Origin: Aequoribacter fuscus
GTDB lineage: Bacteria > Pseudomonadota > Gammaproteobacteria > Pseudomonadales > Halieaceae
Direction: 5' to 3'
Assembly: GCF_009910365.1 (NCBI RefSeq)
Contig: NZ_CP036423.1
Coordinates: 930,001 to 994,000 of the forward strand
DNA length: 64,000 bases
Under the pieces are notes generated by a model that was not told the DNA's origin, ran no database searches, and worked only from the letters and a program-made list of their open reading frames with translations. The translations under genes and the position numbers were made by a program. Of the stretch, positions 1 to 64,000 are shown piece by piece (the stretch's first letter is position 1; the number at the start of each line of letters is the position of its first letter).

Positions 1-783
1 GAACTGCCCCATATTCTCAAGGTGTTGGAGCCGATATGGAAAATCAAAACCGAAACGGCGACTAGGGTGCGGCAGCGCCTTGAATCGGTGTTGAGCTGGG
101 CGACTGTATCTAAGTATCGTGCTGGAGATAACCCGGCGCGCTGGTCAGATAATTTGAGCGAGCTATTGCCGACGCCTAGCAAGATAAAAAAGATCAGACA
201 TCACAGAGCGCTCCCCTGGAAAATAGTGCCTGAGTTTATGAGTGATTTGCGCTGCCGGGATGGACTGGCCGCGCGCGCATTGGAATTCATCATTCTAACC
301 GCTGCACGATCTGGCGAGGTGCGCTTTGCCACCTGGGGTGAGATTGACGAAAGCGCCCGAATTTGGCACGTACCAGCCGAACGGATGAAGTCACGCAAGA
401 ATCACAAGGTGCCGCTATCGGATACCGCGCTGGAATTACTCTCGCGTGTTCCACGTATGGAAGGAAGCAATTTCATATTCACCGGAGCGAGGGGGGGCGT
501 TTTATCGGATGTGAGCGTATTAGCTGTATGCAGACGAATGGGGGTTGATGCTACCCCGCACGGTTTCCGATCATGTTTTAAAGACTGGGCAAGATCATCA
601 ACGAGCTATGCCGATGAAGTGTCAGAACTGGCGCTTGCTCACGTTAACAATGACGCCACTAGGGCGGCGTATGCGCGCGATGAACTGATTTCACAGCGAA
701 CAAAATTGATGACAGACTGGGCAAAATTCATAGACAACCCAGCGAAGCGCACTGCAGTGACGCCAACACGAGGCCAAGCATGA
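1..783 (+). CDS. P4-type tyrosine integrase, 5' truncated by window edge
   Basis: Tyrosine recombinase that integrates and excises the island. The frame is open to base 1, so about 260 residues of the usual ~400 are visible and the N-terminal arm-binding domain is off the window. Counting from the valine codon at 22, the catalytic residues are visible: Arg96 in TAARSGE, Lys near 123-127, HGFR (His180/Arg183), His207 in ALAH and the nucleophile Tyr217 in AAYAR. The WKIKTETATRVRQR core-binding stretch is typical of the P4 family. Its stop overlaps the start of the next gene (ATGA at 780). Family assignment is secure; the target site (ssrA) is inferred from the other end of the island. Confidence 0.93.
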   Translation, partial: ELPHILKVLEPIWKIKTETATRVRQRLESVLSWATVSKYRAGDNPARWSDNLSELLPTPSKIKKIRHHRALPWKIVPEFMSDLRCRDGLAARALEFIILTAARSGEVRFATWGEIDESARIWHVPAERMKSRKNHKVPLSDTALELLSRVPRMEGSNFIFTGARGGVLSDVSVLAVCRRMGVDATPHGFRSCFKDWARSSTSYADEVSELALAHVNNDATRAAYARDELISQRTKLMTDWAKFIDNPAKRTAVTPTRGQA

Positions 784-1328
784 ATCGCTCTTCTATGTAT
801 GTAGATCCCGCCACTGGCAATGTTCGGTTGGTGTCAGCCCAGGAATATGACGCTGTTGCGGCGGAAATGTGGAATAAATATATGGTCGAGGCCGAAAAAG
901 CGCTGGCTGACCCGCACGGCGATCTAACAGACCCTAGATATATTGAGCGTCTGATCATTAAGGCGCTGAGGTTATATGGTCGATTGAAGATTGCCGATGC
1001 GCTAGCACGGAAAGGCGGTAGGCTACCCAAGGGGGCTATAAGCAGGGCTGAGGCGATCGATAGTTTGTCTGGCGATGAAGATCCTGTGTTGCGTCATGCA
1101 GTCACCTTGCTTCCAAAGCAGAGGAAAGAGCGAAACCCCAAGGTTAGAGTAAAATCCGCCCGCATGCCCGGGTGGGAAATAGCTAGGCTTGTGAGAGCCC
1201 AGCTATCTGTCGATCCTGTGAAAAATCGAGCTTTCAGAGCCGTCGCAGAGGCACTGGGGCCCGACTATTCGCTGGAATACGTCAAGAACACTTGGTACAA
1301 ATTGGGCGTAAGCACAAAAAATAAATAA
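780..1328 (+). CDS. hypothetical protein behind the integrase
   Basis: A 182-residue protein that I do not recognise. It starts at an ATGA overlap with the integrase stop, so the two are probably co-translated. The sequence is soluble, mildly basic at the C-terminus, and has no signal peptide or membrane segment. The C-terminal third (WEIARLVRAQLS to KNTWYKLG) looks helical and could be a DNA-binding domain, which would suit an accessory to integration, but I see no definite motif. Followed by a short 86-base gap and then the AlpA-type gene. Confidence 0.7.
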   Translation: MNRSSMYVDPATGNVRLVSAQEYDAVAAEMWNKYMVEAEKALADPHGDLTDPRYIERLIIKALRLYGRLKIADALARKGGRLPKGAISRAEAIDSLSGDEDPVLRHAVTLLPKQRKERNPKVRVKSARMPGWEIARLVRAQLSVDPVKNRAFRAVAEALGPDYSLEYVKNTWYKLGVSTKNK

Positions 1329-1414
1329 AAGCGTTCCCGTTTGCTGACTACGACAAACGCCTAATTACGGCGAATCTAGCCCCGTTGATATTCAAAGCAC
1401 AACGGAGGCACGAC

Positions 1415-1594
1415 ATGCAACAAATCACATATCTCACTGACCGCCAAATTGCTGAGCGATATGGCGTCTCTCGATGTACCCCTTGGCGTTGGGCCAAAGC
1501 AGGCGACTTCCCAAAACCCGTCCACTTATCCGCCGGCTGTACACGCTGGCGTGCTGATGATATCCGCTTATGGGAAGAAAAAACTCGCGAATAA
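1415..1594 (+). CDS. AlpA-family HTH regulator / excisionase-like
   Basis: A 59-residue MerR/AlpA-type winged-helix protein. Motifs seen: YLTDRQIAERYGVSR (helix-turn-helix), PWRWAKAGDFPKP (wing, the AlpA hallmark) and CTRWRADDIRLWE at the end. ATG 1415 is chosen over the upstream in-frame codon because GGAGG at 1404-1408 sits 6 bases before it. In P4-like elements AlpA proteins activate int or act as a recombination directionality factor; position just after the integrase fits. The usual arginine or serine after SR is replaced by CTP in VSRCTPWRW, a slightly unusual turn. Confidence 0.85.
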   Translation: MQQITYLTDRQIAERYGVSRCTPWRWAKAGDFPKPVHLSAGCTRWRADDIRLWEEKTRE

Positions 1595-1654
1595 AAAGCG
1601 GTCCTATCAGAGTCGTATAAGTCGAAAAAGTTAAACCAAAAATGGATTGAAGAA

Positions 1655-1876
1655 ATGATTATCTCAGATTCTCGAATACTAAATTTTGTTAAGCACACTG
1701 GCGCACACTGTGTTGAGGTGCTAGACGACGGTACAGGATATTTGCTTTGGCTGTGTGACCGAGTTTGGGTTTTACATAATCATCCAGAGCTATCGGAGTC
1801 TCTGTCCCAGAACGATGACCTAATCATATCTAAGGCAATGGCGCTTATTAAGCGGCATGGGGAGCGTGCGGCATGA
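1655..1876 (+). CDS. small hypothetical protein, primase operon
   Basis: A 73-residue acidic protein (starts MIISDSRILNFVKHTG) with no recognised domain. It ends in ATGA overlap with the next gene at 1873, and sits in the same direction as the AlpA gene, so it is probably the first gene of the replication operon. No function can be given. Confidence 0.6.
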   Translation: MIISDSRILNFVKHTGAHCVEVLDDGTGYLLWLCDRVWVLHNHPELSESLSQNDDLIISKAMALIKRHGERAA

Positions 1877-2688
1877 GTGCTCTTACCGCCCAACAGATAG
1901 CCCTCGCTCTTGATGGCAAGAAATGTGGCCAGTCGTGGCATACGTACTGCCCCGTCCATCAAGGGAGTAACCGCAACTTTTACATTACCGAAAAAAACGA
2001 CAGACTACTCTTTCACTGCTTTGTAGGTTGTTCTCAAGAGTCAGTCATTAATGAATTAAAGGCACTTGGGTTGTGGCCAGTAAGAGACAAAGTAAGCCAG
2101 CGCAAGCCGCGAATCGACCTTGCCGCGCGACTAAAAAAGCAAGAGCCTAAACCACACTCTGCCACTTTACCCAAAGCCATCGAGTTTTGGCGCAGAGCAG
2201 ATAACGATGGGGCGATGGTGGCTGACCACCCTTACGCTAGGAGTAAGCGCATCACTCAAGCCTTTGGTGCAAGGCGTGGCATCGCCGGTGGCTGCGTTCT
2301 TGGCTATAAGGCCGACTGCATTGTTGTCCCCAATCGCAACTGGGACGGCGAGTTTATTGGTGTCGAATGTATAAACCATGAGGGCAAGAAACAGACCTTT
2401 GGCAATAAGGGTATATTGATACTGGGTAATCCCGAGGATGCACCGTTTATTCATTTATGTGAAGGTTGGGCGACGGCATACGCACTTTCCCAAATGTTTC
2501 CCCAGCGATTCGCGACCATTGTCTGCTTTGGTAAGCAGATCGAAAAGGCGGTTCCGGAGGTCAGCAAGAGATACTCAGGCAGACTCGTGATCCATGAAGA
2601 GTCACCCAAAAATCGCGATGCATGGGACATATGGCATGCAGGAGATGGCGATACCTATATTAAAAATATACTGGGGGCACTATCATGA
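1873..2688 (+). CDS. primase-like protein with CHC2 zinc finger and Toprim domain
   Basis: A 271-residue protein probably making primers for replication of the excised island. The N-terminus (about residues 15-60) has a zinc-ribbon arrangement, CGQSWHTYCPVH then FHCFVGC, as in CHC2 finger primases. The C-terminal half carries a Toprim-like segment with the acidic motif LCEGWATAYAL near residue 195. The second Toprim acidic pair is hard to see (LVIHEESPKNRDAWD), so activity is uncertain. Short compared with DnaG; similar small CHC2/Toprim proteins are common in integrative elements next to RepA-like helicases. Overlaps its neighbour by ATGA at 2685. Confidence 0.82.
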   Translation: MSALTAQQIALALDGKKCGQSWHTYCPVHQGSNRNFYITEKNDRLLFHCFVGCSQESVINELKALGLWPVRDKVSQRKPRIDLAARLKKQEPKPHSATLPKAIEFWRRADNDGAMVADHPYARSKRITQAFGARRGIAGGCVLGYKADCIVVPNRNWDGEFIGVECINHEGKKQTFGNKGILILGNPEDAPFIHLCEGWATAYALSQMFPQRFATIVCFGKQIEKAVPEVSKRYSGRLVIHEESPKNRDAWDIWHAGDGDTYIKNILGALS

Positions 2689-4043
2689 TCACTCTTGCCC
2701 CTATTACTTCCATCGCGAGCGACGATGCTGATGTGAATTCTGTTGAGCTGCGGTCACCAAGCGTAGAGCACCGACTCACGATGTATCGCGAACTACCTGT
2801 GCATCCCGAAGCACCAAAAATGATCCTACCTCGGGTTATTCAGTACGGCGCCACCGTCCTTGCGAGCTACCCAGGCACCGGCAAAACCACGGCGGTAACG
2901 TCTCTGGCCCTTGTCGTCGCCGGTGCTTACAAGCACGCAAACCTCTCAATAATGCAACCGCGGCACATAGTCTATTTGTCCGAGCATCCAGAACAAGTTG
3001 AGCAGATTCTGAGTGCATTGATTGCTGAGGGAGTAGTTGACAACGCAGTTGCTAGAGAGCGATTTCATCTAGTAGATACATGCCGGGTCCAGCCCTTAGA
3101 TCTACCTCCCATTGCGCGGAGGTGGGCAGATGACTGGACTGAATCTCTGACACGTAATGGCGTTACGGTCGATTGGCCACCGTGGGTAGTTATAGACACC
3201 GCCGCAGCGACGCTACACATAGAGAACGAAAACGACAATGCCGAGTGGAGCGCAGCCATAAGCGTATGGAAACAGCAATGCGCCGGCTTGCCTTTGCTGA
3301 TGGTCGCTCACACGTCAAAAGCCCACAAACACGGTAAAGCCGAGGATATGACCGTACGTGGCGCCTCATCTATTGAAGGTGATGTCACCCAAGTAATCGT
3401 GTTGGCAAAAGATGAAACTGGCGACAGGTATCTCGAAATCGCCGGCCCAAAGCATCGCTTTGAAACTGATATCAGCGCCATTCGGCTGGCTAGCTATTTG
3501 GCAACCGTTAACACTGTTAATGAGTTCGGCGAGCCGGTTTTGACGCCGACTCGATATGTGGAGCTCGAACCACTGACGCAAGATGACCGGCAGGAACGGA
3601 GGAAAGAGCAGCAGGAAGCCGAGGCGATTGCTCGAAAGCTCCAGGTCGCCGAAGAGTTGAGTAAAATAATACCGAGTCTATGGGCATCCAAGCAGCTGCC
3701 AATTCAGACCACCCTAATTGATCAATGCAAAAGCGCTCGCCTTAATTTCCGCAAGTCTGATTATGCCACGACCTTCACCGATTTGAGCGATGATACGCTG
3801 GTTCATTACGACAAGTACGATCTTGCATTGTTAAAGCCCTACCTAGTGGAACTGGGTTTTAAGTCGCCACCAAAAAACTGTGCTGGCATCTACCTTCTTC
3901 GAGATACAAACCCTCTCGCGGAGGCATGGGAGCGGCTACAGAGCGATATCGGAGATGATTTAAACGTTCCCAAAGAGCCGGAACCTTTAGAGCGCCGAGA
4001 GGATGAAGTAACCTTATCTGAAGGCCATGAAATTGGTAATTAA
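2685..4043 (+). CDS. RepA-like AAA_25 replicative helicase/ATPase
   Basis: A 452-residue P-loop ATPase of the RepA/AAA_25 type, likely the hexameric helicase acting with the preceding primase. Walker A is SYPGTGKTTAV near residues 62-72; Walker B-like WVVIDTAAAT lies near residue 168; LLMVAHTSK (sensor-like) follows near 208. The C-terminal third is charged and variable. Translation is coupled to the primase by ATGA overlap. The family is common in P4-like islands and plasmids. Confidence 0.87.
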   Translation: MITLAPITSIASDDADVNSVELRSPSVEHRLTMYRELPVHPEAPKMILPRVIQYGATVLASYPGTGKTTAVTSLALVVAGAYKHANLSIMQPRHIVYLSEHPEQVEQILSALIAEGVVDNAVARERFHLVDTCRVQPLDLPPIARRWADDWTESLTRNGVTVDWPPWVVIDTAAATLHIENENDNAEWSAAISVWKQQCAGLPLLMVAHTSKAHKHGKAEDMTVRGASSIEGDVTQVIVLAKDETGDRYLEIAGPKHRFETDISAIRLASYLATVNTVNEFGEPVLTPTRYVELEPLTQDDRQERRKEQQEAEAIARKLQVAEELSKIIPSLWASKQLPIQTTLIDQCKSARLNFRKSDYATTFTDLSDDTLVHYDKYDLALLKPYLVELGFKSPPKNCAGIYLLRDTNPLAEAWERLQSDIGDDLNVPKEPEPLERREDEVTLSEGHEIGN

Positions 4044-4054
4044 AAAGTTAAAAG

Positions 4055-4147
4055 TTCCCGCCCATAGAAAAATAGCTCAAGGAACTTTTTGGGAGCGGGC
4101 TAATGCCCACGCTCCCCAAAAAGTAAAGGTTCCGGGCAAAGCGGGAA
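4055..4147. repeat. nested inverted repeat after the helicase gene
   Basis: An inner imperfect hairpin has GGAACTTTTTGGGAGCGGGC at 4081-4100 facing a bulged complement at 4105-4133 (GCCCACGCTCCCCAAAAAGT then AAAGGTTCC). An outer stem, TTCCCGC at 4055-4061 with GCGGGAA at 4141-4147, encloses it. It overlaps a 73-codon frame (4027-4248) whose lysine/valine/proline-rich product I regard as a by-product of the palindrome. Could be a replication structure, an attenuator or a transcript-end hairpin. Confidence 0.7.
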
Positions 4148-4609
4148 TCATTCGGAACTTATCGGAGCATTTAGATTTTTTGGAGGATTCACCCATAATC
4201 TGTCAGCGCAGACCAGACCTTGATCTGCAAGCACAATCACTCACGTAGTTGATCGATCCGCGACAGGGCCACGATAGCGAAGGGTTCATTAATTAGCGCG
4301 TCGGTGGGTGGTCAGCCACGCTGCACAGGATGTGGCGACTTATTCTCCATCGATGTCAATTTCGACCAGCGCCTAAAGGCCGAGCATGGTGTTGATTGTT
4401 GTTGTGTATATCCAGTGAGCGTAGGTCTGTTGTTGGGGGGGCGATATGTGGAAAGTACCGCCAAGCAAGCATCAATTCTGGACTAAAGCACAGGCTCAAA
4501 TTAGCAACGCTAGGCAAAAATCAATGGTAGAGAATAGACTACGATAAATGTGCTTTGACGCGTTCAAATGTGGAAATTGTCTAGCCGAACTGGATCGCCG
4601 AAATTCAAC

Positions 4610-4632
4610 CGCTAGGTGCAGCTAGCGCTTTT
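4610..4632 (+). terminator. weak hairpin plus short T run
   Basis: CGCTAG (4610-4615), loop GTGCAG, CTAGCG (4622-4627), then CTTTTGC. Stem of only 6 bp and a short T tract, so a weak intrinsic terminator at best. Confidence 0.35.
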
Positions 4633-4747
4633 GCAACACCCTTGCCATATCGAGCCAGAAGGAACCGCCTGCCTCCAGCGGCGCTCAGGCACTCTGGCCT
4701 GTCGTCAGTGTGGGTGTCCTCGCAACATAGTCCAAATCTATTGTCAG

Positions 4748-4783
4748 GCTAGTTGATGTCGTTTCGTTTGTGTATCAACTAGC
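4748..4783. repeat. perfect 10-bp inverted repeat upstream of the phosphoesterase unit
   Basis: GCTAGTTGAT at 4748-4757 and its exact reverse complement ATCAACTAGC at 4774-4783, separated by 16 bases. It lies about 135 bases before the start codon at 4917, so it could be an operator for that unit or the end of an upstream transcript; there is no long T run after it. Confidence 0.6.
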
Positions 4784-4916
4784 AGATTTATGGCAAGCTG
4801 TGATCGCCGGCAGGTCTGTGTTATTCACAAGGAGATAACTTTGAGCCTAGGAGCCGGCAGACAGGCGCCTCAGAAACACTTTTGGTGGGTTACAACACTC
4901 AGAAAGGATCGAGTAA

Positions 4917-5426
4917 ATGCGCCATATAGAAATTACAAAACTACCTCATATTTGGGATCAAGGCGAATACTCGGAGACCGTCAACGAATATTTGAAACGT
5001 GCCTATAATCTGGACTCTCCTATGAGTGGCGAATGGGGATATACGACTGAGGATGCTGTCATTTTTGAGCGCCCACCAAGTTCTTTGCCAATTGACTACG
5101 TTGCATGGGAATGGATCTTTGTGGAAAAACGTGTCTACAGTGAATGCATAGTCTTTAGACCTCCAAATGATCGATTTTCTGGAATTAAGTGGAAACTGCA
5201 GAAACAAAGACTGTTAGATATTGCTAATCGAAAAATTGACGAACTCACGTTTGCAATCCAAATGCTGGCGGATAATGACTTCGAGGAACTAAAGAATGAC
5301 TGGGAGAAAAATGACTGTTTCTTCGGCGACCCTCGTGGACAAGAAGAACACATTCAACGTAGATCGGATCTTACTTATTGGTACACCTCAGTGTTCTTTT
5401 TTGATGTTACACAAGTGATTGCGTGA
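4917..5426 (+). CDS. hypothetical protein paired with a metallophosphoesterase
   Basis: A 169-residue acidic, tryptophan- and aromatic-rich soluble protein that I do not recognise. No signal peptide or membrane helix. ATG 4917 is preceded by AAAGGA with 8-base spacing. Its TGA stop overlaps the GTG start of the next gene (GTGA at 5423), so the two products are probably made in fixed proportion and may work together. The region is richer in A and T than its neighbours, consistent with recent acquisition. Confidence 0.75.
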   Translation: MRHIEITKLPHIWDQGEYSETVNEYLKRAYNLDSPMSGEWGYTTEDAVIFERPPSSLPIDYVAWEWIFVEKRVYSECIVFRPPNDRFSGIKWKLQKQRLLDIANRKIDELTFAIQMLADNDFEELKNDWEKNDCFFGDPRGQEEHIQRRSDLTYWYTSVFFFDVTQVIA

Positions 5427-6265
5427 GTTTTTTGAATTTAAGAAAATTCGGTTTATTTATAGCAATTACCTTTTTGGTAATCGTAGTACATCTTGGGGGC
5501 TCGATAACAAAAAGTTTGAAGACCGAAAAAAATGAAGTTTCGTTGAAGATAGAAGACCTTCCGTTTGATAGAAGTTATCAGATTGCGGTGGTTGGCGATT
5601 TGCACATTACAGAGGACAACAAGTCTCTTTTGGAACTGAGATATCTAATTCAAACGATCAAAAATTCTGACCCTGACCTTGTCCTTTTCTTAGGCGATTA
5701 CATTGAAAACCCTCAATTTATAAAAAACCTCATATCTCACCGAAAGAACGTCATAAGTATTCTAAAGTCAACAATACCTTTCCCATCGATATTTGTGATG
5801 GGTAATTATGAGAGTTGGTCAGATCCAGCTATATGGCGCAAAGAATTCGCCACCTCTAACCTAGACCTTTTGGAAAACGAAACACGGATCATTGAGACAA
5901 AAAAAGGCACTATCTGCATCAGAGGTTTAGGGGATAGTTTCACCGATAGATTTACGTATGTCGATTATCCTGCCGAATGTGGGAGTCTTCCAAAGATAAC
6001 TATCACTCACGATCCAGAAGGGGCATTTCATCCTAAAATGAGGGGGTTAGTGCTCTCAGGGCATACTCACTGTGGTCAAATTAGTTTGCCGTTAGTTGGT
6101 GCGATCTGGGTTCCATCTCAAGCGCCCCGAAACGCAACCTGTGGACTTTATCAGGACGAAAATATAACTCTTTATGTGACATCAGGGGTGGGCACTAGTA
6201 TTTTGCCTATTCGCTATGGCGCCCAGTCTGAATGGGATATGGTTACGTTAGAAAATTCATATTGA
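5423..6265 (+). CDS. membrane-anchored calcineurin-like metallophosphoesterase (YkuE-like)
   Basis: A 280-residue protein with an N-terminal hydrophobic helix (about residues 9-27, LFIAITFLVIVVHLGG) that should anchor it in the inner membrane, followed by a calcineurin-like phosphoesterase domain. Metal-ligand motifs are complete: VVGDLHI (D58xH60 region), FLGDYIE, MGNYES in place of the usual GNHD, ITHDPE and SGHTHCGQ. YkuE-type enzymes include UDP-2,3-diacylglucosamine-like and lipid or nucleotide phosphoesterases; the substrate here is unknown. Start GTG at 5423 is translationally coupled to the upstream gene. The histidine of GNHD is replaced by tyrosine, which may alter catalysis. Confidence 0.88.
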   Translation: MSFLNLRKFGLFIAITFLVIVVHLGGSITKSLKTEKNEVSLKIEDLPFDRSYQIAVVGDLHITEDNKSLLELRYLIQTIKNSDPDLVLFLGDYIENPQFIKNLISHRKNVISILKSTIPFPSIFVMGNYESWSDPAIWRKEFATSNLDLLENETRIIETKKGTICIRGLGDSFTDRFTYVDYPAECGSLPKITITHDPEGAFHPKMRGLVLSGHTHCGQISLPLVGAIWVPSQAPRNATCGLYQDENITLYVTSGVGTSILPIRYGAQSEWDMVTLENSY

Positions 6266-6630
6266 TAGCGAATAAGATGAGGGCAAGCATCAAATAACTT
6301 AACCCCAAAGATGACGATATACACTCGCCCGACGGATCTTAAGTGTAATAGTCATGACCTAATCTGACAAAACACCCAGAAAAACTGGTAACCGTCAGAT
6401 CAGGTCTGAACTACTACACTTCATCGACTACTAACAATATCACCCCACAGGTTTAAGGTGACTGCTTGATCTAAATCGACAGATCGATGTGATTAGGGTG
6501 GTTAAAAGTGTCGCCGATCGGATTGCACCTCTGTCAATACTGTAGACATTGGTCAAATGTCCACCCCCTGAAAATTGCATTATAGCCACCTGTCGCGAAA
6601 GCATGCACGTGTCTTCACTCGATCACCAAT
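6266..6630. other. 365-base gap between convergent cargo units
   Basis: No gene is supported. It separates the plus-strand phosphoesterase unit from the minus-strand MORN cluster. The only clear structure is the long imperfect inverted repeat at 6341-6421, which could end transcription from both sides. Confidence 0.6.
6341..6421. repeat. 81-bp imperfect inverted repeat, terminator- or MITE-like
   Basis: Left arm 6341-6368 (AAGTGTAATAGTCATGACCT then AATCTGAC) and right arm 6394-6421 match as reverse complements at 23 of 28 positions. The loop holds a further small hairpin CCAG-AAAAA-CTGG. It lies between two convergent units, where a bidirectional terminator is expected, but arm length and the regular arms also fit a small non-autonomous insertion. 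No flanking target duplication was identified. Confidence 0.7.
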
Positions 6631-6966
6631 TCATCCATTCTTGGGTTTGTCTAAGGAAATGCCCTCGTCGAACTTGCCCTCGTAGGTTGTTCCCTTGAAA
6701 TACAGTTTGCCGCGCCCGTGATATTGGCCTACCTCAAACTCGCCCTCGTATTCCTCAACCACTTCGCCATGCAGTATATAGATGATGTGCCCGCGTCCGT
6801 GGGGAAGGAGATTATGGTAGGCATAACCATAATCGTGTACGTCGGTTCTGTTTAATGATTCTGCAGTAAAGTCCGCAGATAGGACCTCGCCGGTGTAAGT
6901 AACCACCACACTTTCAGTATCAAAGAATTCAGTGTTTTGCCTTCTTCGTTTTAAAAATCCAAACAT
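6631..6966 (-). CDS. MORN-repeat protein
   Basis: A 111-residue protein with MORN-type repeats: HGRGHIIYILHG, YEGEFEVGQYHGRGKLYF and YEGKFDEG in tandem across residues ~50-105. MORN repeats form beta-hairpin sheets often used for protein or lipid contact. It starts 2 bases after the stop of the RNase-H-like gene, with GGAGG upstream inside that gene, so it belongs to the same transcript. Role in this cluster unknown. Confidence 0.8.
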   Translation of the reverse strand: MFGFLKRRRQNTEFFDTESVVVTYTGEVLSADFTAESLNRTDVHDYGYAYHNLLPHGRGHIIYILHGEVVEEYEGEFEVGQYHGRGKLYFKGTTYEGKFDEGISLDKPKNG

Positions 6967-6968
6967 GG

Positions 6969-7676
6969 TTATTTATCCTCCGTTGGTTTCTGCTCGGGCT
7001 GGGCTTGATTCGTCTTTGGTGTTTTGAGTAATTTTTTTGATAAGGTGAATAGGGCTCGGCAATCGTCTGCGTTGTAGGCCAGTAAAGCGATGAAAATTTG
7101 CTTTGTGCGCAGTGGCCAGCGCTTAAATCGCGAATGTACAGCTAGGGCTGCATCGGTCCTTCGGCAAGATTCGGCTGCTCCGATTTGTGGGGTTTTAACG
7201 GTTTTAGCATTCGGTTTAAGTGTTCTAAGGTACTGATTTAAAACTTTGTCATCTTCTGTATTGAGAGTCATGCGTCGCCGATTAATGTAGCGCTTTGCGG
7301 TCGGTAGTAAATTAATCGAGTTTGCTTTAAATCGCTCAAGGTGCTCGGGGCATTGCTCCGCCACGACTGCCCGTTCGTAGTCCGACCAATACACGATTTT
7401 TTGGTCATTCTGTTCGGCTTCGTCAAGTAGACCGTTGATAAAGTCGGCGATTGAGGGAGCATATGTACAGGCTCCTCTGACGCGAGTGATACTGCTCCAT
7501 GACTCTTTGAAGAAGGTGGCCTTGTAATGGGCATTGCCCCACTGAAAAGATTTTGGCCGGTATACGCCCGCTAAGTGAGGCGGTGGGCTGCCTCGGTTTT
7601 TAGAGCGGCCTTCTCCTTCAAAGTCCAGGTAGATACAGTGGTCTCGTGCATAGGTTGGCTTTGGTCTTTTTGACAT
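6969..7676 (-). CDS. RNase-H-like (DEDD) nuclease, YprB/RNase_H_2 type
   Basis: A 235-residue protein resembling the RNase_H_2 domain seen at the C-terminus of TM0106-type RecB-like proteins and in YprB. Visible motifs: IYLDFEGEG (Asp18/Glu20, the DxE of DEDD exonucleases), VYWSDYERAVV (residues ~95-105, like the family's YxxYE), and LAYNADDCRALF (Asn202, Asp204-Asp205) near the end. The spacing suits a single exonuclease domain with a basic tail. ATG 7676 has GGAG 6 bases before it. Predicted 3'-5' exonuclease or nuclease on DNA or RNA; substrate unknown. Moderately confident in the fold, less in activity. Confidence 0.75.
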   Translation of the reverse strand: MSKRPKPTYARDHCIYLDFEGEGRSKNRGSPPPHLAGVYRPKSFQWGNAHYKATFFKESWSSITRVRGACTYAPSIADFINGLLDEAEQNDQKIVYWSDYERAVVAEQCPEHLERFKANSINLLPTAKRYINRRRMTLNTEDDKVLNQYLRTLKPNAKTVKTPQIGAAESCRRTDAALAVHSRFKRWPLRTKQIFIALLAYNADDCRALFTLSKKLLKTPKTNQAQPEQKPTEDK

Positions 7677-7689
7677 TGTAGCTCCTCGG

Positions 7690-8541
7690 CTATAGCTGGC
7701 TAACTAATGCTATGCGCAATTCAGGGTCTTGGCTTCTTGAAGTCTCTTTTGGAAATGTGCCATCGGCTAGGAGCATTTTTTCCATAATGAAATACGTGGT
7801 GACTTTGTGCGAAATCAAGACCTTAAATGTGTGTACAAAGATGTCACCGGCGCTCTCATCGTGCTTCATATACTCGAAAATATATTTTGGGCTGAGATTG
7901 TCCCGCAAGCGGTTCGAGGCATTCAGGGTTACGTAAAGCAATCGGCCCGTGAGTTCGAGAATCGCCAGCCATTTTCGTTTCATTTCTATGGCTAAGAAGG
8001 TCGCGTTTTGCTTAGTTTTGGGGGACGCATAGCGCGCGAATACCGCGACTTCTTGGTTAATGGCACGTTCAATTTCATGTCGTTGATCGGTTAAAGCCGT
8101 AATGTCCTGGCGGACGTTGTCGATGTTGCCGAACTCAGTCGATGTCGCGGATTCGCTGTCCAGTATTATGCGGTCGAACAGGCGCATAGCCGACTCATAG
8201 TATCGTACTGGATCCTTATCGCTCATGTGTTGCGCCCTAAACGCGATGCACTCTAGCTCGTTTCGCAATAACTCGTCGGTTGGCAAGTCTGGGTCTTTTA
8301 TGTTGTCGAGCTGCGCAAGTTCCAGCTCTATTAAGCGTCGTTGGAGTGGGGGAAGCTTCGTGTAGTCATCTCGCACCTTGTCTACTTTGCGCATGCTTTC
8401 TAGTAAAGGTTTTGTATGGTCAGCTTCGTCTTCATAGATGTTGAATTTCAGTGCCAAGCTCAGCCAGTAGTGCAAATTAACTTGCGCGTTCATCACTGAA
8501 TACTCAGGGAAAGTCTCGTTGTACATGTTGCGGTTCCACAT
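7690..8541 (-). CDS. hypothetical helical protein
   Basis: A 283-residue soluble, predominantly alpha-helical protein that I do not recognise. It precedes the nuclease gene by 13 bases and shares its direction. A GGAG lies 9 bases before ATG 8541; an alternative in-frame ATG lies at 8526. No signal peptide, membrane helix, nuclease or ATPase motif was seen. Confidence 0.7.
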   Translation of the reverse strand: MWNRNMYNETFPEYSVMNAQVNLHYWLSLALKFNIYEDEADHTKPLLESMRKVDKVRDDYTKLPPLQRRLIELELAQLDNIKDPDLPTDELLRNELECIAFRAQHMSDKDPVRYYESAMRLFDRIILDSESATSTEFGNIDNVRQDITALTDQRHEIERAINQEVAVFARYASPKTKQNATFLAIEMKRKWLAILELTGRLLYVTLNASNRLRDNLSPKYIFEYMKHDESAGDIFVHTFKVLISHKVTTYFIMEKMLLADGTFPKETSRSQDPELRIALVSQL

Positions 8542-8764
8542 CGTTTTTGCTCCACGTTTGTTAGCGCCTTTTTTATCGTTGCGTGATTTTGGGTATAGTT
8601 GTCAACAAGAAATTTTGTTTTTCTGTTTCGGATTGGTTTATCGAGGACGCGGAGGCGAAGCCGTTAATGTAAGTGCTTATAGCCCGGGAGATACCAACAT
8701 TTATTCTGTTTGTTATGCGGGCGGCCCATTGCTTGCCAAGCCGATTTGAATGCAGGTGTGCGAG

Positions 8765-9277
8765 CTAAATAAGATCGAAAACTCTATTTTTGGCTGCCCG
8801 TGTAAAGAGGTAGCGCTCATCGACAATTAACCCGACTCGCCCAATGTCCAAACGGTCGGCATCCCAACACGTTGCAATTGTGTCGTTGAAGCTGGCTCTG
8901 CAGCCAGGCAGCGCATGGGTATGGCCAGCGCAGGCTCGTATCAACAAGTAAAATTGATAATCATCTAGCTGAATCAAGTGTCTGTGCTTTTTTGCGTAAC
9001 TAGCGGCACGGGGGCCGTGCAGTGGGTCTTCATATTCATCATGGCGACAGCAATCATGTAGCAGGGCAAAGTAGGGGATGATATCGACATCAGCGCCAGT
9101 TTCTGGAGCCAGACTTAATCCGTTGACCATTACACGAGACCAATGCTTTAAACCATGCCAGGGTGATTGCCACATGTCCGTATCGCGTTTTATTTGTGCT
9201 AGGAGTTTCTCATCAAACACCTTTTTTGATCGCCTAGACAATGTTGCTAGAGTGTGGATATAAAAAAACGCTGTCAT
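8765..9277 (-). CDS. HD-domain phosphohydrolase
   Basis: A 170-residue metal-dependent HD-domain protein. The metal ligands are visible: His41 in SPWHGLKHW, HD at 74-75 in FALLHDCCRHDE, His119 in AGHTH and Asp139/Asp141 in CWDADRLDIGR. This pattern resembles small HD hydrolases acting on nucleotides or cyclic nucleotides. The ATG at 9277 overlaps the upstream gene by 44 bases; a shorter start is possible because no strong ribosome site is visible there. Substrate unknown. Confidence 0.82.
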   Translation of the reverse strand: MTAFFYIHTLATLSRRSKKVFDEKLLAQIKRDTDMWQSPWHGLKHWSRVMVNGLSLAPETGADVDIIPYFALLHDCCRHDEYEDPLHGPRAASYAKKHRHLIQLDDYQFYLLIRACAGHTHALPGCRASFNDTIATCWDADRLDIGRVGLIVDERYLFTRAAKNRVFDLI

Positions 9278-10406
9278 TCAAATTTAGCATATCCAGTTGC
9301 CGTATAAGACGCTGTTGATCTTTGTCATCGTGTTTTTTATGAATGATCACGTAGTTTAAGCCGCCCGTGTTTTTGAGGTAGATCCGGCCCATATTGGGTT
9401 TATTCGGATCGCCTGTGTTGATGTGTTGTCGTAGTTCCTTCCAGTTAGAGGTCCCGCGGAGAGTAGTTAACGCGGCGTCGTTATTGTTAATCGTATGTAA
9501 GGCGGCGATTAGGCCCTCTACTTTTGGGAATTCTTCAGTTATGAGTCGTACAGAGTCTTTGAACACCGCAATGTTGTCATATTGGGTAAGTACGGTGGTT
9601 AGAAGCGTGTCTAGCCTTTGATCTGATCTCGCACGTTCTCTTACTTTGCTCAGAGTTTCATTCAAGTTCTCGTAACGCTCTTGAAGTCGTGATAGCTCAT
9701 TCTGAATTTCCTCTTTGCCTTGAGACGCCTCGCGCAGTGCACTGATTTCCTCCTCGTAGTCTTCGAACACGGTGTAGAGACCTTCGTTTTCTTTTGTGAG
9801 CTCGCGCACTCTATCGATCCAGATTAATACCTCCGATTGATCATGCACTTCTTCATGAAGGTTTAGCTCAGACGCCGGCAGTTGGGGTGTTGCTGAACAT
9901 GTGAAATATTTGGCCGCTATAGCACGAACTTGATCGGGCTCATGATCACTGCTAACACGGATAAAAAAGTCGTAGTGGATACCGTTATCTGCTGGTCTCG
10001 AGCTCTGGTCTACCCTCAGTACAGACAAACCGTTGTCCGCTAGATGTCCAGACAAGTGTTCAGCAAAGCTAAAATCGCCATTGAATACGACATAGTTACC
10101 AAAGCGGTTTACCTCTATGTGCCACTTGGTCTCTGAGGGGCAGTAGTCTCTGAAGGATAGAGGCTCATTCGAAGGCCAAAAGATCTTGTGTTCTTTTTTA
10201 TTGAATTTGTCTCCACCAAGTTTGATGCCGACTTCTTCGGTTGGTGAATCTCCGACCGGAAATAGAGGATACAAATCCCCGCTGTGAACTACGCCGGCAT
10301 ATTTGCTATCTATTCGTCTGACCGGTTTGTCATATGCCCACTTCAAAAACGCGCTTTCTTCTGAAAATACGGCAACTCTCTCTAAGTTTTTAATGGTCCT
10401 TGGCAT
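9234..10406 (-). CDS. hypothetical coiled-coil protein
   Basis: A 390-residue protein that I do not recognise. The first ~190 residues look like a mixed alpha/beta domain (repeated FNGDFSFAEHLSGHL-like segments); residues ~200-265 form a strong coiled coil (LTKENEGL, EEEISALREA, ELSRLQERYENLNETLSKVRE); the C-terminal part is globular. No membrane segment. It is the first gene of the minus-strand cluster and overlaps the HD gene by 44 bases, suggesting a linked role. ATG 10406 has AAGGGG upstream. Confidence 0.72.
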   Translation of the reverse strand: MPRTIKNLERVAVFSEESAFLKWAYDKPVRRIDSKYAGVVHSGDLYPLFPVGDSPTEEVGIKLGGDKFNKKEHKIFWPSNEPLSFRDYCPSETKWHIEVNRFGNYVVFNGDFSFAEHLSGHLADNGLSVLRVDQSSRPADNGIHYDFFIRVSSDHEPDQVRAIAAKYFTCSATPQLPASELNLHEEVHDQSEVLIWIDRVRELTKENEGLYTVFEDYEEEISALREASQGKEEIQNELSRLQERYENLNETLSKVRERARSDQRLDTLLTTVLTQYDNIAVFKDSVRLITEEFPKVEGLIAALHTINNNDAALTTLRGTSNWKELRQHINTGDPNKPNMGRIYLKNTGGLNYVIIHKKHDDKDQQRLIRQLDMLNLNDSVFLYPHSSNIV

Positions 10407-10628
10407 GCGGCGTGCCCCTTCTCGAAAAATGTTCCGATAATACCTTGTTTGAATTTTTTCCTACGTCGCCGGAGAGGTTAACCTACCAGAATCGAAATTA
10501 CATCAACGTCCAGACGTGCATCTGAAAGGGTAGCCATCTGCTACCTGTATAAACATACATCGCATACAATCACCAAAAAGTGTTTTATAAAGGAAGCATA
10601 AAGATCCCAAACACAAAGGTGTACCCCA

Positions 10629-10949
10629 GTGGTAAATATTCTAGTCAGAGGCCAGTGCTCAGTGACGGGATATGCTGATAAACGCTTTTTGATTGCGTCG
10701 CATATCAAGCCCTGGCAAGCGGCAGAAGATGGCGAGCGGCTTAATGATTTTAATGGGTCACCGCTTATTTCAAATTTAGATAAAGCCTTTGATTTGGGCT
10801 ACATCAGTTTTGCCAGTAGCGGCGAAATTCTAATTTGTAGCGAGTTAGAGCAGCCAGAGAAGTTGGGTGTTAGCGAGAGCTCTAGAATCACAATTCGCGC
10901 CCAGCACCAGGGTTTTATGGAGTATCACCGGTCAGAGTGTTTTATTTGA
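10629..10949 (+). pseudogene. C-terminal fragment of an HNH_2 endonuclease
   Basis: About 106 codons read like the C-terminal half of restriction-like HNH proteins: QCSVTGYADKRFLIASHIKPW, then GSPLISNLDKAFDLGYISF and the closing HHGFMEYHR-like segment. Intact relatives have roughly 150-250 further residues ahead of the CxVTG motif; here the frame is closed by TAA at 10599 and only GTG 10629 is available. So the gene is truncated. It sits directly in front of BREX and is probably a decayed restriction gene from an earlier defence locus. Residual expression of the HNH core cannot be ruled out. Confidence 0.65.
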
Positions 10950-11053
10950 TTTGTGCGCTTGTGATTGGTGGTTGGGTCGTTTTTAATTGCGAAGAACAAT
11001 GAAATAACCTGCTATAAGGCAAGTTATCGTCTTACTAGCGTTTGGAATGACCA

Positions 11054-11635
11054 GTGACAAAAAATTACAAGATCGGCTTCACCCGTCCAGCTCTGTTAAG
11101 AGAAATAGTAATCCTGGCTCAGCTATATACCGATCATCAGGATTGGCAGCGAGTGCGTGAAGAGGTCATCAAAGAAAATTTGTTGCAGACACGCACAGCG
11201 CGCTCTTCAGAGGTTCTATATGGCGAGATGCAAAAAAGACTAAGTCTGCTGAATAGCGAGCAAATAGAGCTTATTGCTGATGACTATGAAGGCGACGTCC
11301 GGCAGCTGGTCTGGATGTCGATATGCAAACAGTATCCGTTTGTTGGCGATTTCGTGCTCGAAATCGTTGCGCCTGCAATAGCGTCGGGGCGACAGAGCAT
11401 CGATTACGATGATTATGGGTACTTCTTCAATGCGAAGGCGGAGTGGCACCAAGAATTGGAAAAGGTGTCCGAAAAAACCCGCTCTAACGCGCGGGGCGCC
11501 GTTTTTCAGATGATGCGCCAGTGTGGTCTGCTCACTGAATCTAATGATTTGGTTCCTCAGATGATCTCTGCGGCCCTGCAAAACTGCTCATCAGAATCCG
11601 ATCTAGCCTTAATACCAGGAGCGATTCGTTTATGA
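11054..11635 (+). CDS. brxA: BREX protein BrxA (DUF1819)
   Basis: First gene of a type I BREX phage-defence locus. The 193-residue length and the DUF1819-type sequence (FTRPALLREIVILAQLY, DDYEGDVRQLVWMS, AEWHQELEKVSEKTRSNARGAVFQMM) fit BrxA, a small helical DNA-binding protein. Start is GTG at 11054; an ATG at 11047 is in another frame. The stop overlaps brxB start (ATGA at 11632). No WYL/BrxR regulator gene precedes it; upstream lies only the HNH fragment. Confidence 0.93.
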   Translation: MTKNYKIGFTRPALLREIVILAQLYTDHQDWQRVREEVIKENLLQTRTARSSEVLYGEMQKRLSLLNSEQIELIADDYEGDVRQLVWMSICKQYPFVGDFVLEIVAPAIASGRQSIDYDDYGYFFNAKAEWHQELEKVSEKTRSNARGAVFQMMRQCGLLTESNDLVPQMISAALQNCSSESDLALIPGAIRL

Positions 11636-12270
11636 ATCAGGTGTCCAATTCTCCGACCCGTTTAAATACCGTCTCAGCAAAGAATTTAGCGGATAGCCAG
11701 GCACACCTGCTAACTGTGGTCTCTAGTCAACGTTTCTTAAGGAACGAAGGCCTGAATAACGAAGTTCCGTTTCATATTTGCCCGTTTGAGCCTGAAATCA
11801 GCGAGGACATGAACCACGCAATCAAACAACTCAGAAATGAGCTCGACGATAAAGGCATCGGTGTTCTTGAGGTCAACCTGTATGATCTTGTGGTTGAAAT
11901 TCTCAAAGAGGAGGGCGACTGGGAATGGCTGATAGAGAATGAGCTCACGCTATCTAGAGAGGAATTAAAAGAGGAGCTGCAGGGCATTCTGGATACCGAG
12001 AACGTGTTGATTCCCGCCATTGTGAAGAAGATGAAGGGTTCCGCTTTCGATGTCATGTTCATTACTGGGGTCGGTGAAGTATTCCCCTATATCCGATCTC
12101 ACAACATCCTGAACAATTTACAGCGCGTTGCTAAAGAGCAGCCAACACTAATGTTCTTTCCGGGTAAGTATCAACATTCGCTGGCGAGCGGCGCGTCTTT
12201 GCGCCTGTTCAATAAGCTACAGGATGATAAATATTATCGTGCGTTCAATATTCTCGATCGAGCGAACTGA
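11632..12270 (+). CDS. brxB: BREX protein BrxB (DUF1788)
   Basis: A 212-residue DUF1788 protein, BrxB. Typical features: EVPFHICPFEPEI early, GIGVLEVNLYDLVVEIL in the middle and MFFPGKY near the end. BrxB is needed for type I BREX and is thought to bridge BrxC and the PglX/PglZ complex. Coupled to brxA by overlap, 14 bases before brxC with AAGGAG ahead of that start. Confidence 0.93.
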   Translation: MNQVSNSPTRLNTVSAKNLADSQAHLLTVVSSQRFLRNEGLNNEVPFHICPFEPEISEDMNHAIKQLRNELDDKGIGVLEVNLYDLVVEILKEEGDWEWLIENELTLSREELKEELQGILDTENVLIPAIVKKMKGSAFDVMFITGVGEVFPYIRSHNILNNLQRVAKEQPTLMFFPGKYQHSLASGASLRLFNKLQDDKYYRAFNILDRAN

Positions 12271-12284
12271 TTTAAGGAGTTTTT

Positions 12285-15200
12285 ATGCTACTGGAACAGC
12301 TATTTAACAAACCCGTTGACCGCGCGATCGAAGGGGTTATCAAGGCCGATGACGATGTTAGCTTGTACGTTGAGCTGGATGAGTACGTCATCACCAATGA
12401 AGTATCTAAACGCCTCGATGATTTTTTAGATGCTTACCTGAACTACGCTGGTGCTAACGGTGTTTGGGTCTCAGGGTTCTTCGGTTCTGGTAAATCGCAC
12501 TTGCTGAAAATGCTGGCGCTTCTGCTCCAGAACAAGCCGATCGAAGACACCTACTATCCGCTCGATCTCTTCCTGCAGAAGCCGCCGTTTAACGAGGGCG
12601 GCATGCAAGCTGAGGATCTTAAACGCGCTGTCGCCATTCCTTCTGAGAGCATTCTGTTCAACATCGACCAGAAAGCCGATGTCATATCCAAAGATGAGCT
12701 TGATGCGCTGATCGCGGTGTTCGTCAAGGTGTTCGATGAGCACTGTGGTTACTATGGCAAGCATCCCTACATCGCTCAGTTTGAGCGCGAACTGGACGTA
12801 GATGGTCAGTTTGATGCATTTAAAACAGCATTTGAAAAACTTGCAGAGCTAGATTGGGAATCAGGTCGACGTCGGGCAAAACGCATGGCGCAACACATTG
12901 ATACCGCCTACACCGAGGTAACTGGCACATCCGTCGTGGATATTCTGGATAAGTACCGGGATGACTACCGTTTGTCCATCGAGGATTTTGCCGAGCAGGT
13001 CAATGCCTATATCGAGTCGAAAGGCGATACCTTCCGTCTGAACTTCTTCGTCGATGAAGTCGGTCAGTACATCGCCGATAACGTGAAGTTGATGACCAAC
13101 TTGCAGACGGTCGCAGAATCCCTTGCAACAAAATGTAAGGGGCGCTCATGGGTTGTCGTCACCGCGCAGCAGGATATATCATCTGTGTTGGGCGAGGGTG
13201 CTCACCAGTCCAACGACTTCACCAAAATTCAGGCACGCTTCAACAATAAGATGCCACTGAATAGCCAAGATGTGGCCGAAGTCATTCAGCGACGTCTACT
13301 CGCGAAGAAAGATGAGCATATTAATGCGCTGTCTGATCTCTATCACGCCAATGAAAACAACTTTAAAACGCTGTTTGATTTTGCGGACGGATCGACCACC
13401 TACCAGAACTTCAAAGATCGAGAACACTTCATCCAGAGCTACCCCTTCGTTCCGTACCAGTATTTGTTGTTCCAGGCTGCTATCCAAGGGCTGTCTCGCC
13501 ACAGTGCCTTCCAAGGTAAGCACAGCTCAGTCGGTGAACGCTCGATGCTGGGTGTTTTCCAGCAGGTCGCCATCGGGATCAAAGGCCATACGCTCGGTGA
13601 TATTGCAACCTTTGATCTTATGTTCGAGGGTATTCGCACCGCGCTGAAAGGTTCGATTCAAACATCCATTCATAGTGCAGAGAAAACACTCACTAATGAA
13701 TTCGCTCTGCGGGTGCTAAAGGCACTCTTCCTCGTTAAATACGTCAAAGCGTTTAAACCGACCGTGCGCAACATCTGTGTGTTGATGCAAAACAACTTCA
13801 ACACGTCGATCACTGCACTGAAAGCCGATGTTGAAGAGGCGCTGGCCCTGCTCGAAAACCAGACCCTTATTCAGCGTAATGGTGATCTCTATGAGTTTTT
13901 GACGGATGAAGAGCAAGACGTTGAGGCTGAGATCAAGAACACCGAAATTGATACTCAGACCGTGGCGGGCGAACTGGAGAAGCTGATCTTTGATGGCGTC
14001 ATCAAGAATCGTAAGATCCGTTGGGATGAGAGCGGGCAGGACTATGCGTACACCCGCAAACTGGATGATGTTCAAAGCGGGCGAGAGCATGAGCTGGCGA
14101 TTAACGTCATCACTTCATTCCATGATTACCGTGATGCGTTCGATAAGCACAAGACTGATACCGTTTATAACGATGAGCTTCGTGTCGTACTGCCTGACAG
14201 TGATCGTTTGATTCGCGACCTGATGCTTCTGAAGAAGACTGAGAAGTACATCTCTCACGAGACACGCACCACACAGCAGGATTCAGTTAAACGGATCCTT
14301 GCTGAAAAAGCGGCCCAAAACGGCGAACGGGCGACACAGTTAAAAGCCCTGATCTCATCGTTGATGGGTAAAGCGGTCTACTTCGTTGGCGGCAAAGAGA
14401 TTGAACTGGCCGGTGAAGACGGTCAAACAAAGGTCCAGCGCGCATTTGTCGAGCTGGCAAAGCAGACCTACCCGAACCTCAAAATGCTGCGTGGTAAGCA
14501 GTATCAAGAGAGTGAAATCTCCGGCATTTTGACGCAGGGCGAGCAGGGTTTGTTTGGTGATGAAACAAGCCTGCCAGAAGCGCAGCAAGAGATGTTCTCG
14601 CATATCCAGAGCAATCACCGTGGCGGTATCCGCACGACCGTTAAACTTCTACTGGAGAAGTTTGAGCGCAAGCCCTATGGATGGTCATACGCAGCGGTGC
14701 TTTGCACGCTGGCGCATCTGTGCGCCCGTGGCAAAATCGAAGTACGCGAATCGACCAACCTGCTAGACGACAGTGAACTGGCACGGGCGCTCACCAACAC
14801 GAATGTGCAGGGTAATCTGATTCTCGACCCACAGATCGAGTTCACGCAGGCACAGATAAAACGCCTCAAGACGTTCTTCAATGATTACTTCGACAAAGTG
14901 GCTCACGCAACCGAAGCTAAAGCCTTGGCTAAAGAGACTCAGGACGCTTTTGCTAACCAGAAGACAGAGCTTGAGCGCCTCCACCTTCAGGCCGACCGAT
15001 ACCCGTTCCTTCGCGCGTTAACGGTGGTGATCGACGATCTATCCGAATTGTCGACTAAACCCTATCAGTGGTTCGTGACAGAACTGACTCGAGATGAAGA
15101 CAAATGGCTAGACGACTACAAAGATGGTCTGGTTGATCCGATCGTCTCGTTCATGAAGGGTTCTAACAAAGCCCAGCTGGATGAAGCCTCCCGGCTTTTA

Positions 15201-15821
15201 AGCGATCACAAGGCCAATCTCAGCTACGTACAGGCCGATGAGCTTGATGCCATCAAATCTGCCGTGGTTGATCCCAATATTTACAAGGGTAAAGCGATTC
15301 AAACGCTGATTAGCAACATACAGTCGCTCAAATCCAAGTTGGATTCTGTGATCGCTGATGAGAAGGCCGCAGCGGATGCCAGAATCGATGCGCTCGAAGC
15401 CAAACTCACCCAGTACGACGGCTACCTCTCGCTGAGTGATGAGAACAAAGCGACGGTTCAGGCTCGGATCGATGCAGCAAAACAGGCGATTTCGGAACAA
15501 AACCTTATTGCGATGATCCGCGATGCCGTGAATAACTTTGAAAACCATCAGTACAGTGCGTTGCTGCAGCAGATCGAAGACTGGAATACGCCGGTTGTCC
15601 CCGAACCGCCAGTCAAGCCGGGCAATGGCGATACGCCTATTGATCCTCCTACACCACCCGTATCACCTGCTCCTAAGGTGGAAATCGTTGGCGCGCGTGA
15701 TTTGTCGGTGGCTTACGCCAAACCCTTGTTGGAATCCGAGGCGGATATTGATGCCTATCTGGAAAGCTACAAGCAAGCTCTGGTCAACACCGTCAAACAA
15801 GGTAAAAAGGTGCGCCTTTAG
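12285..15821 (+). CDS. brxC: BREX P-loop ATPase BrxC
   Basis: An 1178-residue ATPase, close to the usual ~1200 for BrxC (PglY/BrxC family). Walker A GFFGSGKS is at residues 64-71, with LNFFVDEVGQYI as the Walker B-like segment near residue 260 and VVVTAQQDI (sensor) behind it. The C-terminal ~200 residues are helical and coiled, with a proline-rich linker (VVPEPPVKPGNG, PPTPPVSPAP) before the last ~45 residues. The stop shares its last base with the GTG start of pglX. Confidence 0.95.
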   Translation: MLLEQLFNKPVDRAIEGVIKADDDVSLYVELDEYVITNEVSKRLDDFLDAYLNYAGANGVWVSGFFGSGKSHLLKMLALLLQNKPIEDTYYPLDLFLQKPPFNEGGMQAEDLKRAVAIPSESILFNIDQKADVISKDELDALIAVFVKVFDEHCGYYGKHPYIAQFERELDVDGQFDAFKTAFEKLAELDWESGRRRAKRMAQHIDTAYTEVTGTSVVDILDKYRDDYRLSIEDFAEQVNAYIESKGDTFRLNFFVDEVGQYIADNVKLMTNLQTVAESLATKCKGRSWVVVTAQQDISSVLGEGAHQSNDFTKIQARFNNKMPLNSQDVAEVIQRRLLAKKDEHINALSDLYHANENNFKTLFDFADGSTTYQNFKDREHFIQSYPFVPYQYLLFQAAIQGLSRHSAFQGKHSSVGERSMLGVFQQVAIGIKGHTLGDIATFDLMFEGIRTALKGSIQTSIHSAEKTLTNEFALRVLKALFLVKYVKAFKPTVRNICVLMQNNFNTSITALKADVEEALALLENQTLIQRNGDLYEFLTDEEQDVEAEIKNTEIDTQTVAGELEKLIFDGVIKNRKIRWDESGQDYAYTRKLDDVQSGREHELAINVITSFHDYRDAFDKHKTDTVYNDELRVVLPDSDRLIRDLMLLKKTEKYISHETRTTQQDSVKRILAEKAAQNGERATQLKALISSLMGKAVYFVGGKEIELAGEDGQTKVQRAFVELAKQTYPNLKMLRGKQYQESEISGILTQGEQGLFGDETSLPEAQQEMFSHIQSNHRGGIRTTVKLLLEKFERKPYGWSYAAVLCTLAHLCARGKIEVRESTNLLDDSELARALTNTNVQGNLILDPQIEFTQAQIKRLKTFFNDYFDKVAHATEAKALAKETQDAFANQKTELERLHLQADRYPFLRALTVVIDDLSELSTKPYQWFVTELTRDEDKWLDDYKDGLVDPIVSFMKGSNKAQLDEASRLLSDHKANLSYVQADELDAIKSAVVDPNIYKGKAIQTLISNIQSLKSKLDSVIADEKAAADARIDALEAKLTQYDGYLSLSDENKATVQARIDAAKQAISEQNLIAMIRDAVNNFENHQYSALLQQIEDWNTPVVPEPPVKPGNGDTPIDPPTPPVSPAPKVEIVGARDLSVAYAKPLLESEADIDAYLESYKQALVNTVKQGKKVRL

Positions 15822-18800
15822 TGGATACGTCTAAGTTAAAAAAATTCGCACAAGCGGCGCGCCAAGAGTTACTTGAGCAGGTCGGCAGTAAACTCGCGTT
15901 TGTCTTAAAGCCCGAAAGTCCCGCTCGCCGTGAATATCCGGCGGTAGTGAATGAGCTCGAAAAGGCGATGTCGGCTCATGGTAAAGCGGCGCTGATCGAT
16001 CAAGTGGCCTACACCTGGTTCAACCGTTTCTGTGCACTGCGATTCATGGATGTGAACGGTTACAACCGTGTGGGTGTCGTCTCACCGGCTGAGGGACAGG
16101 TGCAACCAGAGATCCTCGCTGAAGCTAAATCAGGTGTACTTGATGATGGTCAGATTAACGCTCAGACGATAGAGAAAATCCGCGGCCTGCTGAATGGCTC
16201 GATTCCAAGCCCAGATGCACAAAGCGAAGCGTACCGTCTACTCATCGTGGGTTCATGTAATGCGCTGTACGACCGTATGCCTTACCTGTTTGAGCGTATT
16301 CAGGACTTCACTGAGCTACTGATGCCCGATGATCTACTTTCGGATAACTCGATTCTGACGAAAATGCGCGAGGTGATGACGCCAGAATCCTGCACGGATG
16401 TTGAGATCATTGGTTGGCTGTATCAGTTTTACATTTCCGAAAAGAAAGACGAGGTGTTTGCAGGTCTCAAGAAGAACCAGAAGATTACCGCCGAGAACAT
16501 TCCGGCGGCCACTCAGCTGTTCACGCCCCACTGGATTGTGCGCTATTTGGTTGAGAACTCTTTGGGCCGCCTCTGGATGCTGAATCGCCCCAATTCCAAG
16601 CTCACAGAGCAGATGGAATATTACATAGCACCGGAAGAACCTGAGTCAGATTTCCTAAAGATCGGCAGTCCTGAAGAGATCAAAATCGCCGATCCTGCAG
16701 CAGGCTCAGGCCACATGCTTACCTACGCGTTTGATCTGCTGTACGCGATCTACGAAGAGGAAGGCTATGACCCGAATGACATTCCGGGACTGATTCTGAG
16801 CAACAACCTGTACGGTATCGAGATTGATGAGCGCGCAGGGGCGTTAGCGTCTTTTGCGCTTGAGATGAAAGCCGCAGCAAAACTCGGTCGTCGGCGTTTC
16901 TTCCGTATGGATGCGAAGCCCAATGTTTGTGTGCTTGAAGATTTTACTTTCACAGACTCCGAGATGGATGATGTGATGTCCATCGTGGGTAAAGATCTTT
17001 ACTCGGCAGACCTGCGCGAGACGCTGACTCAGTTTGAGCAAGCTAAAAACTTCGGCTCTCTCATTGTTCCAAAGCTCAAGGACCCCGCTGAAACACTCCG
17101 ACTGATCGAGACAAAAGACCTCGCGGGCGATATGTGGTTGACCGAAGTACATGAGCGTTTGGTCAGAGTACTGCGCATGGCTGAGTATCTTTCGCCGAAA
17201 TACCATGTGGTGGTAGCCAACCCACCATATAAGAAGAAAGGTGACCTTAACGGCCAGCTTCAGTCATTTCTTGTGGAGAAGTTTCCCGATTGTTTTTCGG
17301 ACCTATATGCGGCATTTATTGACCGCCTGAATAAACTTTGCCGCAGGCATTGTCTCTTCGCAATGATCGCTATGGATAGCTGGTTATTTGGTGATGATTT
17401 CACAGAAATGCGCATACGCCTGCTCTCAGGAGCGCCTTTTAAACAGTTAGCGCACCTCGGCCCTCGTGCCTTTGACCAAATCAAAGGTGAGGTTGTACAG
17501 GTCGCAAGCTTCGTATCACAAAGGCATGGCGATCCAAGTCAGGTGGCTCAATTCTTCGACTTAACTGACGGCCAGACTTCCGAAGAGAAGGCGTCTATGC
17601 TTCGAAAACGGCATGGAAAACATCTGGCTAGAGGGACTGATTTTTCATGTTTGCCTCGAAATGTGGTCGCGTATTTTGTGTCAGATCATACTCGGAATGC
17701 TTACGCAAAAGGCACACCCCTAAAGGAGATTGCGGAGGCCTTCACTGGTTTGCAAACCGGTGACAATGATCGCTTTATTCGATGCTGGCCCGAAGTCAAC
17801 AGTAATTCCATTGCAAACAATAATAGTTACGATGTTATAGGATCCGATGACCATCCTTGGGTCCGGTATATTAAAGGTAGTGATTACCGGAAATGGTACG
17901 GAAATGGCTTTCTCGTTCTGAATTGGGCGAGAAATGGACAAGCTGTAATCAACCATCCAAGTGCTCGACCTCAGAATCGAGAACACTACTTCAAGCCCGG
18001 ATTAGCCTACAACACCATTGCCAAAAAGTTTTCGGCTCGACGTGTTTATGGTGGTGAGGTATTCGATCAAAAGAATTCAATGTTCATAGCGGCAAATGAT
18101 GTGAGTCTCGATGAGTCTTTGGCACTTTTGCACTCCAATTCAATTGTTCCGTTGCTCCGCGTGGTTGCCGCTAAGGACTTTGGTCCCGGCAGCATGAAGC
18201 TTTTGCCAATGCCGTCAGATGGTATTCCATTACCTGCACGTGAAATTACGTTGCAATCTGTGAGACTGGCTCGCGCAGACTGGGACGCCTACGAAACCTC
18301 TTGGGATTTCAGCACGCTCCCGCTGATCTCGCACGATCATCGCGGAGAGACGCTTGCGGAGAGATATGCAAGCTTGCGCACCCATTGGCAGTCCATGAAG
18401 GACGAAATGCAGCGGCTGGAGGAAGAGAACAACCGCATCTTCATCGAAGTCTATGGCCTCCAAGACGAACTATCGCCCGAAGTCCCAATCGAAGAAATCA
18501 CCCTCACCTGTAACCCAGCGTACCGTTATGGCATCAAAGGCACTAAAGAAGAACGTGAAACACGCCTGAAAGCGGACACTATGGCAGAGTTCTTGTCATA
18601 TGCTGTGGGTTGTATGTTCGGGCGCTACTCATTGGATGAGCCGGGTCTGATCCTAGCCAACCAAGGTGAAACCCTCGCCGACTATTTAGCTCGTATACCT
18701 GAACCGGCGTTCATGCCGGACGATGATAACGTCATTCCACTGATCGACTTCGAGGGGGACTGGTTTGAGGACGATATCAGCGAGCGCTTTAAGCAGTTCC

Positions 18801-19300
18801 TACGGGTGACGTTTGGCGATCAGCACTATGCCGAGAACGTAGCCTTTATCGAAGATGCGTTGGGTAAGAGTATCCAAAAATACTTCGTTAAAGACTTTTA
18901 TAACGACCATGTTCAACGTTACAAGAAGCGCCCAATCTACTGGTTGTTCTCAAGTCCGAAAGGCACGTTCAATGCGCTGATCTACATGCACCGCTACACG
19001 TCGTCAACGGCAAGTGTCGTGCTGAACGAGTATCTGCGTGAGTTCCGCACCAAGCTCGAAGCGCGTCGCGATAGCAACGAGCAAATCTCAATTAGCGCCA
19101 GCAGTTCTCAGAAAGAGAAGACCGCTGCACTGAAGATGATCGATAAGCTCAACAAAGCGATTGAAGAGGTGAACGACTACGAGCGTGAGGTACTTTATCC
19201 GTTGGCAGGTCAGAACATCGCCATCGATCTCGATGATGGTGTGAAACACAACTATCCCTTGTTCGGCAAAGCGCTGAAGAAGATCACAGGCTTGAGCTAA
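15821..19300 (+). CDS. pglX: BREX-1 adenine-specific DNA methyltransferase PglX
   Basis: The specificity and modification subunit of BREX, 1159 residues, the usual length. SAM-binding motif I, IADPAAGSGHML, lies near residue 290; the catalytic N6-adenine motif NPPY is at residues 467-470 (VVANPPYKKKG). The C-terminal half contains the target-recognition region followed by a helical tail. Methylates one strand of an asymmetric non-palindromic site in known systems, marking self DNA. Begins with GTG overlapping the brxC stop. By eye the central part (about 17,230-18,240) uses codons differently from both flanks. Confidence 0.95.
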   Translation: MDTSKLKKFAQAARQELLEQVGSKLAFVLKPESPARREYPAVVNELEKAMSAHGKAALIDQVAYTWFNRFCALRFMDVNGYNRVGVVSPAEGQVQPEILAEAKSGVLDDGQINAQTIEKIRGLLNGSIPSPDAQSEAYRLLIVGSCNALYDRMPYLFERIQDFTELLMPDDLLSDNSILTKMREVMTPESCTDVEIIGWLYQFYISEKKDEVFAGLKKNQKITAENIPAATQLFTPHWIVRYLVENSLGRLWMLNRPNSKLTEQMEYYIAPEEPESDFLKIGSPEEIKIADPAAGSGHMLTYAFDLLYAIYEEEGYDPNDIPGLILSNNLYGIEIDERAGALASFALEMKAAAKLGRRRFFRMDAKPNVCVLEDFTFTDSEMDDVMSIVGKDLYSADLRETLTQFEQAKNFGSLIVPKLKDPAETLRLIETKDLAGDMWLTEVHERLVRVLRMAEYLSPKYHVVVANPPYKKKGDLNGQLQSFLVEKFPDCFSDLYAAFIDRLNKLCRRHCLFAMIAMDSWLFGDDFTEMRIRLLSGAPFKQLAHLGPRAFDQIKGEVVQVASFVSQRHGDPSQVAQFFDLTDGQTSEEKASMLRKRHGKHLARGTDFSCLPRNVVAYFVSDHTRNAYAKGTPLKEIAEAFTGLQTGDNDRFIRCWPEVNSNSIANNNSYDVIGSDDHPWVRYIKGSDYRKWYGNGFLVLNWARNGQAVINHPSARPQNREHYFKPGLAYNTIAKKFSARRVYGGEVFDQKNSMFIAANDVSLDESLALLHSNSIVPLLRVVAAKDFGPGSMKLLPMPSDGIPLPAREITLQSVRLARADWDAYETSWDFSTLPLISHDHRGETLAERYASLRTHWQSMKDEMQRLEEENNRIFIEVYGLQDELSPEVPIEEITLTCNPAYRYGIKGTKEERETRLKADTMAEFLSYAVGCMFGRYSLDEPGLILANQGETLADYLARIPEPAFMPDDDNVIPLIDFEGDWFEDDISERFKQFLRVTFGDQHYAENVAFIEDALGKSIQKYFVKDFYNDHVQRYKKRPIYWLFSSPKGTFNALIYMHRYTSSTASVVLNEYLREFRTKLEARRDSNEQISISASSSQKEKTAALKMIDKLNKAIEEVNDYEREVLYPLAGQNIAIDLDDGVKHNYPLFGKALKKITGLS

Positions 19301-19310
19301 GGCAGGGACG

Positions 19311-21860
19311 ATGACACAAAACCGTATTCAACAAAATCTCGCTCGACTGTTTGAGCGCCAGCGCATTGTCTTCTGGTATGACGACAAGAAAGAGTTTCGC
19401 GAGGCGTTTGAAAGTCTTGAGATGGAGGGCGTGGAGAAGGCTGAAATTCAGTCGAATGAATTTACTCTCAAGCATCGTATCTTGCGGGAAGAGCCAAAAC
19501 AGAACTTCCTGCTGTACTGCGAAGATAAAGAGCCCGAGTATCTCAACAACTGGCTGCTCGACGTTCAGCTGCACAGTGCAGTATTCCGGACTGACCAGTC
19601 CGCGATCTGGCTGAGCGAAATGAACCTCCCGCCAGACTTTGCCGATGTCGTTACGGAACATGAAGCCTTTTTTGATGCGGGTCGCGCGCCTAAGCAAGCC
19701 GAGACCCGCAAGCAAAAGCTTCTCGATTTACTGCAACCCGACGACCTCAAACAGCATGTGCGGCTCAAGATGCTGGCTGTCTGCGCAGATCTTCATCAGC
19801 TGGCCGATGTACGCTTAGATGTCATTTGCGAAAATCTGTTTGATGAGTTGGTTGAGGATACCCAACCACGATTTGCGCTGATCGAACGATGCAATCTGAC
19901 GGGCGTGCTATGGGAGCAGATCGAGCGTCACTACGGATACGTCTCAGAGACGCCATCGGTCAAAGACTTCTCAATCGAGCTGTTTAAGTCGTGCTACGCA
20001 CTCTCAATCACCAATCCAAAAGCTAGCGATAAGGCCGCGCTAAATAACGATGCACTCGTACTCTTCAAACGCTGGAAGGACAGTCGCAAGCACGAGGACG
20101 TCTTTGAATCCCTCTCAGGCAGCTATGCAGAGCTACTAGACATAGAGAGCGATCTAAACAATCGGGATCTGCGCGATGTCATCGAGATGGATTACTACCG
20201 CTTGATTGACCAAAAAATCATCGTAGATCTGGTCAAAGCCGTGAGCCAACGCACGCTGTCGGAAGGCGAGGTCACCAAATACTGCCGTGAGCGTCGTCAA
20301 AGTCACTGGTACGGTGCGTTTAAACACCTCTACACTGCGATCGAAGTCGCCAGTCAGTTCCTATCTGCGCTAGATACTGTGCAGCTCAACATGAGTAGCA
20401 CGTCCGATGCCGTGCATGGCTACGTGCGCCACTGGTACAAGATTGATCAGATGTACCGCAAGTTCATCCACGCCCTGAAATCCTCTGGGCAGATGACCCT
20501 GCTGAATAACCTGGTCGATACCGTGGAGAACCTTTATACCAATCGTTTCTTAAGTCCGCTGGCTACTCAATGGCAGGGTCAGGTGGATGCGATGGATAAA
20601 TGGTCCGTACCGGATGTGATCCCGCAACGCCAGTTCTACAGCAATTGGGTAAAACGCTATTCCAACCGCGGCAGCAAGATCTGCGTCATTATCTCGGATG
20701 CGTTTCGCTATGAGGCCGCCGAAGAGATGATCGGCCGCATTAACGGGGAAAAGCGCTATCAGGCCTCACTCAGCCACATGCTGTCGTCCCTGCCAAGCTA
20801 TACGCAGTTGGGCATGGCGTCGTTGCTCCCATCCAACGGCGGTGAATTCACCATTTCGGATAGCGATGGTTCGGTGTCGATTGGGGGTGTATCGACTCAG
20901 GGAACCGCGAATCGAGACAAGCTGATCAAAGCTGCCCTGGGTGATACCGCCTGTGCGCAGCAAGCCAAATCCATCTTGGATATGACGCAAAGCGAGGGGC
21001 GTGAGCTCTTTAAAAACCACGATGTCATCTACATCTATCACAACCGCATCGACCATGCTGGCGACAAGATGCAGTCCGAGGGTGAAGCCTTCGATGCTAC
21101 GGAGCGTACGTTCGACGACTTGATGATCCTGATTAAGAAGCTCGCTGCTTACAACGCATCTAATATCTTGATCACCGCGGATCACGGGTTTATCTATCAG
21201 AACAAGCCGCTCGATGAGAGCGATTTCTTGTCTGCCGATGCCAGTGGTGAGGTGCATTACCGCGACCGCCGCTTCCTTCTTGGCAAAGGATTATCCGCCC
21301 CGGAATCCATCAAGGTGTTCAGCCCAGAACAACTAGGACTGTCAGGTGATGTGCACGCGGCCATTCCAAAAGGAATCCAGCGCCTTCGCTTGAGTGGCTC
21401 GGGCAGTCGCTTTGTTCACGGCGGAGCGACCTTGCAAGAAGTCATTGTTCCCGTCATCTCAGTGAATAAGAGCCGACAGGATGATGTCGCAGTCGTTGAA
21501 GTCGATTTGCTTCGCGGTGGTACCAACATCATCTCGGCAGGGCAGCTCTCAGTCACGTTGTATCAGACCGAAGCGGTGACCGATAAGCTCAAACCGCGCC
21601 AGCTACGCTGTGGCATTTACACGTCGTCTGGTCAGCTGATCTCTGACGCACACAACGTCACAATGGATCTGACATCGGATAACGCCCGCGAGCGCGAGAT
21701 GAAGTTGCGTTTCGTTCTGACTCAAGATGCCGACGCTGCGAACAATCAGGAAGTGAGCCTGAAGCTAGAAGAGCAAGTTGCAGGCACAAACCAGTACACC
21801 GAATACAAACAGTTGAAATACACCATTCGCCGCTCATTCACGAGCGACTTCGATTTTTAA
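19311..21860 (+). CDS. pglZ: BREX-1 alkaline-phosphatase-like PglZ (type A)
   Basis: An 849-residue PglZ protein of the alkaline-phosphatase fold. Metal-site motifs: ICVIISDAFRYEAAEEM near residue 463, IYIYHNRIDHAGD near 578 and LITADHGFIYQN near 622. In BREX it is required for both methylation and phage exclusion and binds PglX. Start ATG 19311 lies 10 bases after pglX. Confidence 0.94.
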   Translation: MTQNRIQQNLARLFERQRIVFWYDDKKEFREAFESLEMEGVEKAEIQSNEFTLKHRILREEPKQNFLLYCEDKEPEYLNNWLLDVQLHSAVFRTDQSAIWLSEMNLPPDFADVVTEHEAFFDAGRAPKQAETRKQKLLDLLQPDDLKQHVRLKMLAVCADLHQLADVRLDVICENLFDELVEDTQPRFALIERCNLTGVLWEQIERHYGYVSETPSVKDFSIELFKSCYALSITNPKASDKAALNNDALVLFKRWKDSRKHEDVFESLSGSYAELLDIESDLNNRDLRDVIEMDYYRLIDQKIIVDLVKAVSQRTLSEGEVTKYCRERRQSHWYGAFKHLYTAIEVASQFLSALDTVQLNMSSTSDAVHGYVRHWYKIDQMYRKFIHALKSSGQMTLLNNLVDTVENLYTNRFLSPLATQWQGQVDAMDKWSVPDVIPQRQFYSNWVKRYSNRGSKICVIISDAFRYEAAEEMIGRINGEKRYQASLSHMLSSLPSYTQLGMASLLPSNGGEFTISDSDGSVSIGGVSTQGTANRDKLIKAALGDTACAQQAKSILDMTQSEGRELFKNHDVIYIYHNRIDHAGDKMQSEGEAFDATERTFDDLMILIKKLAAYNASNILITADHGFIYQNKPLDESDFLSADASGEVHYRDRRFLLGKGLSAPESIKVFSPEQLGLSGDVHAAIPKGIQRLRLSGSGSRFVHGGATLQEVIVPVISVNKSRQDDVAVVEVDLLRGGTNIISAGQLSVTLYQTEAVTDKLKPRQLRCGIYTSSGQLISDAHNVTMDLTSDNAREREMKLRFVLTQDADAANNQEVSLKLEEQVAGTNQYTEYKQLKYTIRRSFTSDFDF

Positions 21861-21893
21861 TGAAGGGCGATGAGAAATAAACAGGACAGAACC

Positions 21894-23957
21894 ATGACGG
21901 ATCTAAACGCAAAAATTAACGACATCTTCCCCGGCCTTGTGGTTCGCAAGGATCTGGTGAAGACCGTAAAAGGGAACGCCATTGTTCCGTCCTACGTCCT
22001 TGAGTATCTGCTGGGGCAGTATTGCGCGACAAACGACGAAGATAGCATTCAGAGTGGCATCCAGACGGTTAAAGAGATCCTCGCCAAGCACTACGTTCAT
22101 CGTAACGAGGCGGGGCTGGTACGGTCCACTATCCGTGAGAAGGGGCGCTACAAGGTCATTGATAAGGTGACTGTGGCACTGAATGATAAAAAGGACTGCT
22201 ACGAGACCGAGTTTTCTAACCTCGGGATCAAAAAGGTCTTAATTGATTCCGGCACGGTTAAAAAACACCCCAAACTCTTAGTCGGTGGTGTCTGGGTTAT
22301 TGCGGATATCGAGTACGAGCATACGGAAGACAAGGATGCGGTGCCTTGGATCTTGGGCACTCTAAAACCGATTCAGATGTCGCACTTCGACTACGAAGGC
22401 TACCTTGAAGCCCGCAAGCAGTTCACGCTGGATGAGTGGATTGATGTGTTGGTACAGAGTATCGGCTTTAACCCGGAGTACTTCGGTGAGCGCAGTAAAC
22501 TCACCCAACTGGTGCGACTCATTCCGTTTTGTGAGCGCAACTACAACCTGATTGAACTTGGCCCAAAAGGAACGGGTAAATCTCATATCTATTCTGAGTT
22601 CTCACCCCACGGCATTCTGATTTCAGGTGGCGAGGTTACGGTACCCAAGCTGTTCGTAAACAACTCAAGCGGCAAGATCGGCTTGGTCGGCTATTGGGAT
22701 ACCGTCGCATTCGATGAGTTCGCAGGTAAAGAGAAGAAGGTCGACAAAGCGCTGGTCGACATCATGAAGAACTACATGGCGAACAAGTCGTTCTCTCGTG
22801 GTGTTGAAACGCTTGGTGCCGATGCGTCGATGGCGTTTGTCGGTAACACTGAACATAGCCTAGCTTACATGCTCAAGCACTCTGACCTATTCGACGCGCT
22901 ACCCGCAAAATTCTACGACTCCGCGTTCTTAGACCGTCTGCATTTCTATATTCCCGGCTGGGAAGTGGACATCATCCGTGGCGAGATGTTCTCAAGCGGC
23001 TACGGCTTTGTTGTTGACTATCTTGCTGAGGTGCTGCGCCACCTCCGCAACCAAGACTACTCAGACCAATACAAAGGGATATTTGAGCTCGACCCCTCTC
23101 TCTCGACCCGTGATAGAGACGGTATCAATAAGACTTTCTCAGGCCTGATGAAGATACTCTTCCCGCAGGGCGGGGCTACCCATGAAGAGATAGAGAAGAT
23201 TCTCAAACTCGCGATGGAAGGCCGCAAACGCGTTAAAGATCAGTTGATGCGCATCGACACTACCTACGCTTCAGTTAAATTCAATTACAGCGATGAGGCA
23301 GGTAAGCAGGCTTCGGTTTCTACCTTAGAAGAACTGCAATACCCTAAATACTTCCACCATGAGGTCGAGGTGGATACCGGTGAGTTACCTGAACCAATAC
23401 CCGCGAATAACGCATCACCGTCAACGCCGAGCGCGCCTGTCGCGCCTCAAAGCGCAAAGCCTGAGTTAAAAGAGCAACACATCGTGGTGATGGAGAATCA
23501 GCGCGGCGTCAGTTACGAGCAGCTTTTTGGGCCGTATCTTAAAGGTGCTACCCATATCACCATAACAGATCCATATATTCGATTGTTCTACCAGGCGCGC
23601 AATCTGATGGAGCTTTTAGAATCCGTCGTGAAAGCCAAGTCTGAAGAGGATGAAGTGGTAGTAAGCCTGATCACTGTCGAGGACGAGTTCAAAGGCGAAC
23701 AACAACGTGAATGGTTGAGCCAGATTCAGAGTTCGATGCTCACGGTCGGCATCAAATTCGCCTTCTCATTTGATAACTCAGGGAGGCAACACGCTCGCCA
23801 TATCGTGACGGATACCGGCTGGAAAATCTCTTTGGACCGCGGACTCGATATCTTCCAACAGTACGATATGAATGATGCCTTCCAGCTGACAAACCGACTG
23901 CAATCCCAGCGGCCATGTAAGGCATTTGAAGTGACCTATATTCGAGTGGGAGAGTAA
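21894..23957 (+). CDS. brxL: BREX AAA+ protein BrxL with C-terminal MIT_C-like domain
   Basis: The AAA+ effector of type I BREX. ATG 21894 (687 residues) is preferred to the in-frame ATG at 21870 because AGGACA lies just before it. The N-terminal part (DIFPGLVVRKDLVK, VPSYVLEYLLGQYC) and Walker A GPKGTGKS at residues 223-230 are typical of the BrxL ATPase core. A proline-rich linker near residues 495-520 leads to a ~150-residue tail: SYEQLFGPYLKGATHITI, DPYIRLFYQARN, then GWKISLDRGLDIF. That tail closely follows the MIT_C (phospholipase-D-like) domain of MITD1 instead of a Lon-type protease domain. Core call is firm; the tail is by motif recognition. Confidence 0.92.
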   Translation: MTDLNAKINDIFPGLVVRKDLVKTVKGNAIVPSYVLEYLLGQYCATNDEDSIQSGIQTVKEILAKHYVHRNEAGLVRSTIREKGRYKVIDKVTVALNDKKDCYETEFSNLGIKKVLIDSGTVKKHPKLLVGGVWVIADIEYEHTEDKDAVPWILGTLKPIQMSHFDYEGYLEARKQFTLDEWIDVLVQSIGFNPEYFGERSKLTQLVRLIPFCERNYNLIELGPKGTGKSHIYSEFSPHGILISGGEVTVPKLFVNNSSGKIGLVGYWDTVAFDEFAGKEKKVDKALVDIMKNYMANKSFSRGVETLGADASMAFVGNTEHSLAYMLKHSDLFDALPAKFYDSAFLDRLHFYIPGWEVDIIRGEMFSSGYGFVVDYLAEVLRHLRNQDYSDQYKGIFELDPSLSTRDRDGINKTFSGLMKILFPQGGATHEEIEKILKLAMEGRKRVKDQLMRIDTTYASVKFNYSDEAGKQASVSTLEELQYPKYFHHEVEVDTGELPEPIPANNASPSTPSAPVAPQSAKPELKEQHIVVMENQRGVSYEQLFGPYLKGATHITITDPYIRLFYQARNLMELLESVVKAKSEEDEVVVSLITVEDEFKGEQQREWLSQIQSSMLTVGIKFAFSFDNSGRQHARHIVTDTGWKISLDRGLDIFQQYDMNDAFQLTNRLQSQRPCKAFEVTYIRVGE

Positions 23958-23960
23958 AAC

Positions 23961-24818
23961 ATGGCAGGGCGTTACCGCACTATCCAGATATATCTGCCCA
24001 ATGGGGATCCAACTGGGATCCGCATAGCTGAGCTCACAACTTCTATTATCAGGGTCATCGAAATCCCTAGAAGCCAAATCACTCAATTTCTCAAGAGTGA
24101 AGAGGCTAACCAGGTAGGGTTTTACTTTTTGTTCGGTGGAGATAGTAAAGACGAAGTTTATATCGGCCAGTCCGGTAACTTGGGATCGCGTTTGTCACAA
24201 CACAGCAAGGATGACAAACGAGACTGGGAGCGAGCACTGGCTGTAGTGTCGTTGACCAATAATCTCACGCAAACGCATGTGCTGTATTTGGAGTCGTTGA
24301 GCATAGAGCGCGCCAAGGCCTGCGATCGATACAGAGTGATCAACGGAAACGGCGGTCAGCGGCCTCACACACCTATTCCTCTGCGTGACGATTGCGATGA
24401 GATCCATGAAATAGCCTCGCTTTTAATGGCTACGCTGGGCTACCCAATTTTTGAGAAACTGGTCGATGAGTCCAACGAAAATGAGCGCGAGATTTTTTAC
24501 TGTACACGCACAGGCGCCAACGCTCAGGCGGTCTACACAAACGAAGGCCTGGTTGTGCTGAAAGGTTCGACCGGTCTTCTTAATCCCAATGGCAAATCCA
24601 GAGCGGATTTGGTAAATGCTAGAGACCGACTGATCGAGAGCGGCGTGCTTGCTGTCGAAGGTGAGTTCACCCGATTTACAAAAGACTGGTTATTTTCGAC
24701 ACCCAGTGGTGCCTCTAACGCTGTCGTCGTCATGCCTTCCAATGGATGGCGTGAATGGAAAACCGCCAGTGGAATTACGCTCGACGAGCTTCACCGCTCT
24801 GGACCCGCAAATGAATAG
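23961..24818 (+). CDS. GIY-YIG nuclease with DUF4357 tail, BREX-linked
   Basis: A 285-residue protein. The GIY-YIG signature is VGFYFLFGG then VYIGQSGNLGSRLSQH around residues 53-80, with the catalytic Arg in GSRL. The C-terminal third (LVNARDRLIESGVL to GWREWKTASG) fits DUF4357, a frequent partner of GIY-YIG. It begins 3 bases after brxL, so it is probably co-transcribed with BREX. GIY-YIG/DUF4357 proteins occur in many defence islands; here it may add direct DNA cleavage. Not part of the six-gene core. Confidence 0.85.
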   Translation: MAGRYRTIQIYLPNGDPTGIRIAELTTSIIRVIEIPRSQITQFLKSEEANQVGFYFLFGGDSKDEVYIGQSGNLGSRLSQHSKDDKRDWERALAVVSLTNNLTQTHVLYLESLSIERAKACDRYRVINGNGGQRPHTPIPLRDDCDEIHEIASLLMATLGYPIFEKLVDESNENEREIFYCTRTGANAQAVYTNEGLVVLKGSTGLLNPNGKSRADLVNARDRLIESGVLAVEGEFTRFTKDWLFSTPSGASNAVVVMPSNGWREWKTASGITLDELHRSGPANE

Positions 24819-24860
24819 AGCGAGTAATCGATAGCGACCTGTCGAAATCAAGGACTGAGT

Positions 24861-27014
24861 ATGGATACGGCCACCCCCCACGAACATGCATATGACCTCT
24901 TATCTGAGGGTAAGTATGACGAGCTAATTACCTTCATCACTCCACATGTCAAAGCAAACGACTCGTGGGCCGAAGCTATGCTGGGACAGTGCTACCGCAT
25001 GGGTGCGGGCGTTGAGCAAGATCTCGCGGTTGCGAGGCACTACTATGAACTTTCAGCGAACCAAAAAAATCCACAGGGGCAACTACTCTTTGGACACCAC
25101 TTACTCTTCGAAGGTGATGTTGAGGAAGGCAGGAAACAACTTGAATTAGCATTTGAAGGCGGTATTACCTCGGCAGCAGATTATCTAGCCCAAAGTTTCT
25201 TTAATGAGTCGAACGAGCCAGGCACAACCGAGTTTGCTATTGGTCTGATGTGGCTTAGGACATCTGCTGACTCGGGAAACCCGGAGGCCATGCACCAGCT
25301 TGGATGGATCATTGGCGAGCGAGGCGATGATGCCAGTCTTGCGGAAGCGCTCGAGTGGGGCGAACGAGCTGCTGAGCAGGGTTATCCAAACAGCGCGCAG
25401 AATGCGGCACTCGCCTACGAGAATGGTCGCGGCACAGAAATCAACTATGCAAAAGCTCGGCATTTCTACTCGATTGCCGCCGATGCTGGCTTGACGAACG
25501 CACTCCACAACTTGGGTGTTCTGTACTGTGATGGTAAAGGCGGTGATGTAGATAAAGAGGCTGCGTTTAATTGTTTCAATGCAGCGGCCGGACAAGGGAG
25601 CTTTTTGTCATCCCAAAGCCTAGCAACGATGTTTGCTGCAGGCGAAATCAGAAACATGCCACCCAACCGACCGATGCAGCTTGCCTGGTTAATGATCGCT
25701 GAAGAGCAAGCCAAAGAGCTAGGGCATGTCGAATCGTCAATCATCGACGGCAAGAAACGTCTACTCCTCGAATTATCAGAGGATGACAAGCTCAGCACGA
25801 TATCGATCCTCGGCGTGATCGGTGAAACCCAACCTAAGTGGGTTGCTTCTATTTTGGCCCAGCAGTACGAGTCAGGTGAAATTATTGATACTGATGCCGA
25901 GAAGGCGGCGTTTTGGCGTGAACAAATTGACGACACGTCAGCGGTACCAGAAGGGCACGAAATAGGCTTAACGACTGATGCAGACTTAGCGTCTCTATCG
26001 AAAAACACAAAGACGTTCGTTGAGTGGCTCCCGCATCTTGGCCTGAGCGATCAGCAAATCCATGGTTTGTTTGTTTTAGTAGGTCTCTATGATGGTACTC
26101 CTCGAGCTCAGCAAGAACTCGAAGCGGTTATAACCCCACTCCAACAAGTACTCCCTTATAATCGCGGCAATATAATTAATCACTTAGTAGACGAATTTTT
26201 CGAGGAGTATCAACTCCCGCTCGAAGAGTTCTGTTTGAGAAGTGGGTATGAATTTGAATTCAGACCCATCAAAATCAGAGAGGATATGGAGCCTTTCCAT
26301 CTTCTCAATCTGCGAGACCACAAGCTCCTTGCTCCTGAGGTCAATGGAGTCAGTAAACTGGCAGATGCCTCCCGGCTATTCCAATCGTTTTTGACAGCGC
26401 TGGGCGAATCCACCTTCCGCCAAAACCGCAGTATGAAAGAGGCCTTTTTGGCCGGCGTCTACCAGATGCAGCACATGGGCCAGATTGATCTGTATGTGGT
26501 ACAGCAATTGAGTCAATTGATCTCAACATCAGTCCCATTGGTTATTGGACACGCGTTCCGAGCAATAACCCATAATACCCTGGAATATTCACTCAGCGGC
26601 GAGATTGAACAAGCGCCCCTCCATACATTGATGTCCGGTATGGAGCGAGACTACGCACAGCAATTGTGGGCATTCCAATCTGCTTTGTTCTTCCATGACC
26701 AACAGCGAATCAGTGGCGTCGCTGAGTTGGAACCCAAAGACTGGCATCGCTGGGTGACTGATCGGGCGCGGGCGTTTAGTGATGCCTACCCGACACAACT
26801 GGTTGGCTTCAGTCAATCCGGTGCGACCCTGGTGGGTGTGCCAGCTTGGGCTGCTGAGGTAAACGACTTCAAGGCCTGCGACGATTTCATCAACGTCGTA
26901 TGGGGATTTTCAGCGGACACTCTTAAAAATGAGATGGAACTTTTAGAGTACAAAGCACTAATGATCCACACGGTTTACGCATCGCTAGCCATATCCCGCG
27001 ATACTCTTCAGTAG
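24861..27014 (+). CDS. Sel1-repeat protein at the end of the BREX operon
   Basis: A 717-residue cytoplasmic protein. The N-terminal half contains tandem Sel1-like repeats of about 36 residues (for example AMLGQCYRMGAGVEQD, AMHQLGWIIGERGDD, NAALAYENGRGTEIN, NLGVLYCDGKGGDVD, between residues ~35 and 270), forming an alpha-solenoid for protein binding. The C-terminal half (about 350-717) is helical and unrecognised. It follows the GIY-YIG gene by 42 bases with AAGGA upstream of ATG, so likely the last gene of the BREX transcript. Might be an accessory sensor or scaffold; function inferred only from position. Confidence 0.78.
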   Translation: MDTATPHEHAYDLLSEGKYDELITFITPHVKANDSWAEAMLGQCYRMGAGVEQDLAVARHYYELSANQKNPQGQLLFGHHLLFEGDVEEGRKQLELAFEGGITSAADYLAQSFFNESNEPGTTEFAIGLMWLRTSADSGNPEAMHQLGWIIGERGDDASLAEALEWGERAAEQGYPNSAQNAALAYENGRGTEINYAKARHFYSIAADAGLTNALHNLGVLYCDGKGGDVDKEAAFNCFNAAAGQGSFLSSQSLATMFAAGEIRNMPPNRPMQLAWLMIAEEQAKELGHVESSIIDGKKRLLLELSEDDKLSTISILGVIGETQPKWVASILAQQYESGEIIDTDAEKAAFWREQIDDTSAVPEGHEIGLTTDADLASLSKNTKTFVEWLPHLGLSDQQIHGLFVLVGLYDGTPRAQQELEAVITPLQQVLPYNRGNIINHLVDEFFEEYQLPLEEFCLRSGYEFEFRPIKIREDMEPFHLLNLRDHKLLAPEVNGVSKLADASRLFQSFLTALGESTFRQNRSMKEAFLAGVYQMQHMGQIDLYVVQQLSQLISTSVPLVIGHAFRAITHNTLEYSLSGEIEQAPLHTLMSGMERDYAQQLWAFQSALFFHDQQRISGVAELEPKDWHRWVTDRARAFSDAYPTQLVGFSQSGATLVGVPAWAAEVNDFKACDDFINVVWGFSADTLKNEMELLEYKALMIHTVYASLAISRDTLQ

Positions 27015-27015
27015 G

Positions 27016-27029
27016 ACATTCTAGAATGT
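27016..27029. repeat. 14-bp perfect palindrome after the Sel1 gene
   Basis: ACATTCTAGAATGT directly follows the stop of the Sel1-repeat gene. Too short and lacking a T run for a clear terminator; a regulator site is possible. Confidence 0.4.
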
Positions 27030-27104
27030 ATACACCCCAGAACCATTGAAATGTAACTACGCCCTAAAATAAAACAGCTCACCGACGCTGGCGTAGCGCC
27101 TCAG

Positions 27105-27398
27105 GTGGCGGAGATACACGCAATCACTGTGGGGCGCGCCATGGGCATGTACGTCGACAATCTCGTAACGCAAGAATATTTGGATGCAACACTAGATGCG
27201 CGGTTTGCGCAGCAAGACGCTAAATTCGAGCAACGGTTTAAAGCGCTTGAACGCCGAGTCGATGATCGTGTTGCACCTCTTGAACTAGCGATTCAATCTA
27301 TTCAGGTCACACAGCGGTTTCAGAGCGGCTTGTTGTTGATTTTAGTGGCGGGTTTGCTGGTGCCGCCCGTGCTTAGTCTTGTATCGAGCCTGAACTAA
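27105..27398 (+). CDS. DUF1640-like coiled-coil protein with C-terminal membrane helix, N-terminus probably damaged
   Basis: About 97 residues with a coiled coil (LDARFAQQDAKFEQRFKALERRVDD) and a C-terminal membrane helix (GLLLILVAGLLVPPVLSLV), as in small DUF1640/CCDC90-type bacterial proteins. The typical N-terminal signature continues upstream of GTG 27105 in frame (KIKQLTDAGVAPQVAE from about 27,066), but the only ATG there (27,051) is followed at once by TAA. So translation must begin at GTG 27105 or ATG 27141/27147, losing a conserved part, or the gene is decaying. Function of the family is unknown. Confidence 0.6.
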   Translation: MAEIHAITVGRAMGMYVDNLVTQEYLDATLDARFAQQDAKFEQRFKALERRVDDRVAPLELAIQSIQVTQRFQSGLLLILVAGLLVPPVLSLVSSLN

Positions 27399-27427
27399 CC
27401 CGTCGACTCACGGGCGGTAAGGCAGAA

Positions 27428-27447
27428 GGGCGGCACGCCAGCCGCCC
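27428..27447. terminator. GC-rich hairpin between convergent genes
   Basis: GGGCGGC (27428-27434), loop ACGCCA, GCCGCCC (27441-27447): a perfect 7-bp stem between the stops of the plus-strand DUF1640-like gene and the minus-strand five-gene operon. No T run, so termination would be weak or Rho-aided. Confidence 0.45.
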
Positions 27448-27455
27448 CCGGTTCG

Positions 27456-27788
27456 CTACTGAACCATAACGCTAAAACTCAATGCGGCAACACAGTAGGC
27501 TGCCAGCCCTCGCAGTATCATCGATACAAAAATCCCCGCGTAGTCTCTGGGTTCTAGGTCAAGTAAATGAGATTCGACTTTACTCATCCAGCCCACATAC
27601 ATACGTTGGCACATAAGCGCATAATACAGCGCAATACCTGCCATATAAGCCAGTTCCGGGTGGTAGTAAATCGCCGCCATTTCCAAAGCGATAAACGCAA
27701 ATGCGCCAATTAAACACTGTCTTAAATAGCCAGCGGCTTTGCGCGCAATGTGATTATCTATGTTAATTCCTAATAGTTTTTCGATCAT
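27456..27788 (-). CDS. small membrane protein, last gene of the DUF763/radical SAM operon
   Basis: A 110-residue protein with about three hydrophobic segments (LIGAFAFIALEMAAIYY, ELAYMAGIALYYALM, IFVSMILRGLAAYCVAAL). The start is placed at ATG 27788 (MIEKLLGIN) because AGGAG lies 6 bases upstream and the longer frame upstream only shadows the neighbouring gene. It follows the 122-residue membrane gene by 8 bases. No family recognised. Confidence 0.75.
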   Translation of the reverse strand: MIEKLLGINIDNHIARKAAGYLRQCLIGAFAFIALEMAAIYYHPELAYMAGIALYYALMCQRMYVGWMSKVESHLLDLEPRDYAGIFVSMILRGLAAYCVAALSFSVMVQ

Positions 27789-27796
27789 GCTGACTC

Positions 27797-28165
27797 CTAG
27801 GCGAGCAGTGCGCCAATAAACCAGATAAGAGCGATAGCCCCGAAAAACACCACGGCAATGGCGATACCGATCATGTCGGTGGGTTCTGGGTAGGGGTAAC
27901 CGCTTTGTGCTTTGTTTAAAATGAAGCCACGGCCTATTTCGCACATGGCGATCATGAAAGCTAGCCAAGGCAGAACCCACCAGATCTGACTCAGCAGGCA
28001 GGCTATCATTAGCAGTGCGCAGTAAACTTCAAGGCGTACGCTAAAACGCATGACGCTCATAAGTTCTTGCCCTTGTTTAGAGTACTCATCAAACAGTCCC
28101 GCACCGTCGTGCAGGCGTTTATCCGATATAAAAACGCGATATAGCCAATCCCATAGTTTGCTCAT
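27797..28165 (-). CDS. small membrane protein of the DUF763/radical SAM operon
   Basis: A 122-residue protein with a cytoplasmic-looking N-terminus (MSKLWDWLYRVFISDKRLHDG) and about three membrane helices (VYCALLMIACLLS, WWVLPWLAFMIAMC, MIGIAIAVVFFGAIALIWFIG). It overlaps the radical SAM gene by ATGA at 28162-28165, so expression is coupled. Not recognised; could form a membrane complex with the next small protein. Confidence 0.77.
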   Translation of the reverse strand: MSKLWDWLYRVFISDKRLHDGAGLFDEYSKQGQELMSVMRFSVRLEVYCALLMIACLLSQIWWVLPWLAFMIAMCEIGRGFILNKAQSGYPYPEPTDMIGIAIAVVFFGAIALIWFIGALLA

Positions 28166-28926
28166 GCTACTCTCCGTGCGGGTTTGTTGGGGTGCAGGCC
28201 GTAGCGTGCTAGACGCTTGCGTACCTTTGGGAAGAGCTTGATTCGCTCTAGCTCTAACGATTTGAGTATGCCTGGATGCACAGTAAGCAGGCGCTGTTTT
28301 ACTCGGTGAATGGCGCTCTCGTCCGAAAACGATACCGACACACAGGCGTTGCAGCTGACTTGTGCGCGTATCAGGTTGTCTAAGGCCTGAAATGGCAGGG
28401 CGTAAGCCGCGCGCTGTGCGCCTGTAAGTCTATGAAACTCGTCTTCGTCGCAGCCCTTAATCGATACTCGAACGTGCAGCTGCCGATACTTTGCCAGTTG
28501 CAGGGCGAAATCCGGGTCGGCACCCAGTGTCATGCCGTTCGTTTCCAATATGTAAACGAACTCAGACTGCTCCACCAAATCGAGCAGTTCGAGCAGGTGT
28601 TGCCTGCCCAGAGTGCCCTCTGACGCCGAGGCCGATATTGTGCTGTGGCCATATTTGCGAGCGTTAGAGGCCAAGCCATCAAACACTTGCTGGGGTGTGT
28701 AAAATTGACCGGTTGTGGCCGGTTTCCATACGGGTTTGTCGCTAAAGCAAAATTTGCAGCGTAGGTTGCAGCCGACCTCAGTAGCACTAGTGGTGCCCCC
28801 GTAAAAACGAAGGGTTCTGCCCAACTGCACGTATTTGCGCTGGTTGCCCCTAACCACAATGCCCTCCATAGCATGGGTGAGGGCGAGCGGGTCGTAACCC
28901 GCATCGCTCGTAATGATATCGCTCAT
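28162..28926 (-). CDS. radical SAM enzyme
   Basis: A 254-residue radical SAM protein. The iron-sulfur cluster motif is VGCNLRCKFCFS with Cys53, Cys57 and Cys60 (CxxxCxxC). Further barrel features: RFYGGTTSATE before it, SASEGTLGRQHLLELL and VYILETNGMTLG after it, VRVSIKGCDEDEF near residue 175. It lacks the extra cysteine-rich SPASM domain, so it is a small single-barrel enzyme, perhaps an activase or a modifier of a small target. Overlaps DUF763 by ATGA on one side and a membrane gene on the other. Substrate unknown; it is not viperin-like in its neighbours. Confidence 0.88.
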   Translation of the reverse strand: MSDIITSDAGYDPLALTHAMEGIVVRGNQRKYVQLGRTLRFYGGTTSATEVGCNLRCKFCFSDKPVWKPATTGQFYTPQQVFDGLASNARKYGHSTISASASEGTLGRQHLLELLDLVEQSEFVYILETNGMTLGADPDFALQLAKYRQLHVRVSIKGCDEDEFHRLTGAQRAAYALPFQALDNLIRAQVSCNACVSVSFSDESAIHRVKQRLLTVHPGILKSLELERIKLFPKVRKRLARYGLHPNKPARRVA

Positions 28927-30158
28927 GAGTCCTTTTTCCCGTATAGCAGTGGGTTTTGCGTGTCCATGAGTTTACGGGTCAGACCTTTAACTACGCTGCC
29001 CATGAAAGTTTTGCCGCCGTTCGTCTCAGCGTGTTCCCATTCGTGCTCAATCAGTTCGTTGATAAAATCCAAGGGAATGCCTTTGGTTTCGCCAGCCACG
29101 GCTGCCTGGTGCAGGCGCTTGATCGCTTTGTTTTTGTCTTTTTCGCCCAGCTTCGAGCGCGCAACACTGTCTTTGAGCATGCTTACCGTTTCGTCCATGG
29201 CATCGGTATCGATGGGATGGGGGCGTCCGTCTTTACCGCCCACGGCGAACGCGAAGCGGGCAGGGTCTTCAAAGCGGGTTGCATCGCCGTGCACCAACTC
29301 ACTGGCCATTGCTAGGGCCTTGAGAGTTCGGGGGCCCACGCCGTGCAGATCTACCAGTTCTTCGAAGGTCTCGATATCACGGTTGTAGGCCAAATCAAGA
29401 ACCGAGGCGAGGCGTGCGGGATTGATATCCTCTTTGCGGACGTCGTGGCGATTGGGTAGTTCCGAGGCATGTATGGCCTCTACTAAATCTTTCGGGCGTT
29501 CTCTCGTGAGCTCAACTATGTGTTGACGCAGCGGTTCTGCACTGGCGTCCACTAGGTTCAGTACCTGCTGCTTTTCCAGACCTGCAATGCCTGTGTGCGG
29601 CGCATCGCCGAAGGAACGCACGCTCGGCGAATGCCAGTGATACCGACGGGCACGGCGCGTATCTCTATTCATTCCCTGTGATATGGCGGTCCACTCACCC
29701 TGATTCGACAATAAAAAGTACTGTTGATACAGGCCGTAACCATCCTGTATGGCGTTGTTATCGATCCTACTGGTCAGGCGCTGTGACTTAATCAGAGCAT
29801 TGCCATCAAGGCCGTGTTTGTCTGACACCCGCTCGATTTGCTTGGGGCTATACCAAGCCGCTTTGCCTTTGCCGCCCAGAATGTAGAGACCTAAATCGTG
29901 CGCGCGTGGGTTAAGTTTGCGTTTTAGGGAGCCTAAAACCACAGCGGTAACGCCACTCGAGTTCCAGTGCATACCCATTATCGCACCTAGTGCCTGAAAC
30001 CAGTTAGGGTCAGACATACGGGTCAATACCTCTGAGGGGCCGTAGTTTTCGATAAGGGCTTCAATGATCGCCTCGCCCATGTTGCCCATGCGCTCGGTTA
30101 AAAAGCCTGGCACTTTGCCAAAATGTAGGGGCATGCCTACGCTACCTGCTGAAATCAT
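28923..30158 (-). CDS. DUF763 family protein with helix-hairpin-helix segment
   Basis: A 411-residue DUF763 protein. Family features: GSVGMPLHFGKVPGFLTERM at the start and, near residues 270-330, ELVDLHGVGPRTLKALAMAS (a helix-hairpin-helix of the DNA-binding kind) followed by FAFAVGGKDGRPHPID. DUF763 occurs in archaea and scattered bacteria and has no assigned function that I know. AGGAGA lies 6 bases before ATG 30158; the start overlaps the upstream stop (ATGA) and its own stop overlaps the radical SAM start. The HhH suggests DNA contact; any enzymatic role is guesswork. Confidence 0.87.
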   Translation of the reverse strand: MISAGSVGMPLHFGKVPGFLTERMGNMGEAIIEALIENYGPSEVLTRMSDPNWFQALGAIMGMHWNSSGVTAVVLGSLKRKLNPRAHDLGLYILGGKGKAAWYSPKQIERVSDKHGLDGNALIKSQRLTSRIDNNAIQDGYGLYQQYFLLSNQGEWTAISQGMNRDTRRARRYHWHSPSVRSFGDAPHTGIAGLEKQQVLNLVDASAEPLRQHIVELTRERPKDLVEAIHASELPNRHDVRKEDINPARLASVLDLAYNRDIETFEELVDLHGVGPRTLKALAMASELVHGDATRFEDPARFAFAVGGKDGRPHPIDTDAMDETVSMLKDSVARSKLGEKDKNKAIKRLHQAAVAGETKGIPLDFINELIEHEWEHAETNGGKTFMGSVVKGLTRKLMDTQNPLLYGKKDS

Positions 30159-31225
30159 AATGATTCTCCTGTGTGTTTAAGGTGGAGTGCATCGGCACTC
30201 AGTTTGATTGATGTGGCCAGTAAGTCGGTTCCTAGGCGTGCTAGGCGGTTAAGAAAGGGTATGCACTGCAGTGCACGTAGTAGTTTGATAATTGCCGTCG
30301 CTGGGCGATTGATGCGTTCGAAGGTATCGTGATCTCGCATCGCTGCTGCGGTTTTAAGCGCGAGGCCCGTTGCCGCGACGCCAGTTCCCATGACTATCGG
30401 CCCGGAATCAGGAGTCCATTTGCCGTTATACCCGCGGAGGTATTCTCGGAAACCCCATATTCCCAACCTGCGTTGAAACATGTGCTCTTTAAAACACTCC
30501 CACTGCGCTTCTGCCTCGCGTGGCGCGAAATGACTCATGTAGTAAATTAGGTAGGCGAGCGAGCACCCTCGCGGCTGGTCTGAATAAGCTTTTACACCCA
30601 ATGCTTCTGTTTGGAATAGACCTGTTTTAGGCTCGGTTCGATATGTGCGCATATAGCTCAGCCAGGGCTCTATTAGTTTGGTGGCCAAGCTTGTCTTGTT
30701 GTTTTGATCAAACAGCCATACTGAGTAGATAATTGCTGCTTGATCGGCTGACCAGCGCATACGTACGTGGGGTAGTAGAGGCGCGTGCAGATTCGACTCG
30801 GCGAGCGTGAGTGCGACTAAATGCTCAGTGATGCGTTTGTTCAGTTTGTAAAAGCGGTTGTCTGATAGGGCTTGGTAGCATCCTAAAATAATGTTCAAGT
30901 GCTCGAGATAGTATCCATAGCGACCTAAATCCTGTTGTTGGTCTAGCGGTTTGCTGAAAGGTCGAACACGGCTGTGCATGGCACAATCGGCGACGCGTGT
31001 GATGTAAATCGCTGCGTCTGTTTGTTCAAGGCAGCCGCATTTACACAGGGTTAGTAGTGCTTCTGCCATATTAGATAGCGCTGCGATATCCTGGCCCCAG
31101 GCCTTTGGTACGAACTGCATGATGAATAGATCGTCCTTTGTGAAGCCGTGGAAATCGCGCGTTAGAAAATCTGAGATCAAGCTTAATTCTGTTGGTGTGT
31201 TGTTTGATCTTTTTATGGGGTACAT
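30155..31225 (-). CDS. large alpha-helical protein, first gene of the DUF763/radical SAM operon
   Basis: A 356-residue protein that I cannot assign with confidence. It is rich in paired helices, and the segment WTPDSGPIVMGTGVAATGLALKT near residue 290 recalls alpha/alpha-barrel enzymes with a DSGP motif (glycosidase- or linalool-dehydratase-like). A hydrophobic stretch sits near the C-terminus. The start is set at ATG 31225 (MYPIKRSNN), 5 bases after AGGAGG, not at the upstream in-frame ATG which would lie inside the operator. It is coupled to DUF763 by ATGA overlap. Confidence 0.78.
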   Translation of the reverse strand: MYPIKRSNNTPTELSLISDFLTRDFHGFTKDDLFIMQFVPKAWGQDIAALSNMAEALLTLCKCGCLEQTDAAIYITRVADCAMHSRVRPFSKPLDQQQDLGRYGYYLEHLNIILGCYQALSDNRFYKLNKRITEHLVALTLAESNLHAPLLPHVRMRWSADQAAIIYSVWLFDQNNKTSLATKLIEPWLSYMRTYRTEPKTGLFQTEALGVKAYSDQPRGCSLAYLIYYMSHFAPREAEAQWECFKEHMFQRRLGIWGFREYLRGYNGKWTPDSGPIVMGTGVAATGLALKTAAAMRDHDTFERINRPATAIIKLLRALQCIPFLNRLARLGTDLLATSIKLSADALHLKHTGESL

Positions 31226-31234
31226 AACGCCTCC

Positions 31235-31295
31235 TGTAAACAAGCTGTTTACGACTGTAAATTAATTGTTGACAAATGTAAACAGTAAATTTACA
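31235..31295. promoter_or_regulatory. three phased TGTAAA-N7-TTTACA operators in a divergent promoter
   Basis: Three 19-bp palindrome-like sites start at 31235, 31256 and 31277, each exactly 21 bp apart: TGTAAACAAGCTGTTTACG, TGTAAATTAATTGTTGACA and TGTAAACAGTAAATTTACA. The outer two are good dyads; the middle one is degenerate in its right half. They cover the space between the minus-strand operon (ATG 31225) and the small plus-strand gene (ATG 31332). A 21-bp step is two helical turns, so bound dimers would stack on one face. The spacer is 7, not the 6 of a TyrR box. Regulator unknown. Confidence 0.85.
31254..31282 (-). promoter_or_regulatory. probable promoter of the DUF763/radical SAM operon
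   Basis: Read on the minus strand, TTTACA (31282-31277), a 17-base spacer and TACAGT (31259-31254) form a moderate sigma-70 promoter, placing the start about 20 bases before the AGGAGG of the first gene. It lies wholly inside the triple operator, implying repression. Confidence 0.5.
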
Positions 31296-31297
31296 TT
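31269..31297 (+). promoter_or_regulatory. probable promoter of the small divergent membrane gene
   Basis: TTGACA at 31269-31274, exactly 17 bases, then TACATT at 31292-31297: a good sigma-70 promoter. The third operator (31277-31295) fills the spacer and touches the -10 box. Confidence 0.65.
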
Positions 31298-31331
31298 ATG
31301 CGTGCTGGTTCGAAAAACGAAGGAGAACGAA

Positions 31332-31484
31332 ATGGGTGCTTTAGCTTTAGTTATGGGTGTAGTGGCGATGTTTTTAGTAGGATTTTCATTGTATGTAGCA
31401 GGCCGCGTATATAGAGAAGCTGGGAGAGCTGCGGTCAGGCCCTTATTCTTGGTGCGACGGCAGCTGATGTGGCGCTTGGCATAA
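31332..31484 (+). CDS. 50-residue membrane peptide, divergent from the DUF763 operon
   Basis: ATG 31332 is preceded by AGGAG (31321-31325) and a clear promoter. The peptide begins MGALALVMGVVAMFLVGFSL, one strong membrane helix, and ends in a basic amphipathic tail (REAGRAAVRPLFLVRRQLMWR). Shape resembles small toxins, pore peptides or complex subunits. It shares the triple-operator region with the DUF763/radical SAM operon, so it is likely part of the same regulon. Confidence 0.72.
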   Translation: MGALALVMGVVAMFLVGFSLYVAGRVYREAGRAAVRPLFLVRRQLMWRLA

Positions 31485-31575
31485 GACACTGCGAGATTGT
31501 CTTACAAAAGTAGAGTGGCTGTGTTGAGCATCAGGCCACACGCTAATCAATTGATAGTGGGGGTTTGGGGTAGCC

Positions 31576-32361
31576 ATGGACGAAATTTTTGAAGAGATCG
31601 CAAAACTGATACGCCGCGAAGATGAGGGATACCCAGAGTCTCTCGCCGATAATTCAGACCTCGACATCAAAATAACCGTGAAGTCCGGTCAAGTGATTAT
31701 CCGGCGCGCGGGTCGTGTGAAGATTTTCAAATCAAGCAACAACAAATTCCTTGATGTCCTCCTTTCGTTTTGGCCGCTTTGGACTCCTGCTGATCTATGC
31801 TGGCTACTCGAGTTTAAAAAGCTCGATTTAGAAATTGGCTACTCTGATCAATTGAAGGCTCTTCTTGATTCCAATTCGACTGACCTAGACGATCTTGCAC
31901 TCGCGAGCGAGAGTGAACTCGAATACGGATCTTTTCAAAATATAATCGAAGACTTTTGTCTCAATTCAAGTCAGGTTTATGATCCAAGTGATCCCGCGAG
32001 TTATTTCGATGGGCGTGACTGCTGTGATGATGAGGCGGACGATGAATCGAATGAGGAGCTATTTGCCCGACTGGTAGCCGAGTACCCTCCAGAGATTGTA
32101 GTTAAGCACTGTTATTACGAGTCTGCCTCAGATGAACATATCGAGCCTCAACGAGTTTTTGACTTTCAACCCCGCGGCTCACTCTCGTACAGGAATGTGT
32201 TCTATTCGTCACCCCTCGTGGTTTCAAACTGCGGGCATGAGCCCAATGTTATGGTGACTGTTTCCAAAGCGGATGAGATCCTCTTCTCTATACCTCATGA
32301 AGAGTTTAAGTTGAAGTTGGCAGCTGCAGTCAGAAGCTTGCCCGAGGAGTACGACCTATGA
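31576..32361 (+). CDS. hypothetical acidic protein
   Basis: A 261-residue, strongly acidic soluble protein (clusters such as DCCDDEADDESNEE near residue 150) without a recognised domain. Its stop overlaps the start of the following exported protein (ATGA at 32358). The acidity and coupling to small exported proteins would allow an immunity- or chaperone-like role, but nothing proves it. Confidence 0.7.
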   Translation: MDEIFEEIAKLIRREDEGYPESLADNSDLDIKITVKSGQVIIRRAGRVKIFKSSNNKFLDVLLSFWPLWTPADLCWLLEFKKLDLEIGYSDQLKALLDSNSTDLDDLALASESELEYGSFQNIIEDFCLNSSQVYDPSDPASYFDGRDCCDDEADDESNEELFARLVAEYPPEIVVKHCYYESASDEHIEPQRVFDFQPRGSLSYRNVFYSSPLVVSNCGHEPNVMVTVSKADEILFSIPHEEFKLKLAAAVRSLPEEYDL

Positions 32362-32759
32362 GCCTAATACGAGCAATAGTATTGGTATCCCTTCTAAGCG
32401 CTAGTGGTAATGCATTAAGTAAATGTTTGATGGTAGGTCAACTCAAGGGCTGGACAGCGAAAGAGAGAGATAGCCATATGTTCGAGGAGGATGGATTTTC
32501 CTCAAGCATTTTTTATTTGAACTTTGCTGAGGAAGGCAAAGATAGTTGGATGTCTGATTCCCCCTCAGTGATAAAAATACCATGCGCCAATCTGGGGGTG
32601 CTTACCTGCGTTGATCAAAGATATGGAGACACGATTTTGAATTGGGCTATCGACTCTCACGGATCAAAGGTCACGCATACTCGCATCTACGACGGAACGG
32701 GGGTCTTTGACGGCGTCTCAGCTATGGTCGGTGAAGTGCTAGGAGAATGTAATTTGTGA
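32358..32759 (+). CDS. exported hypothetical protein
   Basis: A 133-residue protein with a Sec signal peptide (MSLIRAIVLVSLLSASGNALS, cleavage likely before or after LSK at about residue 21). The mature part has several cysteines (KCLMVGQLKGW, IPCANLG, LTCVDQRYG, GECNL) that could form two disulfides in the periplasm. Not recognised. Overlaps both neighbours (ATGA upstream, GTGA downstream). Confidence 0.72.
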   Translation: MSLIRAIVLVSLLSASGNALSKCLMVGQLKGWTAKERDSHMFEEDGFSSSIFYLNFAEEGKDSWMSDSPSVIKIPCANLGVLTCVDQRYGDTILNWAIDSHGSKVTHTRIYDGTGVFDGVSAMVGEVLGECNL

Positions 32760-33196
32760 AGAGCGTATTGTTTACGTTGTCCCTTGCCGGATGCTGCCTT
32801 TTCTCTGATGTGGTCGCCGCAAATTTTCCATGCGACAAGACATTGTACTGTTATGCAGAACAGATCCATTTGGTACAGCCCAATGGTGAAATACTAAACT
32901 TCAAACCTGAAAATCTGACGCTCAGAGTCGAAGCAGATAAGTTAAGTATCCCGCCAAGACAGTCAATTCTCGGTGACGGGACTACGCAACTGCAGATTAA
33001 GAAAGAATTTTTCAGATGCGGAGGTGGTCAGGCCCCATTCAACAAATACAAACTCGCGGCGGTTAAGGAATTTGGGTTAGGGCCGGAAGCTGTCGTAGAA
33101 ATTTCTGATGGAAAATTCCGAAGCGTTAATATGCGCCCTTATTTCTACGGGGAAGGGATATTGGTAGTCCACGGAACCTGTGATTATTTTGACTAA
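32756..33196 (+). CDS. exported hypothetical protein
   Basis: A 146-residue protein starting at GTG 32756 inside the upstream stop. The N-terminus (KSVLFTLSLAGCCLFSDVVAA) is a signal peptide with cleavage after VAA; the LAGC segment might instead act as a lipobox. The mature protein has cysteines in PCDKTLYC, FRCGG and GTCDYF, so disulfide-bonded. No family recognised. Last gene of the three-gene unit. Confidence 0.72.
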   Translation: MKSVLFTLSLAGCCLFSDVVAANFPCDKTLYCYAEQIHLVQPNGEILNFKPENLTLRVEADKLSIPPRQSILGDGTTQLQIKKEFFRCGGGQAPFNKYKLAAVKEFGLGPEAVVEISDGKFRSVNMRPYFYGEGILVVHGTCDYFD

Positions 33197-33273
33197 ATGA
33201 GAAATTAATAAAATTTGTAAATAAAATCAGATAGTCGTTCAGTAAGCTAAAGAGAAAGTTACTGCGAGAAGCA

Positions 33274-33903
33274 TCATCGACCTTGGAAATAGTTCTGGAT
33301 AGTTTTTGCGACTCGCTGAAATGTCGTCAAACGCCTGGGCGAAATGGACAGGTGATCTAGCCGGCTCTCAATAGCGCTAATGGATACTGACTTGAGATCG
33401 AGCGCCTTTTGTATGTCTACTGCCAATGCTCGTCTCGATTTGGCGGACGTCGCATAACGCCACTTTGAAGCTTTAGTAGCGGCTCTGACTGGGCCAGGTG
33501 GCATTAGCAGAGCCTCTGCGAAACGATCCGCTTGAACTTCCTCTACTGGCCGAGCCTTGCTCCGACACAAAATCCCCAACTCATCTTGGTGCTTGATGTA
33601 CAGCTCTCGATGAAGGCAATGGTGGCCTATCTCGTGAGCGATCGTGAAGTTATAACGGCCCTCGTGATTCTCAATTCTGGGATTGATCAGAATAACGTTC
33701 GCCCGGAAATCAATGCCTCCGATGATGTCTGCTTCTTGATCCGTGAAGTCGAGCTCATAACCCAGATGAAACTCGGCGATTCGTTCTACTGGAACGGGTA
33801 GGGTAGACCTATCTATGCCCAGAGCGTCGAGCGCTTCGTTGCGGAATTGTTCCGCTGTCGACTCTATCTGTTCACTGGAGAGGGCAGGCCAGTTAATCAT
33901 CAC
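33274..33903 (-). CDS. ImmA/IrrE-family metallopeptidase
   Basis: A 209-residue zinc peptidase of the ImmA/IrrE (M78) type. The zinc motif IAHEIGHHCLH (HExxH) lies near residue 90, with EVQADRFAEALLMP as the downstream ligand segment near residue 130. It overlaps the XRE regulator gene by 11 bases. In known pairs the peptidase cleaves its partner repressor on a signal, derepressing an integrative element or phage; the position beside the att end fits such a switch. Confidence 0.9.
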   Translation of the reverse strand: MMINWPALSSEQIESTAEQFRNEALDALGIDRSTLPVPVERIAEFHLGYELDFTDQEADIIGGIDFRANVILINPRIENHEGRYNFTIAHEIGHHCLHRELYIKHQDELGILCRSKARPVEEVQADRFAEALLMPPGPVRAATKASKWRYATSAKSRRALAVDIQKALDLKSVSISAIESRLDHLSISPRRLTTFQRVAKTIQNYFQGR

Positions 33904-34240
33904 CGCGTGTCATTTCTTCGACTTGCGTTTTCAGCAGAGCCCATTGTTCTGGCGTTAGATCTTTAGCCGATCTCAGAAAACTTGGGATAGCCGTGTGCTT
34001 GTCTTTGATTAGCTGCGACACCTCTGGATCAATTTGATCAGCCAGGGCCGAGAGCTCATCGATATCTGCTTTCAAAGCAGCTGCGAGTTTCTTGAGCATC
34101 TCGCCACTCGGCATTGCCTTCCCTTTTTCCATGTTCGAGATGTGCATCCCAGTGCATTCGCACATGCGGCCCAGTTCACGAACGCCGATGTGTTTATCTT
34201 CTCGAAGTGCTTTTAATTTCTGGGCAAAAGGGTTTGGCAT
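33893..34240 (-). CDS. XRE-family HTH repressor
   Basis: A 115-residue regulator with an N-terminal XRE helix-turn-helix (LKALREDKHIGVRELGRMCECT, NMEKGKAMPS, residues ~8-50) and a helical tail ending in the ImmA-partner region. ATG 34240 (MPNPFAQK) is chosen because the HTH begins there at the normal distance; the in-frame ATG at 34300 would add an AT-rich, unlikely leader. Likely the substrate of the coupled ImmA-type peptidase and the lysogeny-type control of the island. Confidence 0.87.
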   Translation of the reverse strand: MPNPFAQKLKALREDKHIGVRELGRMCECTGMHISNMEKGKAMPSGEMLKKLAAALKADIDELSALADQIDPEVSQLIKDKHTAIPSFLRSAKDLTPEQWALLKTQVEEMTRGDD

Positions 34241-34590
34241 GAAGATGTCTTCTGTAAATTTATAGTATTCAATTGTAGGTGGTGATGCGAATTTGATCAA
34301 TAGAAATGTCCGCTAACTCCCTCATAGCTAGATGCTTGCTTAGCAATTTAATGCTATATCAGTCGTTGTCCGTTAGATTCCATCGTTACAACGCGAATAG
34401 CTCGATCATTTAGCCAAATCAACTTATCAGGTTAGTATCTGATATTGTTATTCGCGTGACTCGCATGCTACCCGATTCCTGGCGTGAATCACTAAGTTTT
34501 GAAGCTCGAGTTAACCGTTTATCTTATTGTGGTAGTAAATGTGGTAAAAATAAAAAAGCACCCCGTAAGGTGCTGTTTTATATAGGTATT
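34241..34590. other. 350-base gap between XRE gene and ssrA, island right end
   Basis: No gene is supported. It contains the promoter region of the XRE gene, an AT-rich stretch, and the hairpin terminator at 34550-34573 just downstream of ssrA. The junction of island and chromosome should lie at its right edge. Confidence 0.6.
34550..34573 (-). terminator. intrinsic terminator of ssrA
   Basis: On the minus strand: GCACC, loop, GGTGC stem (34573-34558) followed by TTTTTTA (34557-34551). It lies 18 bases after the mature tmRNA 3' end. As the island begins here it may be supplied by the island rather than by the original chromosome. Confidence 0.8.
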
Positions 34591-34640
34591 TGGTGGAGGC
34601 GGCGGGAGTTGAACCCGCGTCCGCCAGCACTCTGCCATCG
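34591..34640 (-). other. probable attachment site (ssrA 3' end)
   Basis: The T-arm and acceptor part of tmRNA (minus strand ...GGGTTCAACTCCCGCCGCC then TCCACCA, ending at 34591) is the usual core for ssrA-specific integrases. The gene is intact here, and the duplicated core copy should lie left of the integrase, outside the window. Exact core limits cannot be set from one copy. Confidence 0.6.
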
Positions 34641-34947
34641 GCTCTACATGCTTAGATTCCGTCTACTGATTTAGTGCGGCACAGCCCGACGGGCAGGACG
34701 TGCAACACGAGCCTTGTAAAAGTTTAACAGCGCCGCCCAAGGCATACTTTGCTGCGATCCTGTTCTATATGACAGTCACACGCGCGGTACAGGCACCTTG
34801 CGATAGACCGTTAGCGGGGTTTAAGCCGCTAAAGCGTAGTTGTCGTCGTTGGCAACTATTAAGTTACAGCTTTGGATTAACGTGATTGGCTGTCATCACG
34901 GCATGCACCTCAGGTTTTGTCACCGTCGTCGAATCCATAACGCCCCC
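34591..34947 (-). ncRNA. ssrA: transfer-messenger RNA
   Basis: About 357 nt. The 5' end GGGGGCG (34947-34941) pairs with the 3' CGCCTCC before ACCA, forming the acceptor stem; GGATTCGACG follows the 5' strand as usual, and the 3' end reads GGGTTCAACTCCCGCC, the T arm. The tag reading frame lies at 34853-34821 and encodes ANDDNYALAA plus stop. Rescues stalled ribosomes together with SmpB, encoded at 47,942-48,424. Its 3' end is the island attachment site. Confidence 0.96.
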
Positions 34948-34959
34948 AAGTACGTGGTA

Positions 34960-34965
34960 AGTATA
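34960..34965 (-). promoter_or_regulatory. -10 box of ssrA
   Basis: TATACT on the minus strand, 12 bases before the mature 5' end; RNase P would trim the short leader. No convincing -35 box at 16-18 bases. Confidence 0.5.
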
Positions 34966-35158
34966 CGCCATAAAAAGAAGTGGAGCATCAACTCAATTGA
35001 TGGGTTGGTTGTGAGGTTGTTTTTCTGGCCTCTTCCCGCTGTTTCACAGTGTTTGGTGTATAAAGCGACAGGGATAAGCTTGGGTGTTCGATAAAGGTGG
35101 TAATTCGATCGCACTTTGGTAAATTAGAACTACTTATGAAAGTAATAGGCGCGGAATA

Positions 35159-36766
35159 ATGAATAAAGCACAGCGTTATCGAGATGCGGGTCACTGGCCT
35201 GATCAAACACTGCATTTTTGGTTGGACGAGAACGCTTCACGTTGTCCTGATCGGGTGGCGGTGAAAGATGCGCCTAATCGAGAGGCAATTACCGGTGAGG
35301 CTCCTATCGCATTAACGTGGTCGCAGCTGAAAAAAGCCAGTCTCGCATTTGCCGCCTACATGAAAAGCCGAGGCGTTCAAGCGGGTGATCGCGTGTTGAT
35401 TCAAATGCCCAACGTCGTGGACTTGGTGGTGGTGTACTACGCGCTGTCGCGGTTAGGGGCGATTATTTCGCCCATCCCAGTCCAATACGGACATCATGAA
35501 GTTGACTGGGTGCACTCAGAGTTGAAGAACGTCCACGTGATTGTGGTGGGTAGTATGGCCGGAAAGCCCTTAGCGGCGACCTCTTTATCAGACCGTTGCG
35601 CAGTGACCGTCATGGGTAAAGACTGGGTGATTGACCCTAATGTAGAGACTGACGCGACTGTCGACGATTCGTCTGTAACCGCATCAAATATCCTAACAAT
35701 CTGTTGGACGTCGGGAACGACCGGCACACCTAAGGGCGTACCGCGCGACCACAACATGTGGATGGCGATTGGCGTAAGTAACGTTAAGGTATGCGATTAC
35801 CGCGACGGTGATATCCTGCTCAACCCATTTCCTTTGGTGAACATGGCAGCGGTAGGGGGCTTTTTGTTCCCCGCCGTGGTATGTGGGGCTACCTTAGTGC
35901 TACATCACCCCATTGATGTGCCAGTGTATTTGCAGCAGTTGCAGCAAGAGCGCTGTACGTTCACCATCGCGCCTCCGGCTTTGCTGAATCAACTCGCGGC
36001 GAAACCTGACATGTGGAATGCATTTGATTTTTCGGCGCTTCGTAATATTGGGTCGGGTGCCGCGCCGTTATCGCCTTGGATGATTGATGTTTTCGAGAAT
36101 CAGTTCGGTAAGCCGATTTTGAACTTCTACGGCTCGAACGAGGGGATCTCGCTGTACTCAATTCCCTCGACAACGCCTGACACCGAAATGCGAGCGAGTT
36201 GTTTTTATCGCCCCGCCGCCGACTCTTGCATTGTGGCGGAGGTCGCGGATCCAGAATCCGGTGAACTGCTGACCGAGGTTGGCGCCGTTGGCGAATTGTT
36301 AATGGGCGGCCCCACGGTATTCAACGGATATTACAATCACGATAACCAGGGTGTATTCAGCAAAGAGGGCTTGTTCCGCACCGGCGATTTAGTCGAGATT
36401 ACGGGTGACGACGGGCGCTATTTAAAGATCGTGGGTCGCTGTAAAGAAATGATTAATCGCGGTGGCTTTAAATTATCGCCCGTTGAGTTGGATTTATTGC
36501 TAGAAAAAATCGATGGCGTTAAAGAGGCCGCGGCGTTTTCTATTCCCGACGATACGTTGGGGGAGCGCGTGGGTGCGGCGATTGTGCTGGAAGATCCCGC
36601 CAAGCCTATTGATTTAGAGGCTATAAGCGCTTACTTCGAATCGCAAGGCGTGGCCAAGTTCAAAACGCCTGAAGGCGTCATGATCATTGAGGCACTGCCG
36701 CGCAACCCGGTGGGCAAAGTACAGCGCTTCATGTTGAACGAGATCTATCAGGCTCAAAACGCTTAG
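35159..36766 (+). CDS. acyl-CoA ligase (AMP-dependent synthetase family)
   Basis: A 535-residue adenylate-forming enzyme that activates a carboxylic acid to an acyl-CoA. Signature TICWTSGTTGTPKGVP near residue 180; NFYGSNEG (A5-like) near 330; FRTGDLVEI (A7-like) near 410; GRCKEMINRGGFKLSP (A8) and NPVGKVQR with the catalytic Lys near 525. Substrate not predictable; relatives act on cyclohexanecarboxylate, fatty or aromatic acids. First chromosomal protein gene after ssrA; followed by a convergent SDR gene with no gap. Confidence 0.9.
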   Translation: MNKAQRYRDAGHWPDQTLHFWLDENASRCPDRVAVKDAPNREAITGEAPIALTWSQLKKASLAFAAYMKSRGVQAGDRVLIQMPNVVDLVVVYYALSRLGAIISPIPVQYGHHEVDWVHSELKNVHVIVVGSMAGKPLAATSLSDRCAVTVMGKDWVIDPNVETDATVDDSSVTASNILTICWTSGTTGTPKGVPRDHNMWMAIGVSNVKVCDYRDGDILLNPFPLVNMAAVGGFLFPAVVCGATLVLHHPIDVPVYLQQLQQERCTFTIAPPALLNQLAAKPDMWNAFDFSALRNIGSGAAPLSPWMIDVFENQFGKPILNFYGSNEGISLYSIPSTTPDTEMRASCFYRPAADSCIVAEVADPESGELLTEVGAVGELLMGGPTVFNGYYNHDNQGVFSKEGLFRTGDLVEITGDDGRYLKIVGRCKEMINRGGFKLSPVELDLLLEKIDGVKEAAAFSIPDDTLGERVGAAIVLEDPAKPIDLEAISAYFESQGVAKFKTPEGVMIIEALPRNPVGKVQRFMLNEIYQAQNA

Positions 36767-37603
36767 TTACAACAAAAAGCGCTCGAATTCTTGCGAGGCT
36801 GATTCGGGCGTCTCTAGCGCGCTTAAATTTGCTAGATCATCAACTGCGTTGTCAGTGAGATCTAGGGCCTGTGTTTCTTGCATGCGCGCCTCGCGCAACT
36901 TGCCCGCGCCGGTGATGATTATCTTCCCCGATATGTGGCTATCGGATGACACTAATAAAGACAAGCTCTCGGCGACGTGTTCGGCAGAGAACAAGGCCGC
37001 CCAGTTTTCTGGGAACCACTGTGCAGTCAATGGGGTAAGCGCGTAGGGTGCAATGGCGTTGATACAAATATCATGCCCCTTGGCTTCGTGATGTAAGCTG
37101 CGCATTAAGCCGATTAAAGCTGCTTTTGAGGCGGCGTAGGCGCTTTGCCCGTGATTGCCGTACAGGCCCGCCGTCGAGCTTGAGACAACAACGCGGCCAT
37201 ACCCAGCTGAACGCAAATGCGGCCAAACAGCATGTAGTAATCGGGCAGTGCCGTAGAAGTTGGTTTCCATAATCGCTTCAAAATCGGCGAAGCTCTGTTT
37301 GTGAAAGCTTTGCGGATGGTCAAACCCTGCGTTGGCGACCACAATGTCGAGTCGGCCCCAGGTATCAAGCGCTTTGTTCAGGAGGTTGATGCCAGACTCT
37401 GGATCTTGTGCCGAAGAATACTCAGCGACCGCGCTAGCGCCCAAGGCCCTAATTTCAGCGACGACAGCATCGGCTGAGTTGGGTTGGTCGGGGTGGCTCC
37501 GATTATTGACAACCACGCGAATGCCTAAGCTCGCTAATTTATGAGCGTAGGCGCGCCCTAAGCCTTTTCCGGCACCGGTGACAATCGCAACAGGTTGGCT
37601 CAT
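36767..37603 (-). CDS. short-chain dehydrogenase/reductase
   Basis: A 278-residue classical SDR. Cofactor motif VTGAGKGLGRAYA at residues ~8-20; NAG in VVANAGFD; catalytic Ser in VVVSSSTAG and YAASKAAL (YxxxK) near residue 155. The sequence start resembles the 3-hydroxyacyl-CoA dehydrogenase part of MFE-2-like enzymes. Oxidises or reduces an alcohol/ketone, possibly an acyl-CoA intermediate together with the neighbouring ligase. Converges tail to tail with the ligase gene. Confidence 0.9.
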   Translation of the reverse strand: MSQPVAIVTGAGKGLGRAYAHKLASLGIRVVVNNRSHPDQPNSADAVVAEIRALGASAVAEYSSAQDPESGINLLNKALDTWGRLDIVVANAGFDHPQSFHKQSFADFEAIMETNFYGTARLLHAVWPHLRSAGYGRVVVSSSTAGLYGNHGQSAYAASKAALIGLMRSLHHEAKGHDICINAIAPYALTPLTAQWFPENWAALFSAEHVAESLSLLVSSDSHISGKIIITGAGKLREARMQETQALDLTDNAVDDLANLSALETPESASQEFERFLL

Positions 37604-37668
37604 AGAAGCGCTCGTATTTGTCTAATAATGCAAGTATCCTAAACCCAAACAATAATTAGGAGAAGCGC

Positions 37669-38451
37669 ATGTTGGAATTATTACTCGCGACGGCAGGGTT
37701 GGTGTTAAGCGTGGTGATAGTCTTGTGGGGAGTAAGCATTGCGATTCGCGACGTGAGTATTATCGATATGGCGTTCTCGAGCATAATTGCCGGCGTGATC
37801 GTGTTTGTTTACTGGTACTCGAATGCGTCTGGGCAGGCTGCGAATGTAACACTTGGCTTGGTCATTATTTGGGCATTGCGCATGACCGTATACTTAGTCA
37901 ATCGGAATTGGGGTCACGGCGAAGACGTGCGTTACACCAAGTTGCGGTCGTGGGTGCCGGAGGGGTGGCCTTTTTATTGGTTCAGCTTGCGCCAAGTCTT
38001 TCTTTTGCAGGGCGCGGTGATTTGGGTGTTAACGCTGCCGCAGCAAATTGCGTTTGTTTCCGCGCCTGAAACCGCTATGACCATTCTAGGTTGGATTGGC
38101 GTAGCCCTGTGGGGTATTGGATTCTTTTTTGAAACCCTGGGCGATTGGCAGCTGTCACGTTTTCGGGCAGACTCGAGCAAAAACGGCACTGTGTTAAATA
38201 CAGGCCTTTGGCGCTATACACGCCACCCAAATTATTTTGGGGAATTGGCTCAGTGGTGGGGTTTGCTGCTCATTGTCGCGCACGTGCCTTGGGCTTTGGT
38301 GGGCGCCGTTGGGGTGGCTATTTATTCGTGGTTGGTGGTGCGCGTTACCGGTAAAGCCACACTCGAGAAAAAAATGAGCAGAGAAAAGCCCGAATACGCG
38401 GAGTATGTCCGCCGTACCTCGGGCTTGATTCCCTGGTTTCCCAAAGCCTAG
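37669..38451 (+). CDS. DUF1295 membrane protein (steroid 5-alpha-reductase-like)
   Basis: A 260-residue integral membrane protein with about six or seven helices and the C-terminal signature of the DUF1295/ICMT-like family: NTGLWRYTRHPNYFGEL, WWGLLLIV and EKKMSREKPEYAEYVRRTSGLIPWFP. Members may reduce steroid or fatty-acyl double bonds using NADPH; substrate here unknown. AGGAG precedes ATG 37669. The stop overlaps that of the convergent molybdenum hydroxylase gene. Confidence 0.88.
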   Translation: MLELLLATAGLVLSVVIVLWGVSIAIRDVSIIDMAFSSIIAGVIVFVYWYSNASGQAANVTLGLVIIWALRMTVYLVNRNWGHGEDVRYTKLRSWVPEGWPFYWFSLRQVFLLQGAVIWVLTLPQQIAFVSAPETAMTILGWIGVALWGIGFFFETLGDWQLSRFRADSSKNGTVLNTGLWRYTRHPNYFGELAQWWGLLLIVAHVPWALVGAVGVAIYSWLVVRVTGKATLEKKMSREKPEYAEYVRRTSGLIPWFPKA

Positions 38452-40691
38452 GCTTGCTCGTCAAGTGCCTTGTTAAAGGGCTGATCATAGAGGCGTTTGC
38501 CGGTGGCCTGGTAAATGGCGTTCGCGAGCGCCGCGGGGGTCGGCGGCATCGGCGGTTCGCCCAAGCCTGTCGGGTCGACATCGCTTTTAACGAAGTGTAC
38601 GTCGATTTCCGCTGGGGCTTCGTTAATGCGAAGCATGCGATAATTGGTGAAATTGTTTTTAGAGGGCGTACCTTCTTCAAAGGTCATTTCGCCGTACATC
38701 GAGTGACACAAACCATTAATGATGCCGCCTTGCGTCATGTTCGCAGCGGCATCGGGGTTGATCACAATGCCACAATCCAACGCAGAGGTTACCTTGTTGA
38801 CGAGGGGTTTACCCTGGCTCATTTCCACTTCAATGACGTTCGCGCAGTATGAGCTGTGGCAAAAATAAGCGGCTACACCTAGGTTGCGCCCATCTTTGTT
38901 GTCCCAATCCGACTTCTCTCGAACCAGTTTTAAAACGCCCGCATAGCGCTCGGCATCGTAGTCGTTATTGTCGCCCACGGGGTTGGATTTTGCGCGTTCC
39001 AGGAGCTCCAAACGGAAATCTATGGGGTCTTTGCCTGCGGCTTCTGCGAGCTCATCCAGAAATGACTGTTCTGCCACCGCCATGAAGTTGGATTCGGGTG
39101 CTCGATAGGCCCCTACTGTGATATTGGACGGTATTACCGTATCTTCCGCGAGGTAGTTATCGACCGCACCTGCGGGGAAGCGATTGGGAAATAGAGGAGA
39201 TTCCGGAATACCCGTGGCACGAATATGGTAGGCCGTAAGCTCGCCTTGCTCGTTGAGCGCCGCGCGCATAGTTGCTTGATAGGCAGGGCGATAAACCCCC
39301 ACCGTCATGTCGTCTTCACGGGTGTAGGTCAGTAGCACGGGTTGTTTGACGTGCTGCGAAATTAGAGCGGCTTCCACTGCGAAGTGTAAATATAAGCGAC
39401 GGCCAAAACCGCCGCCCATGCGCGTCATTTGCATCTCGACTTTATCTTTGGGCAGACCCAAGTGCCTAGAGACGCTATCGTGAATGAGTATCGATCCTTG
39501 GTGAGGCCCAACTAATTTAGCCGAATCGGATTTAACGTCAGCAAAAAAGTTCATGGGTTCCATGGTGTTATGGGCCAAGAATGGTGCGCTGTAGGTTTGC
39601 TCGATCACCTTGTGTGCGTCTTTAAAAGCCTGCTCGGGGTTGCCGTCGCGGCGCTTTTCGGTCAATGCGTGTTGCAAAGTGCTGCGCATACGGCTCGTAT
39701 GTTCCGAGCTGGATTCAAGCCCGCCAGGGACGGTAACCGTGCTTTTGTTGCCACTGAATCCAACCAAAGGATACTGATACTCTGGCATTTCTTTCCAAGT
39801 CGCTTGAACCACTTGCTTTGCTTTTTTAACGCGCCAAGTTGAGTCGCCGACAATGGCAATAATTTCTGGAAAAGCACAGACGTCACTGAAACCACGCACG
39901 AAGTCCTCGGGGTACATCGAAATCGAAAATGCATCTACGATGCCAGGCATGGCTTTGATTGCTTCGACGTTAAAGCTTTCGAGCGTTAAACCAAATGCGG
40001 GTGGGTGTACGATGCCCGCGTGCAGCATGCCGTCAACACGCCGGTCGATTCCAAATAGCGGTTTCCCGGTAACAATATCCTCGGCTACGACGCTTTTCTT
40101 GGATTGGCCAATGAGCGAGAAATCGTTCTTATCTTTTAAAGCGACTTGCTCGGGGATGGCTATTTCAGATGCCGCTGCCGCCATGTCGCCGTACGATGCC
40201 GATCGTCCCGAGGCGTGGCTCAGCACTGAATTTTCGGTTTGAATGTCATCAACCGGTACGCCCCATTGTTTGGCCGCGGCTAACTTTAAAAGTTGCTTGG
40301 CTGTAGCACCTGCCATGCGTAAGCCGGCCCAGTTAGACCGAACCGACCAGCTGCCCCCTGTGATTTGCATAGGGTATTTGGCGGGGTCGTTGGGCGCTTG
40401 CACAGACACGATGTCGGCCCAGTTGGCGTCGAGTTCCTCCGCTACAATCATCGGGAATGAGGTCATCGTACCTTGACCAAAGTCTGGATTTTGAACTTTG
40501 ATTTCTATGGTGCCATCGGGAGCGATAGACAACACCGCATTAAACTCAAACCAGTCTGCCGGCGCGGGTGCGCCGTTGGCTAGTGCGAGTGGCGCAGTTT
40601 TTAGGTTAAAGCCTAATGCCAAGGTGCCGCTGGTCACGGCGAGGTTTTTAATGAAGCTGCGGCGATTCATGCCCGTTTTGATCGTGCTCAT
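38448..40691 (-). CDS. molybdopterin-binding aldehyde oxidase/xanthine dehydrogenase-type subunit (IorB-like)
   Basis: A 747-residue large subunit of an isoquinoline-1-oxidoreductase-type molybdenum hydroxylase. Twin-arginine signal MNRRSFIKNLAVTSGTLALGF at the N-terminus indicates folded export. Moco-contacting motifs typical of the family: GQGTMTSFPMIVAEEL near residue 73, TRMGGGFGRRLYLHF near 420, GAYRAPESNF near 530 and PTGLGEPPMPP near 715. The natural substrate may be an aldehyde or N-heterocycle. Encoded 1 base after the [2Fe-2S] subunit. Confidence 0.9.
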   Translation of the reverse strand: MSTIKTGMNRRSFIKNLAVTSGTLALGFNLKTAPLALANGAPAPADWFEFNAVLSIAPDGTIEIKVQNPDFGQGTMTSFPMIVAEELDANWADIVSVQAPNDPAKYPMQITGGSWSVRSNWAGLRMAGATAKQLLKLAAAKQWGVPVDDIQTENSVLSHASGRSASYGDMAAAASEIAIPEQVALKDKNDFSLIGQSKKSVVAEDIVTGKPLFGIDRRVDGMLHAGIVHPPAFGLTLESFNVEAIKAMPGIVDAFSISMYPEDFVRGFSDVCAFPEIIAIVGDSTWRVKKAKQVVQATWKEMPEYQYPLVGFSGNKSTVTVPGGLESSSEHTSRMRSTLQHALTEKRRDGNPEQAFKDAHKVIEQTYSAPFLAHNTMEPMNFFADVKSDSAKLVGPHQGSILIHDSVSRHLGLPKDKVEMQMTRMGGGFGRRLYLHFAVEAALISQHVKQPVLLTYTREDDMTVGVYRPAYQATMRAALNEQGELTAYHIRATGIPESPLFPNRFPAGAVDNYLAEDTVIPSNITVGAYRAPESNFMAVAEQSFLDELAEAAGKDPIDFRLELLERAKSNPVGDNNDYDAERYAGVLKLVREKSDWDNKDGRNLGVAAYFCHSSYCANVIEVEMSQGKPLVNKVTSALDCGIVINPDAAANMTQGGIINGLCHSMYGEMTFEEGTPSKNNFTNYRMLRINEAPAEIDVHFVKSDVDPTGLGEPPMPPTPAALANAIYQATGKRLYDQPFNKALDEQA

Positions 40692-40692
40692 C

Positions 40693-41169
40693 TTACGCCT
40701 CCGTTTTCATCTGGGTTGCGGCCAGTTTTACCGCCTCACGAATTCTGACGTAGGTGCCACAGCGGCACAAATTGCCCTGCATGGCATTGTCGATATCTTG
40801 GTCGGTGGGGTTGGGATTGTTGGCCAGCAGGGACGAAGCGTTCATAATTTGCCCTGCTTGGCAGTAACCACACTGGGCCACGTCTAGGTCTAACCACGCT
40901 TGCTGCACGGGGTGCTTAGTGCCTACGTCGGTTGTGAGCCCTTCGATTGTCGTGATAGACATATCCCCCACGGCGCTTACAGGGATCTGGCATGATCGTA
41001 CTGCTGAGCCATTTAGATGGATGGTGCAAGCGCCACAGGCTCCTGCGCCACAGCCGAACTTGGTGCCTAGTAAATTTAAACTGTCACGCAATACCCACAG
41101 TATTGGGGTATCTGCGTCAACGTCGACAGTAATCTGGTTGCTGTTTACAGTCAGAGTGTAGTTCGGCAT
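40693..41169 (-). CDS. [2Fe-2S] subunit of the molybdenum hydroxylase (IorA-like)
   Basis: A 158-residue two-cluster iron-sulfur protein. Plant-ferredoxin-type cluster: [20 protein letters not shown] with a fourth Cys in VRSCQIP; second cluster: [11 protein letters not shown] and [11 protein letters not shown]. Carries electrons from the Moco subunit, probably to a cytochrome because no FAD subunit gene is adjacent. Operon of two genes with a shared promoter upstream of 41169. Confidence 0.92.
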
Positions 41170-41304
41170 GTCCTGTCCCTTGAAAACTTTGTTATTGCCA
41201 CAACTAATCTTATAGCAGAGTGCAGACGATAAAACAGTGACAATAACGGTTTGTTATGAGAAATCCCGCAATAATGAGGGTTTCAACCTACAGGAATTTT
41301 GGAT

Positions 41305-42279
41305 ATGGGCTTACTACAGCAGGGTCGTTGGGTTGACCATTGGTACGACACAAGCGCTACGGGTGGCGCATTTAAACGCCAAGATAGTGCGTTTCGTGGG
41401 CATGTGGTAGCGCGCGAACATTATCAAGCCGCAGATACTAACTCTTACCCAGCGGAATCTGGACGTTATCATTTGTACGTCTCGTTGGCTTGTCCATGGG
41501 CCCACAGGACGCTTGTATTTCGTGTGTTAAAGGAACTTGAGTCGCATATCGATATCACGGTCGTCGAGCCGATTATGCTCGAGAATGGGTGGGAGTTTGG
41601 TGTGCCTCTTGATGACATGCAGTTTTTATACGAGCTGTATTTACGGGCTGATCCAACGTATGAAGGCCGAGTAACGGTGCCGGTGTTATGGGATAAGCAA
41701 ACTCAAACCATCGTCAGTAATGAATCAGCCGATATTATCCGTATGCTCAACAAGGCTTTTGACGAGCTTACCGGTAATACACAGGACTTTTATCCGGAAG
41801 ATTTACGGACTGAAATTGATGAAGTTAACGAGCGGATTTACAACACTGTAAACAATGGTGTGTACAAGGCGGGGTTCGCCACCACACAAGAAGCCTATGA
41901 GGCAGCGGTTTACCCTTTGTTTGACACCTTGGATTGGCTGGAAGAGCGACTCAGTCAACAGGCATTTCTTGTTGGCGACTATTTAACCGAGGCCGATTGG
42001 CGACTGTTTACCACGCTTGTTCGTTTTGATGCTGTTTACTTCGGCCACTTCAAAACGAACATTCGCCGTATTCAAGATTACACCAATATCAGTGCCTATC
42101 TGCGCCAGCTTTATCAGGTGCCGGGCATTGCGGATACAGTGAACTTTGATCATATCAAGCAGCATTATTACGCCAGTCATACCATGATCAACCCCACGCA
42201 AGTAGTGCCTGTCGGCCCGGCTCTCGACTTGTTCGCGCCACACGGCCGCGGCAAACTGTTGGTAAGAGGTGCTAAATAA
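41305..42279 (+). CDS. xi-class glutathione S-transferase / glutathionyl-hydroquinone reductase
   Basis: A 324-residue Omega/Xi-type enzyme that reduces glutathionyl-hydroquinones. The catalytic motif ACPWAHRT is near residue 60; VPVLWDKQTQTIVSNESADIIRM (glutathione site with ES) near 130; C-terminal helical domain with YLTEADWRLFTTLVRFDAVY near 230. ATG 41305 is chosen with AGGAA 8 bases upstream instead of the TTG at 41299. The stop overlaps the pirin start (TAATG). Confidence 0.92.
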   Translation: MGLLQQGRWVDHWYDTSATGGAFKRQDSAFRGHVVAREHYQAADTNSYPAESGRYHLYVSLACPWAHRTLVFRVLKELESHIDITVVEPIMLENGWEFGVPLDDMQFLYELYLRADPTYEGRVTVPVLWDKQTQTIVSNESADIIRMLNKAFDELTGNTQDFYPEDLRTEIDEVNERIYNTVNNGVYKAGFATTQEAYEAAVYPLFDTLDWLEERLSQQAFLVGDYLTEADWRLFTTLVRFDAVYFGHFKTNIRRIQDYTNISAYLRQLYQVPGIADTVNFDHIKQHYYASHTMINPTQVVPVGPALDLFAPHGRGKLLVRGAK

Positions 42280-43109
42280 TGCGAAGTTTGGTTCAAGTAA
42301 TCCGAGCGCAACCCACGCAAGATGGCGCGGGTGTTAAAATACATCGAGTTGCCGGACAAGCGCTTAATGCCATATTAGACCCTTTTTTGATGATCGACGA
42401 GATCAACTCAGACAACGCGGATGACTACATCGCCGGTTTTCCAGAGCATCCTCACCGCGGTTTTGAGACGATCACGTACATGAAAGCGGGTAAAATGCGA
42501 CACCGAGATCACATGGGTAACGAGGGTGTTATCGAGTCGGGCGGGGTGCAGTGGATGACCGCGGGGCGGGGCGTATTGCATTCGGAGATTCCAGAGCAAG
42601 AATCGGGATTGTTGCATGGCTTTCAGATTTGGTTGAATTTACCCAGTAACCAAAAAATGATTGATCCCGACTATAAAGACATTCGCGCTGATGTGATGGG
42701 GCGAGTTGTATCTGACGGGGTAGCTGACCTACGCGTCGTCGCAGGCCAACTTGGCGTTTTTGGTGAAGTGTTAGACGGTCCAATGAGAGGACGCATGACG
42801 CAACCTTTAATTGCAGATCTGGAGATTGCGTCTGATCAGTCCGTAAGTTTGAGTACTGATTTATACGACAGTGTCTTGGTGCTTGTTTATCGTGGACAGA
42901 CATCAGAGCTATCGACTAAGACCCTTGGTGTTTATGGTCCGGGCTCAGAGCTTTGCTTGCGCTCGGGCGAGGAAGGCGCCTCTGCCCTGATCTTGGCGGG
43001 AAAGTCCTTAAAAGAGCCCATCGTCCAGTATGGACCTTTTGTCATGAATACCGAGCAGCAAATTCGCGATGCGATTATGGATTACCGAGCCGGCAGACTC
43101 GCGGGCTAG
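42279..43109 (+). CDS. pirin-family cupin protein
   Basis: A 276-residue bicupin of the pirin family (quercetin 2,3-dioxygenase-like). Metal ligands appear in FPEHPHRGFETITY and HRDHMGNEGVIESGGVQWMTAGRGVLHSE. Pirins oxidise flavonoid-like substrates or act as redox regulators. Directly coupled to the GST gene (one-base overlap), a pairing that suggests handling of quinones or aromatic stress products. Confidence 0.92.
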   Translation: MRSLVQVIRAQPTQDGAGVKIHRVAGQALNAILDPFLMIDEINSDNADDYIAGFPEHPHRGFETITYMKAGKMRHRDHMGNEGVIESGGVQWMTAGRGVLHSEIPEQESGLLHGFQIWLNLPSNQKMIDPDYKDIRADVMGRVVSDGVADLRVVAGQLGVFGEVLDGPMRGRMTQPLIADLEIASDQSVSLSTDLYDSVLVLVYRGQTSELSTKTLGVYGPGSELCLRSGEEGASALILAGKSLKEPIVQYGPFVMNTEQQIRDAIMDYRAGRLAG

Positions 43110-43134
43110 GGTGCGCCTCAACAAAGATTGCGCT

Positions 43135-43554
43135 CTAATCCACAAAAGGTTCAAAGATAAAGCGATCATCTTCAAACGCCTTAAACTCAAGTGCGTAACC
43201 GTTATTGTCGTGAAAGAACATCGTATCTTGCTCGCCGGGCGTTCCTTTGAAACGTCGGCAGGGCTCGATCACAAAATTTACGTTACCCCGAAGCCGCGCC
43301 GCCAGCTCGTCGAACTGTTGGGGTTTTAAAATGACACCGAAATGCGGCATGGGTACCTGGTGTTTGTCGACGGGGTTGAAGTACTGCTCGAGCACCGCGC
43401 CGCCACAATAATGAAATACCAGCTGATGCCCAAATAAATCTAAGTCTACCCAGGTCTCGTCTTCTCGGCCTACCTTGCATCCTAATACATTGGTGTAAAA
43501 CGCACGCGTTTCTTGCAGGTTGGCGCAGGGAAGTGCTAGGTGGAAAGGGCGCAT
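43135..43554 (-). CDS. VOC-family protein (glyoxalase/dioxygenase fold)
   Basis: A 139-residue vicinal-oxygen-chelate protein. PFHLALPCANLQETRAFYTNVLGC at the N-terminus and FFHDNNGYALEFKAFEDD at the end give metal ligands His, Glu and the family fold. ATG 43554 (MRPFHLALP) has AAGGAA 7 bases upstream; the longer frame from 43620 has an unlikely leader. Function not predictable from sequence. Confidence 0.87.
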   Translation of the reverse strand: MRPFHLALPCANLQETRAFYTNVLGCKVGREDETWVDLDLFGHQLVFHYCGGAVLEQYFNPVDKHQVPMPHFGVILKPQQFDELAARLRGNVNFVIEPCRRFKGTPGEQDTMFFHDNNGYALEFKAFEDDRFIFEPFVD

Positions 43555-43807
43555 ACAGTATTCCTTGAGAACGTGATTTGATGATAAACCCAAAGTGCGA
43601 CTATCTAAAACAGTGTTCACGGACGGCGTTTATTATCTGCGTCAGATCTAATCCCCGTGCACTACAACTTCATCTTTATTAGTACTTGACTTTTGATATT
43701 CTTCTTAGGTAAGGTGGCCTGACCACTTTACCAGTGGCGGGGTGACGCTGTATCAATGCCCAAACCGCAGGATAAAAATACTATAAATCATTGATCGGGA
43801 GTGAGCG

Positions 43808-46057
43808 ATGAAAGCAATTCAAAAACGTCTAGTAGGTGCGACAGCTTTAGCGGTAATGACCCTAAGTGGTGCTGCTGTAGCGCAAATGCAACTTGAAGAA
43901 GTCGTAGTTACGGCGCAAAAACGCGCTGAAAGCGCGCAGGATGTGCCCGTAGCTCTTACCGCAATTAGCGGCGATGCGATTGAAAATATGGGCATCGGCA
44001 ACATGGGGGATCTAACTCAAATGTCGAGTTCGTTGACGGTGCAAGAATCAGGTAACCGTAACGAAAGCCCCGTATCGATTCGCGGTATTGGTACTTTTTC
44101 GTATGCCATTGGTGTTGAGCCATCGGTATCGGTCATTATCGATGAGGTTCCTGTTGCAACGACGGGTCAGGCCTTCGCCAACTTGGCGGATGTCGAGCGC
44201 GTTGAAGTCCTACGTGGCCCCCAAAGCACCTTGTTTGGTAAAAATGCCTCGGCTGGTGTGATCAATATCGTCACCAAGAACCCCTCCGAAGAGTTTGAAG
44301 GGTCAGTAGAAATTACCGGTGCAGACGACGATTACTATCGTTTTGCGGGTTCAGTTTCGGGTCCCATTAGCGACTCAGTAGGTTTCCGCTTGAACGCGTA
44401 CTACGATGACTTTGGTGGGAACATCGAAAATGCTCTGGGCGGCGATGATTTACAAGCGACGGAATCGCAAGGCGTTCGTGCCAAGGTACGTTTTGATGCC
44501 TCGCAAGATCTGACTGTGACTGTAACAGCTGATTACAATGAGCTTGATCAAACTTTCTCGGCTAGCACTTTCCGTGAAGTATCGCCCGATGCGCAATGGT
44601 TGAAAAACTTTGGTCTGGGTGTTTCGCAGGACGTTTGGTTTTCGGGCATTGGTTTAAAAGCGGGTGAAGATAACTTTAAAGGTGCTGCGACCACAATTCC
44701 TCGTTCTTCATCAGAAGATTACTCGGTGGCTGTTAAGGTCGAGTATCAAATGGGTGAGCACTCGGTTACGTCGATCACCGGTTGGAGAAACTGGGAGTAC
44801 ACCAACGTCACTGATCTTGACGGCGCCGCCGACTTGTTTGGTAGTTCTTGGGATATGTCCTCACTGTATGAAATTGATCAAATTACACAAGAAATTCGCA
44901 TTGCCTCTCCAGCTTCAGATACTTTTGAGTATGTGGCCGGTCTTTGGTATTCGCAGTCTGACTACGATCGTGGCTTTGTCCGTAAACCACTCATCCCCGG
45001 CACGACCGTTGCGAAGTCAGATTGGTTAGCCTATGCGGGTAACGAGGCACTGTCTGTGTTTGGCCAAGGTACTTGGAAGCTTTCCGAACAATTGAATGTT
45101 ATCGCCGGTCTTCGCTATCAAACGGAAGACGTTGAGGTCCAGTTTGATAACGCGGTAAATGGCGGTTCATTTGCGGGCTCGGATGACGATTCTGTGATGG
45201 TAGGCCGAGCAGCCGTGCAGTATTTTGTAAATGACGACGTCATGCTATACGCAAGCTACGCTCGTGGCTACAAAGGACAGGCCTACAATACCACCAGTTC
45301 ATTTAATCAGTTCCAAGCAGACAACCCAGTAGACACTGAAGACTCAGATGCTTACGAAGTGGGCATTAAAGGCGACTTCATGGACGGTCGTTTGCGTGTT
45401 AACGCTAACTACTTCTTGGTTAACTACACTGGATTCCAGGCACAAAGCGGCGTCATCAATCCTGATACCGGCGCCATTGAGATTTCGTTGGATAACGTGG
45501 GTGAGTTAGAGACTTCTGGTGTTGAACTTGATGTGACAGCCTTGCTAAGCGATAACTTGTTGTTAAATGTTGGCGCATCTTGGACGGACGCAACGATTGA
45601 AGAGTTCGGTACGGCCGAGTGTTACACCGGGCAAACGGAGGCGCAGGGATGTATTACCGATCCAGTCCTAGGCAGAATTCAGGATCTAGCTGGCAAGCCT
45701 TTAAATAACTCTCCTGATCTGAAAGTCGTAGTTGGATTGGATTACGGTTTCAACGTCGATGAAAAGTTTGATGGCTTCATGCGCGCACATTACCAATGGC
45801 AGGACGAAGTGAACTTCTCACTGACACAAGACCCACTTACGGTCCTGGGCTCCTACGGCATCCTCAACCTGAGTGCAGGTGTAGAGTCTGCCGATGGGCG
45901 TTATACCGTGACCGCGTTTGTGAACAACGCTCTCGATGAGTTCTATGTAACTGCCTTACCTAACTTGTCTTCACTGTACGGTGCGACAGCACTTAGCCAA
46001 ATCGTACCCCGCAACGCCGAACGCATTATGGGCGTTCGCTTGAAATACAACTTCTAA
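43808..46057 (+). CDS. TonB-dependent outer membrane receptor
   Basis: A 749-residue receptor with signal peptide (GATALAVMTLSGAAVAQ), TonB box-like EEVVVTAQKR, plug domain (ESPVSIRGIGTFS, VERVEVLRGPQSTLFGKNASAGVIN at ~residues 95-155) and a beta-barrel ending in RLKYNF with a terminal aromatic. The plug sequence matches the group common in marine gammaproteobacteria with unknown organic or iron substrates. A strong terminator follows. Confidence 0.93.
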   Translation: MKAIQKRLVGATALAVMTLSGAAVAQMQLEEVVVTAQKRAESAQDVPVALTAISGDAIENMGIGNMGDLTQMSSSLTVQESGNRNESPVSIRGIGTFSYAIGVEPSVSVIIDEVPVATTGQAFANLADVERVEVLRGPQSTLFGKNASAGVINIVTKNPSEEFEGSVEITGADDDYYRFAGSVSGPISDSVGFRLNAYYDDFGGNIENALGGDDLQATESQGVRAKVRFDASQDLTVTVTADYNELDQTFSASTFREVSPDAQWLKNFGLGVSQDVWFSGIGLKAGEDNFKGAATTIPRSSSEDYSVAVKVEYQMGEHSVTSITGWRNWEYTNVTDLDGAADLFGSSWDMSSLYEIDQITQEIRIASPASDTFEYVAGLWYSQSDYDRGFVRKPLIPGTTVAKSDWLAYAGNEALSVFGQGTWKLSEQLNVIAGLRYQTEDVEVQFDNAVNGGSFAGSDDDSVMVGRAAVQYFVNDDVMLYASYARGYKGQAYNTTSSFNQFQADNPVDTEDSDAYEVGIKGDFMDGRLRVNANYFLVNYTGFQAQSGVINPDTGAIEISLDNVGELETSGVELDVTALLSDNLLLNVGASWTDATIEEFGTAECYTGQTEAQGCITDPVLGRIQDLAGKPLNNSPDLKVVVGLDYGFNVDEKFDGFMRAHYQWQDEVNFSLTQDPLTVLGSYGILNLSAGVESADGRYTVTAFVNNALDEFYVTALPNLSSLYGATALSQIVPRNAERIMGVRLKYNF

Positions 46058-46076
46058 GGTCTGTTGACCCCCTTTC

Positions 46077-46102
46077 AAGGCCGCCCAGAGCGGCCTTTTT
46101 TT
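46077..46102 (+). terminator. intrinsic terminator of the TonB receptor gene
   Basis: AAGGCCGC, loop CCAGA, GCGGCCTT (8-bp perfect stem, 46077-46097) followed by a run of T to 46102. Confidence 0.93.
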
Positions 46103-46175
46103 CGCCTGCAAATTGTGCCGAACGGCACTTTGTTTTAGTGTGTATTCTACGACGAAGGTTAAGGCAAGGTGGGGC

Positions 46176-47939
46176 ATGGAATTTGATCTTATTATCAAAA
46201 ACGGCACGGTGATCGACGGTACGGGTGCCGCGGCGTTTAAAGCTGATGTTGCAGTGCGTGATGGACTCATCGCCGCAGTAGGCCACGACCTCGGCGCAGC
46301 CAAAAAAGAGATCGATGCACAGGGCTGTATCGTGACTCCAGGCTTTATTGATATTCACACTCATTACGATGGTCAAGTGACGTGGGACAAAGATATGCGC
46401 CCAAGTGTCAATCACGGTGTGAGTACCGTCGTTATGGGCAGCTGTGGCGTAGGCTTCGCGCCGGTTCGACCAAGCGATCATGAGAAGCTGATTCGTTTGA
46501 TGGAAGGCGTGGAGGATATCCCGGGATCGGCTCTTGCCGAGGGCCTAACATGGGACTGGGAAACACTGCCCGAGTACATGGATTCGATTGCCGCAAAGCC
46601 CCACACCATTGACGTTGCAGTTCAGGTAACACACGACCCTCTGCGCGTTTATGTTATGGGTGACCGTGCGGTATCGGATCAAGACGCTACGCAAGAGGAT
46701 ATAGCCGAAATGCAGCGCCTTACCCGAGAGGCGTTGCAAGCCGGAGCGATAGGGTTCTCGACTGGGCGATCGGATGTGCACCGCAGCGCGGATGGCGATT
46801 GGACGCCCTCGTCAGAGGCCAGCGCTGCAGAGCTAGAAGGCATAGCGCAGGCGTTTCAAGGCCTCAGTCATGGTGTGTTGCAGGCGGTGAACGATTTTAA
46901 CCTTGAGCGCGAGGGTGACGCTTTTGACGCCGAATTTGATCTGATCGAGGGGTTTGCAAAAGCGGCAGGCGGGCGTCCGTTCTCGCTGAGTTTAATGCAG
47001 CGCGATTTTGCCCCTGATCAGTGGCATCGAATTATTGATCGAACAGAGCGTGCGGTCGAGCAGGGCCTTAACATGCATTTGCAGACCGCACCTCGCGGCA
47101 TTGGCGTGATTACCGGGTTGCAGTGTACCTTTCACCCTTTTATTGGGTTTCCAAGCTACAAAGCGATTTCCCAGAAGCCCTTGGCAGAGCGGGTGGCGAT
47201 TATGTCTGACCCCGCGTTTAAGGAGCGCTTGTTGCAAGAAAAGTCTGAAAAAGTAGCGGGTGATGGGACCTCGGTGCCACCCATCACGGACTTGCTGTTG
47301 GCCGCGATAGATTATGTAGCGGGTAAAACCTTTCTGCTAGACGATAACCCGAATTACGAGCAAAGCGCTGAGACGTCGGTGTACGCCATGGCGCAAGCGC
47401 AGGGGCAGTCGTCTTTGGGCATGCTCTACGACTTGATGTTACAAGATGGCGGTGAGCAGTTGCTGTACTTCCCAATTTACAACTACACGGACATGACCTT
47501 CGATGCCGTGCACACAATGATGACGCACCCCCGAGCGATTATGGGTTTGTCGGACGGTGGTGCTCACGTCGGCACTATTTGTGACTCGAGCTTTTCGACG
47601 TATTTACTCACCTACTGGGCCAGAGACCGCCAAAGCGGGCCGAAGCTCGCGGTTGAAGAGGCTATTCGAAAACTCACATCAGAACCTGCCGATTACTTGG
47701 GTATGTCTGACCGCGGTCGTTTGAGTGTGGGTTTGAAAGCGAATATTAATGTGATCGAGTTTGATCGTTTGCGCTTGTTTGCGCCACAAATGGTCAAAGA
47801 TCTGCCCGCAGGTGGCCAGCGCCTATTGCAGGATGCCGCGGGCTATCGGTCGATGTTGGTGGCAGGGCGAGAAGTACTCGCGAACGATGTGCTAACGGGT
47901 GCTTACCCTGGATCTTTGTATCGAGCAGGGCAGGCGTAA
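46176..47939 (+). CDS. D-aminoacylase-like amidohydrolase
   Basis: A 587-residue amidohydrolase of the N-acyl-D-amino-acid deacylase group. N-terminal [17 protein letters not shown] strand domain, metal motif [17 protein letters not shown] (HxH) near residue 65, GSCGVGFAP, and [15 protein letters not shown] with the catalytic Asp near residue 460. ATG 46176 chosen with AAGGTGGGG upstream; the frame extends earlier only through the intergenic region. Substrate unknown; adjacent TonB receptor could import a related compound. Confidence 0.9.
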
Positions 47940-47941
47940 CA

Positions 47942-48424
47942 TTACTGTTTGACGTTCTCGCGAACAATGCGCTGTTTTTGTCGGTTCCAGTCGCGCTCTT
48001 TGGTTGCATCGCGTTTGTCGTGTGCTTGCTTACCCTGTGCGAGTGCGATTTTTGCCTTGACCAAGTGGCCTTTCCAGTAAAGGCCGGTGCAGACACAAGT
48101 TTGGCCTTTTTGCTGAATGGCGGCCAGTATGCGCGCGAGCTCTTTTTTGTGCAGCAATAATTTGCGCGTGCGTGTTGGGTCAGTGACAAAGTGAGTCGAT
48201 GCCGTGGCGAGTGGCGTGATTTGAGAACCGAGCAAATAGGCTTCGCCATTTTTCATAATGACATAAGAGTCGGTAAGCTGAACCTTGCCCGCGCGCAGAC
48301 TCTTAACCTCCCAGCCAGTCAATGAGATGCCCGCCTCAAAGTCGTCCAGCAGCTTAAAATCGAAGCTGGCTCGTTTGTTCGAAGCGATTTGGTTACTGCT
48401 TTGCTTGGGTTTCTTTTTGCTCAT
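47942..48424 (-). CDS. smpB: SsrA-binding protein SmpB
   Basis: A 160-residue tmRNA-binding protein, normal length. Start placed at ATG 48424 (MSKKKPKQ). Motifs: [39 protein letters not shown] and the basic tail [17 protein letters not shown]. Brings tmRNA to stalled ribosomes; its RNA partner ssrA is 13 kb away in the same window. Confidence 0.97.
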
Positions 48425-48523
48425 CGGCGCATTATACGTGAACCGCTGGCGCCGCACAGTAATTCTTCTCTTTTCAAAGTGCTTATCCTAGGCCATCCTT
48501 AACCGATGGATAGGAGACCCTGA

Positions 48524-49879
48524 TTGTTTTTTATTTCCTCAACACATGATGTCTGGCAATCGAGAACCACGTTCTTTTTTGGCTTGATCGCAGCAACTCT
48601 GGGGCTAGGCAATGTCTGGCGCACTGCGGGTTTGGCGGCCGAACACGGAGGCGGCGTGTTTTGGATTGTATATACGCTCTTGATGGTTCTGATCGCTGTG
48701 CCTATCGTGTTGTCAGAAGCAGTCGTTGGGCGAGCCGCTAGTGGTGGTGTTGCAAACGCTGTTGAGGTATTTGCACAGCGCTCTGGAACGCCTCGCCGCT
48801 GGGGTGGCTTGGGTTTGTTTGCCGCTGCTTCTGCGCTTCTCGCCGCGGTTTCTCTATTGCTGACCTCTGGTTGGGTGATTGCGGTCGGTTTCGATCTGGC
48901 TAAAGGTGAGTTTGCCGCGGTCAGCTTGTTGCAGGTCGGAAATTACTTTCAGGCGCTGGATGCCAATCATGACCGTACTCTCGGTCTGAGTTTAAGCGTA
49001 TTGGCCGGTCTCATTGCGGTATTGATGGTTGGCGTAAAACGCGGCTTGGGCGTCTTTGTATGGCTGGTCAGCTTATTGGTTTTCGCCTTGGTATTTGTGT
49101 TGGTCTATCACAGTTTATTGGCAGGCGATGTGGCGGCCGCGGGTACTTATCTGTTCAAGACGGACGCCAACGCAGTAACCTGGAAAACGTTTTTATACGC
49201 CCTCATGCAGGCCATGACGACTTTGTGCCTCGGGCTTGGCGTAGTCAGCACTTACGCGACCTATGCGTCCAAAGAAGTCCCTTTAGGCCGCGTGATGCTT
49301 GCGATTTGTGTGTTTGATGTCGGTTTTGGGGTGCTGGCTGGCGTGATCGCCTATCCTCTGATTTTTGCTCAAGATATTACTCCCACGGGCGGTTTAAGCC
49401 TGCTATTCATTGCGCTCCCGAAGGCTTACGGCAACATTGTTCAAGGTGATTTGATGGGCGGCCTCTACTACCTTATGACGCTGCTTGTCATATCTGGCAC
49501 TGTCATTGCGCTGCTGCAGGTCGTGGTGACACTTATCATGCAACGGACCCGATTATCACGTTTTGTTGCGGCGCCTTTGGTCGGTCTGTGCGTCGCCGGC
49601 TTGCTGTGGGCGATCTATGAGTGGATAGAGTCCCAGACGGGTTACAGCGCGTGGTTAGCTGTGGCCCTGAGTGATCGTTTGCTCAGTACCATACTCCTTC
49701 CTTTGGTGGCGCTTGGCTTTGCCTTGTTGGTCGGCTGGCAGGCTAATACGGTGGGTTTGGTGCGAGCCTTGGACCGAGAGAGCCACACATTTATCCGTTT
49801 GTGGATGGGTTTGCTGAAATACTTAGTCCCCCTAGCCAGCCTGATTCTGCTGAGCTTGGGGTGGCTGGCGTATTTTTAG
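48524..49879 (+). CDS. sodium-dependent SNF-family transporter
   Basis: A 451-residue neurotransmitter:sodium symporter family protein with about twelve membrane helices. The first helix shows the sodium-site pattern FGLIAATLGLGNVWRTAGLAAEHGGGVFW. Start TTG 48524 preceded by AGGAGA with 7-base spacing, since no ATG lies before the first helix. Substrate probably an amino acid or related solute. Confidence 0.92.
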   Translation: MFFISSTHDVWQSRTTFFFGLIAATLGLGNVWRTAGLAAEHGGGVFWIVYTLLMVLIAVPIVLSEAVVGRAASGGVANAVEVFAQRSGTPRRWGGLGLFAAASALLAAVSLLLTSGWVIAVGFDLAKGEFAAVSLLQVGNYFQALDANHDRTLGLSLSVLAGLIAVLMVGVKRGLGVFVWLVSLLVFALVFVLVYHSLLAGDVAAAGTYLFKTDANAVTWKTFLYALMQAMTTLCLGLGVVSTYATYASKEVPLGRVMLAICVFDVGFGVLAGVIAYPLIFAQDITPTGGLSLLFIALPKAYGNIVQGDLMGGLYYLMTLLVISGTVIALLQVVVTLIMQRTRLSRFVAAPLVGLCVAGLLWAIYEWIESQTGYSAWLAVALSDRLLSTILLPLVALGFALLVGWQANTVGLVRALDRESHTFIRLWMGLLKYLVPLASLILLSLGWLAYF

Positions 49880-49915
49880 CGTGCCGGGGTCCTTGGGAAT
49901 CGGGTAAAATACGGC

Positions 49916-50356
49916 ATGATAGAAATTAATCGCAGTGCATTGTTGCCATATTCCGCGCGCCAGTTATTTGATTTGGTGTCTGAAATCTCCGCCTATCCTG
50001 ACTACATTCCTGGCTGTACAGGAGCCAAACTATTAGGTCAGTGGGAGCGCGGTGTAGAGGCAGAGCTGACGGTCTCCGCATTGGGGGTTAAACAGTCGTT
50101 CGCAACCCGTAATACGGTGATTGATGGGCAAGAAATCCGCATGGAGTTGTTAAATGGTCCACTGCAACACCTTGTCGGGCGGTGGCTATTTAAACCGCTG
50201 TCTGACTCTGCCTGCAAGATCGAACTCAATTTGATATTCGAAACGACAGGTTCCTTAAAAAAAATTGCGGCAAAACAACTGGTTGAACGTACTAGCACCA
50301 CCGTGGTCGATGCTTTGATTCAACAAGCGCATAAGTTGTTCGGGAGAGCGTCTTGA
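49916..50356 (+). CDS. ratA: RatA-family START-domain protein (ubiquinone-binding, Coq10-like)
   Basis: A 146-residue START/Coq10 domain protein: LPYSARQLFDLVSEISAYPDYIPGC at the start, FATRN in the middle, LKKIAAKQLVERTSTTVVDAL at the end. Called RatA after the E. coli protein but more likely a quinone-lipid carrier. Coupled to rnfH by TTGA overlap and divergent from nothing nearby. Confidence 0.9.
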   Translation: MIEINRSALLPYSARQLFDLVSEISAYPDYIPGCTGAKLLGQWERGVEAELTVSALGVKQSFATRNTVIDGQEIRMELLNGPLQHLVGRWLFKPLSDSACKIELNLIFETTGSLKKIAAKQLVERTSTTVVDALIQQAHKLFGRAS

Positions 50357-50661
50357 GCGCGCAAATTACCGTAGAGGTTGCGTATGCCTTGCCAAATAAG
50401 CAGCTCATCAAAACCCTTGATGTTCCCGTTGGTACCACAGCTCATCAAGCCGTCAAGCTTTCGGCGATTGCCGAAGCCTTTGATGCGGAGATACCCGAAG
50501 ATGGCCCTTTGGGTATATTTGGAAAAGCGGTTGCGAATGAGCATGTGTTGCGAGAAGGCGATCGGGTCGAAATATATCGCCCGCTAATTGCTGACCCTAA
50601 AGAAGTCCGTAAAGAGCGCGCGGCGAAGGCGCGCATTGCTCGAGCGAAGAATAAACGTTAG
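50353..50661 (+). CDS. rnfH: RnfH-family protein (RatB)
   Basis: A 102-residue beta-grasp UPF0125 protein: ITVEVAYALPNKQLI, LGIFGKAV and GDRVEIYRPLIADPKEVRKERA, ending in a basic tail. Starts with TTG at 50353 overlapping the ratA stop, the usual gene pair. Converges with bamE by 4 bases. Confidence 0.92.
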   Translation: MSAQITVEVAYALPNKQLIKTLDVPVGTTAHQAVKLSAIAEAFDAEIPEDGPLGIFGKAVANEHVLREGDRVEIYRPLIADPKEVRKERAAKARIARAKNKR

Positions 50662-51020
50662 TTCGATTCCGTTTCCACGTCTTCGCTGATTTCGCTGCTG
50701 GGCGGGATCTTGCTGTCAAAATGGCTTAATACGTCGCCATCGAAGTAAACCGTCAGGCGGTTATCAAGTATCTGTACGTCGCCGCGAGAAAAAACGTAGC
50801 GGTAATCCCAACGGTCCTCGTTAAAGGAGTCTTCGACTAGAGGGGTCCCCAGTACAAAGCGCACTTGTCGTCGTGTCATGCCTGGCTTTAGTTGATCAAC
50901 CATTTCTTGTGTCACAACATTGCCTTGTTCTATGCCGATTCGGTATACGCCCGGGAACCCAACGAAACCACAGCCAGATAGGACAATTGTGGTTATAATG
51001 GCGATGAGAATGAGACGCAT
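50658..51020 (-). CDS. bamE: outer membrane assembly lipoprotein BamE
   Basis: A 120-residue lipoprotein of the BAM complex. Signal peptide with lipobox VLSGCGF; then the family core YRIGIEQGNVVTQEMVDQLKPGMTRRQVRFVLGTPLV and WDYRYVF. Helps insert beta-barrel proteins. Divergent from fur, as in many gammaproteobacteria. Confidence 0.96.
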   Translation of the reverse strand: MRLILIAIITTIVLSGCGFVGFPGVYRIGIEQGNVVTQEMVDQLKPGMTRRQVRFVLGTPLVEDSFNEDRWDYRYVFSRGDVQILDNRLTVYFDGDVLSHFDSKIPPSSEISEDVETESN

Positions 51021-51092
51021 TGTGAGAAACCTTTAACTATAGTCAGTGCAGTGGCATCATACTGGCCTTAAGCGATAGAGAGAACCCCTAAT

Positions 51093-51509
51093 ATGTCTTT
51101 TGAAAACCAAGAATTGAAAAAAGCGGGGCTTAAGGTCACATTACCGCGCCTTAAAATCATGCAAATTCTTGAGGCGAGCTCCGAGCAGGGGCAGCACATG
51201 AGCGCTGAAGACGTCTACAAGGCCCTCCTTGAAGCTCAAGAAGAAGTGGGGTTGGCAACTGTATACCGGGTTCTCACTCAGTTTGAATCCGCGGGCTTGG
51301 TGTCACGCCATAACTTCGAGACGGGCCATTCGGTCTATGAAATTGCGAAAGGCGAGCACCATGACCATATGGTCTGTGTGGATACGGGTGAGGTTATCGA
51401 ATTCACCGATCCCGTGATTGAAGAGCGCCAGCATCAAATCGCGAAAGAGCACGGGTTTGACTTGGAAGATCATTCCTTAGTGCTCTACGTTCGTAAAAAA
51501 AGCCGCTAA
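51093..51509 (+). CDS. fur: ferric uptake regulator Fur
   Basis: A 138-residue Fur. Winged-helix part GLKVTLPRLKIMQILE and ATVYRVLTQFESAGLV; metal-binding GEHHDHMVCVDTGEVIEF and the C-terminal His/Glu segment RQHQIAKEHGF. Only one cysteine of the CxxC seen in E. coli is kept (CVDT), as I recall for pseudomonad Fur. Overlaps the recN stop by 4 bases. Confidence 0.96.
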   Translation: MSFENQELKKAGLKVTLPRLKIMQILEASSEQGQHMSAEDVYKALLEAQEEVGLATVYRVLTQFESAGLVSRHNFETGHSVYEIAKGEHHDHMVCVDTGEVIEFTDPVIEERQHQIAKEHGFDLEDHSLVLYVRKKSR

Positions 51510-53158
51510 GAATATTGCCTCAGTAGCTGCGCTGCGTGCGCCTTGGTCTGATCGGTAATGTTCACTCCGCCGACCATACGGGCTATTTCCTCAACTCGCT
51601 GCTCGTTCGAGAGCCGTTCAATGACTGTTCGAACACCGGAATCGTCGTTGTGTTTTGCTATGAGCAGGTGATGGTCGCCTTGGCCTGCCACTTGAGCTAG
51701 GTGCGTCACGCACAAAACCTGCGAGTGAGAGGTGAGGCCGTGAAGTCGCTGGCCGACAATGTCCGCCGTCGCGCCGCCAATACCGACATCGACTTCATCA
51801 AAAATTAGGGTCGGCGTTACAGCCTGCTGTGCTGTCACGACTTGTATAGCTAGGCTGATGCGAGAGAGTTCACCACCTGACGCAATCTTCGCCAGAGCTT
51901 TTAGCTCTCCTTCTCGTTGAGTGGCTATTTTGAATTCGATTTCTTCCGCACCGTAGGGCGATGGGATCTCACTGATATGTGGCGTCAGTGCAATGCCAAA
52001 GCGGCACTGGCCCATGGCCAGAGACTGTAACTGATCGTGTACCTCAGATTGCAAATGTTCGGCGGCAGCCTTGCGCTGCCCCGAGAGGGCCTCAGCCGCC
52101 CCGCCATAAGCGGCTTGGATGTGTGTTAACTGCCGCTTGAGTTCGGTAATGCGTTCATCTGCACCCAACAGAGCTTCGAGCTCCAGTTCGTAGGTCTGTA
52201 ATTTTTGGGCAAGCTGGTCAGGCTGGGTACGGTGTTTGCGCGCTAGCTCATAGACCTTATCTAGGCGCTCGGTAATCTCAACCAAGCGCTCGGGGTTTAG
52301 TTCTAATTTGTCGGAGCGGCGCTCGATGTCACGACGTGCTTCGTCGACTTGGATGAGAGCAGAGTTCAGGAGTTCATAGGCTTCGCTGGTGAGCCCCGAT
52401 TTTAGTCCCGATTCGAGTAAGCGTATGGTTTGGCGTAAGCCATCTGATTGTTGCTCACAATGATATGCTGCTTCCGATAACTGCTTGATCAGTGTTTCGC
52501 CCTGGCTGAGCAGGTCTTGCTCTTGCTCTAGGCTTTCGAGTTCGTCTGCGCTGAGTATGACGCTTTGCAGTTCCTCCACTTGGTATTCTAAAAAGGCTTT
52601 CGCTTCTTGATTGTCAGAGTTGCCTTGGGTAAGTGCATCCAGCTCTTTCTTGACCTCACGGAATTCGTGGGCTAACTCGCGGACTCTGTGCAGGTAAGAG
52701 GTGTCGGCAATCAGTGCGTCAAGAATATGTCGGTGTGTCTTTTTATTCATCAGCGATTGGTGTGCGTGCTGACCGTGGATGTCGACCAAAAACTCACCCA
52801 GTTCATTGCATTGTTGAGCGGTGCAGGGAACACCATTGATGTACGCTTTGCTTCTACCCTCGCTGGTGACGATACGGCGCAAAACCAAATCGTCATCGCT
52901 GTCGAGATGATGCTTTGCCAGCCACGCTTGCGCTTGCGCTAGGCCGTGCAAATCAAAGCTTGCACTGATCTCTGCTTTATCTGCGCCATAACGAACGCTA
53001 CTAGAGTCGGCTCGGTCGCCCAAGCACAATCCCAGAGCGTCAATTAATATGGATTTGCCCGCGCCCGTTTCGCCCGTAATAACGGTCATGCCGGCGTCGA
53101 AATCGATAGCAATATCCTCGACGACAGCAAAATTCTTGATATGAATGTGGGTGAGCAT
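51506..53158 (-). CDS. recN: DNA repair protein RecN
   Basis: A 550-residue SMC-like repair ATPase. Walker A GETGAGKSILIDALGLCLGDRAD near residue 30; coiled-coil arms in the middle; ABC signature ASGGELSRISLAIQ near residue 440; Walker B TLIFDEVDVGIGG near 465. Acts in double-strand break repair. No clear LexA site was found by eye between 53,159 and 53,324. Confidence 0.97.
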   Translation of the reverse strand: MLTHIHIKNFAVVEDIAIDFDAGMTVITGETGAGKSILIDALGLCLGDRADSSSVRYGADKAEISASFDLHGLAQAQAWLAKHHLDSDDDLVLRRIVTSEGRSKAYINGVPCTAQQCNELGEFLVDIHGQHAHQSLMNKKTHRHILDALIADTSYLHRVRELAHEFREVKKELDALTQGNSDNQEAKAFLEYQVEELQSVILSADELESLEQEQDLLSQGETLIKQLSEAAYHCEQQSDGLRQTIRLLESGLKSGLTSEAYELLNSALIQVDEARRDIERRSDKLELNPERLVEITERLDKVYELARKHRTQPDQLAQKLQTYELELEALLGADERITELKRQLTHIQAAYGGAAEALSGQRKAAAEHLQSEVHDQLQSLAMGQCRFGIALTPHISEIPSPYGAEEIEFKIATQREGELKALAKIASGGELSRISLAIQVVTAQQAVTPTLIFDEVDVGIGGATADIVGQRLHGLTSHSQVLCVTHLAQVAGQGDHHLLIAKHNDDSGVRTVIERLSNEQRVEEIARMVGGVNITDQTKAHAAQLLRQYS

Positions 53159-53324
53159 GCGCGGTGTCCTTATAATGCGCTAAGTGGCTACTAAGTCATA
53201 GAATACTCACTTAGTATGTCATGAGAAACGGCTGGTGCAAATTGATTCAAAATGGCTGCAATAGACTAGCCTGAATGTGCTGAGTAGGGTATACCTAAGA
53301 GTGTTTTAAGAGTAATTAAACGGC

Positions 53325-54362
53325 ATGAAACAAAAAGACGTATCCGAGCGTTCACAACTGGTTTTGCAGGCCTTGGTGAAACGTTATATCCAAGAGGGTG
53401 CGCCTGTGGGTTCGAGCACCGTGCGCCAGGAAGCTGGATTGCCTGTTAGTGCGGCAACGGTTCGCAATATCATGTCGGACCTCGAACATAGAGGCTATTT
53501 GCACGCTCCGCACACTTCGGCTGGCAGAGTGCCGACGGCTGCGGGCTATCGCTTATACATTGACTCATTGCTGCAGGTGGACATGCCCGATGCGGCAACC
53601 TTCCAAGCTCTGCAAAATGAATTGAGTCCCGATCGCAGCTCCCGTGACCTAGTGCAAGTCACCTCCAATCTGCTGGCCGATATCACGGCTCAAGCCGGGC
53701 TAGTGACCGTGCCCCGGCCTGACTCAGCACAGTTTCGGCAAGTCGAGTTTTTGCCGCTGTCGGGCAATCGTGTCCTGGTGATTTTGGTCCTGAATCAGCA
53801 CGAAGTGCAGAATAAAATTATCCACACACATCAAGAGTTTGACGCTGACCAACTGCGCAGTGCTGCGGCGATGATCAACGAGCGTTTCTCGGGACGGAGC
53901 TTTCAAGACATTGAGGGCATCATTGCTCAAGAGTTGCGAGAAGCAAAGTCTCGTATCGATCGCTACATGGAAGAAACCCTAGCCTTCGCAAATAAGGCGC
54001 TGCACGTAGGTCAATCGAGTACAGAAGATTATCTCATGGCCGGTGAATCTAGGTTGCTAGAGTCCGCTTCGCCCGAGGAGCTCGAGCATCTAAAAAGTTT
54101 GTTCCAAGCTCTTGAGAGCAAAAAAGATGTGCTGCATTTGCTAGAGCGTTCCTCGGCTGCAGAGGGCGTTAAGATTTTTATCGGTGAAGAGGCGGGTTTC
54201 AACGCTTTGGGTAATTTCTCGTTGGTGACTGCACCCTACGGCGATGGCAAAAAGACGCTGGGTGTTTTGGGCGTCATTGGTCCGAAACGTATGGAGTACA
54301 GCCGCGTGATTCCCATTGTTGATCTTACTGCCCGAATGCTCAGCCAGGCTTTGTCGAATTAA
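53325..54362 (+). CDS. hrcA: heat-inducible transcription repressor HrcA
   Basis: A 345-residue HrcA: winged helix RSQLVLQALVKRYIQEGAPVGSSTVRQEAGLPVSAATVRNIMSDLEHRGYL, HTSAGRVPTAAGYRLYID, and the C-terminal GPKRMEYSRVIPIVDLTARMLSQAL. Represses chaperone genes at CIRCE operators, none of which I found in this window; the target may be groESL elsewhere. Confidence 0.96.
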   Translation: MKQKDVSERSQLVLQALVKRYIQEGAPVGSSTVRQEAGLPVSAATVRNIMSDLEHRGYLHAPHTSAGRVPTAAGYRLYIDSLLQVDMPDAATFQALQNELSPDRSSRDLVQVTSNLLADITAQAGLVTVPRPDSAQFRQVEFLPLSGNRVLVILVLNQHEVQNKIIHTHQEFDADQLRSAAAMINERFSGRSFQDIEGIIAQELREAKSRIDRYMEETLAFANKALHVGQSSTEDYLMAGESRLLESASPEELEHLKSLFQALESKKDVLHLLERSSAAEGVKIFIGEEAGFNALGNFSLVTAPYGDGKKTLGVLGVIGPKRMEYSRVIPIVDLTARMLSQALSN

Positions 54363-54365
54363 AGC

Positions 54366-54393
54366 CTTGAAAAAACTCAGTTCGTCCCCAAAT
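54366..54393 (+). promoter_or_regulatory. sigma-32 type promoter of grpE
   Basis: CTTGAA at 54366-54371, 14-base spacer, CCCCAAAT at 54386-54393; matches the heat-shock consensus CTTGAA-N(11-15)-CCCCATnT closely. Starts just after hrcA. Confidence 0.8.
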
Positions 54394-54442
54394 CACAGGC
54401 AGTGTTTTGTTTTTAATTTGATGTGATGAATAGGGGAAAGCC

Positions 54443-55015
54443 GTGAGTGACCAAAAAGACCACGAACAACCTGAAGTAAACTTAGAAAACGTGCAGGTAG
54501 AAGCCGTTGAAACCGCTGATACCGAGCAGCCTGCAGCGGCCGAGCAAATCAGTCCAGAACAGCAAATCGAGGCGTTAGAGCAAGCGCTAGGCGAAGCCAA
54601 AGAGGCGGTTTTGCGTGCTCAGGCGGACGCGATTAACGCTCAGCGCCGCGCTGAAAAAGAGATTGAAAAGGCGCGTAAATTTGCGCTTGAGGGGTTCTCG
54701 CGCGAAGTCCTCGTCGTCGCTGATAATCTTGAGCGTGCCCTCAGCGTGGTAAATCCCGAAGATGAGTCGGTCAAGCCGATCGTCGAAGGCATTGAGCTCA
54801 CATTGAAGAGCTTTTCTGACGTGCTCGCCAAATTCAACGTGGAAGCGGTAGATCCCCACGGCGAGCCTTTTGATCCTCAAGTACACCAAGCGATGAGTAT
54901 GGTGCCCAATCCAGAGGTTGAGCCCAACACTGTGATTGCTGTTATGCAAAAGGGTTACACCTTGAATGGGCGCCTCATTCGCCCCGCTATGGTTATGGTC
55001 AGCAAAGCAGATTAA
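54443..55015 (+). CDS. grpE: nucleotide exchange factor GrpE
   Basis: A 190-residue DnaK nucleotide exchange factor. Acidic N-terminus, long coiled coil ([40 protein letters not shown]), then the C-terminal beta domain with [41 protein letters not shown]. Start GTG 54443 with AGGGGAAAG upstream. Preceded by a heat-shock promoter. Confidence 0.96.
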
Positions 55016-55034
55016 GCCTTTTTTCTCAGGGCCC

Positions 55035-55062
55035 CTTGAAATAAACGAGCGTGGGCCCATAT
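55035..55062 (+). promoter_or_regulatory. sigma-32 type promoter of dnaK
   Basis: CTTGAA at 55035-55040, 14-base spacer, GCCCATAT at 55055-55062; the same spacing as the grpE promoter. Confidence 0.82.
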
Positions 55063-55115
55063 AGATACCAACGAAATGTAAAGTGCTTTACGAGAGCACG
55101 AGTAGGAGAAATATT

Positions 55116-57032
55116 ATGGGTAAAATTATTGGAATCGACTTAGGCACGACGAACTCATGTGTCGCAGTTATGGATGGCGATAAGCCTCGCGTTATCGAGA
55201 ATTCAGAGGGTGATCGCACCACGCCATCAATCATTGGTTATACCGAAGACGGTGAAATTCTGGTCGGGCAGAGCGCAAAACGTCAGGCCGTTACCAACCC
55301 CAAGAACACATTGTTTGCGGTCAAGCGCTTAATCGGTCGCAAGTTCAGTGACGATGTCGTTCAAAAAGATATCAAGATGGTGCCTTATTCGATCGTGGGT
55401 GCAGATAACGGCGATGCTTGGGTTGAAGTCAAAGGCAAGAAAATGGCGCCTCCGCAAGTGTCTGCACAAGTTCTGATGAAAATGAAGAAAACCGCGGAGG
55501 AGTATTTGGGTGAACCTGTTACCGAGGCGGTCATCACCGTGCCCGCTTACTTCAACGATTCGCAGCGTCAGGCGACCAAAGACGCCGGTAAAATTGCTGG
55601 TCTAGAAGTCAAGCGTATTATCAACGAGCCAACTGCTGCCGCTCTTGCCTATGGCATGGATAAAGTCAGTGGAGACAACGTTGTTGCGGTTTATGACTTG
55701 GGTGGCGGCACCTTCGACATCTCTATCATTGAGATTGCTGAAGTCGACGGTGAGCACCAGTTTGAAGTGCTGGCGACAAATGGTGATACTTTCTTGGGTG
55801 GTGAAGATTTCGACCTTCGCTTGATTGAATACTTGGCGGCTGAGTTCAAGAAAGAGAACGGCATTGACTTGCACAACGATCCGCTAGCCCTGCAGCGCCT
55901 TAAAGAAGCCGCTGAGAAGGCGAAGATCGAGCTGTCTAGCTCACAACAGACTGAAGTTAACTTGCCTTACATCACGGCAGATGCGACAGGTCCCAAGCAC
56001 TTGGTCGTGAAGCTGTCACGCAGCAAGCTAGAGTCATTGGTTGAAGATCTTGTTAAGCGTTCTTTGGAGCCCGTAAAGGTTGCATTGAAGGATGCGGGTC
56101 TTAGCCCAAGCGAAATCAACGACGTGATCTTGGTAGGTGGTCAAACCCGCATGCCTTTGGTCCAAAAAGCGGTCACTGATTTCTTCGGTAAAGAGCCCCG
56201 CCGCGACGTTAACCCTGACGAGGCGGTCGCGGTAGGTGCATCAATCCAGGGTGCGGTACTGTCGGGTGATGTGAAAGACGTACTGCTACTAGACGTGACG
56301 CCTTTGACTTTGGGTATCGAAACGATGGGTGGTGTGGCTACACCGCTGATCGAGAAGAATACGACTATTCCAACGAAAAAGTCGCAGGTTTTCTCGACAG
56401 CGGATGACAACCAAACCGCAGTTACCATTCACGTGGTGCAGGGCGAACGTAAGCAAGCGGCGCAAAATAAATCTTTGGGGCGCTTTGACTTGGCGGATAT
56501 CCCGCCCGCACCTCGCGGCATGCCACAGATCGAAGTGACTTTCGATTTGGATGCCAATGGTATTTTGAATGTGTCGGCGAAAGATAAGGCGACGGGCAAA
56601 GAGCAATCAATCCGTATTACTGCGTCTAGCGGCTTGTCGGATGACGAAATCGAAGCCATGGTGCGCGATGCCGAGGCGAATGCCGAAGCCGATGCAAAAT
56701 TCGAAGCCCTGATTGCAGCGCGCAACAGTTGTGAAGGTATGGTGCACGCCGCGAAAAACACCTTGAAAGAAGCTGCAGAGCACGCGACAGATGAAGAGAA
56801 ATCGGCGATTGAAGCGGCTATTGCAGAAGCAGAAGAGGCGTTGAAAGGCGACGATAAGGATGCTATCGAAGCCGCCGCGGCTAAAGTGACTGAGGCAACG
56901 AGCCCTGTCGCTCAGAAGATGTATCAAGCGCAAGCCGCCGCCGGCGAGCAAGCGCAAGGTGCTGATGCGCAAGATACCGCCGACGATGCCGTAGACGCTG
57001 AGTTCGAAGAAGTGAAAGACGACAAGAAGTAA
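55116..57032 (+). CDS. dnaK: chaperone DnaK
   Basis: A 638-residue Hsp70, the exact usual length when started at ATG 55116 ([16 protein letters not shown]) with AGGAG upstream; the in-frame codon at 55083 is not needed. ATPase motifs [13 protein letters not shown] and [11 protein letters not shown]; linker [15 protein letters not shown]; substrate domain and the acidic C-terminus ending EEVKDDKK. Works with DnaJ and GrpE encoded on both sides. Confidence 0.98.
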
Positions 57033-57085
57033 TCTTCTGTCGAAACGGACTCGACACCCAGTGTCGGTGTACAATGAACCATCAG

Positions 57086-57112
57086 CGCGGGTCTTAGTGC
57101 CCGCGTTGTTGT
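57086..57112 (+). terminator. hairpin between dnaK and dnaJ
   Basis: CGCGGG (57086-57091), 8-base loop, CCCGCG (57100-57105), then TTGTTGT. Looks like an attenuator allowing partial read-through into dnaJ. Confidence 0.5.
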
Positions 57113-57168
57113 AATTGGATTATTAAAGACAGCGTGTGCTGTTGCTAACTAAATGCGATTGAGTTGTC

Positions 57169-59102
<1,934 letters not shown>

Positions 59103-59112
59103 GGACTGCCAT

Positions 59113-59967
59113 ATGACCGACTACATAGTGAATATCGACGAAAGCAACGCGATGCGTATGCTTATTGAAGAATCTAATGTTCGCCCTGTAGTGGTCGACT
59201 TTTGGGCTGATTGGTGCGGACCATGTAAGACCTTGATGCCCATTCTTGAGAAACTGGCGCACGAGTACGCAGGTGCGTTTTTACTGGCGAAGGTCAATGC
59301 GGACGAGCAGCAAAATATTGCGGGCCAGTTTGGTGTGCGCAGTCTGCCCACAGTAATGGTTATTCAAAATGGCCAGCCTGTTGACGGTTTTGCCGGGGCG
59401 CAACCTGAGGCCCAAGTGCGTGAGTTGCTTCAAAAATACTTGCCCAGCCCCTGGGCTGCCGCTCTAGAGGAAGCTGCGCGATTGATGCAGGCAGGAGATC
59501 AGCAGGCCGCTTTAACCCTGCTTCGCAAGGCGTACGATGACTCAAATCAAGATTTGGATATAGCGCTGAACTTGGCGCATGTGTTGATCCAGTGTAATCG
59601 GTTTGCCGAGGCAGAAACGGTACTGGAGAACATCCGGTTTGTGGATCGTGATGCTCGTTACGAGCAGTTAATGGCTGAGTTGGCCCTGAAGCAAGAGGCT
59701 TCGAAGTCGCCCGAAACAGCGGCTTTGGAGGCTGAGCTGGCGTCCGACGCGGACAACTTGGATTTAAGGGTGGATTTGGCCGTTCAATATTCCGTCGACG
59801 GGCATCATGCTGATGCACTGGAGCAGCTGATGCTCGTATTAAAAGTCAATCGTGATCACAACAATGGCGGTACTAAGAAGCGCATGCTCGATATTATTGC
59901 AAGTCTTGGTAAGGGCGACCCAATCGCCGTAGATTATCAGCGCAAGCTCTTCGGTTTGCTCTACTAG
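59113..59967 (+). CDS. thioredoxin-domain co-chaperone (YbbN/CnoX-like)
   Basis: A 284-residue protein: thioredoxin domain with VVDFWADWCGPCKTLMP (WCGPC active site near residue 36), GVRSLPTVMVIQ (cis-Pro), then a helical TPR-like C-terminal half (EEAARLMQAGDQQAALTLLRKAY, LNLAHVLIQCNRFAEAETVL). Matches YbbN/CnoX, which protects proteins from oxidative damage and hands them to chaperones. Lies next to the DnaK operon. Here the CGPC dithiol is kept, so redox activity is possible. Confidence 0.9.
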   Translation: MTDYIVNIDESNAMRMLIEESNVRPVVVDFWADWCGPCKTLMPILEKLAHEYAGAFLLAKVNADEQQNIAGQFGVRSLPTVMVIQNGQPVDGFAGAQPEAQVRELLQKYLPSPWAAALEEAARLMQAGDQQAALTLLRKAYDDSNQDLDIALNLAHVLIQCNRFAEAETVLENIRFVDRDARYEQLMAELALKQEASKSPETAALEAELASDADNLDLRVDLAVQYSVDGHHADALEQLMLVLKVNRDHNNGGTKKRMLDIIASLGKGDPIAVDYQRKLFGLLY

Positions 59968-60163
59968 ACCATCGGTTATGGCCCGATTGTGCCGGGCGCG
60001 TAAGCGAACTTCCCTGAGTTTTATCAGACTTTGACATCGGCCTCTGCCTTCGAATACAGAGGCCCCCGCATTCTGAGCGTTTTGGTGTTGTCAGTGTCAA
60101 CTCCCTGTGATACTTTGCTGTTTTTCCAAAAATCATACTCTAAGTTCAAATTGGTAAAGCTAG

Positions 60164-61900
60164 ATGAAGCTGAGACTCAGTGCACTTTACGTTGCTATAG
60201 CGCTCGCAGGTTGCGGTGAGCGGCCAGAGTCTATTGAGCCTACAGCCACATCCGGTAGCGATGCTCTGGTTGCGCATAGCCAGGTCTTTGAACAACGTAT
60301 TGAAAATCCAGCGCCCGGTGTTTACGTCGCTATCGGTTATGCGCTGGCGAATAGCATTTGGATTGATGGTGAGGATGGCGCTATAGTCGTTGACACCACC
60401 GAGTCCCGTGGTGCAGCAGAAGCGGTTCTGCAGGAGTTCAGGCGTTATTCCGATAAGCCCGTCAAGGCGATTATATACACTCATAACCATGCTGATCACA
60501 TTATGGGTGCCTCGGTGTTTGCCGAGGGAGATGATGTCCAGATACTGTCTCATGAGACACTGCCCAAGCACGTGGCTCGCGTCACCAACGTCTTATTGCC
60601 CACGATAGAAACCAACGCCATGCGGATGTTTGGTGAACGGCTCGCTGAAGGTGGTGAAGCAATCATCAACGACGGTATTGGCCCGGAACTGAAGCAGATT
60701 GGCGCCAAGGATGGACTTGGGGCACGGGGTTATTTGCCACCAAATCGGACCTTTAATGATCGCCTCGATTTGGACATCGAGGGGGTTAAGTTAAGTTTGA
60801 TTCATGCCCCAGGCGAGACTGATGACCAAATTGTAGTGTGGCTCCCAGACCTGAGGGTGCTTCTGCCTGGTGATAATGTGTATAAAGCCTTTCCCAATCT
60901 CTACACCATTCGAGGAACCCCGTATCGCGATGTGCGCAAGTGGTCTGAGAGTGTTAGGGCGATGGCCAAGCTTAACCCTCAAGTGATGGTGCCAAGCCAT
61001 ACGGAACCGGTTGTCGGTGAGGCAACTATTGACGCGTTGCTTACGGATTACGCGGATGCCATTCAGTTTGTGCACGATCAGACTATTCGTTTGATCAACG
61101 AGGGTTTGCGCCCCGATGAAATTGTTCAGCGAATTCAGCTGCCACAAAACCTTGCCAAACATCCTTGGTTACAGCCGTTTTATGGCACAGTAGAGTGGGC
61201 CGCGCGCTCGGTCTATTCGGGGTACCTAGGTTGGTTTGATGGAGACAGCGTAGATTTGTTCCCGACACCCAAGCGGACAAAAGCGGCCCGTCTGATAGCC
61301 TTGATGGGTGGTGTCGACGCGGTGTTAAGCGAGGCCAGTCGGCATGTGAAGCAAGACCCACAGTGGGCTGCGGAGTTAGCCGATTACGTGAGCGCAGCGG
61401 ATTCCAGTAACACTCAAGCTCGGGTGCTGAAGGCGTCTGCTTTGCGGGCTATGGCTGGAGTAGAAGTCAACCCAAATGCCAGAAACTGGTACCTATCCGA
61501 AGCTTTAGAGCTGGAGGGTAAGGTCGTATTTGAGCCAAGGCCGACAGACGCTGAGCGTTTGGCTTACGCGCAAACCTTCCCGATCGAAAATGTCTTAGAG
61601 CTTATGACCGTGTCATTGAACCCCACCAAAAGTGCGGGGGTTAGCGCGAGTGTCGAATTTGTTTTTCCCGATCAAAGTAAACGGTTCTTACTCACCGTGC
61701 GTAACCAGATACTACTGATCGATCGTTTGAATGAACCTGCAGCAGACGCGGTCCGAGTAACCGTAAAGGCCAGTGACTGGGTAGCTCTGGTGACTCAAAA
61801 CGATTCTTTACCCGAGGCTTTGGCCAGCGGACGGGTAGCCACAGATGGTGTCAGCGATCTGCCGGCTTTACTGAAGTTCTTAGCAATGTTTACCGATTAA
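60164..61900 (+). CDS. alkyl-sulfatase-like MBL-fold lipoprotein
   Basis: A 578-residue metallo-beta-lactamase protein with a lipoprotein signal (YVAIALAGCG). Zinc motif YTHNHADHIMGAS (HxHxDH) near residue 107, then HAPGETDDQIVVWLPD; the middle contains an alkyl sulfatase dimerisation domain (GTVEWAARSVYSGYLGWFDG) and the end an SCP2-like domain (VSASVEFVFPDQ to NQILLID). Similar to SdsA-type secondary or primary alkyl sulfatases, cleaving sulfate esters outside or in the periplasm. Substrate not proven. Confidence 0.88.
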   Translation: MKLRLSALYVAIALAGCGERPESIEPTATSGSDALVAHSQVFEQRIENPAPGVYVAIGYALANSIWIDGEDGAIVVDTTESRGAAEAVLQEFRRYSDKPVKAIIYTHNHADHIMGASVFAEGDDVQILSHETLPKHVARVTNVLLPTIETNAMRMFGERLAEGGEAIINDGIGPELKQIGAKDGLGARGYLPPNRTFNDRLDLDIEGVKLSLIHAPGETDDQIVVWLPDLRVLLPGDNVYKAFPNLYTIRGTPYRDVRKWSESVRAMAKLNPQVMVPSHTEPVVGEATIDALLTDYADAIQFVHDQTIRLINEGLRPDEIVQRIQLPQNLAKHPWLQPFYGTVEWAARSVYSGYLGWFDGDSVDLFPTPKRTKAARLIALMGGVDAVLSEASRHVKQDPQWAAELADYVSAADSSNTQARVLKASALRAMAGVEVNPNARNWYLSEALELEGKVVFEPRPTDAERLAYAQTFPIENVLELMTVSLNPTKSAGVSASVEFVFPDQSKRFLLTVRNQILLIDRLNEPAADAVRVTVKASDWVALVTQNDSLPEALASGRVATDGVSDLPALLKFLAMFTD

Positions 61901-61920
61901 CAAAGAAGAGGTGATTTAAC

Positions 61921-63099
61921 GTGGATACACGATTTTCAGATGAAGACCTCGCCTTCAGAGATGAAGTGCGTGCATTTTTCAAGAATGAATACACTCAGGA
62001 ACTGCAGGATCGAATGAAGGATAAAGCGACCTTCAAGGCGGCGGTGATTGAATGGCAGAAAAAGCTCCACGCTAAAGGTTGGATTGCTCCCGGTTGGCCT
62101 GTTCAATATGGCGGTACCGGCTGGACCCCAACCCAGAAGTACATTTATGACTCGGAGCGCGCCTCGGCAGGTGTTCGCGACAACGTCCCCTTTGGATTAA
62201 CCATGGTGGGTCCCGTGATCTACAACTTTGGTACCGAAGAGCAAAAAGCACAATTCTTGCCTCGAATCTTAGCCAGTGATGACTGGTGGTGTCAGGGTTA
62301 CTCTGAGCCAGGATCAGGCTCAGATTTGGCGTCCTTAAAGACCAAAGCAGAGCGCGATGGCGACGACTACATCGTTAATGGCGCAAAAATTTGGACCACC
62401 TATGCGCAGTACGCCGATTGGATTTTCTGTTTGGTGCGCACCAGCAATGAGGGCAAGAAACAAGAGGGTATCAGCTTCCTGCTGATCGATATGAAAACCC
62501 CCGGAATCAAAGTGAACCCTATTGTTTCTATCGATAACCACCACAGCTTAAACGAGGTCGAATTCAACAACGTTCGTGTTCCTGTAGCGAATCGTATCGG
62601 CGAAGAGAACCGCGGTTGGCACATTGCGAAATCCTTGCTTGAGCACGAACGTACCGGTATTGCCGGCGTGGCCGACTGTAAGCGCGCTGTGACTGAAATT
62701 AAACGACTCGCGTCCGTCGAAGTGAACGGTGGTAAGGCTTTGATCGAAAATCCCAACTTTCAAAGTCGTTTGGCCGATATCGATATTGAATTAATGGCGT
62801 TGGAGTACACGGAATTGCGTGTGCTGGCCAGCCTTTCGAGCGGGGGTGCACCTGGCCCTGAGTCATCAATGTTAAAAATCAAAGGCACCGAGATGCAGCA
62901 GGCAACTCAAACTTTAATGATGGATTTGGCCGCTTATTATCAGGGCGTATTGCCAACAGATCTTAGCCCCGAAGTGCTCGGACATTCCTTTGGTTCGCAA
63001 GCTCGTCAGTCGTTTATGTACGGCCGTGCCTCCACCATTTATGGTGGTTCGAACGAAGTACAGAAAAACATCATCGCGAAAGCCGTGCTTGGCTTGTAA
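61921..63099 (+). CDS. acyl-CoA dehydrogenase
   Basis: A 392-residue flavoprotein. Start GTG 61921 after AAGAGG. Motifs: GWIAPGWPVQYGGTGW, CQGYSEPGSGSDLASLKTKAE, KIWTTYAQYADW and STIYGGSNEVQKNIIAKAVLGL. Oxidises an acyl-CoA at alpha-beta. Forms a pair with the next gene, 15 bases downstream, which suggests a heteromeric or two-subunit enzyme, as in sterol or side-chain degradation FadE pairs. Confidence 0.94.
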   Translation: MDTRFSDEDLAFRDEVRAFFKNEYTQELQDRMKDKATFKAAVIEWQKKLHAKGWIAPGWPVQYGGTGWTPTQKYIYDSERASAGVRDNVPFGLTMVGPVIYNFGTEEQKAQFLPRILASDDWWCQGYSEPGSGSDLASLKTKAERDGDDYIVNGAKIWTTYAQYADWIFCLVRTSNEGKKQEGISFLLIDMKTPGIKVNPIVSIDNHHSLNEVEFNNVRVPVANRIGEENRGWHIAKSLLEHERTGIAGVADCKRAVTEIKRLASVEVNGGKALIENPNFQSRLADIDIELMALEYTELRVLASLSSGGAPGPESSMLKIKGTEMQQATQTLMMDLAAYYQGVLPTDLSPEVLGHSFGSQARQSFMYGRASTIYGGSNEVQKNIIAKAVLGL

Positions 63100-63114
63100 A
63101 GAAGGAGTAAACCC

Positions 63115-64000
63115 ATGAATTTTGATTTTAGTGAAGAGCAAAGCATGCTGCGCGACAGCGTAGCAAAGTACGTGCAAGATGATTACGACTGGGAGACTCG
63201 CAAAGCGATTGCGGCGAGCGATGGCGGTATGAGCCCAAACAACTGGCAAACGTTTGCTGAGTTGGGCTGGTTATCGGTGCCTTTTGAAGAACAGTATGGC
63301 GGTTTTGGCGGTGGTCCCGTTGATGTCATGGTCATGATGGAAGAGTTTGGTAAAGGCCTCGTGTTAGAGCCTTACTTGGCGACTGTTGTGCTGTTTGGTG
63401 GTTTACTGCAAAAGGGCTCTAATGACGCTTTGAAAGAAGCCTTAATCCCGAGCATTATTGATGGTTCTTGCTTAGGTGCGTTCGCGTACCTGGAGCGTCA
63501 AAGCCGTCACGAGATGAGCGATGTTCTGACGACAGTGGCCGCGGATGGTGATGATCGCATTATCAACGGCGAGAAGGTGGTGGTATTCAACGCAACCAAT
63601 GCCGGTCAATTTATCGTTTCCGCGCGCGCGAGCGGTAATCAGTCGGACAAAGACGGTTTGTCCTTATTCGTAGTACCTGCTGATGCCGAGGGTCTTGAGT
63701 TGGTCCCGTATCGCTTAATGGATGGTCAGGTGGTTGCCAATGTTCGCTTCAATAATGTGCGTGTGCCCGCAAGCAATGCCGTTTGTGCCGAAGGCGAGGC
63801 TTGGGATCTCATTAACGACGTAACGCAAGACGCGATCTTAGCGGTTAGCGCTGAGGCCTTAGGCATTATGGGGCAGTTGAACTCGAAAACGGTTGAATAC
63901 ACCAAAACTCGTGAACAGTTTGGTGTGAAAATTTCGATTTTCCAGGCGCTGCAGCACCGCATGGTCGAGACCTTTATGGCTTACGAGCAAACCAAATCTC
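63115..64000 (+). CDS. acyl-CoA dehydrogenase, 3' truncated by window edge
   Basis: About 295 residues seen from ATG 63115 (MNFDFSEEQSMLRDSV), preceded by GAAGGAG. N-terminal and central ACAD domains are visible (LGWLSVPFEEQYGGFGGG, NGEKVVVFNAT, VRFNNVRVPASN, TKTREQFGVKISIFQALQHRMVE). Probable partner of the preceding acyl-CoA dehydrogenase in a two-subunit enzyme. Confidence 0.92.
   Translation, partial: MNFDFSEEQSMLRDSVAKYVQDDYDWETRKAIAASDGGMSPNNWQTFAELGWLSVPFEEQYGGFGGGPVDVMVMMEEFGKGLVLEPYLATVVLFGGLLQKGSNDALKEALIPSIIDGSCLGAFAYLERQSRHEMSDVLTTVAADGDDRIINGEKVVVFNATNAGQFIVSARASGNQSDKDGLSLFVVPADAEGLELVPYRLMDGQVVANVRFNNVRVPASNAVCAEGEAWDLINDVTQDAILAVSAEALGIMGQLNSKTVEYTKTREQFGVKISIFQALQHRMVETFMAYEQTKS

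What the first reader, a model, noticed from the sequence alone, without database searches (positions are those of the whole stretch)
27456..31225. Uncharacterised five-gene operon: helical enzyme-like protein, DUF763, radical SAM, two small membrane proteins
The sequence shows five minus-strand genes joined by ATGA overlaps (30155/30158, 28923/28926, 28162/28165) and an 8-base gap, with one strong regulated promoter. DUF763 has an HhH segment and no known function to me; the radical SAM protein is a compact single-domain enzyme with Cys53/57/60; two membrane proteins close the operon. Placed in a defence-rich island, this could be a new anti-phage or island-maintenance system in which the radical SAM enzyme modifies DUF763, a nucleotide or a small molecule. 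That role is inference.
Basis: partly seen in the sequence, partly recalled or inferred. Interest (0 to 1): 0.8.

Follow-up and report, generated by a model that had tools for sequence, protein, structure and literature searches.

The report
Damage-switched DUF763–radical SAM island module
A mobile DNA island in a marine bacterium carries a pair of uncharacterised proteins, one of them a radical enzyme, that stay together in distantly related bacteria under a switch like one known to turn on anti-phage systems when DNA is damaged, so it is a good candidate for an undescribed defence or damage-response system.

Summary
The five minus-strand genes are real, but the conserved unit is different: a CapH/CapP-like repressor–protease pair, a tandem operator, DUF763 and a compact radical SAM enzyme (rSAM). 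DUF763 is directly upstream of this rSAM in 17 of 18 public loci. CapH-like and CapP-like genes lie upstream in 14 of 14 loci long enough to show them. Operator pairs occur in 12 of 15 relatives and as a triplet in the window. The 356-residue protein has the linalool dehydratase-isomerase fold without its two catalytic-site cysteines; it and the membrane proteins are accessory. All of it lies on a 35-kb BREX island at the tmRNA gene, absent there in two congeners. Large neighbours match defence families in 11 of 32 cases, controls in 0 of 17. Best reading: single-stranded DNA activates CapP, CapH is cut, a DUF763–rSAM effector is induced. The switch rests on homology, position and operator; the defence role and chemistry are inferred.

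The parts
33893..34240 (-). CapH-like HTH repressor (115 aa from the ATG)
   Evidence: Pfam HTH_31 E 1e-9 and HTH_3 2.5e-9; PADLOC HTH_VI 1.6e-9 and capH 4.6e-9; tail with FLRSAK shared with 12 of 14 relatives
33274..33903 (-). CapP-like M78/IrrE-type zinc protease (209 aa)
   Evidence: PF06114 E 2.3e-13; PADLOC capP 8.9e-20; profile of 15 relatives finds CapP 7t5t first in PDB, E 2.2e-14; H90, E91, H94, E122 in 15 of 15
31235..31295 (.). Operator: three 19-bp palindromes TGTAAAC-N5-GTTTACA at 31235, 31256 and 31277
   Evidence: 1, 2 and 1 mismatches; the genome's only two sites with at most 1 mismatch are here; similar pairs or triplets in 12 of 15 relatives
34253..34271 (.). Weak single operator-like site just before the CapH-like gene
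   Evidence: 3 mismatches; on its own not beyond the genome background
30155..31225 (-). A356: LDI-fold protein, accessory gene
   Evidence: AF2 pLDDT 82.9; LDI Z 30.7, 303 residues, 3.2 A, next other family 21.9; profile to LDI E 0.004; relatives in 6 of 18 loci
28923..30158 (-). DUF763 protein with HhH-like segment, core gene
   Evidence: PF05559 E 5.3e-116; directly upstream of rSAM in 17 of 18 loci
28162..28926 (-). Compact radical SAM enzyme, core gene
   Evidence: PF04055 E 1.6e-12; C53, C57, C60 and C195 in 16 of 16, C192 in 15 of 16
27797..28165 (-). M122: small membrane protein with a GYPxxExxDxxG-like motif, accessory
   Evidence: two hydrophobic segments; relatives in 8 of 18 loci by clustering; motif read by eye
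27456..27788 (-). M110: small membrane protein, accessory
   Evidence: two hydrophobic segments; relative only in L014
31332..31484 (+). Divergent 50-aa hydrophobic mini-ORF with an AGGAG-type stretch before its ATG, across the operator
   Evidence: plus-strand promoter-like site inside the operator; that it is a gene is inferred
34589..34604 (.). 16-bp attachment-like repeat at the tmRNA 3' end, one edge of the island; other copy at genome 929289-929304, left of the window

Best explanation
A mobile, stress-switched effector module. A CapH-like repressor sits on tandem operators before the operon. When single-stranded DNA builds up through DNA damage or phage replication, the CapP-like protease cuts CapH and the operon is induced. 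The induced core is DUF763, probably a DNA-binding protein, with the compact radical SAM enzyme. I think the enzyme most likely acts on DUF763 itself (its module-specific C-terminal tail as substrate or dock), or else on nucleic acid held by DUF763, with an anti-phage or damage-response effect. The LDI-fold and membrane proteins are optional parts. Shown here: gene pairing, correlated sequence distances, operator conservation, homology of the switch, an integrated island. Inferred: ssDNA sensing, CapH cleavage, the defence role and the enzyme's target.
For: DUF763 next to rSAM in 17 of 18 loci. CapH-like and CapP-like genes upstream in 14 of 14 loci with enough sequence. Operators in 12 of 15 relatives plus the window, near-perfect sites unique in the genome. 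Distances of DUF763/rSAM, DUF763/CapP and rSAM/CapP correlate (r 0.88, 0.86, 0.75; 0 of 9999 permutations each). capP, capH and solved CapP matches. CapH+CapP: ssDNA-activated protease and repressor of adjacent immune operons (PMC13373217, passages). Large neighbours match PADLOC in 11 of 32, controls 0 of 17, Fisher one-sided p 0.0044. BREX on the same island. A QNxxLYG tail in 15 of 16 module DUF763 proteins, absent from the 15 solo ones aligned.
Against: No phenotype, expression or binding data. Neighbour test is small: controls come from two genomes and from ordinary chromosome, so it may show only that the module sits on islands; several hits are generic methylases or a helicase; 6 of 13 loci with large ORFs had no match. 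DUF763 elsewhere is solo: 0 of 28 loci with rSAM, HTH or protease relatives, two of these on contigs under 6 kb. Against PADLOC the five operon proteins gave nothing but a weak partial pVip match of rSAM (9.1e-7). In the window three opposite-strand genes separate the regulators from the operon. L025 and L028 lack the operator and L026 has one weak site. L027, a truncated rSAM, has no DUF763. Correlated distances show co-inheritance, not function.
Confidence: 0.5

Rival explanations
1. DNA-damage tolerance or repair module: the same switch induces DUF763 and rSAM to repair or process damaged DNA, with no specific role against phages.
For: PprI, a structural relative of CapP, is ssDNA-activated and its repressor DdrO controls damage-response genes (PMC10904395, passages). 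HhH-like segment in DUF763. One solo DUF763 (Bosea) lies beside a DNA glycosylase, two Ku genes and LigD. A radical SAM enzyme that repairs DNA photoproducts is known (recalled).
Against: Ku, LigD and glycosylase relatives in only 1 of 28 solo DUF763 loci. Patchy, island-borne distribution (4 of 140 family genomes) and defence neighbours fit defence better.
Confidence: 0.25
2. Small-molecule or lipid pathway: rSAM and the LDI-fold protein modify an isoprenoid-like or other small substrate at the membrane, with the small membrane proteins, and DUF763 is a regulator or carrier.
For: A356 has the fold of a terpene-alcohol enzyme and sits with membrane proteins; rSAM best NCBIfam matches are peptide or cofactor maturases and activases, though far below their cut-offs.
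Against: A356 is in only 6 of 18 loci and LDI's Cys171 and Cys180 fall on Pro152 and Asp161. DUF763, not A356, is the near-constant partner of rSAM (17 of 18).
Confidence: 0.13
3. Mobile-element housekeeping: the HTH–M78 pair is an ImmR/ImmA-type element regulator and the operon serves excision, transfer or upkeep of the island.
For: The module is on an integrated island with an integrase; HTH/ImmA-type regulation of an integrative element is on record (PMC10233336, abstract start).
Against: Pfam finds an integrase family in only 2 of 124 neighbour ORFs of the relatives; the relatives sit in many contexts. The operator's near-perfect sites are at this operon, none near the integrase.
Confidence: 0.12

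Closest known systems
CapH+CapP-controlled immune operons (CBASS, Bub)
   Same: HTH repressor and M78/IrrE-type protease upstream of an accessory operon; match to capH and capP models and to solved CapP; defence-island setting
   Different: The controlled genes are DUF763 and a radical SAM enzyme, not a described immune effector; no CD-NTase among the 18 window proteins scanned; CapP-like ORFs are 209-264 aa against 291 for the solved CapP; in the window the pair is 2 kb from the operon
PprI/IrrE–DdrO damage switch of Deinococcus
   Same: M78 protease and HTH repressor; IrrE is the second PDB match (1.4e-4)
   Different: Shorter proteases, another operator (TGTAAAC-N5-GTTTACA), island-borne single operon instead of a genome-wide regulon
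Solo DUF763 (PF05559) of rhizobia, archaea and others
   Same: Family invariants such as H12, W65, S67-S68-G69, D133, Q138-D139, W156, Q161-G162-M163 and A170-R171-R172-Y173-H174-W175
   Different: Solo gene without rSAM, HTH or protease in 28 of 28 loci; D64 and H66 where the module has H/Q and N (6 module and 15 solo proteins); no QNxxLYG tail
Linalool dehydratase-isomerase (A356)
   Same: Fold over 303 residues, Z 30.7; His129 falls on invariant H109
   Different: Cys171 and Cys180 fall on invariant Pro152 and Asp161; 14% identity
Prokaryotic viperins (pVip)
   Same: Radical SAM core, partial weak match
   Different: 24.2 bits against a cut-off of 180; MoaA and PFL-activase models score alike or better

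Membership tests
CapH+CapP regulators | M78/IrrE-type zinc protease with HExxH and downstream Glu, closest to CapP | tested here: met
   PADLOC capP 8.9e-20; PDB profile best match CapP 7t5t 2.2e-14; H90, E91, H94, E122 in 15 of 15
CapH+CapP regulators | Adjacent HTH repressor resembling CapH | tested here: met
   capH 4.6e-9, though HTH_VI scores slightly better at 1.6e-9; adjacent HTH gene in 14 of 14 relatives
CapH+CapP regulators | Encoded upstream of the operon they control | tested here: met
   14 of 14 relatives; in the window upstream but with three opposite-strand genes between, linked by the operator
CapH+CapP regulators | ssDNA-activated cleavage of the repressor | not testable with these tools
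   needs biochemistry
CBASS | CD-NTase next to the regulators | tested here: not met
   no CD-NTase match in the 18 window proteins scanned with PADLOC; other window ORFs were not scanned
DUF763 (PF05559) | Pfam gathering score 35.5 | tested here: met
   387.7 bits, profile positions 3-319 of 319
Radical SAM superfamily | CxxxCxxC cluster motif and Pfam cut-off 29.5 | tested here: met
   48.4 bits; C53, C57, C60 in 16 of 16
Prokaryotic viperin | NCBIfam NF038283 cut-off 180 bits | tested here: not met
   24.2 bits
Linalool dehydratase-isomerase (A356) | LDI (alpha/alpha)6 fold | tested here: met
   Z 30.7 over 303 residues, next family 21.9
Linalool dehydratase-isomerase (A356) | Cys171 and Cys180 (site residues mutated in the PDB entries; catalytic role recalled) | tested here: not met
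   Pro152 and Asp161 in a profile alignment, invariant in 6 of 6
Anti-phage defence system | Protects against phage | not testable with these tools
   genomic context only: 11 of 32 against 0 of 17

The most novel reading that the evidence does not exclude
A new immune effector class: a damage-switched pair in which a radical SAM enzyme activates or marks DUF763 through its module-specific C-terminal tail, or the DNA it holds, so that radical chemistry on a DNA-bound protein or on nucleic acid stops phage replication.
Probability: 0.2. Interest if true: 0.87.

Novelty: new variant of a known kind. Interest (0 to 1): 0.63.

Why it matters
DUF763 spans archaea and bacteria with no assigned function; in the held library one paper names it, in tables. 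A conserved DUF763–rSAM pair under a CapH/CapP-like switch gives a direct route to that function: induce it with damage or phage and look for the radical SAM substrate. If it is defence, it adds an effector chemistry to the immune operons controlled by ssDNA sensing.

Tried and rejected
DUF763 fold: AF2 with 16 close relatives gave pLDDT 51.4. Best VIA-align Z 4.3, so no fold is claimed. Sequence profiles gave no convincing PDB relative (best E 0.3 and 0.024).

Ku/LigD link: suggested by Bosea, rejected as general because 1 of 28 solo loci has it.

Viral or plasmid carriage: no match of rSAM or DUF763 in phage records, none confirmed in viral contigs, no rSAM in plasmids. DUF763 in 230 plasmid records is under 60% identical in all; five of these loci were opened and none lists a radical SAM gene, nor do the two archaeal ones.

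PADLOC on neighbours: one search gave family counts only, so large ORFs were scanned singly. All 32 of at least 434 aa were tested, in four batches with the longest mostly first, plus one of 383 aa without a match that is left out of the count. Matches: one each in L015, L022, L031; two each in L019 (probably one gene in two frames), L021, L024 (probably one enzyme in two ORFs), L025. Counting L019 and L024 once gives 9 of 30. Controls are 17 of 66 candidate ORFs from 15 stretches of two genomes. Smaller neighbour ORFs were not scanned singly.

A clustering of solo DUF763 contexts was too noisy, with spurious ORFs in GC-rich DNA and output cut; one search replaced it. A 28-base search for an attachment repeat found only the tmRNA itself; the repeat is 16 bp. 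The first operator scan looked before the protease gene in some loci; searches repeated it, and in L022, L023, L029 and L031 the array was found only by looking wider (217-672 bases before the HTH gene, 32-bp spacing).
Full report
What is there. The five minus-strand genes of the finding are present as described. DUF763 is PF05559 at E 5.3e-116. The third gene is a radical SAM protein (PF04055, E 1.6e-12); none of the 25 NCBIfam models shown for it reaches its cut-off (35 matched). The two small proteins carry hydrophobic segments. The first gene, here A356, had no family match.

The conserved unit. A scan of genome contigs with the radical SAM protein, which finds close relatives only, gave 18 loci from records labelled gammaproteobacteria, Thioglobus, Rhodospirillales or Rhodospirillaceae, Marinimicrobia, Flavobacteriales and others; most are metagenome bins, so single labels are uncertain. 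DUF763, whole or cut by a contig end or split in frames, lies directly upstream in 17 of 18. The exception, L027, is a truncated radical SAM gene. In 14 of 14 loci whose contig reaches far enough, a small HTH gene and an M78-type protease gene lie upstream of DUF763. The full five-gene order recurs only in L014. A356 relatives are in 6 of 18 loci: before DUF763 (L014, L030), after the radical SAM gene (L025, L026, L028) or divergent and split (L019). M122-like proteins are in 8 of 18. So the core is HTH–protease–DUF763–rSAM and the rest is accessory.

The switch in the window. The same two regulators lie in the window at 33893-34240 and 33274-33903, separated from the operon by three plus-strand genes (31576-33196). 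They match PADLOC capH (4.6e-9; another HTH model, HTH_VI, 1.6e-9) and capP (8.9e-20). A profile of 15 proteases finds the solved CapP first (2.2e-14) and IrrE second (1.4e-4) among PDB sequences. The zinc ligands are invariant in 15 of 15. The repressors share a tail with FLRSAK in 13 of 15, window included. It may be the cut site, by analogy with DdrO; that is inference.

The operator. Three 19-bp palindromes (TGTAAAC-N5-GTTTACA; 1, 2 and 1 mismatches) stand 21 bp apart before A356 and overlap promoter-like sites on both strands. The window has 8 sites at up to 3 mismatches against 2.31 expected, reached by 0 of 100 shuffles. In the whole genome only two sites have at most one mismatch, and both are these; at up to 3 mismatches the genome count (95 per strand) is below the reversed-pattern control (114), so only the near-perfect sites and the array carry weight. 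A 3-mismatch site stands before the CapH-like gene. Tandem sites occur in 12 of 15 relatives, spaced 20-22 bp, or 32 bp in L022, L023, L029 and L031: before the HTH gene, before DUF763 or A356, or before a small extra gene upstream of the HTH gene. In these 12 contigs 22 of 23 sites with at most 2 mismatches belong to the arrays; L017 has the weakest pair (3 and 2 mismatches). L025 and L028 lack them and L026 has one weak site. This ties the distant regulator pair to the operon.

Mobility. The window's first 34.6 kb belong to an integrated island. In congener G003 the tmRNA 3' end runs straight into 7.5 kb that in this genome lie at position 929304 and below; in G002 the same junction is seen over the 67 bases left on its contig. 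The island is bounded by a 16-bp repeat at genome 929289-929304 and 964589-964604, 35.3 kb in all. It carries an integrase, BrxA, BrxB, BrxC, PglX, PglZ and BrxL, and a PDC-S14 candidate. The radical SAM gene is in 4 of 140 family genomes, and a profile found only the window's own in 274 class genomes. DUF763 itself was in 2 of 58 relatives, 8 of 274 class genomes (6 over the cut-off) and 21 of 398 phylum genomes.

Defence neighbourhood. All 32 large neighbour ORFs (at least 434 aa) in the relatives were scanned against PADLOC at E 1e-15; 11 matched, in 7 of 13 loci that have such ORFs: DruE and DruF (L021), a type IIG restriction enzyme in two ORFs (L024), type I methylases (L022, L031), SspC in two frames (L019), a cytosine methylase and NERD+UvrD (L025), a helicase (L015). 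Controls from two of the genomes gave 0 of 17; Fisher one-sided p 0.0044. Neighbours are not independent, and the controls are ordinary chromosome, so this may show islands rather than a specific tie.

A356. Its AlphaFold2 model (pLDDT 82.9) matches linalool dehydratase-isomerase well above other (alpha/alpha)6 enzymes (Z 30.7 against 21.9), and the profile finds LDI at E 0.004. In that alignment LDI His129 falls on invariant H109, but Cys171 and Cys180 fall on invariant Pro152 and Asp161. The scaffold is shared; it should not be called an LDI. LDI numbering comes from PDB titles and my count along the printed alignment; the catalytic roles are recalled.

DUF763. Family invariants over 21 proteins include H12, W65, S67-S68-G69, D133, Q138-D139, W156, Q161-G162-M163 and A170 to W175. 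The module's subfamily has H or Q at 64 and N at 66 where the solo proteins have D and H (6 against 15), and a QNxxLYG tail in 15 of 16 that the 15 solo proteins aligned lack. Twenty-eight solo loci have no rSAM, HTH or protease relative. So this DUF763 seems to have changed with its partner. Its fold is not resolved here.

Co-inheritance. Pairwise distances of DUF763 and rSAM correlate at r 0.88 (14 loci), DUF763 and CapP at 0.86 (14), rSAM and CapP at 0.75 (13), with 0 of 9999 permutations as high; DUF763 and A356 at 0.74 with only 6 loci, 180 of 9999 as high.

Mechanism and status. PMC13373217 (passages) states that the CapP protease is activated by ssDNA and cleaves CapH, and names CapH+CapP and CapW/BrxR together as regulators of BREX, Pycsar, CBASS and DISARM operons; PMC10904395 (passages) gives ssDNA activation of PprI. 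The primary CapH/CapP paper was not held. I therefore propose ssDNA-triggered, CapP-mediated derepression of a DUF763–rSAM effector pair. The switch is supported by homology, position and operator; the outcome (defence or repair) and the radical chemistry are inferred. Damage repair, a small-molecule pathway and mobile-element housekeeping remain rivals. Searches for DUF763, PF05559 and COG1415 in the held library found one paper, which lists the domain in tables; searches joining radical SAM with defence terms gave listings only, and no title or abstract start shown there names this pair. Papers outside that library were not searched.

Noticed in passing
genome 929289-964604 (window 1-34604 and 712 bases to its left): A 35.3-kb island is integrated at the tmRNA 3' end with a 16-bp repeat; congeners G003 and G002 show the empty site.
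   Followed up: yes
window 11054-24818: BREX gene set (BrxA, BrxB, BrxC, PglX, PglZ, BrxL) followed by a PDC-S14 candidate defence protein.
   Followed up: partly
window 31332-31484; L016, L019, L020 across the operator: Hydrophobic mini-ORFs of 43-66 aa run divergently from the operator; L014 seems to begin a similar one (by eye) and L015 has a 31-aa one. L017 and L021 show none, and L030 has a longer ORF there.
   Followed up: partly
L018:1550-3070: A second radical SAM protein with a weak B12-binding match starts at the last base of the module's radical SAM gene.
   Followed up: no
L022, L023, L029, L031 upstream of the HTH gene: Operator pairs with 32-bp spacing stand before an extra small gene, a rearranged version of the switch.
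   Followed up: partly
L012: In Bosea a solo DUF763 gene is beside a DNA glycosylase, two Ku genes and LigD; not seen in the 27 other solo loci.
   Followed up: yes
window 31576-33196: Three plus-strand genes of unknown family (261, 133, 146 aa) lie between the regulators and the operon; the second resembles, by eye, a 188-aa protein after the module in L020.
   Followed up: no
L019:6232-7424, 8775-10005, 14083-17575: A356, DUF763 and SspC are each split across frames, which may be sequencing error in that bin rather than decay.
   Followed up: no
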